Of a stretch of DNA of 33,687 nt, positions 1 through 33,687 are shown one piece after another. A program made the translations under genes and the position numbers. How positions within the stretch are numbered: the first letter of the stretch is position 1; each line of letters opens with the position of its first letter. Below the pieces are notes generated by a model, which saw only the letters and a program-made list of their open reading frames with translations, did not search any database and was not told where the DNA came from. The stretch comes from Bacillota bacterium (GTDB lineage Bacteria > Bacillota_I > Bacilli_A > Erysipelotrichales > Erysipelotrichaceae): positions 1 to 33,687 of the forward strand of contig JAJZTY010000007.1 in the NCBI GenBank assembly GCA_021847325.1, written 5' to 3'.

Positions 1-12
1 ACAATATCTGTC

Positions 13-47
13 ATACAATCATCATCCTTTCATGACGATGATTGTAT
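13..47. other. Inverted repeat over the 3' end of the 4Fe-4S gene
   Basis: Positions 13-23 and 37-47 are perfect 11-base inverted arms (ATACAATCATC / GATGATTGTAT) around a 13-base loop. The hairpin spans the stop codon of the minus-strand gene. No T-run follows on either strand, so it is not a classical intrinsic terminator. It may still protect or help end the transcript, or be an operator for something beyond the window edge. Confidence 0.5.
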
Positions 48-1064
48 CAAAAAAGAGTCCGTTTTGCGTGGTAAGTGGGGATTCTTACATGCACACTTTT
101 GGGTACTCTTATTTAAACCATCTACAAAGCTCAATGCATCCATCGGACATACGTCGACACATGCTTGACAAGAGGTGCATCGTTCACTATTGACTGTGGG
201 TAGAAAGTTGGTGGTGGCGATGGTTGCACTAGTACCGAATTTCTTGGCTGCGAGCAAAGCTTCACAGCAGCATCCACAGCAATTGCATATGAATGAAACA
301 GAGTTCATCGTATTCTCTCCGATTTGAACGAGGTTGTGTGAGTATGCGACGTCCAGAAGATCCAGACATTCTTGTTTTTCTACTCTTCGAGCATATCCTG
401 CCCGTATCAAGGAATCAGCGACATTGCCGAAAGTCATGCATATTTCTTTTGGAGCATCACAAGCTTTTCCGACATGTTCCATTTTATGACGGCAATAACA
501 AACTCCTATCCCGATGTGTTCAGATGAATTAATGACATGTGTTGCCCGTTGATAATCCATGACTTCCAAAATGTTGTCTTCTGATTGACTGGATTCTATC
601 GCATCTTCATTGACGAAAGCCCTGACGATTTTGGTGTCTGAACCAAAAAACAAATTACGCACGAAATCTTCTTCAACATTCATATATTGATAAAGCAATT
701 GACCAAGACTGTGCTGATCTATATCATCACGTACTCTCATCATCGAAAACTCGATCCAACCCGCCATAGGTGGGGGCAAGATATAATAACGTACCCCACC
801 TTTTTCCCAGTCCAGCAAAATTGCGCGTGAAGCCAATCCGTCGAGTAATGATTCGCATTCATCAACCGGCATTTTTGATCGTTTAGAGGCGATTTTAGCG
901 GTAAATGCTTGTACAGGCAAAAGAGAAACAAACTGAGCTTCTTCTTCGCTGAAAAGTACACTGAGAAGCTTATTGAGCGTTTCGCTTGGAGGTGCCCCCT
1001 GTGGAAAGCGGTTGAGTCGTGTAACGAGGTTTTCATAATGATTACGTGACGTGATATGTCCCAT
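30..1064 (-). CDS. 4Fe-4S ferredoxin-type protein with N-terminal helical domain
   Basis: This 344-residue protein looks cytosolic, with no signal peptide. Its N-terminal ~170 residues resemble a winged-helix-like region found in a family of 4Fe-4S proteins of anaerobes. The middle carries a CYCRHK stretch and a CNCCGCCCEAL motif. The C-terminal part has one clear ferredoxin cluster (CTSCQACVDVCP). A second cluster, which relatives often have, is reduced to a CAC stub before a short tail, so the C-terminus may be truncated. A ribosome site (AGGAG) lies 6 bases before the ATG. A sampled stretch (121-180) is about 47% GC, clearly richer than the surrounding genes, which hints at transfer. The family assignment comes from general architecture; the electron-transfer role is inferred and the redox partner is unknown. 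Confidence 0.7.
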   Translation of the reverse strand: MGHITSRNHYENLVTRLNRFPQGAPPSETLNKLLSVLFSEEEAQFVSLLPVQAFTAKIASKRSKMPVDECESLLDGLASRAILLDWEKGGVRYYILPPPMAGWIEFSMMRVRDDIDQHSLGQLLYQYMNVEEDFVRNLFFGSDTKIVRAFVNEDAIESSQSEDNILEVMDYQRATHVINSSEHIGIGVCYCRHKMEHVGKACDAPKEICMTFGNVADSLIRAGYARRVEKQECLDLLDVAYSHNLVQIGENTMNSVSFICNCCGCCCEALLAAKKFGTSATIATTNFLPTVNSERCTSCQACVDVCPMDALSFVDGLNKSTQKCACKNPHLPRKTDSFLIQSSS

Positions 1065-1381
1065 ATTTATCTCCTATAATAATGTCTTCTTTTACAAATC
1101 ATAGCATAGATTATAAAGATTTAACTTTGAACATAAGCATACACAATTTTAAAGCTAATCAACTATTTAATAATGATCTTGGTTTAAAACAATACATAGA
1201 TTATATATTTGCAGGTTTAAATAATATTCGAAAAATTATTAAAAATATTTTAAAGGTTTGATATTAAAGAAATGTCATGAAAAATCAATCAATTCGTTTC
1301 ATCCTTGTGAAAAGTGGAAATTAGATTTGATAAAGAATAATTTTGATTATAGGTAATATAACTTCATATACTCTAAAGTTA
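1065..1381. other. AT-rich intergenic stretch without a supported gene
   Basis: This 317-base gap lies between two minus-strand genes. It holds the ribosome site and probable promoter of the 4Fe-4S gene at its left edge. The rest is very AT-rich. A 59-codon open frame on the + strand (1082-1261) lacks a ribosome site and recognisable content. No convincing terminator or RNA was seen. Confidence 0.5.
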
Positions 1382-2470
1382 TTATTCAAGACTGTTTAAA
1401 CTAGGTATTAGTAAACTATGAACCATATCATAAGCAATTGCGGGTGCACTTGAGATTCCAGGCGACTCAATACCAACAAAATTGAAAAAGTGTTTTACAT
1501 ATGGGCTTTCTGATAGTATGAAATCATCCGAATCAACTCTTGGTCTTAATCCAGAAAATGTATTAATTTCATATTGGAAAGGAATATTCTTCATCATTTT
1601 TAATATTTTATCTTTTACTTCATGAATTCCTGCTTCAGTAACGATATTATCTTCAATGGTTTTAACATCTAACGCATTAGGTCCAATTAAGAATTTTCCA
1701 TCAATCGTAGGGACAAATAAAACTCCTTTACCAAGTGGAGATGGAACGGGATAAAAAATTCTAGAAGTAACATAAGATGCTTGATCAGATAATACAAGGT
1801 ACTCACCACGTCGATAATGTAAGTTGAAGCTTGGTTTTGAGACCATTTGTTCAATTTCTGAAGCATATAGTCCAGAGGCATTTACAACAAGCCTACTTTC
1901 AAAAACACCTTTATTGGTGTGAACTTCAAAATGATTATTGGCTTTAATAATTTTAAGTACTTTTGTATCAAATTTAGCGACTCCACCATTTTTTACCCCT
2001 TTTTTAATCGCTTGTTGTGAAAGGTGTGTGGGTTGAATAATTGCGGTTGTAGGCATATCTAATGCGCCAACAATCGAGTCTGAAAGATAGGGTTCATTTT
2101 GAAGCGCAACATCGCGAGTTAATAGTTCAACAGGGACATTACGTTTTAATGCACGTGATTGTAATTCATAAAGATGATCAAGCTCATCGGGATGTTTCGC
2201 GACAACATAGGCTCCAATACGTTTATATGGGGTTTCCAGCTCCTTACAATACGCTTCATAAATAGGAACTGCTAGAATATTATATTTTGCTTTTAACGTA
2301 CCATCAGTTGGATCAATACCACTATGAATAATGGCACTGTTGTGACCTGTAACCTCTAATCCGGCATCTAGATTTTTTTCTAGTATCGTTACACTAACAG
2401 GTTGTTTTGTTAGTTCATAAAAAACGGTACTTCCAATAATACCTGCGCCAATTATTATGATATCTTGCAT
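1382..2470 (-). CDS. FAD-dependent oxidoreductase, GlpA/LhgO-like (DAO family)
   Basis: The 362-residue protein begins with a dinucleotide-binding fold (IIIIGAGIIGSTVFYEL, residues 4-20) and ends with the family signature GIESPGISSAPAIA. This is the DAO fold shared by anaerobic glycerol-3-phosphate dehydrogenase subunit A and L-2-hydroxyglutarate oxidase. It would oxidise a 2-hydroxy acid or glycerol-3-phosphate using FAD. It lacks the C-terminal BFD-like iron-sulphur domain of full GlpA, and no GlpB/GlpC genes are adjacent, so the substrate is open. The start is fixed by AGGAGGAG seven bases before the ATG. The upstream gap has a good promoter (TTACAT-17-TATACA on the minus strand) overlapped by a cre-like site and an inverted repeat, suggesting carbon-source control. 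Confidence 0.75.
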   Translation of the reverse strand: MQDIIIIGAGIIGSTVFYELTKQPVSVTILEKNLDAGLEVTGHNSAIIHSGIDPTDGTLKAKYNILAVPIYEAYCKELETPYKRIGAYVVAKHPDELDHLYELQSRALKRNVPVELLTRDVALQNEPYLSDSIVGALDMPTTAIIQPTHLSQQAIKKGVKNGGVAKFDTKVLKIIKANNHFEVHTNKGVFESRLVVNASGLYASEIEQMVSKPSFNLHYRRGEYLVLSDQASYVTSRIFYPVPSPLGKGVLFVPTIDGKFLIGPNALDVKTIEDNIVTEAGIHEVKDKILKMMKNIPFQYEINTFSGLRPRVDSDDFILSESPYVKHFFNFVGIESPGISSAPAIAYDMVHSLLIPSLNSLE

Positions 2471-2541
2471 AAAGCTCCTCCTATGTAAAAAGCAGAGAAA
2501 GTTTTACTTTCATATCTGTTTTTTGATAAAGAATGATTTGT

Positions 2542-2570
2542 ATAATTTTACATCACGGAAGATGTAAGCG
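2542..2570 (-). promoter_or_regulatory. Promoter of the FAD oxidoreductase gene
   Basis: Read on the minus strand, TTACAT and TATACA are separated by 17 bases, about 75 bases upstream of the FAD oxidoreductase start. The -35 box lies inside the overlapping inverted repeat and cre-like site, so either could act as a repressor site. Confidence 0.45.
2548..2567. promoter_or_regulatory. Inverted repeat TTACATC-N6-GATGTAA (candidate operator)
   Basis: Two perfect 7-base arms surround a 6-base centre in the divergent gap between the FAD oxidoreductase and DJ-1 genes. The geometry suits a dimeric helix-turn-helix regulator. It overlaps the predicted promoter. Confidence 0.45.
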
Positions 2571-2576
2571 CAATCA
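2563..2576. promoter_or_regulatory. cre-like site (CcpA)
   Basis: TGTAAGCGCAATCA matches the consensus TGWAANCGNTNWCA at all but one position. It overlaps the -35 region of the minus-strand gene. The site type is known from Bacillota; no ccpA gene is in this window. Confidence 0.4.
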
Positions 2577-2670
2577 TTTAAGATAATAATGGATTTTATT
2601 GTCGAAAAATAGAGTTAAGAAACAGAAGAATGACAAAAACGTGATAATCTATTACTAAGGAGGAATTTAT

Positions 2671-3192
2671 ATGCGTCTAATAGGAAAAAGAATTTTATCG
2701 CTTGTTTCTGAGGATTTTGATGACTTAGAACTATTCTATCCTATGTTGAGATTAAAAGAAGAAGGTGCTTTGGTGGATGTAGCGGGAGTTGAAAAGAAAA
2801 GCTATTTAGGAAAGTTTGGTTTAACAGTTGAAGCTGATTTGAGTTTTGACAAAGTCGATATCTCGACTTATGATGCTATATTGGTTCCAGGTGGATGGGC
2901 ACCAGATAAACTAAGACGGTATGAAAGTGTCTTAACATTTGTACGTACTATGAATGAGAAGAAACGAGTTATCGGAATGATTTGTCATGCAGGGTGGGTA
3001 TTATCATCAGCAGATATTCTCAAAGGACGAACTGTAACCAGTACACCAGGTATCAAGCATGATTTGATGCATGCAGGAGCACATTGGGTGGATGAAGCAG
3101 TTGTTGTAGATGGAAACCTCATTTCTGGCCGACGTCCACCTGATTTACCATATTATTTACCAAAACTCATTGATGCAATCGAGAAACTTTAA
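2671..3192 (+). CDS. DJ-1/PfpI family protein
   Basis: The 173-residue cytosolic protein has the DJ-1/PfpI flavodoxin-like fold. The nucleophile elbow is ICHAGW with Cys105-His106, and an acidic residue at Glu19 (DDLE) lies where the family places its partner carboxylate. The LVPGGW loop is at residues 71-76. Members are chaperone-like deglycases or proteases acting on damaged proteins or glyoxal adducts; sequence does not say which. The start is set by AAGGAGG eight bases before the ATG. The gene stands alone and divergent from the FAD oxidoreductase, across a shared regulatory gap. Confidence 0.85.
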   Translation: MRLIGKRILSLVSEDFDDLELFYPMLRLKEEGALVDVAGVEKKSYLGKFGLTVEADLSFDKVDISTYDAILVPGGWAPDKLRRYESVLTFVRTMNEKKRVIGMICHAGWVLSSADILKGRTVTSTPGIKHDLMHAGAHWVDEAVVVDGNLISGRRPPDLPYYLPKLIDAIEKL

Positions 3193-3363
3193 TAGATCTT
3201 AACATTTAACACGAAGTAGATTTCTTCATTATATTAGTACAGTTTTTGAAATTTAAAATCATATACTAAATTTACAATTTCTCAATCTCATTAGCGGATA
3301 TTTTAAATAGTAAAAAACAGAGTTTTTAACGAGGTCTAATTTTATTTAATGTATACTTGTTAA
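3193..3363. other. AT-rich intergenic region with a candidate promoter
   Basis: No gene is visible. At 3352-3357 there is TATACT, a plausible -10 box pointing to the right toward the structured RNA candidate. The -35 element is weak. Confidence 0.3.
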
Positions 3364-3474
3364 AGACTATCTTAAATTTAAAAATATAAATCTATTTTTG
3401 GATACAAGTTTAAAGGAATTCGACCACTTGTTTTACAACAATGTGGCTCAAACCGCTTAAAGGCGGTTTTTATT
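3364..3474 (+). ncRNA. Candidate structured small RNA ending in a terminator
   Basis: No protein is encoded here, but three hairpins follow each other. Hairpin 1 has arms 3371-3386 and 3393-3408 (16 pairs with two mismatches, loop TAAATC). Hairpin 2 has arms 3424-3432 and 3437-3446 (nine pairs with one bulged T). Hairpin 3 has arms 3450-3456 and 3463-3469 and is followed by a T-run. A -10-like box lies at 3352-3357. The order (long duplex, AAAGG, hairpin, GC-rich terminator) resembles a type II CRISPR tracrRNA, but no cas gene or repeat array is in the window. It could equally be another small RNA or a terminator region with chance structure. Confidence 0.4.
3450..3474 (+). terminator. Intrinsic terminator of the candidate small RNA
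   Basis: Arms AAACCGC and GCGGTTT pair seven bases around a six-base loop, followed by TTTTTATTT. It reads rightward. Confidence 0.7.
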
Positions 3475-3592
3475 TGATATAAAGAATAATAGTTTAATGC
3501 TAAAAAGATTTCTAATGCTTATTATAGTAAAACAGATAAACTCTATAAAACTGGTTAGTTTAAATAGATGACTGAATTATTCAGTAACTTAT
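3475..3592. other. AT-rich spacer between the small RNA and the membrane-protein gene
   Basis: Nothing recognisable was seen apart from low-complexity AT sequence. Confidence 0.4.
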
Positions 3593-3621
3593 AAAAAAAC
3601 TTAAGTTTGATTAACTTAAGT
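3593..3621 (-). terminator. Terminator of the pcm / membrane-protein unit
   Basis: On the minus strand, ACTTAAGTT and AACTTAAGT pair nine bases around a five-base loop and are followed by seven T. The hairpin overlaps the stop codon of the small membrane protein. Confidence 0.8.
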
Positions 3622-3919
3622 CTTGAGAAATAGTATTTATTCTTTGATTAGAATGATTCATTTTCAAGTAAATCAAAAATAGAATTAAGCTAGGTAAATA
3701 AAATATTAATGCGAATAATGCACTTCTTACCATTGAATCCATAAATCCACTGAAATAACCAATATAGAATAAGAATGATCCGAATAAGAATGCTAAGATA
3801 GGTAATAATAAACCGATCCATCTTTGATTCAAGTTACATAAATAGATTTGTAAAACTACGATAAGCACAACTGGTAAAAATGCTGATAAACCGGCTAAAA
3901 TCATTGGAATTATTTGCAT
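3611..3919 (-). CDS. Small integral membrane protein, unknown function
   Basis: The 102-residue protein is hydrophobic, with about three membrane segments: residues 1-24, a middle pair around LLLPILAFLFGSFLFYIGYF, and ALIFYLPSLILFLIYL. A short polar C-terminal tail follows. I do not recognise the family. The start chosen here (Met at 3919) has a purine-rich GGGGG site seven to twelve bases upstream. A longer in-frame reading from 4009 would overlap pcm and lacks such a site. It lies 58 bases downstream of pcm on the same strand, so the two are probably co-transcribed. Confidence 0.6.
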   Translation of the reverse strand: MQIIPMILAGLSAFLPVVLIVVLQIYLCNLNQRWIGLLLPILAFLFGSFLFYIGYFSGFMDSMVRSALFALIFYLPSLILFLIYLKMNHSNQRINTISQDLS

Positions 3920-3977
3920 AATTTTTCCCCCTGAAAATAGTATACAAAATATAGATAATATTTTATATATCTTTATC

Positions 3978-4571
3978 TTAATCTTTTGGTCGAAACCCAA
4001 ATTCTCCAATGAGTTCTACAAACACAACGCCACCCATATCTGTTTTAGTGATGTTTCCCATTTTATCTTTCTCTACAAGGTTTAGTCTTTGCGAATATTT
4101 CTGTCCCACTGGAATTAAAAGCTTACCATTCACATTGAGTTGATTGATTAAAGAAGGTGGAATCTCATTACATGCGGCAGAGACAATAATACGATCATAA
4201 GGTGCAGATGAAGGATATCCATTAGTTCCATCTGTGATAATATAATCGATATTCAAATAACCCAGTTGAGTTAATCGAGTTTGAGCTTGTTTAGAGAGTT
4301 CTTTGATTCTTTCAACGGAATAAATCCTACTCACAAAAGGGGATAGGAGTGCTGTTAAATAACCAGATCCTGTCCCAATCTCAAGGACAGTATCTGTAGG
4401 TTCTGGATCAAGGATTAATATCATTTGTTGAATTAACGATGGTTGTGAAGTTGATTGTCCAAATCCTATTGGATAGGGAGTGTCTAATAATAATTCAACT
4501 TTAAAAGGTTCTGGTATAAAATCCCTTCGGTTGAGATGATTAAAGTGATGAATAAAGGCTTGTTTATCCAT
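3978..4571 (-). CDS. pcm: Protein-L-isoaspartate O-methyltransferase
   Basis: The 197-residue product uses S-adenosylmethionine to methylate isoaspartate residues in damaged proteins, a cytosolic repair step. The SAM-binding motif VLEIGTGSGYL is clear, the family's substrate-binding stretch IGFGQSTSQPSL precedes it, and DRIIVSAAC and LLIPVG follow. Length is typical of the family. The start at 4571 is preceded by GAGGAAG; an upstream ATG at 4589 has no ribosome site. A small membrane protein follows on the same strand. The related family of Mollicute and Bacillota methyltransferases annotated as PCMT is well established, but the exact protein substrates are not shown. Confidence 0.85.
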   Translation of the reverse strand: MDKQAFIHHFNHLNRRDFIPEPFKVELLLDTPYPIGFGQSTSQPSLIQQMILILDPEPTDTVLEIGTGSGYLTALLSPFVSRIYSVERIKELSKQAQTRLTQLGYLNIDYIITDGTNGYPSSAPYDRIIVSAACNEIPPSLINQLNVNGKLLIPVGQKYSQRLNLVEKDKMGNITKTDMGGVVFVELIGEFGFRPKD

Positions 4572-4590
4572 AATCTTCCTCAATACCATT

Positions 4591-4626
4591 ATAGTTCTAA
4601 TTGATAAGTAGATTGGAACTATTTTT
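4591..4626. other. Hairpin with T-run between divergent pcm and HAD genes
   Basis: ATAGTTCTAAT (4591-4601) pairs with ATTGGAACTAT (4612-4622), followed by TTTTT on the + strand. It sits where the promoters of the two divergent genes should be. It might be an attenuator or an operator; the function is unknown. Confidence 0.4.
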
Positions 4627-4697
4627 CATGTTTGTTTGTTTATGTTTTCACTCTTCAATGATAGGATGAACACTAGAGAATAGAGGGAAAATATAAT

Positions 4698-5522
4698 ATG
4701 AAGACAAAACTAGTTATTGCAGATATTGATGGAACTCTAGTGAATTATGGCAAAGATATCATGCCACTTACACGCCAAGCATTAATTGATTTGCATGAAA
4801 AAGGAGTATTATTAGGTATCGCATCTGGAAGACCTGTTGGAGATCAACTAAAAGCGAATGCGGCTAAGTGGGGATTGGATTTTCAGTTTGATGTTATCAT
4901 TGGAATGAACGGTGGACAACTCTTAGATGTTAGAAATGATTCATATGAGGAGTTTTTCAAATTAAAAGCAGAGTATATTCATGAAATTATTGATATGATG
5001 AGACCTTTAAATCTGAATCCATTTGTTTATAAAGAAGGATATATGTTAAGTGGTCGATTAGATGAAGAAATGAAGGCATCGGCAGTTCGTAATCATGAAC
5101 CAGCTATTCCATGTAAAGAAGAATCCGAATTATGGGAAACAGATAATGCAAAACTATTATTTAGACTTCCTCCAAATCCTGAAGAAGTTAAGAAGATTGT
5201 GGATTTTGCGGCTGCGCATCCTAGACCTTATTATCAATCATTCTTATCAGGACCTAAAATGTTAGAGTTCCAAGACCCAAGAGTTAATAAAGGGGTTGCG
5301 TTGATTGAATATTGTAAAAAGAATGGAATAGAGTTGTCCGAAGTCATCGCTATTGGAGACGCAAGTAACGATAATGATATGTTAAAAGTGGCAGGCTTAG
5401 GTGTTTGTTTAAAGAATGGAACACCCGATACTTTAGCGATTGCGGATGTGATTACTGAATATGATTGTGATCAAGATGGGGCAGGACGTTATTTATATCA
5501 GTATGTGTTAAATACACTATAG
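4698..5522 (+). CDS. Cof-type HAD-superfamily phosphatase
   Basis: The 274-residue protein carries the HAD nucleophile motif DIDGT (Asp9, Asp11), the SGR motif II near residue 43, and the C-terminal GDASNDNDM magnesium-binding motif. The large cap domain between them is the Cof (type IIB) kind. Such enzymes dephosphorylate sugar phosphates, flavin or pyridoxal phosphate, usually with broad specificity, so the substrate cannot be named. It is a single gene, preceded by an AGAGGG ribosome site and closed by a terminator shared with the convergent psuG unit. Confidence 0.85.
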   Translation: MKTKLVIADIDGTLVNYGKDIMPLTRQALIDLHEKGVLLGIASGRPVGDQLKANAAKWGLDFQFDVIIGMNGGQLLDVRNDSYEEFFKLKAEYIHEIIDMMRPLNLNPFVYKEGYMLSGRLDEEMKASAVRNHEPAIPCKEESELWETDNAKLLFRLPPNPEEVKKIVDFAAAHPRPYYQSFLSGPKMLEFQDPRVNKGVALIEYCKKNGIELSEVIAIGDASNDNDMLKVAGLGVCLKNGTPDTLAIADVITEYDCDQDGAGRYLYQYVLNTL

Positions 5523-5524
5523 TA

Positions 5525-5555
5525 AAAAAGTCGTTCAAGATTGAACGACTCTTTA
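5525..5555. terminator. Bidirectional terminator between HAD gene and psuG
   Basis: AGTCGTTCA (5529-5537) pairs with TGAACGACT (5542-5550). The minus-strand reading is followed by a run of T (AAAAAA on +), and the + reading by CTTTATTATTT. It ends two convergent units. Confidence 0.85.
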
Positions 5556-6479
5556 TTATTTGTATTGATTATAGGATTTTGCGATTTGTGCGCCAAGACG
5601 AGCGTTGTTATAAACGAGTTGGATATTTGCCGCTAAACTCTTGCCTTCTGAACGCTTAACAATATTTCCTAATAGGAATGGGGTAGCACGTTTACCACTG
5701 ATTCCTTTTTCTTTTGCCTCTTGAACAGATGCCGCAATTATTCCATCAATATAAGCTCGATCAAGTTCATATTCTTTTGGGATAGGATTCGTGATTAATT
5801 CTCCACCTTTTAAATTGAGTAAATCTTTTGTGTAAACGAAGTGTGCAATTTCAGCTGGAGTATCCATACGTTGTTCCAACTTATAGCCACTTGTACGTGT
5901 AAAGAATGCAGGAAGTTCATCTGTTTGATAACCAATAACAGGAACACCTTTGGTTTCTAAGTATTCAAGTGTTCTTGGTAAATCAAGAATTGATTTAGCA
6001 CCAGCACAGATAACAGTCACCCGTGTTTGTGCCATTTCATCTAAGTCAGCAGATACATCCATATCTTCTTCAAATCCACGATGAACACCACCGATACCAC
6101 CTGTAACGAAGAAACGAATACCAGCCATTTCTGCACAGATCATGGTAGCTGCGACGGTTGTCGCGCCAATCTTTTTGAGGGATAAACAGGTTGCTAAATC
6201 ACGTCGAGATACTTTTAATACATCTTGTCCTGTTTTAGCTAGTAGCTCTAATTCTTCAGGTTCTAATCCTATTTTAATCTTGCCATCCATGATTGCGATG
6301 GTTGCAGGAACTGCACCTTCTTCACGAATGATTTGTTCTACTGTGTTTGCCATTTCGACATTCTGTGGATAAGGCATACCATGTGAAATAATAGTAGACT
6401 CTAATGCGACAATTGGTTTACCAGCTTTCATTGCCTCAGTGACTTCTTTTGAAAAACTTAGAAATTGATTTGTACTCAT
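5556..6479 (-). CDS. psuG: Pseudouridine-5'-phosphate glycosidase
   Basis: This 307-residue enzyme splits pseudouridine 5'-phosphate into uracil and ribose 5-phosphate, the second step of pseudouridine salvage. Residues equivalent to the catalytic set of E. coli PsuG are visible at an offset of four: Glu27 ([10 protein letters not shown]), Lys89 (VLKVSRRD), Asp145 (DVSADLDEM) and Lys162 (CAGAKSILD). The conserved [10 protein letters not shown] stretch lies at 126-135. The start overlaps the psuK stop by four bases (ATGA), so the two are translationally coupled. Length is normal and no defect is seen. Confidence 0.97.
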
Positions 6480-7573
6480 TGGATATAATCCTCCTTGTCT
6501 TGTTGTAATTGGGCTTCATTCAATTCTTTCCGAACTGAATGTATAGATTGTATTGTTTGATTTGCATTGGCTAATCCATAATCTAAAGCATCTTCTAAAT
6601 TCATATTCTGATTTAATGCATAAATCACACCACTCGAGAACGCATCACCCGCTCCAGTCGCGTCCACAATGTACTTTGCAGGTTTAACTCGTTTCAATCG
6701 TGGTTCTTGATCATAACTAGCATAGGCAACACTATTAGCACCATTTGTCACAATCGCATGTTTCGATCCTGCTTCAATCCATCGTTTCGCAAAAACCATC
6801 GGATCTGTCTCAGTTGAGTGGAAGTATGCTTGTGATTCATCTAAATTAAATATGGTTAAGTAAGCTCCATCTAATCTTTCAGGTAAACGTTTTGTCTTAG
6901 GTGCAGAAACTCCAATTAAGATCAGCTTCTTATTTAAGAGTAAACATTGATTAAATAAATTCTCCATCGTATCTTTACGAAGATTATTATCCACCACAAT
7001 AAAATGTGCACCTGCTATAACCGATTGATTAGATATCATCCATTCAGGATCCATCTTCTCGATAATATTCATATCAGCTAAACCTAAACTCATTTCACCG
7101 TTTGGACTAAGAACGGCAAGATATGATCCAGTTGAATAACCATCTAGAGTTTGAACTCTGGAGACATCCATTAAGGGATGACACTCTTCTAGAATTTGAC
7201 GTCCAGCCATATCATTTCCAACCAAGGTTAAGAGTGTTACAGATTGACTTAAACGACCTAAGTTCTCTGCTACATTTCTTACTACACCTCCTAAAGAGTG
7301 TTTTGATTGAGCAGGGTTGGATGTGCCAAGTTGTAAATCTTCCGATAAGATCAACTTAGTATCTAAATTTGCACCACCTACACAAACAATTAAATGACCT
7401 CGTTCTTCATTCAAAATATAAGCTCGACCTGTAATATAACCTTCATCCGTTAAGCCTTTGATTAAATTAGCGATAGCTGAACGAGATAGTCCAATTAAAT
7501 CAGCTAGAGCTTGTTGAGAAATATACGGATTTTTACGGATTTCATCTAAGATTCGTTCTTGTGTTTTATTCAT
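6476..7573 (-). CDS. psuK: Pseudouridine kinase with N-terminal winged-helix domain
   Basis: This 365-residue PfkB-family kinase phosphorylates pseudouridine to feed PsuG. Residues 4-53 form a MarR/winged-helix DNA-binding domain ([20 protein letters not shown]), which is a known addition in Bacillota homologues. The kinase part shows the GG of the ribokinase fold at 95-96 and the anion-hole motif GAGD at 307-310 with catalytic base Asp310. The protein is therefore probably both enzyme and regulator. Two similar TTATGTA sites lie in the upstream gap, one over its own predicted transcription start. It is the first gene of the psuK-psuG unit and is divergent from a nucleoside hydrolase. Confidence 0.93.
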
Positions 7574-7593
7574 ACTTGATCTCCATAAACAAA

Positions 7594-7614
7594 TGTCATT
7601 ATGTATGACATAAG
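7594..7614. promoter_or_regulatory. Operator 1: nested palindromes at the psuK start site
   Basis: ATGTCAT-N5-ATGACAT (7594-7612) overlaps TTATGT-N3-ACATAA (7600-7614). The region lies at the predicted psuK transcription start. The core TTATGTAT recurs 49 bases away at 7649. Confidence 0.5.
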
Positions 7615-7615
7615 T

Positions 7616-7645
7616 TTATTATAGTACGAAGTTTATAACTGTCAA
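7616..7645 (-). promoter_or_regulatory. Promoter of psuK-psuG
   Basis: On the minus strand there is a consensus TTGACA (7645-7640), then TATAAA at 18-base spacing or TATATA at 16. Transcription would start near 7609, inside operator 1. Confidence 0.65.
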
Positions 7646-7648
7646 GTG

Positions 7649-7662
7649 TTATGTATAATAAA
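7649..7662 (+). promoter_or_regulatory. Operator 2 overlapping the -10 box of the nucleoside hydrolase gene
   Basis: TTATGTATAATAAA shares its first eight bases with operator 1 and contains TATAAT (7654-7659), a perfect -10 box for the rightward gene, about 40 bases before its start codon. Confidence 0.5.
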
Positions 7663-7701
7663 TTTTAATTCTTGAGGTACAATTGAATTAAAAGGAGTTA
7701 T

Positions 7702-8658
7702 ATGAAAAATAATAAAAGAAAAGTCATATTTGATTGTGATCCTGGCTTAGATGATGCATTAGCACTACTCCTCGCTCTAGCAAGCGATAACTTAGACATA
7801 CTAGCTGTCACAACCATTGCGGGGAACACGACGATTGAGAATACGACACAGAATGCGCTCGATTTGCTTTATTTCTATGGAAGATCAGATATCCCTGTAT
7901 CGCGTGGAAACGCTAATCCCTTACTTGGTAATTTTAGTATGGGAGCTCATGTACATGGGAAACGTGGTATTGGAAGTGTAGAACTAAAATCATCACCTGC
8001 ACAGGAACATTCATTACGTGCACATGATCTAATACGAAAATTACTCATGGAAAGTGATGAAAAAATTACGATTATCGCCACTGGACCATTAACTAATATT
8101 GCGTTGGCTATAACCCTCTACCCAGAAATCATTGAAAAAATAGAACTTATTTCGATGATGGGTGGTTCACTCAATGTAGGCAATATCGGTGCCGCTACAG
8201 AAGCCAATGCAGGAAATGATCCAGAGGCAACTCATATCATACTAAGCTGTGGTGTACCTATTGCGATGTTTGGTCTACATCTAACCTATACGACTCAGAT
8301 CTATCCTAAAGATATGGATCGTATCGAATCGATTGGTGGAACATTTGCCAAAACAATTGCGGATTTTAATCGTTTCCATTTTCAATTCTATAAGAATGAA
8401 CTTGGGTTCAAAGGTGATCCTTCACACGATTCCTGTGCTGTCGCTTATCTCATTAATCCAGATATCTTCACGATGGAAGAGTATAATGTAGTAATGGATT
8501 TAGATGGTAAATACAGTCGTGGACAAACTATCGTAGATCTATATAATGTGACACAACGTAAGCCTAATGTGTTGTTTGGAATGAAGAGTAACCGTGAAGC
8601 ATTTGTGGAGCTTGTTTATGATAGTGTATTAAAGTTATCTTATAAACTAAGTAAATAA
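7702..8658 (+). CDS. Nucleoside hydrolase (IunH family)
   Basis: The 318-residue enzyme hydrolyses ribonucleosides to base and ribose in the cytosol. The calcium-binding N-terminal motif DCDPGLDDA (residues 11-19) and the C-terminal SHDSCA motif with His242 and Asp243 are present, both diagnostic of the family. A uridine or pyrimidine preference is plausible from its place beside the pseudouridine genes but is not proven by sequence. The ribosome site AAAAGGAG lies six bases before the ATG. Its promoter overlaps a putative PsuK operator, so it may be co-regulated with pseudouridine salvage. Confidence 0.92.
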   Translation: MKNNKRKVIFDCDPGLDDALALLLALASDNLDILAVTTIAGNTTIENTTQNALDLLYFYGRSDIPVSRGNANPLLGNFSMGAHVHGKRGIGSVELKSSPAQEHSLRAHDLIRKLLMESDEKITIIATGPLTNIALAITLYPEIIEKIELISMMGGSLNVGNIGAATEANAGNDPEATHIILSCGVPIAMFGLHLTYTTQIYPKDMDRIESIGGTFAKTIADFNRFHFQFYKNELGFKGDPSHDSCAVAYLINPDIFTMEEYNVVMDLDGKYSRGQTIVDLYNVTQRKPNVLFGMKSNREAFVELVYDSVLKLSYKLSK

Positions 8659-8763
8659 TGTGTATTTTATATGTAATTGGATAATATTATAATCACTCAA
8701 TTTATACTTGAAATTAAGAGTTAAATTGATTTATCGAATGTTTATTTGATGTATAATTGATTT
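8659..8763. promoter_or_regulatory. AT-rich gap with a -10 box directly before the AhpD-family gene
   Basis: TATAAT at 8752-8757 is only six bases from the ATG at 8764, and no ribosome site is visible. If used, this promoter would give a leaderless or nearly leaderless transcript. The -35 element is poor. Confidence 0.3.
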
Positions 8764-9347
8764 ATGAATCAATTAAAGAAAAAATATTCGTTAAAACAAA
8801 TGTATTTTATCATAGTTAAAGCATTAAGATCATTTCCGTTTCTTATTAAGAATAAACAAAAAAAGTGGTAGATTCGAAATTAATAGAACGATTAATGTTA
8901 GCAACAACAGAAGTAAATGGATGTGATGTTTGTTCATACGCACACACAAAAATGGCATTGATGGAAGGATTTAATCAAGATGAGATTGATGCCTTTTTAA
9001 GTGGAAGTAAAGCATACGTTAAAAAAGAGGAGGCAATTGCAATACTCTATGCTCAACATGTCGCTGATACAATGGGGAACCCCGATTTAGATAGTACGAA
9101 TAAGTTAGTTAGTACATACGGTATAACCTCTTCACAAATTATGAGAGCTGGAATCAATTTGATGATGATGGGAAATGTAAGTGGGATACCATTAAGCGCA
9201 TTAATCAGGCGATATAAAGGTCATCCATATCAAAATAGTTCACTATTATATGAACTATTTATGCTATTTATGCAACCTTTTGTCTTTATGATTGCGATAA
9301 TTCACGCTTTTATGGATCGAATAGTTTTCAAAAAAATTAGAGTTTAA
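8764..9347 (+). CDS. Carboxymuconolactone-decarboxylase/AhpD-family protein, split by a -1 frameshift
   Basis: The first 35 codons (8764-8871) encode a basic N-terminus (MNQLKKKYSLKQMYF...) ending at TAG. The rest continues in the -1 frame from 8865 to 9347 and contains the redox motif CDVCSYAHTKMAL of AhpD-like proteins. Relatives carry both parts in one chain, as I recall the family. The two frames meet at A_AAA_AAG (8859-8865), a perfect -1 slippery heptamer in the correct phase. A shift there would give a 194-residue protein. Alternatives are a one-base deletion in the seven-A run (true mutation or sequencing error), or independent translation of the second part from GTG at 8865, which has no ribosome site. 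A hydrophobic C-terminal segment (FMLFMQPFVFMIAIIHAF) suggests membrane contact. Confidence 0.7.
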
Positions 9348-9362
9348 TATTTCAATATAATC

Positions 9363-9387
9363 AAAACCGAAATTATTCGGTTTTTTT
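9363..9387 (+). terminator. Terminator after the AhpD-family gene
   Basis: AAAACCGAA (9363-9371) pairs with TTCGGTTTT (9376-9384) around ATTA, followed by further T. Confidence 0.9.
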
Positions 9388-9459
9388 AATTTGGTTTAGC
9401 TTATTAACTAGTAGAATTTACAATTATGTCTGTAATATTTATGATTTTATAACTCAATA

Positions 9460-9511
9460 TATCGAGACATATTAAACTGTGCTATATTGAAAAAAATAGG
9501 TTAAAGAGGTC
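9460..9511 (+). promoter_or_regulatory. Probable promoter and ribosome site of the catabolic island
   Basis: TATATT at 9483-9488 is a likely -10 box with a weak -35. An AGAGG ribosome site lies seven bases before the eda start. Confidence 0.4.
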
Positions 9512-9514
9512 ATA

Positions 9515-10468
9515 ATGGAACAACTTATATCAAAATTATATGAAAGTGGAGTCATACCTGTAGTTAAGATTGATGACGAAAATAAAGCTATAGAATTAGT
9601 AAAGAGTTTTAAGAAAAAAGGACTAACTGTTTTAGAAATAACATTTAGAACAGTTCAAGCAAAAGAAGCAATTCGAAGAATAAGTGAATATGATAAGGAT
9701 TTTTTAATTGGGGCGGGAACGATATTAACATTGGAACAATTGAATGATGCCATTGAAGCCGGAGCGAAATTCTTAGTGACTCCTGGTTTCAATAAGAAGA
9801 TTGTTTTAGAAGCTCAAAAGAGAGGTGTTCCTATTATTCCAGGTGTTTCTACAGCCACAGAAATTGAATCTGCGTTGGAGAATAATATACATATTGTAAA
9901 ATTTTTTCCTGCAGAAGCTATGGGTGGACTAAAAACAATCAAGGCACTATCTGGCCCATATCCAAATGTTCGATTTATTCCAACTGGAGGAATTAATCTT
10001 GATAATATGACTGAGTATACAAACGATAATAGAGTAATTGCGGTTGGAGCAAGTTGGATGACTGAATCAAAAGATTTAAATGAAAGTAATTTTGATGTTA
10101 TTGAACAAAAAATAGAAGTAACAATGAACAAATTACTTGACTTGAGTTTTGATCATGTTGGAATCCTTAGCGCGAATTATGAAAAAGATGTATTAGAACT
10201 GAATGCTTTAACAAAACAGAGCATATCAAAACATTCAAAGAGTAGCTTTGTAGGACAAATAGAAATCATTAAAGAGAAAAATCCAGAAGTTTCAAATGTA
10301 CATTTAGCTTATAAGACATCAAATATTAAGCGAGCCATTCATTATTTCGAAAATCTTGGTTATATATTTAATCAAAATACAAAAGTGTTTGATACTTCAA
10401 ATAATTTAAAAGCGATATATTTTGAAGAAAAATATGTGGATGTTTCAATCCATTTAATACAGAGGTAA
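9515..10468 (+). CDS. eda: KDPG/KHG aldolase with C-terminal VOC-like domain
   Basis: Residues 1-205 are a class I aldolase that cleaves 2-keto-3-deoxy-6-phosphogluconate to pyruvate and glyceraldehyde-3-phosphate. Glu41 (LEITFRT) and the Schiff-base Lys129 (HIVKFFPAE) are in place, and GAGT at 67-70 binds phosphate. The last ~105 residues are an extra domain beginning FDHVGIL and containing HLAYKTSNIKRAIHYFENLGY, which resembles a glyoxalase/VOC half-module. Such fusions occur in other Bacillota KDPG aldolases; the role of the added domain is unknown. It is the first gene of the island and ends two bases before kdgK. The aldolase closes the route from altronate provided by the downstream uxaA and uxaB genes. 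Confidence 0.9.
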   Translation: MEQLISKLYESGVIPVVKIDDENKAIELVKSFKKKGLTVLEITFRTVQAKEAIRRISEYDKDFLIGAGTILTLEQLNDAIEAGAKFLVTPGFNKKIVLEAQKRGVPIIPGVSTATEIESALENNIHIVKFFPAEAMGGLKTIKALSGPYPNVRFIPTGGINLDNMTEYTNDNRVIAVGASWMTESKDLNESNFDVIEQKIEVTMNKLLDLSFDHVGILSANYEKDVLELNALTKQSISKHSKSSFVGQIEIIKEKNPEVSNVHLAYKTSNIKRAIHYFENLGYIFNQNTKVFDTSNNLKAIYFEEKYVDVSIHLIQR

Positions 10469-10470
10469 AA

Positions 10471-11490
10471 ATGAACATTATAACATTCGGTGAGATTATG
10501 TTGCGATTAGCTCCAGAAGGGTACCTTCGGTTTGAGCAAGCAGACAAGTTTGAAGCAAGTTTTGGAGGGGGAGAAGCTAATGTAGCAGTGAGTTGTGCTC
10601 ACTTTGGGCATAATTGTCATTTTGTATCAAAACTACCTCATAACTCAATTGCTGAAAGTGCTATACGAACTTTGAGACAAGAAGGTGTAAAAACAGAATT
10701 CATAAAAAGAGGCGGGGATCGAATTGGTATATACTATTTAGAAAAAGGTGCCTCACAACGCCCTTCCCAAGTAATTTATGATAGAGCTAATTCAGCTATT
10801 GCATGTGCGAATCTAGATGACTTTGATTTCGATGAAATATTTGATGGGCAAGATTGGTTTCATATTACTGGAATTACTGTAGCATTAAGTTCAACACTAA
10901 AAGAACTAAGCCTTAATGCAGTTAAAAAAGCAAAAGAAAAAGGACTTAAGGTTAGTTGTGATTTAAATTATCGAAAAAAATTATGGTCGCAAGAAGAAGC
11001 TCAAAGTGCTATGAGTTTACTAATGCCATATGTAGATGTTTTAATTGCGAATGAAGAAGATGCTGAAAATGTTTTTGGTATAAAAGCCCGAGATACTGAA
11101 GTTTCATTGGGGCATATGAATGAGAATGCATATGTTGACGTTGCAAAACAAATACAAAATCGTTTCCATATTCAAGACATTGCTATTACTTTACGAACAT
11201 CTAAGTCAGCAAATGAGAATATTTGGTCTGCAATGTTGTATAATTTAGACAAAGCTTATTTTGCTCAAAGTTATAACTTACATGTGATTGATCGAGTAGG
11301 TGGAGGAGACTCATTTGCTGCTGGGCTAATTCATGCTTATTCCAAAAAATTAGATCCTCAATCTATAGTTAATTTTGCTACAGCAGCAAGTGCATTGAAA
11401 CATTCAATAATTGGTGACTTTAATCATGTAAGTGAAAAAGAGGTTATGACTTTAATGTCAGGAGATGGAACAGGTAGAGTTGTTCGATAA
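10471..11490 (+). CDS. kdgK: 2-dehydro-3-deoxygluconokinase
   Basis: This 339-residue PfkB-family kinase phosphorylates 2-keto-3-deoxygluconate to KDPG, the substrate of the preceding aldolase. The N-terminal FGEIMLRL and GGGEANVA (32-39) motifs are typical of KDG kinases. The anion-hole motif is GGGD (277-280) with catalytic Asp280. It follows eda by two bases and precedes the AraC gene by six, so all three are on one message. Confidence 0.93.
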   Translation: MNIITFGEIMLRLAPEGYLRFEQADKFEASFGGGEANVAVSCAHFGHNCHFVSKLPHNSIAESAIRTLRQEGVKTEFIKRGGDRIGIYYLEKGASQRPSQVIYDRANSAIACANLDDFDFDEIFDGQDWFHITGITVALSSTLKELSLNAVKKAKEKGLKVSCDLNYRKKLWSQEEAQSAMSLLMPYVDVLIANEEDAENVFGIKARDTEVSLGHMNENAYVDVAKQIQNRFHIQDIAITLRTSKSANENIWSAMLYNLDKAYFAQSYNLHVIDRVGGGDSFAAGLIHAYSKKLDPQSIVNFATAASALKHSIIGDFNHVSEKEVMTLMSGDGTGRVVR

Positions 11491-11496
11491 ATTATT

Positions 11497-12369
11497 ATGA
11501 AAACAGACTTTGAACTTCATGAAATAAAAAAAGATATACGCATTGAAGCAATACATGCGATTTTTTACTCTGAATTAAAAAATACCCATATATTTAAGGG
11601 TGAAAGTCATGATTTTTGGGAGTTTATGTATGTAGATCATGGTCACATAATTGGTCACATAGAATCAAATAATATGATGGTTGAAAAAGGATATGGCATT
11701 CTAATAAAACCCAATGATTTTCACGATTTGTATGGTAATGGAAGAGATGCTTCCAATATTGTAAATTTTAGTTTTGTATGTAAGTTTGATGGGTTAAATC
11801 AAGTATGTAATCGAGTTCAAAAATTATCAACTTTTCAATCTAATATTTTAAAGAGTCTATTTGTCGCATTAGAGTTACCAAAAACGAGTTTATATAAATT
11901 GAATCTTTATACAGCATTGGACGGAAGTATTACAGGCAAGCAACAAATGATTTCCAATCTTTTGGAAGTCTTTTTAATTGATTTTTATCAAAGTAATATT
12001 ACAACTAGAAATACTGATCAATTATCAATATTAAGCCCGGAAGAACTTAATAAAGATGCTGCTAATATTCTTTCTGTTATCTATTCAAATATAAATATAA
12101 AAATAGATTTAGATTTTATCTCTGAAAAAACGGGTTACACTGCTGAACGAATAAGAAAAATAATAAAACAGAATTTTGATGCACCACTCAAAGTATTAGT
12201 CAATCAAATAAAAATTAACAAAGCTAAAACATTATTACGTGAAACAGATATGAATATCTCTGAAATATCTGAATTTTTAGGCTTCTCGCGTATTGGTTAC
12301 TTTTCTGATGTTTTTACTTCAATTGTAGGTATGCGTCCAATTGACTATATAAGTTCTATCAAAGTTTAA
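11497..12369 (+). CDS. AraC-family transcriptional regulator
   Basis: The 290-residue protein has an N-terminal cupin-like sensor region (HDFWEFMYVDHG, residues 39-50, and a KPNDFHDLYG turn). Its C-terminus is a double helix-turn-helix AraC domain (LDFISEKTGYTAERIRKII, then ISEISEFLGFSRIGYFSDVF, and a final GMRPIDY). It most likely senses an intermediate of the encoded pathway and activates the island. No good ribosome site precedes the ATG, so translation may depend on coupling to kdgK. Direct repeats TTTTGTAAA downstream of it, before the binding-protein gene, are candidate target sites. Confidence 0.9.
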   Translation: MKTDFELHEIKKDIRIEAIHAIFYSELKNTHIFKGESHDFWEFMYVDHGHIIGHIESNNMMVEKGYGILIKPNDFHDLYGNGRDASNIVNFSFVCKFDGLNQVCNRVQKLSTFQSNILKSLFVALELPKTSLYKLNLYTALDGSITGKQQMISNLLEVFLIDFYQSNITTRNTDQLSILSPEELNKDAANILSVIYSNINIKIDLDFISEKTGYTAERIRKIIKQNFDAPLKVLVNQIKINKAKTLLRETDMNISEISEFLGFSRIGYFSDVFTSIVGMRPIDYISSIKV

Positions 12370-12372
12370 TAA

Positions 12373-12386
12373 TGTAAGCGCTTATA
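12373..12386. promoter_or_regulatory. cre-like site (CcpA)
   Basis: TGTAAGCGCTTATA matches TGWAANCGNTNWCA except for one base and contains the perfect palindrome TAAGCGCTTA. It lies upstream of the predicted promoter of the solute-binding protein gene, suggesting catabolite control. Confidence 0.55.
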
Positions 12387-12426
12387 TTTTGTAAATTTAA
12401 CATATATTTTTGTAAAGACTTTGTAA
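12387..12426 (+). promoter_or_regulatory. Direct repeats TTTTGTAAA, candidate AraC-type operator
   Basis: TTTTGTAAA occurs at 12387-12395 and 12408-12416, exactly 21 bases apart (two helical turns). A partial copy TTTGTAA lies at 12420-12426 against the promoter. Direct repeats next to -35 are the usual arrangement for AraC activators. Confidence 0.45.
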
Positions 12427-12450
12427 GCATTCAAGTTTAAACTGTAGATA
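12421..12450 (+). promoter_or_regulatory. Promoter of the ABC-transporter part of the island
   Basis: TTGTAA (12421-12426) and TAGATA (12445-12450) with an 18-base spacer precede a strong AAGGAGG site and the GTG start at 12479. A poor -35 next to direct repeats fits an activated promoter. Confidence 0.45.
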
Positions 12451-12478
12451 CAAGCACATCTTGTGCAAGGAGGACACA

Positions 12479-13831
12479 GTGAATTTACGTAAATTATTCG
12501 TTTTATTGGCAATTGTTTCCTTAACTTTAGTTGGTTGCGCTCAAACTGAGCCTGAACCTGAAGTTGAAGAAATTGTCTTGAAGTTAGCCATCCAAGATGC
12601 TGGTTATGGTACTGCGCATTGGGAACATATCATTAAAACCTTTGAAGCAGAATATCCAAATGTCAAAGTTGAAATGACAGCGAGTCCAGACATCAAAACA
12701 CTTATATCAACATTAGCTCAAGCAGGTAATGATGATGAGATGTTTGATTTAATCCAAGCTTATAGTCCATATGCAGCTGAAGGATTATTGGAACCTCTTG
12801 ATGATTTATTAGATATGCCTTTACCAGACAATCCTGATATCTTATTGAAAGATGCTTTCTTAGAAGGTGTAGATAAGATGATCGTACCTGAAGCTGACGG
12901 AAATGTATATAAACTTCCAAAATCTATGTGGATAGGCGGATTATTCTATAATACTGAAGTTTTTGAAAAATATGGATGGAACACAAATCCACAAAATTGG
13001 GAAGAATTCTTAGCCTTAATGGCCGATATTAAAGCTGATGGATTAAGTCCAATGACTTATGCGGGTATCTATAATTATTTATATTTTACGGTTGGATGGC
13101 ATAAAGCATTTGAATTAGCTGATGAAGCTGGTGATACAGGATTTAGAGAAGAATTTGTTAACTATGCAGATAATCGCTTTAACAATGAATATATGTTAGA
13201 AGTTTATAATAAGATTTATCAATTAGGTGAATTAGGATACTTTGATCAAGGCGTTGCTGTATTAGATCATACTCAATCTCAGATGCAAGTTATTCAAGAA
13301 GAAGCTGCTTTAGTTTCATCAGCTGATTGGATTGATAATGAAATGAAGAGTGCTTACCCTGCAGATGGATTTACTTGGGGTTATATGAGTATTCCGTTTG
13401 TTGAAGAAAAAGGTGGAGAAATCTATGTTACGGCTGGAGCATCTGATTCACTTTCAATCTGGGGTGGAAAATCAGATACTCAAAAAGAATGGGCTAAAAA
13501 ATTCCTATTATGGACTTTCACTGATGATGCACAAAAAGTTACAGCAGAAGCTGCAACTGCATTACCTGCAACTGCTACATTCTATGACAATGAGGAAAAT
13601 GTTGCTAATTTAGTTTCAGCACAAAAGGCAATCTTTGCTTATATTGCTAAAAATAATGTAGTTATTGAATCAAATTATGCGATTCCACCGGCAAATCTAG
13701 ATGGTGAATTAATGCAAATGGCTAATACAGAATTCGAAACAAATATTCCTTTAATCAGTTTAGCACAAAAGACAGCAAGTGAAGTGTTAGATGCTGCGAA
13801 CGATTATTATCAACAAGCAGTTGGCCGATAG
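12479..13831 (+). CDS. ABC sugar transporter, lipoprotein substrate-binding protein
   Basis: The 450-residue precursor starts at GTG, six bases after AAGGAGG; an upstream TTG reading has no such site. It has a lipoprotein signal peptide (residues 1-19) with lipobox LVGC and acylated Cys20. The mature protein is a family 1 extracellular solute-binding protein of the MalE/UgpB type. It would capture the oligosaccharide or glycoside outside the membrane and deliver it to the two permeases downstream. This is the only secreted protein of the island. A terminator-like hairpin follows it, as is common where binding protein is made in excess of permease. Confidence 0.92.
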   Translation: MNLRKLFVLLAIVSLTLVGCAQTEPEPEVEEIVLKLAIQDAGYGTAHWEHIIKTFEAEYPNVKVEMTASPDIKTLISTLAQAGNDDEMFDLIQAYSPYAAEGLLEPLDDLLDMPLPDNPDILLKDAFLEGVDKMIVPEADGNVYKLPKSMWIGGLFYNTEVFEKYGWNTNPQNWEEFLALMADIKADGLSPMTYAGIYNYLYFTVGWHKAFELADEAGDTGFREEFVNYADNRFNNEYMLEVYNKIYQLGELGYFDQGVAVLDHTQSQMQVIQEEAALVSSADWIDNEMKSAYPADGFTWGYMSIPFVEEKGGEIYVTAGASDSLSIWGGKSDTQKEWAKKFLLWTFTDDAQKVTAEAATALPATATFYDNEENVANLVSAQKAIFAYIAKNNVVIESNYAIPPANLDGELMQMANTEFETNIPLISLAQKTASEVLDAANDYYQQAVGR

Positions 13832-13879
13832 TACAACACTTGTAATCAATCCGTTTAACGAACATCGTTAGCGATAAAG

Positions 13880-13911
13880 AAAAGACCTATCGCTCCTTGC
13901 GTAGGTCTTTT
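13880..13911 (+). terminator. Internal, probably leaky terminator after the binding-protein gene
   Basis: AAAAGACCTA (13880-13889) pairs with TAGGTCTTTT (13902-13911). CGC/GCG inside the loop extend the stem past one bulged T. It separates the binding-protein gene from the permeases by a 102-base gap, the largest inside the ABC block. Confidence 0.75.
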
Positions 13912-13933
13912 ACTTCATTAGAAAGAAGGTATT

Positions 13934-14866
13934 ATGAATTGGATCAAAAAATTTTATAGTAATCATCCAAAATTCGCAAAGTATAGCTTTATATACGGAT
14001 TTCTTGCTATACCATTAACATTCTATGTAGTTTTCTACCTCTTCCCTAATATTCTATCAGTATACTATTCATTTATGAAGTGGAGTGGTTTGTCAGATCC
14101 AAAATTCATTGGGCTTCAGAATTATACTCGTCTTTTTAATGATCCATTCTTTTATGAATCTTTAAGTCATAATTTATTCCTAATGTTATTAGTCCCTTTT
14201 ATAACAATTAGTATTGCATTAGTTTTAGCTTTTTTCTTGGCTAGAGGAAAATCAAAAGTACATGATATTTTACAAGCATTGTTTTTTGTACCAAATATAA
14301 TTTCTTCAGTTGTTATTGGTCTTTTATGGGCATTTATATATAATGGTGATTTTGGCTTATTAAATACAATATTTGGATTGTTTGGAGTAGATATGGATGG
14401 ATTTTGGTGGCTTGGCAATGTTAATACTGCATTATTAGCTTTAGTTCCCGTTTATGTTTGGGTTAATGTAGGATTCTATACTTTGATTTTTACGAATGCA
14501 ATCAAGGGCATACCCGATTCTTTGTATGAAAGCGCAATACTTGATGGAGCAACAGAAGGTCAAATATTGAGAAAAATAGTCATTCCTATGATTATGGGTG
14601 TAATCTCAGTGAGTGCTTTGTTCTTAGTATTAATGACATTTAGATCGTATGACTTAGTATTGATATTGACTGGTGGAGGACCGGGTGGAGCAACACAAGT
14701 TGTAGGATTATATATGTTTAGTATGGTTTTCCAAATTTTAGGAACGGCTGCTCGAACTCCAAGTTATGGGTATGCATCAGCAATTGGAATTATATTATTT
14801 ATAATATTAATTATTGCAAAATTCATCATCGACAAAATAACCAAATCAGATGATATTGAGTATTAG
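13934..14866 (+). CDS. ABC sugar transporter permease 1 (MalF/UgpA type)
   Basis: The 310-residue inner membrane protein has six predicted membrane segments starting at about residue 18. The EAA loop that docks the ATPase is at 199-218 (ESAILDGATEGQ...). LTGGGPGGATQ, typical of first permeases, follows near the C-terminus. An AGAAAGAAGG ribosome site precedes the ATG. It pairs with the next gene to form the channel. No ATPase gene is present in the window, so a shared MsmX/UgpC-type ATPase elsewhere is expected. Confidence 0.93.
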   Translation: MNWIKKFYSNHPKFAKYSFIYGFLAIPLTFYVVFYLFPNILSVYYSFMKWSGLSDPKFIGLQNYTRLFNDPFFYESLSHNLFLMLLVPFITISIALVLAFFLARGKSKVHDILQALFFVPNIISSVVIGLLWAFIYNGDFGLLNTIFGLFGVDMDGFWWLGNVNTALLALVPVYVWVNVGFYTLIFTNAIKGIPDSLYESAILDGATEGQILRKIVIPMIMGVISVSALFLVLMTFRSYDLVLILTGGGPGGATQVVGLYMFSMVFQILGTAARTPSYGYASAIGIILFIILIIAKFIIDKITKSDDIEY

Positions 14867-14874
14867 GAGATAAA

Positions 14875-15702
14875 ATGAAAAAAAGAAATTCAATATTTGC
14901 AGAAATTTTACTGGCATTTTGGGCTAGTTTAATTATATTGCCATTGATTTGGATCGTTTATGTGTCGCTTAAAACAAACTATGAATTTTATTTGAATCCA
15001 TGGGCTTTACCTGAAAGTTTACAATTTGAAAATTATATTAATGCAATTATTACATTGAACTTAGGACCTGTTTTTCTAAATACACTCTATTTTGTATTTG
15101 GTGGTTTAATTGTAGGAGTTGCTGTTAATACATTAGCTGCATATATTTTGACTCGACTAGAATGGAAAGGGAAGAAGTTTATTTTAGGATTAATAATGTT
15201 GTCACTATTCTTGCCAGGTATAAACATACTAGTTCCACAATATGTATTAGCTGTATTTTTTAAACTAAATAACTCTCTAACTGGGTTGATATTACTTATA
15301 AATGTTGCATTAAGTGCCTTTGATATTTTATTAATGAGTAGTTTTATGCGTAGCATACCAAAGGAATTAGAAGAAAGTGCTCGAATTGATGGGGCGACTA
15401 TGTGGGTTATATTCTGGAAAATCATTTTTCCATTATCTATGCCAGGTATAATTACAATTTCAATCTTTAGATTCTTAAATTTATATAATGATTTTATCAA
15501 TCCGTTTATTTATCTTACAGATCCAAGTAAACACACAGTTGCTGTAAGTGTTTATTATGCGAATACAGTTTTAAGGTATACGTCAAATTACGTCACACTC
15601 TTTGCGGCAATTGTAGTATCACTTGTTCCAACATTAGTGATTTATGCCATTTTCCAAAAACGAGTTGTCGCAGGTGCAACTATAGGGGCTGTAAAAGGCT
15701 AG
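14875..15702 (+). CDS. ABC sugar transporter permease 2 (MalG/UgpE type)
   Basis: The 275-residue membrane protein has six membrane segments and the EAA loop at about 166-188 (EESARIDGATMW...), which matches the second permease of carbohydrate importers of the CUT1 group. It lies eight bases after permease 1, preceded by TAGGAG. CUT1 systems carry oligosaccharides and glycosides rather than monosaccharides, as a rule, which fits intracellular cleavage by the downstream enzymes. Confidence 0.93.
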   Translation: MKKRNSIFAEILLAFWASLIILPLIWIVYVSLKTNYEFYLNPWALPESLQFENYINAIITLNLGPVFLNTLYFVFGGLIVGVAVNTLAAYILTRLEWKGKKFILGLIMLSLFLPGINILVPQYVLAVFFKLNNSLTGLILLINVALSAFDILLMSSFMRSIPKELEESARIDGATMWVIFWKIIFPLSMPGIITISIFRFLNLYNDFINPFIYLTDPSKHTVAVSVYYANTVLRYTSNYVTLFAAIVVSLVPTLVIYAIFQKRVVAGATIGAVKG

Positions 15703-15714
15703 AAGGATATTATT

Positions 15715-16959
15715 ATGAAATTAATACTAATTGGCGCGGGTAACCGCGGCATGGAAATATATGCTCATTGGGTAAAAAATAACCATCCAGATGTTTCTTT
15801 TGTAGCAATGGCGGATCCTAATCTTAATAAACGTCTTCGGTTTTCTCGTGAGTTTAATATACCACTGGATGCATGTTATGATTCGTGGGAATCTATTCTT
15901 GAAGTTGAGAAATTAGCAGATGCAGCTATAATAGCAACACAGGATTTTATGCATTATGAACCAACTATGAGAGCTTTATCAAAAGGCTATCATGTCCTAT
16001 TAGAGAAACCAATCTCAGGTTCTAAACAAGAGTTAATTAATTTGCGAGAGCATGCTAAGTCACAAGAAAGAATCTTATCGATTGCACACGTATTAAGATA
16101 CTCAGATTTCTTCGGTGTTGTAAAACATTTGCTAGAAGAAAAAGTAATAGGTGAACTTAAAAGCATACAACATGAGGAAAATATAGCATATTATCATTAT
16201 GCACATAGTTTTGTGAGAGGACCATGGAATAGATCTGATATGGCAAATCCAATTATATTAGCTAAGGCTTGTCATGATATGGATTTAATGGCTTGGTATG
16301 TTGATTCAAAGTGTTCACGAGTCTCATCTTTTGGTGTTCAAAATACATTTATACAAATGAATAAACCAAAGGGGGTACCAGCTCGATGTGGAGAACATTG
16401 CCCACATGCAAAAAGCTGCTTATATGAAGTCAATAAACTTTATAAACAAGAAAAAGCTCAACACCTAGCTAAAATTATTGTAAATGAGTACGGTAGTTTA
16501 GAGAAAGGGTTTGAAGTATCAGATTATGGTAGATGTGTTTATGACTTAGATAATGATGTTATGGAAACACAAGTGACTTTGCTTGAATTTGAAAATGGCG
16601 TTCATGTTAGTTTTCATTTGTGCGCATTTACGGATGAAATATCAAGATATATGCATTTAATGGGGACTGAAGGAGAAATACGTGGAAATACTTTAGATCG
16701 AAAGATTACTGTAAAGCGTTATGATGAATCAGAAGAAAGAATTATACAAATCGGAGAGTCTGATTCACTACATGAAGGTGGAGATGCAGGCATTATAAAA
16801 GGATTCATTGAAGAAGTACAAGAGAACAATGTTAAAAATGGTCGTACTTCTGTAGATAAATCAATAATGAGTCATTTAATGTCATTAGCAGCAGAATCCT
16901 CTCGTATAAATCATAGAGTTATTGATTTAGAAGCTTTTGAGAAGGAGATTGATATATGA
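15715..16959 (+). CDS. Gfo/Idh/MocA oxidoreductase A with four-cysteine insertion
   Basis: The 414-residue protein has an NAD(P)-binding fold (GAGNRG, 7-12), the family EKP motif (97-99, catalytic Lys98) and KACHDMD with His187 in the position of the second catalytic residue. Between the usual core strands it carries Cys225, Cys229 and Cys235, then Cys274 in a CVY context, spacing that suggests a bound metal. This insertion recurs in the next two proteins. The family oxidises or reduces sugar hydroxyls, often at C3, or uses transient oxidation to cleave glycosides. The substrate is unknown. It is 12 bases after permease 2 and overlaps oxidoreductase B by four bases (ATGA). Confidence 0.88.
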   Translation: MKLILIGAGNRGMEIYAHWVKNNHPDVSFVAMADPNLNKRLRFSREFNIPLDACYDSWESILEVEKLADAAIIATQDFMHYEPTMRALSKGYHVLLEKPISGSKQELINLREHAKSQERILSIAHVLRYSDFFGVVKHLLEEKVIGELKSIQHEENIAYYHYAHSFVRGPWNRSDMANPIILAKACHDMDLMAWYVDSKCSRVSSFGVQNTFIQMNKPKGVPARCGEHCPHAKSCLYEVNKLYKQEKAQHLAKIIVNEYGSLEKGFEVSDYGRCVYDLDNDVMETQVTLLEFENGVHVSFHLCAFTDEISRYMHLMGTEGEIRGNTLDRKITVKRYDESEERIIQIGESDSLHEGGDAGIIKGFIEEVQENNVKNGRTSVDKSIMSHLMSLAAESSRINHRVIDLEAFEKEIDI

Positions 16960-18179
16960 AATTAGCATTAATTGGAGCAGGAAATCGTATAACTTTTCAA
17001 TATGCATTGAATTTATATCAAAAGTTTCAAGATACAGTCACTATTGTAGGTGTATTTGATCAGAACATGACTAGAGCAAATAAACTAAGTGAACGATTAG
17101 AAAATAAAGTAAAAGTTTATAGTAGCGCTGAGGCATTAATTAGTGAAAGTGGATGTGATACTGTTTTAATTGGTACATTAGATGCGACTCATGATTATTA
17201 TATTGATTTAGCAATGAGATTAGGATGTGATGTTATTTGCGAGAAACCAATCACAACAACAAAAGAGAAGGCTAATATTATTATAAATGCGGAGAAGGAA
17301 ACACAGAAGAAACTTACGATTACATTTAATTATCGTTTTACATTATTTGCGACTACTATAAAAGAAACACTTAAATCGCATTCAATTGGAAAAATTGAAA
17401 GCATTCATTTTGAGTGGTTATTGGATCAAGCACATGGTGCAGATTATTTTAGAAGATGGCATCGAGAAAAAAAGAATTCAGGTGGGTTAGCGGTTCATAA
17501 AGCAACTCATCATTTTGATTTAATCAATTGGTTAATAGAGAAAAAACCTATAGAAGTATATGCGAAAGGTGGGTTATATTTCTATGGCGCAAAGAATAGT
17601 TTATTTAATGGAACAAACTGTAGAGTATGTTTACATAAGAATGAATGTAAATTTTATAAAGATTATTCAAATGATGAAGCAATTAATTCTATGTTTTATC
17701 AAGCAGAACATGAAGATGGTTATTTTAGAGATGGGTGTGTATACTCAGAAAAAATTGATATAGAAGATACAATAACCGCACTTATTAGCTATGAAGATAA
17801 TATAGATATGAGCTATAAGCTTATTGCTTATGCTCCATATGAAGGTTACCGATTAAGTATCACAGGTGACAAGGGTAGAATTGAAGCAGAAGATTTTCAT
17901 GGTTTAGTTGGACCATATGCAAATAAACAAATTTATCTGTTAAATGTATATGATGATAACGGGAATAAAAAAGAAATAAATGTACCTGTATCTAGTGGAA
18001 GTCATGGTGGTGGAGATGATCGCATGATGGAGATGATTTTTGCGAACAAGATCATAACGGATCCTCTCAATCATATGGCAAATAGTGAAGCTGGATTCAA
18101 TGCAGCATATATTGGAATGGCTATAAATTTATCTCTGGCGGAAAATCGTGTTGTTCATATTGAAGAATTTAAAAGATAA
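16956..18179 (+). CDS. Gfo/Idh/MocA oxidoreductase B with four-cysteine insertion
   Basis: The 407-residue paralogue of the preceding protein has the nucleotide fold at GAGNR (7-11), EKP at 96-98 and a KATHHFD stretch with His185/His186. The cysteine insertion is Cys222, Cys225, Cys231 and Cys261 (again CVY). It is too divergent from A to be a recent duplicate, so the two probably act on different intermediates. It starts inside the stop codon of A, indicating coupled synthesis and perhaps complex formation. A GSHGGGDD stretch near residue 348 matches a glycine-rich HGGGD element in the others. Confidence 0.87.
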   Translation: MKLALIGAGNRITFQYALNLYQKFQDTVTIVGVFDQNMTRANKLSERLENKVKVYSSAEALISESGCDTVLIGTLDATHDYYIDLAMRLGCDVICEKPITTTKEKANIIINAEKETQKKLTITFNYRFTLFATTIKETLKSHSIGKIESIHFEWLLDQAHGADYFRRWHREKKNSGGLAVHKATHHFDLINWLIEKKPIEVYAKGGLYFYGAKNSLFNGTNCRVCLHKNECKFYKDYSNDEAINSMFYQAEHEDGYFRDGCVYSEKIDIEDTITALISYEDNIDMSYKLIAYAPYEGYRLSITGDKGRIEAEDFHGLVGPYANKQIYLLNVYDDNGNKKEINVPVSSGSHGGGDDRMMEMIFANKIITDPLNHMANSEAGFNAAYIGMAINLSLAENRVVHIEEFKR

Positions 18180-18203
18180 ACATAACATAAAGGAACTATT
18201 AAT

Positions 18204-19382
18204 ATGCAAAAATTTATTATTGTTGGTGGGGGAGCTCGTGGTATTTTCTTCTCGGAAATACTTGAAAACGAATTAAATTGTAAAGTTGTCGCTATTATGG
18301 ATAGCTTTGTGGAAGGTAATCCTTTTATCGAAGCTAGATTAAAAGACGCAAAGATTGAAGGTGTAGAAATCTTTAATGATATTGAATTAATGTTAGAAAA
18401 GTATCCTAGTGATAAAGTAGATGGTGCGTTTATTATGACACCAGAGTGGACACATTTATCAGTTTTTAAACGACTAACACAATCAAACTATAATATTTTT
18501 CTTGAAAAACCAATCGCTACAACTAAAGAAGCCATATTAGAAATTGGAGAAATCGCAAAGAATTATTCAAAAGTTATTCAAGTAGGATTTGTTATGCGTT
18601 ATTCTCCTTTCTATAGAAAGATAAAATCATGGATTGCGGAGAATGATTTAGGAAGAATCACACAAATTCAAATGAATGAAAGACTAACAGTTGTTCATGG
18701 AACTAAATTCAAGCGTAGTTGGCATAGAATGAAAGAATATACGGGTGGTTTCATGAACGAAAAATGTTCACATGATCTGGACATGATGTGTTGGATTAAA
18801 TCAAATGATGCAAAGCCAATTGGTGTAATGTCCATGGGGTCGCGTACATTTGCGCGTGAATCTGTAGGGCAAGTAAGTTGTTCAACATGCCCAGATAAAA
18901 AATGTATTTATCGAGAGGACATCACACAATACGCGAAATATCATGATGGTAAAGTGCTTTTAGACAAAACAGCTGGTGGAGTTAATGAATGTATCTACGG
19001 TAATACTTCTGATATAAATGATTCTCAAACAGTCATGGTTTTATTTGATGATAATACACATGGAATATTTAACGTTATTTCGATGAGTGGAAAAGATGGA
19101 AGAGATATTATGATACATTTTGAATATGGTCTTATTTTTGGTGATTTAGAAGAAGGGAATCTAACTAAAATGGATTATCGAAGAAATCAAACAGAGAAGT
19201 ATTATATTTCAGGAATGAATTTTCATGGTGGAGGTGATACTCAAGTTGTCAAAGAATTTACAGAATGTATCATCAATCAAACAAAACCAGTAGCTTCAGT
19301 CGAAGATGGTCTTAGAGCTTCACTATTATCCTTCTGTGCTGATGAAAGCATTGAAACAAAAGTATTTGTGGAGTTAACTTAA
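18204..19382 (+). CDS. Gfo/Idh/MocA oxidoreductase C with four-cysteine insertion
   Basis: The 392-residue third paralogue has the nucleotide fold at VGGGARG (7-13), EKP at 101-103 and KCSHDLD with His190. Its cysteines are 226, 229, 234 and 263 (CIY). HGGGD appears close to the C-terminus. The ribosome site is AAAGGA. Three tandem members with the same metal-like site suggest consecutive redox steps, for example oxidation, cleavage or epimerisation, then reduction that restores the cofactor. This is inference; no characterised exact counterpart is known to me. Confidence 0.87.
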   Translation: MQKFIIVGGGARGIFFSEILENELNCKVVAIMDSFVEGNPFIEARLKDAKIEGVEIFNDIELMLEKYPSDKVDGAFIMTPEWTHLSVFKRLTQSNYNIFLEKPIATTKEAILEIGEIAKNYSKVIQVGFVMRYSPFYRKIKSWIAENDLGRITQIQMNERLTVVHGTKFKRSWHRMKEYTGGFMNEKCSHDLDMMCWIKSNDAKPIGVMSMGSRTFARESVGQVSCSTCPDKKCIYREDITQYAKYHDGKVLLDKTAGGVNECIYGNTSDINDSQTVMVLFDDNTHGIFNVISMSGKDGRDIMIHFEYGLIFGDLEEGNLTKMDYRRNQTEKYYISGMNFHGGGDTQVVKEFTECIINQTKPVASVEDGLRASLLSFCADESIETKVFVELT

Positions 19383-20315
19383 ATGAATGAAATTCGCACT
19401 TTAAAAAATCAAAAAGAAATAGAGATGGCTTATAAATTATGTAATACTGTATTTTTTAAGTGCGAATCATTTTTTGAACGACGATATCCGCATGTCTTTA
19501 ATGAGTGCAATATCGATAATTTGTTTGGAGCTTTTTATAACGGTCAATTAGTAAGTTTCATCGCAACTTATCCTACAAAGATTGATTTCCTTAATTTAAC
19601 TTTAAATACGAGAATGTTAGGAGCGGTTTGTACATATAAAGATTTTCAAGGAAATGGATTTTCAACTAGCATTCTCAATTACATTGAAAAAGAACTAAGT
19701 AATAAAACAGATTTATTAGTTATTTCAGGTGATGGAAAGAATTATCTTAAATTTGGGGCCATGATTGTAGGGCAAATATACGAAGTTCATGTACCTAAAG
19801 AAAAGCTAAATGTCACTCAATTAGAATACAAAATTATTGAGCATATTGAGGAATTAGAAGTTGAAAAATACTACAATGCCTATGAACTTAAAACATTACC
19901 GAAATTTTTCAGAACCTTAGATGAAACAAAAAAAATGATTCAAGGTCATTTAGAACCACTAAATAATGAGCATAACTATGTTATACATGATTTGAATTAT
20001 CAATCATTCTCATGCATTAGAATTGGCTTTGAAGGCGATATTAAGATTGCTTATGTTATAGAGAGTGTGGGTAATTTAAAATTAATTGTTGATATGATTG
20101 AGGATTTTGCTGTTAAAAACGATTGCGAAAAATTATTTTATCGGACGACAGAAATAGTTAAAAAACACCAAGATTATACATTTTCAACTCCTATTACTGG
20201 AACAATGAAAGTTATAAACCCTAATTTAAAACTTAGTGCTTTGGATATATTTGGTGATTTAAATAAGAGAGGACATTACCCTTGTATAAGGGTTGATGAT
20301 TTAAACTTTCTATGA
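19383..20315 (+). CDS. GNAT-family N-acetyltransferase
   Basis: The 310-residue protein has a GNAT acetyl-CoA site in its first half (MLGAVCTYKDFQGNGFSTSIL, with the Q-x-x-G-x-G/A pattern at the pyrophosphate loop). An additional C-terminal region of about 150 residues is unlike simple GNATs and recalls larger Eis-like two-domain members. It starts directly at the stop codon of oxidoreductase C and overlaps the next gene by four bases. In a sugar pathway it might acetylate an amino sugar or a released amine, but neither the substrate nor the need for acetylation beside a NagA-like deacetylase is clear. Confidence 0.8.
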   Translation: MNEIRTLKNQKEIEMAYKLCNTVFFKCESFFERRYPHVFNECNIDNLFGAFYNGQLVSFIATYPTKIDFLNLTLNTRMLGAVCTYKDFQGNGFSTSILNYIEKELSNKTDLLVISGDGKNYLKFGAMIVGQIYEVHVPKEKLNVTQLEYKIIEHIEELEVEKYYNAYELKTLPKFFRTLDETKKMIQGHLEPLNNEHNYVIHDLNYQSFSCIRIGFEGDIKIAYVIESVGNLKLIVDMIEDFAVKNDCEKLFYRTTEIVKKHQDYTFSTPITGTMKVINPNLKLSALDIFGDLNKRGHYPCIRVDDLNFL

Positions 20316-22237
20316 AAATATTAAAAGAAATTGAAGATTTATCATACCATGGTCTCTTAAATGTTGATTCTAAGGATCAATTAAATCAAATGATTATTAA
20401 TCGTTCTCATAACGCATTTAAGAAAAGAGATCGTAAAAAGAAATCAATAAAACTATTATCTGATCTTAAGAAACATCAATCTTGGATTGAAGTATCAGTT
20501 CTCAAAGCGTTAGGTGACATACCATATACAACAAAATCACTGAATGCGAAACTTGTTAAGGTAGACAAGTACGAATTTTATTCGCGTGAAAATATCGTAT
20601 TCGAATCTTTAGAAAAAATCTACGTAACGGCGAATCTGTACAAACCAAATTTTACTAAAAAAGATCGCTTTCCATGTATTTTATTAGTATGTGGACATCA
20701 GAATTTGGGTAAGCATTCAGAAGAGTATCAATTTGTAGCTCAAACTCTGGTTTCTTATGGATTCATTGTGTTTGTGATTGACAATTTTGGGCAAGGTGAG
20801 CGATTTAGCTATTTTGAAAATAATGTTCAATCAGTTGAACCATTGACCTATGAGCATGATCATGCTGGGTATCAATCAAGTTTAATTGGGGATAACATAG
20901 CTAGATATATGGTATATGATCATATTCGAGCAATTGATTATCTGGAAACGAGAAATGATATTGATATGAGTCGTTTAGGTATTACTGGTAATTCTGGTGG
21001 AGGGACAATTACTTCGTTGCTCATGATTTTAGAGAAACGTATAAAAGCTGCTGCTCCGGCAACATTTATTACAAGACGAGATATCTATCAAAAAACTGGA
21101 CAAGCACAAGATCGCGAACAACATTGGTTTAATTTAACAGAGATTGGTTTTGATCATGAAGATATATTACTTGCTTTTGCACCAAAACCACTTAGGGTAT
21201 TGGTTGCAGAATATGACTTTTTTCCAATAGAAGGAACTTTAAAATCATTTGAACTTGCAAAAAAAGGTTATTGTTTATATTTTCATGAATCGAATTTAAG
21301 TTTGAAACGATTTCCAATAGAACATAGTTATCCTATTGAAATGGCAGAGGATGCTGCTTTATTCTTTCAACTTTGTTTTGATTATCATTATCATCAAACA
21401 ATAGAATTAAAATATGATGATAATTGTCTTTGTACATATACAGGTCAAGTAGCAAGTTCTTTTTTAGACGCTCGATTTGTTTATGAATTAAATCTAGAAA
21501 GATTAAACCAAATTCAAAATAATTCGCGTCTTAATAAAACTAAATATTTACATCAATATTTAAATAAGATGATATATCAACATCGTGTTTTCGAAAATTA
21601 TAATTCAAAACGTAACAGAGTTTTTGATAGCAATGATTTATTTATTGTTGAACATTGGACGTATCAATCTCAAATAGACATGACATCAAGTTTGTTGTGG
21701 TTTAAGAACAATATAAGAAGTAATTCAATTGTATTAGCAATATGGCCAAATGGATCTTCGAATCTAGAAAAACATGGAGATTTTATTCTTAAATGTATAA
21801 GAGATAATAAAGATATCATTGTTTTAGATTTATGTGGCGAAGGCTTCTTACAACAAAGAGAATTAGTTTGGTGGGCGAAGAGCGATGAAGCTTATGGATC
21901 GTTGTATAAATTAAATGACGATTTATTTTGGTTAGGTGATTCACTTGCGTCACTTAGAACATACGAAGTTATCAAAGCAATAGAGTGGATTAAAATTCAA
22001 ACGCCATTAATGTTAGAAGTGCATGCTTTTCAAACACATAATGTTTATGCGAAGTTTGCCTTAGAGTTATTATCATATCGAATTTCATATCAAGAACATG
22101 ATGGATTTAGTGGATATCAGAATTGGATTAAGCAAAAAGTTTACGACGAGAAATATGGCAGAGATATTTTATTTCCAAACATACTTAAGTATGGAGATAT
22201 TCAGGATATAGATATATCTAAAAAGGAGCTATTATGA
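20312..22237 (+). CDS. Two-domain alpha/beta hydrolase, probable carbohydrate esterase
   Basis: The 641-residue cytosolic protein has an N-terminal alpha/beta hydrolase related to acetyl-xylan esterase-like (Abhydrolase_7) proteins. A complete triad is visible: Ser228 in GNSGG, Asp302 in AEYDFF and His338 in IEHSYP. LLVCGHQNLGKH at 124-135 supplies the oxyanion region. The second half (about 430-641) looks like another hydrolase fold (IVLDLCGEGFLQQRE, then DSLASLRTYEVIKAIEW) but has no G-x-S-x-G serine, so it is probably a structural or binding domain. It may remove acetyl or other ester groups from the imported sugar. It overlaps both neighbours by four bases. Confidence 0.8.
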   Translation: MKILKEIEDLSYHGLLNVDSKDQLNQMIINRSHNAFKKRDRKKKSIKLLSDLKKHQSWIEVSVLKALGDIPYTTKSLNAKLVKVDKYEFYSRENIVFESLEKIYVTANLYKPNFTKKDRFPCILLVCGHQNLGKHSEEYQFVAQTLVSYGFIVFVIDNFGQGERFSYFENNVQSVEPLTYEHDHAGYQSSLIGDNIARYMVYDHIRAIDYLETRNDIDMSRLGITGNSGGGTITSLLMILEKRIKAAAPATFITRRDIYQKTGQAQDREQHWFNLTEIGFDHEDILLAFAPKPLRVLVAEYDFFPIEGTLKSFELAKKGYCLYFHESNLSLKRFPIEHSYPIEMAEDAALFFQLCFDYHYHQTIELKYDDNCLCTYTGQVASSFLDARFVYELNLERLNQIQNNSRLNKTKYLHQYLNKMIYQHRVFENYNSKRNRVFDSNDLFIVEHWTYQSQIDMTSSLLWFKNNIRSNSIVLAIWPNGSSNLEKHGDFILKCIRDNKDIIVLDLCGEGFLQQRELVWWAKSDEAYGSLYKLNDDLFWLGDSLASLRTYEVIKAIEWIKIQTPLMLEVHAFQTHNVYAKFALELLSYRISYQEHDGFSGYQNWIKQKVYDEKYGRDILFPNILKYGDIQDIDISKKELL

Positions 22238-22968
22238 AATTTATTCTAAGTAAAGACGCTGAAGAACTTGGTGAAAAAGTAGCTCAAGCTTCAAAACTTA
22301 TTATTGATCAAGCGATTAAAGAAAAAGGTGAGGCAAGAGTTATCTTTTCAACTGGAGCATCTCAATTTACGACTTTTGATGCATTACTAAGATTAGATAT
22401 AGATTGGTCAAAAGTTGTCGCATTTCACTTAGATGAATATATAGGGATTGATGAATCTCATCCTGCTAGTTTTATAAAGTACTTAAAAGAGCGCTTTGTG
22501 AATAAAGTAAGTCTAAAGAAGTTTTATTTTGTTGATCCAAAAGAAGGAGTATTAAATTGTATTCGTAAACTTACACACGAAATAACTGAAAGTAAGATTG
22601 ATTTAGGCCTTATTGGAATTGGTGTAAATGGTCATATAGCATTTAACGATCCTCCAGCAGATTTTACCACAGAGGAAAGTTATCATATTGTTCATTTAGA
22701 TCAAACTTGTCGTTTACAACAAATGGGTGAAGGTTGGTTTGAAACATTAGATGATGTGCCAAAACAAGCCATATCAATGACTGTTCAGCAGATTTTGAAA
22801 TGCAATAAAATAATTTCAGCTGTTCCATATAAAGTAAAAGCAGAAGCGATATCTAATTTATACTACGCTAGTGCAGCTAATCCAATGTTACCAGCATCTG
22901 CATTTTTAAATCATTCTAATGTAGAAATTTATTTGGATGAGGATTCAGCATCCTTAATTGAGGTGTAA
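22234..22968 (+). CDS. nagB: Glucosamine-6-phosphate deaminase, variant NagB/AgaI family
   Basis: The 244-residue protein converts an amino-sugar 6-phosphate to a ketose phosphate and ammonia. HLDEY (Asp67) and GIGVNGHIAFND (131-139, His134) are the family's active-site stretches. The residue equivalent to E. coli Glu148 is Asp139, and the phosphate loop is STGASQ instead of SGSTP-like forms, so it belongs to a side branch whose substrate could be GlcN-6-P or GalN-6-P. It is coupled to the esterase gene by a four-base overlap. An AgaS-like enzyme at the end of the island offers a second deaminase. Confidence 0.85.
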   Translation: MKFILSKDAEELGEKVAQASKLIIDQAIKEKGEARVIFSTGASQFTTFDALLRLDIDWSKVVAFHLDEYIGIDESHPASFIKYLKERFVNKVSLKKFYFVDPKEGVLNCIRKLTHEITESKIDLGLIGIGVNGHIAFNDPPADFTTEESYHIVHLDQTCRLQQMGEGWFETLDDVPKQAISMTVQQILKCNKIISAVPYKVKAEAISNLYYASAANPMLPASAFLNHSNVEIYLDEDSASLIEV

Positions 22969-22969
22969 T

Positions 22970-24898
22970 ATGAGATATATTTTAAGACAAACGATTTTAG
23001 AATCAACATGGAAAAGACAAATAAATGAAATAATAGAATTGTCAAAAAAAGTGCCGATTGAAGAAGTGATGTTTATGGAACAGTCTCATCAAATTATGAT
23101 GGTGCCGTATCCTTTAAGTAAACACAAAGTAATGGCTAATATATATAAGAACATAGCTCAACAACTCAAAGAGGTTGGAATTGATTATTCAATAAACATA
23201 GCAACGATTGTAGGTCATTCAGATGCTCTTGTGTCGGATGAAATGGTTTTACCTTTTCAAAAATTTGTGGGAGAAGACTTAAAAGAAAGGCATGCAGTTT
23301 ATTGTATTGGAGATACAGATTGGCAGTCGTATGCTCAAGAAGTAGTTAGTTTGTATGCTCAGACACATCCGAAACGCATTATGATTGATGATGACTTTAG
23401 ATCATTAAATCATACACTTCAATTTGGTTGTTTTTGCGATTTACACTTGGATGCTTTAAGGAATGAATTATCACTACCAAAAACATTTTCAGCAAATGAC
23501 TTAATTGAATCATTACTTGGTAAGAATGACAATGAAATTCAAATAAAACAAGCTTGGCAAAAAATCAATTTTGAATTCCAACTAAGTGCAGCTCATAAAA
23601 TTGAGGAGGCAATACATTCAATCGATCCAAATATTGAAGTTGGTTTAATGAACTCCGGTGAGCAAGCGCATTCGATCCAAGGAAGGGATATGACTAAGCT
23701 TTTAGAAGCATTTGCTGGCAAAGGTCGGAAAGCACTCTCGAGACCAGCGGGTGGAGTGTATGCTGATGGGGTACATGATCAAATCATAAATATGCATCAA
23801 ACTCCTGCATTAAGCTACTTTGCTTCAAAGATTGATACTACATGGGTTTCTGAAGTAGAGAATTGGCCGCATTCGAGATACATTAAGAGTATTGCCATCA
23901 CGAAACTCCAAATGTTAATGCACACCCTATTTGGGGCAGATGCAATAACATTAAACCTTTATGATTATTTAGCTACTCCTCATTATTTAGAACAAGATTG
24001 GGAAGAAATGCTAATTGAATTAAAACCAAAATTAAGTCAGCTACAATCAATTCGTAAAGACAAAAAACTAAGGGGAATAAGTTTGCCATGGGAATCAAAT
24101 TTTGCTTCTATAAAATATAACCGTACTCATAGTTTTAATGACTTATATCCAAAACGACAACTTGATTTACTTTTACCGCAAATGGGTATTCCAACTCAAT
24201 TTGAACCTTCTAATATCAATATATTATTAGGAGATGATGTGCTTGCTTACAGTCTAGATACTTTAATGGATTATTTAAAAAATGGATTATTATTAGACAA
24301 TGTTGCTGCAAAACACTTAATATCAAAAGGTTTACATGAATATTTAGGTGTTACTTTTTTTGATAAGTTAACTGAACCGTGTACAGAACGCTTAACTGAT
24401 ATAGATTTCTCAGGTGCTTATTTTGGATGTGACTTACCTACAAATTGGTTTAGAATGGATATTCAAGGAGAAAGTATAGATGAGTTAAAATTGAGCTCAA
24501 ATGCTAAAGCAATCGCTCAATTAGTTAACCATAATAATGTAATTATTAGCCCAAGTATCGCTATTTTTGAAAACAGTCTCGGTGGGAAAGTGGCTGTTAT
24601 GGCTCAAACAGTTCAAGAACTAGCTTTTTTACATCGTGGGAAATCAATTCAAATTCAGTCTATCTTTAATTGGATGGGATTTAAATATCAAAGATTTTTG
24701 GTCAAGGATCAACCTAATGTTGCGCCATTTATTTATGAAGATGATTATCAAGGGTTATATGTACTTGTAAACACAGGTTTAGATGAAGTAAATATACATT
24801 TATCAGAAGGGCTGGAAAGTGTTTTTGAAGAAGATTCCGATAATATAGTATTAAAACCATTCGGTTTCAAAGCATTTACTTATAAGGTGCAGTCATGA
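22970..24898 (+). CDS. Unclassified TIM-barrel glycoside-hydrolase-like protein
   Basis: The 642-residue protein begins at ATG 22970, seven bases after GAGGTG and one base past the nagB stop. It has no signal peptide. The first ~380 residues look like a (beta/alpha)8 barrel: GDTDW near 114, IDDDFR at 139-144, a VSEVENWPHSRY stretch with Glu295 and Glu297, and HTLFGADAITLNLYD at 318-332. A middle domain resembling the region after the barrel in GH42-like enzymes and a small C-terminal beta domain follow. Paired acids at 140-142 and 295-297 are candidate catalytic residues. I cannot place it in a named GH family. Its place beside nagA and nagB suggests it cleaves the imported glycoside. Confidence 0.7.
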   Translation: MRYILRQTILESTWKRQINEIIELSKKVPIEEVMFMEQSHQIMMVPYPLSKHKVMANIYKNIAQQLKEVGIDYSINIATIVGHSDALVSDEMVLPFQKFVGEDLKERHAVYCIGDTDWQSYAQEVVSLYAQTHPKRIMIDDDFRSLNHTLQFGCFCDLHLDALRNELSLPKTFSANDLIESLLGKNDNEIQIKQAWQKINFEFQLSAAHKIEEAIHSIDPNIEVGLMNSGEQAHSIQGRDMTKLLEAFAGKGRKALSRPAGGVYADGVHDQIINMHQTPALSYFASKIDTTWVSEVENWPHSRYIKSIAITKLQMLMHTLFGADAITLNLYDYLATPHYLEQDWEEMLIELKPKLSQLQSIRKDKKLRGISLPWESNFASIKYNRTHSFNDLYPKRQLDLLLPQMGIPTQFEPSNINILLGDDVLAYSLDTLMDYLKNGLLLDNVAAKHLISKGLHEYLGVTFFDKLTEPCTERLTDIDFSGAYFGCDLPTNWFRMDIQGESIDELKLSSNAKAIAQLVNHNNVIISPSIAIFENSLGGKVAVMAQTVQELAFLHRGKSIQIQSIFNWMGFKYQRFLVKDQPNVAPFIYEDDYQGLYVLVNTGLDEVNIHLSEGLESVFEEDSDNIVLKPFGFKAFTYKVQS

Positions 24899-26073
24899 AG
24901 ACATTATTTAAAAACGCAAGAGTTGTTTTAGAAAATCGGATTGAAGAAGACTATTCATTATTAATTGAAAATGATCATATTTTGGCATATGGACCTAACA
25001 CATTTTTTATTGATAATTATGATTTAATAATCGATGTAAAGAATCAATTTATTTCACCAGGATTTATTGATTTACATGTACATGGTGGTGGTGGTGCAGA
25101 TTTCATGGATCATAATAATGAAAAATTTAAGATAATAACTCAAGCTCATGCTAAACATGGGATGACTGCATGTCTCGCTACAACACTGTCTTCTTTAAAT
25201 GAAGAGGTATTTGAATTATTAGAGAAGTGTCCAAAAGAAGATGAAAACCTAGAAGGTGCACGAATTTTGGGTGTTCATCTTGAAGGACCATATTTCTCTA
25301 TGGAACAACGAGGCGCACAAGATCCAATGTATATAAAAACTCCACAAGTAGAAGAGGTTAATGAGTTCTTAAAGTATAAACATCAAATAAAGCGATGGAG
25401 TATGGCAGTTGAATTGGAAAATATGGATAAAATTATCCCTATAATCAAACAAAATAACATATTAGTTTCATTGGCTCATACCAGTGCCACAGCGCAAGAA
25501 GTAATTAAATCAGAGGATTGGGGAGTAAGTCTTGCGACACATTTCTATTCTGGTATGGGAAGTATATATCGAATAAAAGGGTTGAGAGCTGCTGGGGCAG
25601 TTGAAGGTGTCTATCTTTCAAAATCAATGATTGCAGAAATCATTGCGGATGGTAAGCATTTACCGAAAGAGTTAATTCAGATGATATATAAATTTCTCGG
25701 AGCTAAACGTGTAATTTTAACTACAGATGCAATGCGTGCAGCTGGGACGGATCATATGGAATCAATACTCGGATCATTAGAAAAGGGACAAAGAGTAATA
25801 ATCAAAGATTGGGTTGCCAAACTACCAGATGAAACATCTTTAGCTGGTTCAATCGCAACTATGGATCGCTTATTAAAGACAGTTTTAGATGCTGGTATAT
25901 CAATGGTAGATGGTGTAAATTCCATTTCTTTGTTACCAGCTAAACTAATTCATGTTGATGATCGCTATGGAAAGATTGAACCTAACTACAAAGCGGATTT
26001 TGTTATATTTGATGATGATATTAATATAATCTCTACGTATATAAATGGGAAATGTGTTTATCATAATGCATAA
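24895..26073 (+). CDS. nagA: N-acetylglucosamine-6-phosphate deacetylase
   Basis: The 392-residue amidohydrolase removes acetate from an N-acetylhexosamine 6-phosphate. Metal and catalytic residues are visible: His61 and His63 (HVHGGGG), Glu130 (HLEGPYF), His195 (LAHTSAT), His216 (ATHFYSG) and the base Asp278 (TTDAM). GlcNAc versus GalNAc (AgaA) preference cannot be told from these motifs; THFYSGM in place of the usual THLFNAM is slightly unusual. It overlaps the preceding gene by four bases and the next by eight. Confidence 0.9.
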   Translation: MKTLFKNARVVLENRIEEDYSLLIENDHILAYGPNTFFIDNYDLIIDVKNQFISPGFIDLHVHGGGGADFMDHNNEKFKIITQAHAKHGMTACLATTLSSLNEEVFELLEKCPKEDENLEGARILGVHLEGPYFSMEQRGAQDPMYIKTPQVEEVNEFLKYKHQIKRWSMAVELENMDKIIPIIKQNNILVSLAHTSATAQEVIKSEDWGVSLATHFYSGMGSIYRIKGLRAAGAVEGVYLSKSMIAEIIADGKHLPKELIQMIYKFLGAKRVILTTDAMRAAGTDHMESILGSLEKGQRVIIKDWVAKLPDETSLAGSIATMDRLLKTVLDAGISMVDGVNSISLLPAKLIHVDDRYGKIEPNYKADFVIFDDDINIISTYINGKCVYHNA

Positions 26074-27310
26074 TTCAAATAGAAAAGAAAAAATACTTCA
26101 GTTCGGTAGTGGAAATTTCTTGCGTGGTTTCATAGAACCGTATATACAAAAAATGAATGAACTAGGTTATTTTGATGGATCTGTTGTTATTGTAAAACCA
26201 ACACCAATAGGAACTATTGAACAACTGAATAATCAAAATGGTAAATACACTCTCTTTATTAGAGGGTTAAGTAACTATAGAGAAATTAAAGAGAGAATTG
26301 ATATCAATATAATTTCGAGAGCAGTAAACCCATATTCAAATTTTAAAGAGTTTATAAACTTATCGAAAAATCCTGATCTGAGATTTATCATTTCTAATAC
26401 AACGGAAAGTGGTTATGAATTATTTGAAAAAGATAGTCTACATTCGAAACCAGCACAATCATTCCCAGGGAAATTATTACAATTATTGTATGAACGATAT
26501 AAATTAAATCTTAAAGGTTTCATTGTGCTTCCGTGTGAACTAATTCATAAAAATGGATTAAAGTTAAAAGAATTAATGTTTCAGTTAAGTTTTAAATGGG
26601 GGTTGGAAGAAGATTTTAGAATTTGGTTAGAAGAGGAGAACCTATTTGTTAACACACTAGTAGATCGTATTGTAACTGGGTTTCCAAAAGATGAATATGA
26701 AAGTCTTAGAAGAGAAATCGATTTTGAAGATAAGCTAATGAATGTTGCTGAAGTTTATAATTTGTGGGTGATTGAATCAAATTTAGAACACGAATTACCA
26801 CTACAAAAAAGCGGAATAAATGTGATATGGACAAAGGATATACAGTTATATGAACAAAGAAAAGTTCGTATTTTAAATGGAGCTCATATATTACTTGTCA
26901 CCTTTGCACTAGTAAAAGGGTACGTAGAAGTTCGCGCTTCATTACTTGACAATGAAATTAGAAACAAAATTGAAATGATACTAAAAGAAGAGATAATTCC
27001 GAGTTTAAATATGCCTGAGGATGACTTGCTTGAATATATGAGTGTTGTAATAGAGAGGTTTTTAAACCCATTTATTCATCATAAGCTAACATCTATTGCA
27101 CTTAATGCATATGACAAGTTTAAAGTAAGAATAATACCTAGTATTCTTTCTTATCATCATAAATACGAAAAGTATCCAAAAGGATTAATGGAATCATTTG
27201 ATGCTCTATTTGAGTTATATCACACTGATTTGTGTCAGGATACACCTGAAAAAATTGCGTATATTAGAAATCACACGAAAGAAGAGGTATTTAAAGCGTT
27301 ATGCGAATAA
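26066..27310 (+). CDS. uxaB: Tagaturonate reductase (altronate dehydrogenase)
   Basis: The 414-residue protein belongs to the mannitol dehydrogenase family and reduces D-tagaturonate to D-altronate with NADH. The start at ATG 26066 puts the Rossmann motif ILQFGSGNFLRGF at the expected distance. SNTTESG, then ELIHKNG (the catalytic Lys-Asn region), and LVDRIVTGFPKDE follow the order seen in UxaB rather than UxuB. It overlaps nagA by eight bases and uxaA by ten, so it is firmly in the operon. A uronate isomerase (UxaC) that would supply tagaturonate is not in the window. Confidence 0.88.
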   Translation: MHNSNRKEKILQFGSGNFLRGFIEPYIQKMNELGYFDGSVVIVKPTPIGTIEQLNNQNGKYTLFIRGLSNYREIKERIDINIISRAVNPYSNFKEFINLSKNPDLRFIISNTTESGYELFEKDSLHSKPAQSFPGKLLQLLYERYKLNLKGFIVLPCELIHKNGLKLKELMFQLSFKWGLEEDFRIWLEEENLFVNTLVDRIVTGFPKDEYESLRREIDFEDKLMNVAEVYNLWVIESNLEHELPLQKSGINVIWTKDIQLYEQRKVRILNGAHILLVTFALVKGYVEVRASLLDNEIRNKIEMILKEEIIPSLNMPEDDLLEYMSVVIERFLNPFIHHKLTSIALNAYDKFKVRIIPSILSYHHKYEKYPKGLMESFDALFELYHTDLCQDTPEKIAYIRNHTKEEVFKALCE

Positions 27311-28668
27311 ACCCGATCGATAATGTAGAAGTTGACTTAACAACAGGCCATAAGAAAGCAATAGCTGATATTTCTAATGGTGAAAAAATTATTAAGTATG
27401 GAATGCCAATTGGGTTAGCCATATGTAATATTTCATTAGGTGAACATGTGCATACACATAATATGAAAACACTATTAAATAATATAGAAACATATGAGTA
27501 CACACCTATAATGGATCCTTTAGAATATACATCTCCTAGAACAATTATGGCTTATGAAAGAGAAGATGGTCAAATTGGTATTAGAAATGAGATTTGGATA
27601 ATAGCAACAGTTGGATGTATAAATAAAACAGTTGAAAGACTAGCGAAAATGACTGGAGCAAAAGCAATTACGCATCCCTATGGTTGTTCACAGTTAGGTG
27701 GAGATTTATTAACTACTCAAAAAATACTAGCAGGATTGGTTCATCATCCAAATGCAGGAGGTGTTTTGGTATATGGACTTGGCTGTGAGAATAATACGGT
27801 GGATAGTTTTAAACAAATAATAAAAGATTTTAATCCAAAACGAGTAAAATTCGTTTATGGTCAATTAAGTGATAACGATATTGAAGAATCAATCGAAAAA
27901 ATAAATGAACTAAAAGAATATGCTGCTCAATTTAAGCGCACTCCACAACCAATTTCAAAGTTAAAAGTCGGGTTAAAATGTGGTGGAAGTGATGGATACT
28001 CAGGCTTGAGTGCAAATCCTTTAGTTGGGATGTTTTCAGATAGTTTGATATCTCAAGGTGGGAGCACCGCACTGACAGAAGTACCAGAAATGTTTGGAGC
28101 TGAACGTTTACTAATGAATCGCTGTATAGATGCAGATATATTTAATAAAACTGTTGATTTAATAAATAATTTCAAACGATACTTTCAAAAATATGATCAA
28201 GTTATTTATGATAATCCATCGCCTGGAAATAAAGAAGGTGGAATTACGACACTTGAAGATAAATCTTTAGGTTGTATTCAAAAAGGTGGGAGCGCAAGAA
28301 TTGTGGATGTTTTAGATTATGGTGACCCTATGATTAAAAAGGGACTTCATTTAATAAACGGCCCTGGGAATGATTTAGTATCTATAACAAACTTAACAGC
28401 AGCTGGCTGCCAACTTATTCTATTTACAACTGGTCGAGGAACTCCATTAGGAGGGTTGGTTCCAACTATAAAAATAGCGTCGAATCATTCATTAGCATCG
28501 CGTAAAGCACATTGGATAGATTATGATGCATCTCCAATATTAGATGGATGTGATATTAAAGATGAGTTCTTCAATTTTGTTGTTGATGTTGTTAATGGTA
28601 AAGAAACTTTGAATGAAATAAATGGATACGCAGAATTAGCAATCTTTAAGGATGGAGTCATACTATAA
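27301..28668 (+). CDS. uxaA: Altronate dehydratase
   Basis: The 455-residue protein dehydrates D-altronate to 2-keto-3-deoxygluconate, the substrate of the island's KdgK. Residues 1-75 form a SAF domain (GEHVHTHNMKT). The core holds the conserved THPYGCSQLGGD, GLGCENN and KCGGSDGYSG stretches whose cysteines and histidines bind the iron centre in this family. The C-terminal AGCQLILFTTGRGTPLG stretch is also typical. It is fused in the usual one-chain form of UxaA. It is coupled to uxaB by overlap and precedes the SIS gene by five bases. Confidence 0.93.
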   Translation: MRINPIDNVEVDLTTGHKKAIADISNGEKIIKYGMPIGLAICNISLGEHVHTHNMKTLLNNIETYEYTPIMDPLEYTSPRTIMAYEREDGQIGIRNEIWIIATVGCINKTVERLAKMTGAKAITHPYGCSQLGGDLLTTQKILAGLVHHPNAGGVLVYGLGCENNTVDSFKQIIKDFNPKRVKFVYGQLSDNDIEESIEKINELKEYAAQFKRTPQPISKLKVGLKCGGSDGYSGLSANPLVGMFSDSLISQGGSTALTEVPEMFGAERLLMNRCIDADIFNKTVDLINNFKRYFQKYDQVIYDNPSPGNKEGGITTLEDKSLGCIQKGGSARIVDVLDYGDPMIKKGLHLINGPGNDLVSITNLTAAGCQLILFTTGRGTPLGGLVPTIKIASNHSLASRKAHWIDYDASPILDGCDIKDEFFNFVVDVVNGKETLNEINGYAELAIFKDGVIL

Positions 28669-28673
28669 ATTCT

Positions 28674-29741
28674 ATGGAAACATATGTAACACTAAAAGAA
28701 ATCCAGAATCAACCTCGTCTCTGGAAAGAAACAATAGAATTAATTATTAACAAGAAAAAAGAAATAGAAATATTTCTAAAGCCATTAAAAGATAAAGGAA
28801 ATATAAAAATAATCTTTATTGGAGCTGGCAGTTCAGAGTATGTCGGAAATAGTTTAGTGCTAGGTTTAAACCCTTATTATAATTATTCAATGAGAAGTAT
28901 TGCAAGTACTGAAATAGTTGATGATCCTTATGAAATTGTAGATCCAAATGAAACATATTTAGCAATTTCGTTTGGTAGAAGTGGAAACTCACCTGAATCT
29001 TTACATGCAATAACTGCATTAAATCATGTCTGCTCAAATGTATACCATATGGCTATAACGTGTAATAAAGAGGGTAAGTTAGCTCAAATTGATAGATTAA
29101 TTGCTAATTCATTTGTATTAGTTTTACCTGAAGAAACTCATGATCAAGGATTTGCGATGACTTCTAGTTTTAGTTCAATGTCCTTAGCTGCATATTTCAT
29201 ATTACATCCAACAGATATAAATAATAAACTAAAAAAAATGATTGAAGATGTAGAAAGACTGTGTGGTAAATGGATAAATCAAGCAAAGAAAATAGTACAA
29301 GAATTTGACTTCAATCGATATGTTGTTTTAGGTGGTCACGAGTCAAAAGGATTTGCACAAGAAAGTGCTTTGAAAATGTTGGAATTATCTTCAGGTAGAG
29401 TATCAACACAATTCGACTCACCAATGGGATTTAGACATGGTCCAAAATCATTTTTAAATCAAGATACTCTAGTCGTTATATTTAAGAGAAACTCTATATC
29501 TTCAAGAGCATATGAAAACGATATTATCCAAGAAATAGAAAGAAGTCCACGTAGAAGTAAAGTACAAATTTTAAATTATAATTTTGAAGATAAATATTTA
29601 AGCTCGCTTTCTCAAATGATATTTACTCAAAGCTTAGCTTATTTCAAGTCAATTTCATTAAACATAAATCCTGATTTCCCCTCAGATGATAATGAAGTAA
29701 ATCGTGTTGTTACTGGAGTAACAGTATATCCTTACATATAA
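28674..29741 (+). CDS. agaS: SIS-domain sugar isomerase/deaminase, AgaS-like
   Basis: The 355-residue protein has two SIS domains (IIFIGAGSSEYVGNSL near 46; then YVVLGGHESKGFAQESALKMLELS). GFRHGPKSF and the terminal VNRVVTGVTVYPY are hallmarks of AgaS, which deaminates and isomerises galactosamine-6-phosphate to tagatose-6-phosphate. This hints that the amino sugar is GalNAc-derived. No tagatose-6-phosphate kinase or aldolase lies nearby. It is the last gene of the island, closed by a strong terminator. Confidence 0.83.
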   Translation: METYVTLKEIQNQPRLWKETIELIINKKKEIEIFLKPLKDKGNIKIIFIGAGSSEYVGNSLVLGLNPYYNYSMRSIASTEIVDDPYEIVDPNETYLAISFGRSGNSPESLHAITALNHVCSNVYHMAITCNKEGKLAQIDRLIANSFVLVLPEETHDQGFAMTSSFSSMSLAAYFILHPTDINNKLKKMIEDVERLCGKWINQAKKIVQEFDFNRYVVLGGHESKGFAQESALKMLELSSGRVSTQFDSPMGFRHGPKSFLNQDTLVVIFKRNSISSRAYENDIIQEIERSPRRSKVQILNYNFEDKYLSSLSQMIFTQSLAYFKSISLNINPDFPSDDNEVNRVVTGVTVYPYI

Positions 29742-29765
29742 AACGAACCATATTGGTTCGTTTAT
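29741..29765. terminator. Bidirectional terminator ending the island
   Basis: AAACGAACCA (29741-29750) and TGGTTCGTTT (29754-29763) form a ten-base stem with a TAT loop and T-rich flanks both ways. It also serves the convergent DUF4287 gene. Confidence 0.88.
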
Positions 29766-30325
29766 TAGTCTGATTGATCATAAGCTAGTCTAAGAATCTC
29801 AATCAATTCATTATTCACATCATCTATATTTGATATCTTCACAATATACTGACACATACTACCTTTAGGTTGAGGAATAAATCGGTCATTATTAATAAGA
29901 TCCTTAAGATTAATCCCAATCTCTATTCTTGTATTTGATTTGGGTCCTATCATCATAAATTGTCTTTTCTGCTTTAAACTTAGATAACCTTTCTTAGGAA
30001 TAATTTCAAAGTCTCCAAACAATTCAACTTGACTCATGATTGTTTCATGAATAGGCAGTAATACATTTTTCTTATCACTGTATATTTCTGACACTATCTG
30101 ATTATGTGATTTTCCTTCTGCTAAACTAACTCCATCAGATTTCAGGACATAATGAGTAAGAGTATTCGCATCACCATACGTTAAACCAAGTTTTTCACTC
30201 AGAAAAGAACGGATTTCACTATGTTTAACAAGTTTACTTCCATCTACGAGATTCGTAATACTTTCAAAAGTTGTGTTTGTGGATAATTCAATACGATTTA
30301 TAAATCGCTCTTTTTCATTACTCAT
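29765..30325 (-). CDS. DUF4287/DUF5655 domain protein
   Basis: The 186-residue protein has a short N-terminal DUF4287-like helical domain (about 1-60). A DUF5655-like C-terminal domain follows (YLSLKQKRQFMMIGPKSNTRIEIGINL, then CQYIVKISNIDDVNNELIEILRLAYDQ). No biochemical function is established for these domains to my knowledge; DUF5655 modules are often small nucleic-acid-associated or stress-related proteins. The start at 30325 follows AGGTG nine bases upstream; an in-frame GTG at 30334 has no such site. It lies ten bases after the DUF2200 gene, so the two are co-transcribed. Confidence 0.8.
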   Translation of the reverse strand: MSNEKERFINRIELSTNTTFESITNLVDGSKLVKHSEIRSFLSEKLGLTYGDANTLTHYVLKSDGVSLAEGKSHNQIVSEIYSDKKNVLLPIHETIMSQVELFGDFEIIPKKGYLSLKQKRQFMMIGPKSNTRIEIGINLKDLINNDRFIPQPKGSMCQYIVKISNIDDVNNELIEILRLAYDQSD

Positions 30326-30334
30326 ATGTGTCAC

Positions 30335-30688
30335 CTAAAATTTTCGTAAAATCTTATCCATTGATTTACCTCTCGCAAGTTCATCAATCAGTTTATCTAA
30401 GTAACGTATTTCACGCATCAAATCATCTTCTATTTCTTCTAATCTTACTCCACATATTACACCTTTAATTAGAGAACGACTTGGATTTAATTTAGGAGCT
30501 TGATTAAAGAACTCCTCAAAATTAATTTCTTGATTGATGACTGTTTTAAGTGCATTATGATCATAACCTGTTAACCATTCAATGATTTCATCTACTTCTT
30601 CTTTTGTACGACCTTTATTCTCTGCCTTAGTAATATAAAGAGGATAAACACTCGCAAAACTCATTTTATAAACACGATGTGTACTCAT
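30335..30688 (-). CDS. DUF2200 family protein
   Basis: The 117-residue protein matches the conserved DUF2200 pattern closely: [13 protein letters not shown] at the start, [33 protein letters not shown] in the middle and [18 protein letters not shown] near the end. The function is unknown. The ribosome site is AAAAGGAG, six bases before the ATG. It forms a two-gene unit with the downstream DUF4287/DUF5655 gene and lies 89 bases behind the MerR regulator on the same strand. Confidence 0.88.
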
Positions 30689-30777
30689 ATGTTACTCCTT
30701 TTGAGACTATTATTAGATAATCGAATTCTAACATTGAACGATTTGAATTAACAATGTATATGCATATTGAAATATTC

Positions 30778-31173
30778 TTAGTCTACATTAACTATATTGC
30801 TAGAATATTCAATTTCTCCTGATAATACTTTATCATAATATAAATTTTTATCTTTTATATAGGCAATACTATGATCTATCTCTGATTTTATATCTAATAA
30901 ATCTGACAATTTTGAATCAAGCATTGCTTTTCTTTGAAGTATAGTACTTTTTCCTTTTTTGGCTAATTCCATATAATCTTGGAGTTCTTTAATGCTTAAT
31001 CCACATTTTCTTAGGCATTGTAGACCATTAATCCAAGCTACATCTCGATCATCAAATAATCTGTAATTATTCTTATCCCGTTTAACGTTTGGAACAAGTC
31101 CAAGATTACAATAATATCGAAGTGTTTCATAACTTAAGTTTGTTTTATCACATACATCTTTCATGTTATACAT
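30778..31173 (-). CDS. MerR-family transcriptional regulator
   Basis: The 131-residue protein has a MerR winged helix (YNMKDVCDKTNLSYETLRYYCNLGLVP, residues 2-28), a wing with YRLFDDRDV, and the dimerisation helix from about 75. It has few cysteines and none in a metal-site pattern, so it belongs with the aldehyde or redox responsive AdhR/NmlR-like group. The start at 31173 follows GGAG ten bases upstream; a longer reading from 31233 would run through the divergent promoter. It probably activates the divergent aldo/keto reductase. Confidence 0.85.
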   Translation of the reverse strand: MYNMKDVCDKTNLSYETLRYYCNLGLVPNVKRDKNNYRLFDDRDVAWINGLQCLRKCGLSIKELQDYMELAKKGKSTILQRKAMLDSKLSDLLDIKSEIDHSIAYIKDKNLYYDKVLSGEIEYSSNIVNVD

Positions 31174-31190
31174 ATTTAATCTCCAATCGC

Positions 31191-31221
31191 TTGACCTGTA
31201 GTTACTACAAGGTTGTATAGT
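31191..31221 (+). promoter_or_regulatory. MerR-type promoter and operator of the aldo/keto reductase
   Basis: TTGACC and TATAGT are separated by 19 bases, the long spacer that MerR activators correct by DNA distortion. The palindrome TGTAGT-T-ACTACA (31197-31209) fills the spacer. Confidence 0.85.
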
Positions 31222-31248
31222 GTTAGTATACAAGAAAAGGAGACTTAA

Positions 31249-32103
31249 ATGGAATATACATTACTTAATAATGGAATTAAGATGCCTATGTTAGGATTTG
31301 GGGTATTTCAAATTCCAAAAGAAGATACGGAACGAATTGTGTTGGATGCGATTGATGTTGGATATCGTTTGTTTGATACAGCTCAAGGATATGGTAATGA
31401 AAGTGGTTTAGGTTCTGCAATAAAGAAAAGTGGTATACCAAGGGAAGATTTTTTTATAACAACTAAGATATGGATATCAGAAGCAGGGTATGAGAAAGCG
31501 AAAGTTTCTATTTTAAAATCGCTTGAAAGATTAGGTATGGATTATGTTGATTTACTTCTAATTCATCAACCTTTTGGGGATTATTATGGAACTTATCGTG
31601 CAATGGAAGAACTTTATAAAGAAGGCAAATTGAAAGCAATTGGAGTATCAAATTTCTATTCAGATCGGTTAATAGATTTAATAAAGTTTAATGAAATTGT
31701 ACCAATGGTAAATCAAGTTGAAACGCATCCCTATCACCAACAAATCAAAGCTCAGGAAATTATGAAGAAATACGGCGTGCAAATTCAAGCTTGGGCACCC
31801 TTTGCGGAAGGAAAGAATAACTTATTTAATGATGAAACACTCGTAAGAATAGGTCTGAAATACAATAAAACTGCTGCACAAGTAACGCTTCGATATCTCA
31901 TTCAAAGAGGTATATCGGTTATACCTAAGACAGTCAATAAAGATCGTATGAGACAGAACTTTGAGGTATTTGATTTTGAATTAAATGAAGAGGAAATGAA
32001 TGAAATACTTCAATTAGATTTACCTCAGAGTCAATTCTTTTCTCATCAAGACCCAGAAACTGTAGAGAGACTTACATCTCTTGTACGAAAGTTTGATGAG
32101 TAG
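31249..32103 (+). CDS. Aldo/keto reductase
   Basis: The 284-residue NADPH-dependent reductase acts on aldehydes or ketones in the cytosol. The catalytic tetrad is Asp43, Tyr48, Lys73 and His106 (DTAQGYGNE, TTKIWI, LLIHQP). The cofactor site IPKTVNKDRMRQN lies near residue 225. The length fits AKR5-like prokaryotic members. It is divergent from a MerR regulator and its promoter has a MerR operator, so induction by reactive aldehyde such as methylglyoxal is a reasonable inference. The ribosome site is AAAAGGAG. Confidence 0.92.
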   Translation: MEYTLLNNGIKMPMLGFGVFQIPKEDTERIVLDAIDVGYRLFDTAQGYGNESGLGSAIKKSGIPREDFFITTKIWISEAGYEKAKVSILKSLERLGMDYVDLLLIHQPFGDYYGTYRAMEELYKEGKLKAIGVSNFYSDRLIDLIKFNEIVPMVNQVETHPYHQQIKAQEIMKKYGVQIQAWAPFAEGKNNLFNDETLVRIGLKYNKTAAQVTLRYLIQRGISVIPKTVNKDRMRQNFEVFDFELNEEEMNEILQLDLPQSQFFSHQDPETVERLTSLVRKFDE

Positions 32104-32156
32104 TATATAAATAATTGTGCTTAACTTATATAATTAGGTTATTAAGAGAGGTTATC

Positions 32157-32798
32157 ATGAAAATACTTGTCAGTGGTTTTGATCCATTTGGTGGAGAAAC
32201 AATCAATCCTTCAATAGAAGCTGTAAAACGATTGCCCGATTCAATTAATGGTGTAGAATTAATCAAAATAGAAGTTCCAACAGTTGTCGGTAAATCCATC
32301 ATGGTATTAAATCAAGCCATTGAGCAATATCATCCGGATGTAGTACTGAGTGTCGGTCAAGCTGGAGGAAGAAGTGACATAACAGTTGAAAGAATTGCGA
32401 TAAACATAGATGATTGTAGAATTTGTGATAATGAAGGATATCAACCGGTTGATGTACCGATTGTGATTAATGGACCAGATGCATATTTTCTAACTTTACC
32501 AATCAAATCGATTGTGCTTAATATTCAAGCGCATGGAATACCTGCATCGGTTTCAAATACAGCTGGAACATTTATCTGTAATCATGTGGCTTATGGAATG
32601 GCACATCTTTCGAAGATTAAGTATCCTAATATGAGAACGGGATTTATTCACATTCCATATCTTCCTGAACAAGTCATAAATAAATCAAGTATGCCTTCCA
32701 TGTCGCTTGAAATGATTACACATGCATTAGAAATAGCGATACAAACCATTATTGAGACTAATGGTGACATAAAAGTAACGGGTGGTAAAATCTGTTAA
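32157..32798 (+). CDS. pcp: Pyroglutamyl-peptidase I
   Basis: The 213-residue cysteine peptidase removes N-terminal pyroglutamate from peptides. The catalytic triad is Glu79 (VERIAIN), Cys141 (GTFICNH) and His165 (GFIHIPYLP). FDPFGGE at 8-14 is diagnostic. The start at 32157 has GAGAGG upstream and gives the family's usual length; an earlier in-frame start at 32115 adds 14 residues without a ribosome site. It is a single gene with its own terminator. Confidence 0.95.
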   Translation: MKILVSGFDPFGGETINPSIEAVKRLPDSINGVELIKIEVPTVVGKSIMVLNQAIEQYHPDVVLSVGQAGGRSDITVERIAINIDDCRICDNEGYQPVDVPIVINGPDAYFLTLPIKSIVLNIQAHGIPASVSNTAGTFICNHVAYGMAHLSKIKYPNMRTGFIHIPYLPEQVINKSSMPSMSLEMITHALEIAIQTIIETNGDIKVTGGKIC

Positions 32799-32804
32799 TT
32801 AAAG

Positions 32805-32827
32805 AGTGGATTCATATCCACTTTTTG
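32805..32827 (+). terminator. Terminator of pcp
   Basis: AGTGGAT (32805-32811) and ATCCACT (32816-32822) pair around TCAT, followed by a T-run. Confidence 0.85.
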
Positions 32828-32870
32828 TATATTTGTTATAATTGAGTTACAAGTGTAGAAAGGATTCAAT

Positions 32871-33569
32871 ATGAAAGATCATGTACATTGTCATCATTGT
32901 GGATTAGAAAATGATTATTGTATCTCTTTAGTCCCTATTTTTAATCATCTTGAGAAACCGCAAATGGATGAAGTTATGACCTTGATTCACTCTAAGTCAT
33001 ATAAAAAAGGAGAAGATATCTATCAATCGGGACATACTTCCGATGCGCTTTATATTGTCCGAAAGGGTAGAGTTAAAATATATCGATTATCTGAGTCCGG
33101 TAAGGAACAAATTCTTCGTATTTTGAATCCAGGTGACTTTACAGGAGAACTTGCATTGTTTAATGAGTCAGTTCATGATGCCTATGCGAGTGCTCTTTCA
33201 GATACAGATATCTGTATGATTAAGCGAAATGATTTACAGAATTTACTACTAAAGTATCCCAATATATCCATGAGAATTTTGTCTGAATTCTCGAATCGTT
33301 TAGCCCAATCAGAAACTCAAACAACTCGATTTGCGACTGAGAGAGTAGAAATGAGAATTGCCTTATTTTTGGTAGAATCACTTGATACTAAGAGTGAATC
33401 TCATGTAGTTGATTTACCAATGAGTAAGAAAGACTTAGCGTCCTTCCTTGGTACTACCCCAGAAACAATCAGTCGTAAGCTATTTGAATTTGAAGATGCT
33501 GGATTAATCAAACAAATCACGAATAAGAAAATAGAGATAATGGATGTGGATGGATTACTCCTCATATAA
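32871..33569 (+). CDS. FNR-like oxygen-sensing transcriptional regulator
   Basis: The 232-residue protein of the Crp/Fnr family has a C-x2-C-x6-C motif at its N-terminus (Cys7, Cys10, Cys17). Cys115 aligns with Cys122 of E. coli FNR. These four would bind a [4Fe-4S] cluster that breaks in oxygen. A cyclic-nucleotide-binding-like beta roll follows (residues 35-115). The C-terminal winged helix has recognition helix TPETISRKL, which keeps the Glu, Ser and Arg (ETISR) that read TTGAT in FNR. An exact FNR box lies just downstream, in front of the next gene. The ribosome site is GAAAGGA. Confidence 0.88.
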   Translation: MKDHVHCHHCGLENDYCISLVPIFNHLEKPQMDEVMTLIHSKSYKKGEDIYQSGHTSDALYIVRKGRVKIYRLSESGKEQILRILNPGDFTGELALFNESVHDAYASALSDTDICMIKRNDLQNLLLKYPNISMRILSEFSNRLAQSETQTTRFATERVEMRIALFLVESLDTKSESHVVDLPMSKKDLASFLGTTPETISRKLFEFEDAGLIKQITNKKIEIMDVDGLLLI

Positions 33570-33574
33570 ACTCA

Positions 33575-33600
33575 AATCTTGATGTACATCAAGGTTTTTT
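33575..33600 (+). terminator. Terminator of the FNR-like gene
   Basis: The arms 33575-33584 and 33587-33596 contain CTTGATG/CATCAAG and a G-T pair, and are followed by a T-run (33595-33601). The same bases form an FNR box. Confidence 0.7.
33579..33592. promoter_or_regulatory. Exact FNR box TTGATGTACATCAA
   Basis: It matches TTGAT-N4-ATCAA at every defined base. Its centre is 41.5 bases from a start site predicted from TAGACT (33615-33620), the geometry of a class II FNR-activated promoter for the next gene. Confidence 0.6.
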
Positions 33601-33662
33601 TATTATGCAAAGGATAGACTATGTGTATAAGAAGGATAACTTCTGAGAAGGTAGGTAAAAAT

Positions 33663-33687
33663 ATGTCAAATCAAACACAATTTAATG
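33663..33687 (+). CDS. Start of a gene cut by the window edge
   Basis: An ATG follows AGGTAGGT, and eight codons (MSNQTQFN) are visible before the window ends. The product cannot be identified. Its predicted promoter has an FNR box, so it may encode an anaerobically induced protein. Confidence 0.55.

Follow-up and report, generated by a model that had tools for sequence, protein, structure and literature searches.

An unclassified GH42-fold protein family with Asp-Asp in place of Asn-Glu: a probable intracellular glycosidase in a sugar-uptake operon of a gut bacterium

Described enzymes with comparable folds

Several described proteins share parts of their architecture with the one considered here (the target), which is encoded in a tight sugar-uptake operon of a gut bacterium. 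With GH42 beta-galactosidases (5e9a, 1kwg, and 4uni) it has in common the whole three-domain architecture, the Glu of barrel strand 7, and a C-x-C-x2-[C/H] cluster that follows strand 4 and has a further Cys upstream. A zinc-binding Cys cluster is a feature of GH42. The two differ at strand 4, where GH42 has Asn-Glu and all 80 aligned rows of the target family have Asp-Asp. Passages in PMC7105311 name Glu314 of 5e9a as its nucleophile and Glu157 as its acid/base, and give Glu160 and Glu297 as the residues used by Bs164 (6t5o), a GH164 beta-mannosidase. Bs164 also has the three-domain plan of the target, but its strand-4 acid/base is a Glu where the target has Asp, and there is no sequence match between them.

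Parts of PMC5933820 and PMC13366581 describe PgaB as a two-domain CE4-GH153 periplasmic protein, and the former gives an Asp as its probable catalytic acid; an acid of this kind in such a barrel therefore has precedent. The C-terminal GH153 domain of PgaB shares with the target the barrel, an Asp at strand 4, and a Glu (Glu607) that falls on Glu295 of the target. The target, however, is predicted to be cytoplasmic, has no CE4 match in Pfam, and carries two further domains of GH42 type. The GHL10 domain of Cwp19 has the barrel fold and, according to passages in PMC5765458, carries at strand 4 an Asp-Asp pair with an aromatic residue directly after it, as in the target; it differs in having Gly328 against Glu295 of the target, and Cwp19 is a secreted S-layer protein. 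The same source treats Glu607 of PgaB and Gly328 of Cwp19 as the nucleophile position or its counterpart. Lastly, the GH151 alpha-L-fucosidase iso2 (6tvk) resembles the target in full-length fold and in its strand-4 Asp, but its strand-6 acid/base Glu has no conserved counterpart there. The target family could be assigned to none of the named families compared here.

The gene and its family

The window (the whole 33,687-nt stretch of DNA analysed) holds the target gene in the positions given in Table 1. The reading frame runs for 642 codons before a stop; a TTG at 22958 would give 646 aa, but the ATG at 22970 is preferred because GAGGTG precedes it at a usable spacing. The nagB-like gene upstream is 1 base away, and nagA downstream overlaps by 4 bases. 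By a simple hydrophobicity measure the target has no hydrophobic N-terminal stretch and no signal peptide: within residues 1-45 the best 15-residue Kyte-Doolittle mean reaches 0.65, whereas the binding protein of the same operon, taken as a control, reaches 2.75. A preliminary description of this gene had given the same reading frame, coordinates, length, and start, had placed it between nagB and nagA, and had seen no signal peptide, all of which is borne out. It had also found that the protein fits no nameable family and had proposed an HMM search against CAZy families; searches of Pfam and NCBIfam gave no strong match to any GH family (best Pfam E 0.18; NCBIfam, none).

The same holds for 62 family members (61 relatives and the target), among which no GH family of Pfam was matched at E <= 0.1 and no NCBIfam family convincingly. 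Against PDB sequences the target reached only chance level (E 0.013), and profiles of 6, 80, and 62 rows found nothing above it. C-terminal "GBP1" matches (E 0.013) and GH30 C-terminal matches (E 0.48) were rejected, being put down to chance or to a likeness that beta domains share in general. Within the 62-row alignment (A6), a single member matches a GDSL lipase domain (E 3.8e-12) and a single member AP_endonuc_2 (E 1.9e-5); these are possibly domain fusions or wrong starts. The family lies outside Pfam and NCBIfam; it may already be listed in CAZy.

By sequence comparison this is a real family, more than chance, because the target has a 68% identical ortholog, its nearest relative, in a congener, because 80 loci were kept of the 153 relatives found in the genome collection with a small seed profile, and because some residues are identical in 80 of 80 rows. 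Near home it is rare (2 of 194 relatives, 2 of 395 genomes of the class, and 1 of 392 of the phylum, each count including the target's own genome). In the tree, the target and six others (L009-L014) form a clade of seven rows with SH-aLRT support of 100, while most other rows stand at about 20-28% identity. Members occur in Bacillota, Actinomycetota, Spirochaetota, Planctomycetota, Lentisphaerota, Verrucomicrobiota, Chloroflexota, and others; two scans confirmed no viral copies, and viral fold matches were weak. Two loci carry two family copies each (L061:7830-11851 and L059:3225-11310), which are in tandem in Paenibacillus psychroresistens.

The 80-row alignment (A2) started from the 80 kept loci, leaving out three cut by contig ends (L045, L055, and L073) and one near copy (L065, of L064); it gained L006, the target itself, and the additional copy present in each of L059 and L061. 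Alignments A5 and A6 are 44 and 62 of these rows, and the plasmid relatives L003-L005 enter only alignment A1 and the context counts.

Table 1. Positions of the target gene, its domains and selected codons, and the other genes of the operon. Domain boundaries are approximate and in residues of the target.
Feature	Position	Strand	Basis or remark
Target, 642-aa GH42-fold protein	22970..24898	+	ORF then stop; structure model; fold comparison
Barrel domain	about residues 1-362		DSSP
Middle domain	about residues 366-570		DSSP
C-terminal beta domain	about residues 584-640		DSSP
Cys112 codon, first ligand of putative metal site	23303..23305	+	79/80 rows
Asp141-Asp142 codons, end of barrel strand 4, GH42 Asn-Glu position	23390..23395	+	80/80 rows; structural register
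Codons 154-159 (C-F-C-D-L-H), rest of putative metal site	23429..23446	+	Conservation; GH42 spacing
Glu295 codon, end of barrel strand 7, GH42 nucleophile position	23852..23854	+	80/80 rows; register
Glu297 codon	23858..23860	+	Glu 74/80, Asp 6/80 rows
KDPG/KHG aldolase (Eda type), first gene of operon	9515..10468	+	
PfkB-family kinase	10471..11490	+	Nearest to KDG-type kinases
AraC-type regulator	11497..12369	+	
ABC sugar importer	12461..15702	+	Binding protein 12461-13831; permeases 13934-14866, 14875-15702
Three Gfo/Idh/MocA oxidoreductases	15715..19382	+	15715-16959, 16956-18179, 18204-19382
GNAT acetyltransferase	19383..20315	+	
Alpha/beta-hydrolase esterase	20312..22237	+	Best solved relative 6goc
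Divergent NagB-like deaminase	22234..22968	+	Below NCBIfam cut-offs
NagA-like deacetylase	24895..26073	+	Above TIGR00221 cut-off
Tagaturonate reductase (UxaB)	26045..27310	+	Above NCBIfam cut-off
Altronate/galactarate dehydratase family (UxaA)	27301..28668	+	Pfam, NCBIfam
SIS-domain AgaS-family sugar isomerase/deaminase	28674..29741	+	

Fold and active site

The AlphaFold2 model of the target, built from 80 rows (pLDDT 95.1, pTM 0.94), is a complete three-domain protein of GH42 type. In a Foldseek search of the PDB the top 27 among the matches listed, aligned over nearly the whole protein, are GH42 or GH42-type (beta-galactosidases and one alpha-L-arabinopyranosidase), the best being 5e9a (E 2.9e-20, TM 0.66); GH151 (6tvk), a beta-1,2-glucosyltransferase (7x87), and GH164 follow in that order. 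Alignment with VIA, in which entries less than 1 Z apart count as tied, gave Z 23.6 for 5e9a (rmsd 4.1, 571 aligned), 22.8 for 1kwg (4.3, 542), and about 20.6 for Bs164 (3.8, about 540). The barrel alone also resembles GH153, the C-terminal domain of PgaB (4p7l) reaching Z 23.1 (rmsd 3.4, 315 aligned), and Cwp19 Z 22.4 (3.5, 296). The TIM barrel and "GH42-like tail" of the preliminary description are, in a fold comparison of the kind it had suggested, upheld by a high-confidence model that has a barrel and matches GH42 over its full length, residues 1-640. The residues it had singled out (Asp140-142, Glu295, and Glu297) also prove to be conserved, with Glu295 at the GH42 nucleophile position.

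Sequence profiles do not make the same connection. An hhalign comparison of the target family with GH42 gave a probability of 1.1% (E 0.046, not significant), and the best local block of a second attempt, which kept only four GH42 sequences, had E 0.041. Two GH42 genes (L089 and L090) have the usual D-N-E and C-x-C-x2-C, and the cluster spacing of the target is that of L089. Membership in GH42 fails on the sequence match and on the Asn-Glu motif, despite the fold and the strand-7 Glu.

Two motifs hold the conserved acids, IDDDFR at residues 139-144 and VSEVENW at 293-299. D141, D142, R144, R258, E295, and G369 are identical in all 80 aligned rows; at position 140 Glu (48 rows) alternates with Asp (32 rows), and position 143 holds F, I, W, T, or H but never Glu. 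To place these residues, segment 134-298 was modelled alone (pLDDT 89.9; segment residue i is protein residue i+133) and aligned by VIA, at modest Z (4.9-6.4); a Foldseek search with this half-barrel found nothing at E < 0.001, and only its VIA alignments were used. The register is read from the ends of the aligned ranges and assumes no gap between range end and site. At one end, residue 134 aligns with residue 149 of 5e9a, 133 of 1kwg, 134 of 6lvw, 459 of PgaB, and 189 of Cwp19; at the other, residue 298 aligns with 317, 315, 315, 610, and 331, respectively. Glu295 then falls on Glu314 of 5e9a, residue 312 of both 1kwg and 6lvw, Glu607 of PgaB, and Gly328 of Cwp19, a consistent placing in all five entries. 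The acid falls on Asp142 in two (5e9a Glu157 and 1kwg 141) and on Asp141 in three (6lvw 141, PgaB Asp466, and Cwp19 Asp196), with Asp142 on PgaB Asp467. Glu312 of 1kwg and 6lvw is taken here to be the nucleophile, and residue 141 of 1kwg the acid/base. In these models Glu295 occupies the GH42 nucleophile position, and in the target family the Asn-Glu acid/base motif of GH42 is replaced by Asp141-Asp142.

The putative metal site consists of C112 followed by C154-x-C156-x2-H159. Cys154 and Cys156 are each present in 79 of 80 rows; residue 159 is His in 75 and Cys in 4, an alternation that looks like that of a metal ligand. To judge from this pattern Cys112, Cys154, Cys156, and His159 may bind a metal, whose role would be structural.

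From the computed family, fold, conservation, Glu295 register, and operon we infer hydrolysis, retention, the identity of the acid Asp, and the metal. The preferred reading, to which we give a probability of roughly 70%, is that the target is a cytoplasmic glycoside hydrolase of GH42 plan, retaining, with Glu295 as nucleophile and an Asp as acid, which cleaves an imported glycoside. It would work like a retaining glycosidase of GH42 or GH164 type: Glu295 would attack the anomeric carbon, and the leaving group would be protonated by an Asp of the Asp141-Asp142 pair (142 is preferred, 141 possible), which would replace the GH42 glutamate.

The same fold could be used otherwise. GH151 is matched by Foldseek over the full length of the target (6tvk, rank 28, E 3.7e-16), and parts of PMC10154630 place the nucleophile of this enzyme, Asp154, at strand 4. 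By analogy the strand-4 Asp of the target would be the nucleophile, acting on an alpha-linked sugar, with some other residue as acid/base. The GH151 acid/base is, however, a strand-6 Glu, while strand 6 of the target (255-258) ends in the invariant Arg258 and has no Glu among its invariant or 90% columns; the target has its invariant Glu295 at strand 7 instead. A mechanism of this kind seems improbable.

Operon, neighbourhoods, and possible substrates

The target is gene 13 in a run of 17 genes on the same strand (9515-29741), where the largest gap is 102 bases and several genes overlap by at least 4 bases. Apart from this run, the window has at 5556-8658 an Indigoidine_A/PsuG-like gene, a PfkB kinase with HTH, and a nucleoside hydrolase, which looks like pseudouridine/nucleoside catabolism. 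Since none of the other 16 operon genes matches a glycosidase family in Pfam, the target is the operon's only glycosidase candidate. The importer would bring in an oligosaccharide or other glycoside, which the target would cleave in the cytoplasm with net retention. The preliminary description had likewise proposed a likely glycosidase acting inside the cell on an imported compound; the GH42 fold, the Glu295 register, and the lack of another candidate support the first part as a predicted activity, and the importer and missing signal peptide the second. From its model, the target is best regarded as a glycosidase that acts inside the cell, probably with retention, and that represents an unclassified family of GH42 fold.

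A non-hydrolytic role would give more weight to the three MocA enzymes, which might oxidise the imported glycoside to a keto-sugar, leaving the target to cleave or isomerise the intermediate. Published abstracts report oxidation of glycosides before cleavage by oxidoreductases of the MocA type, and the three MocA genes belong to the core shared by the window and the 68% relative. MocA-type genes lie within 10 kb of the family gene in 19 of 84 loci; in the other 65, many of them cut short, there is no such match. The Pfam matches of the operon, however, include no keto-sugar eliminase of a known type, and a carboxylate pair at strands 4 and 7 is what a hydrolase requires, so that this role is rather unlikely. 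By likeness to solved structures the middle MocA protein (16956-18179) is about equally, and weakly, similar to inositol 2-dehydrogenases and WbpB.

The locus of the 68% relative (L009/L007, genome G006) keeps the AraC regulator, binding protein, permeases, three MocA genes, GNAT, esterase, and target. Upstream it lacks the KDPG aldolase and the kinase, and downstream it lacks nagB, nagA, uxaB, uxaA, and agaS. That the nag genes define the function of the target is weakened by this genome, which has 0 nagB matches and a UxaB-like match that is weak (E 6.4e-5). Elsewhere in the clade, L010 has MocA, GNAT, nagB-like, and the target gene, then SIS, an ROK kinase, a PfkB/LacC-like kinase, and a class II aldolase; L012 has permeases, esterase, MocA, nagB-like, MocA, target, and nagA; and in L013 and L014 the target gene is accompanied by permeases and followed by a sulfatase. 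A farther relative, L044, has nagB-like and nagA genes, two GH4, an importer, an esterase, and the target gene, together with UxaE, SIS, tagatose-1,6-diphosphate aldolase, and LacC.

Across the family, relatives adjoin sulfatases, carbohydrate esterases, GH4, and ABC importers, and many members seem to lie among glycan-catabolic genes, with glycans that differ between loci. Within 2.5 kb of the family gene there is a SASA-type esterase in 21 of 84 loci and a BNR protein in 17 of 84. Like the MocA counts above, these are raw figures with no background control: sequence extends for 2.5 kb to either side of the gene in only 58 of the 84 loci, near copies (L004 and L050, for example) enter separately, and part of the loci are hand-annotated. 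Some loci have a conserved three-gene cassette (e.g., L046:8492-13048) with a SASA-type carbohydrate esterase upstream of the family gene and BNR_2 downstream; the clade with this cassette is mostly from gut Oscillospiraceae and relatives, and its esterase is sialate-type. In L029 the family gene is followed by a catalase, an unrelated neighbour.

The nearest solved structure to the esterase of the operon is 6goc (E 6e-13), labelled a DUF3826 protein, which we take to be BT1017. A published abstract describes BT1017 as a pectin methylesterase. Our reading is that the operon handles a uronate-containing glycan; its genes would suit a glycoside that contains either an N-acetylated amino-uronate or HexNAc and uronate as separate sugars, and the sugar released would most likely be a uronic or amino-uronic acid, a HexNAc, or both.

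If HexNAc and uronate are separate, the target could be an N-acetylhexosaminidase, with released GlcNAc or GalNAc phosphorylated elsewhere and passed through nagA, nagB, and agaS, and a uronate feeding uxaB, uxaA, and the KDG genes. The operon nagA is above its equivalog cut-off, the neighbours of L010 and L044 resemble the classical GalNAc/galactosamine route, and the sulfatases of L013 and L014 also fit. The operon genes scanned include no HexNAc kinase, however; its nagB is divergent (120 bits), a canonical copy lying elsewhere in the genome (G000:C144, 262 bits); and in this 81%-complete genome there is no uxaC to feed the uronate genes. This assignment is possible, with the odds somewhat against it. 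An aryl-HexNAc substrate is one option only, because the flanking nag genes lie outside the conserved core.

A more speculative proposal, which we consider doubtful, is that the target represents a new GH family of the GH42 superfamily with an Asp acid, here releasing an N-acetylated 2-amino-2-deoxy-uronate, of which the GalNAcA of bacterial capsules is an example; this sugar would then be catabolised through NagA- and NagB-like enzymes into the Uxa route. Deacetylation by the NagA-like enzyme would be followed by a NagB/AgaS-like deaminating isomerisation straight to tagaturonate, and then by UxaB, UxaA, KDG kinase, and KDPG aldolase. Using neither a HexNAc kinase nor a uronate isomerase, the route would explain why the former and UxaC are missing. 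UxaC was found neither in the source genome (81% complete) nor in seven congeners, is present in 1 of 16 relatives, and was not found in the genome of L044, where UxaE is beside the family gene; of the 7 genomes that were searched by way of their loci, 4 have it. The open-access literature yielded no description of the target's family and none of this route.

The phosphate sites of the two nag products bear on the amino-uronate route. At the position of Arg172 of E. coli NagB, presumably a phosphate-site residue, the operon NagB and those of L012 and L044 have a G-E-G insertion and that of L010 R-E-G; E. coli AgaI likewise lacks this residue. The operon sequence (22234-22968) has here a QQxGEGWF-type insertion against the D/A-N-A/S-R-F motif of canonical NagB. 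A single pathway for all divergent congener NagBs was rejected, as copies in G001, G003, G007, and G117 are in other contexts. Against the route, the operon NagA not only passes the TIGR00221 cut-off but keeps the counterparts of Arg227 and His251 of E. coli NagA, which we assume to be phosphate ligands; the 68% relative does without the catabolic genes; and the genome is incomplete (81%). In the source genome the operon nagA alone was found to match TIGR00221, a sign either of an ordinary role for this gene or of the fifth of the genome that is missing.

For genome annotation based on Pfam and NCBIfam, the absence of a model in either library means that this presumably carbohydrate-active family is missed. 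The Asp-for-Glu replacement in an otherwise GH42-like site offers a direct test of how a single fold can accommodate a change in acid/base chemistry. Should the amino-uronate route prove true, the operon would represent catabolism of a capsule amino-uronic acid, joining two textbook pathways in a new order.
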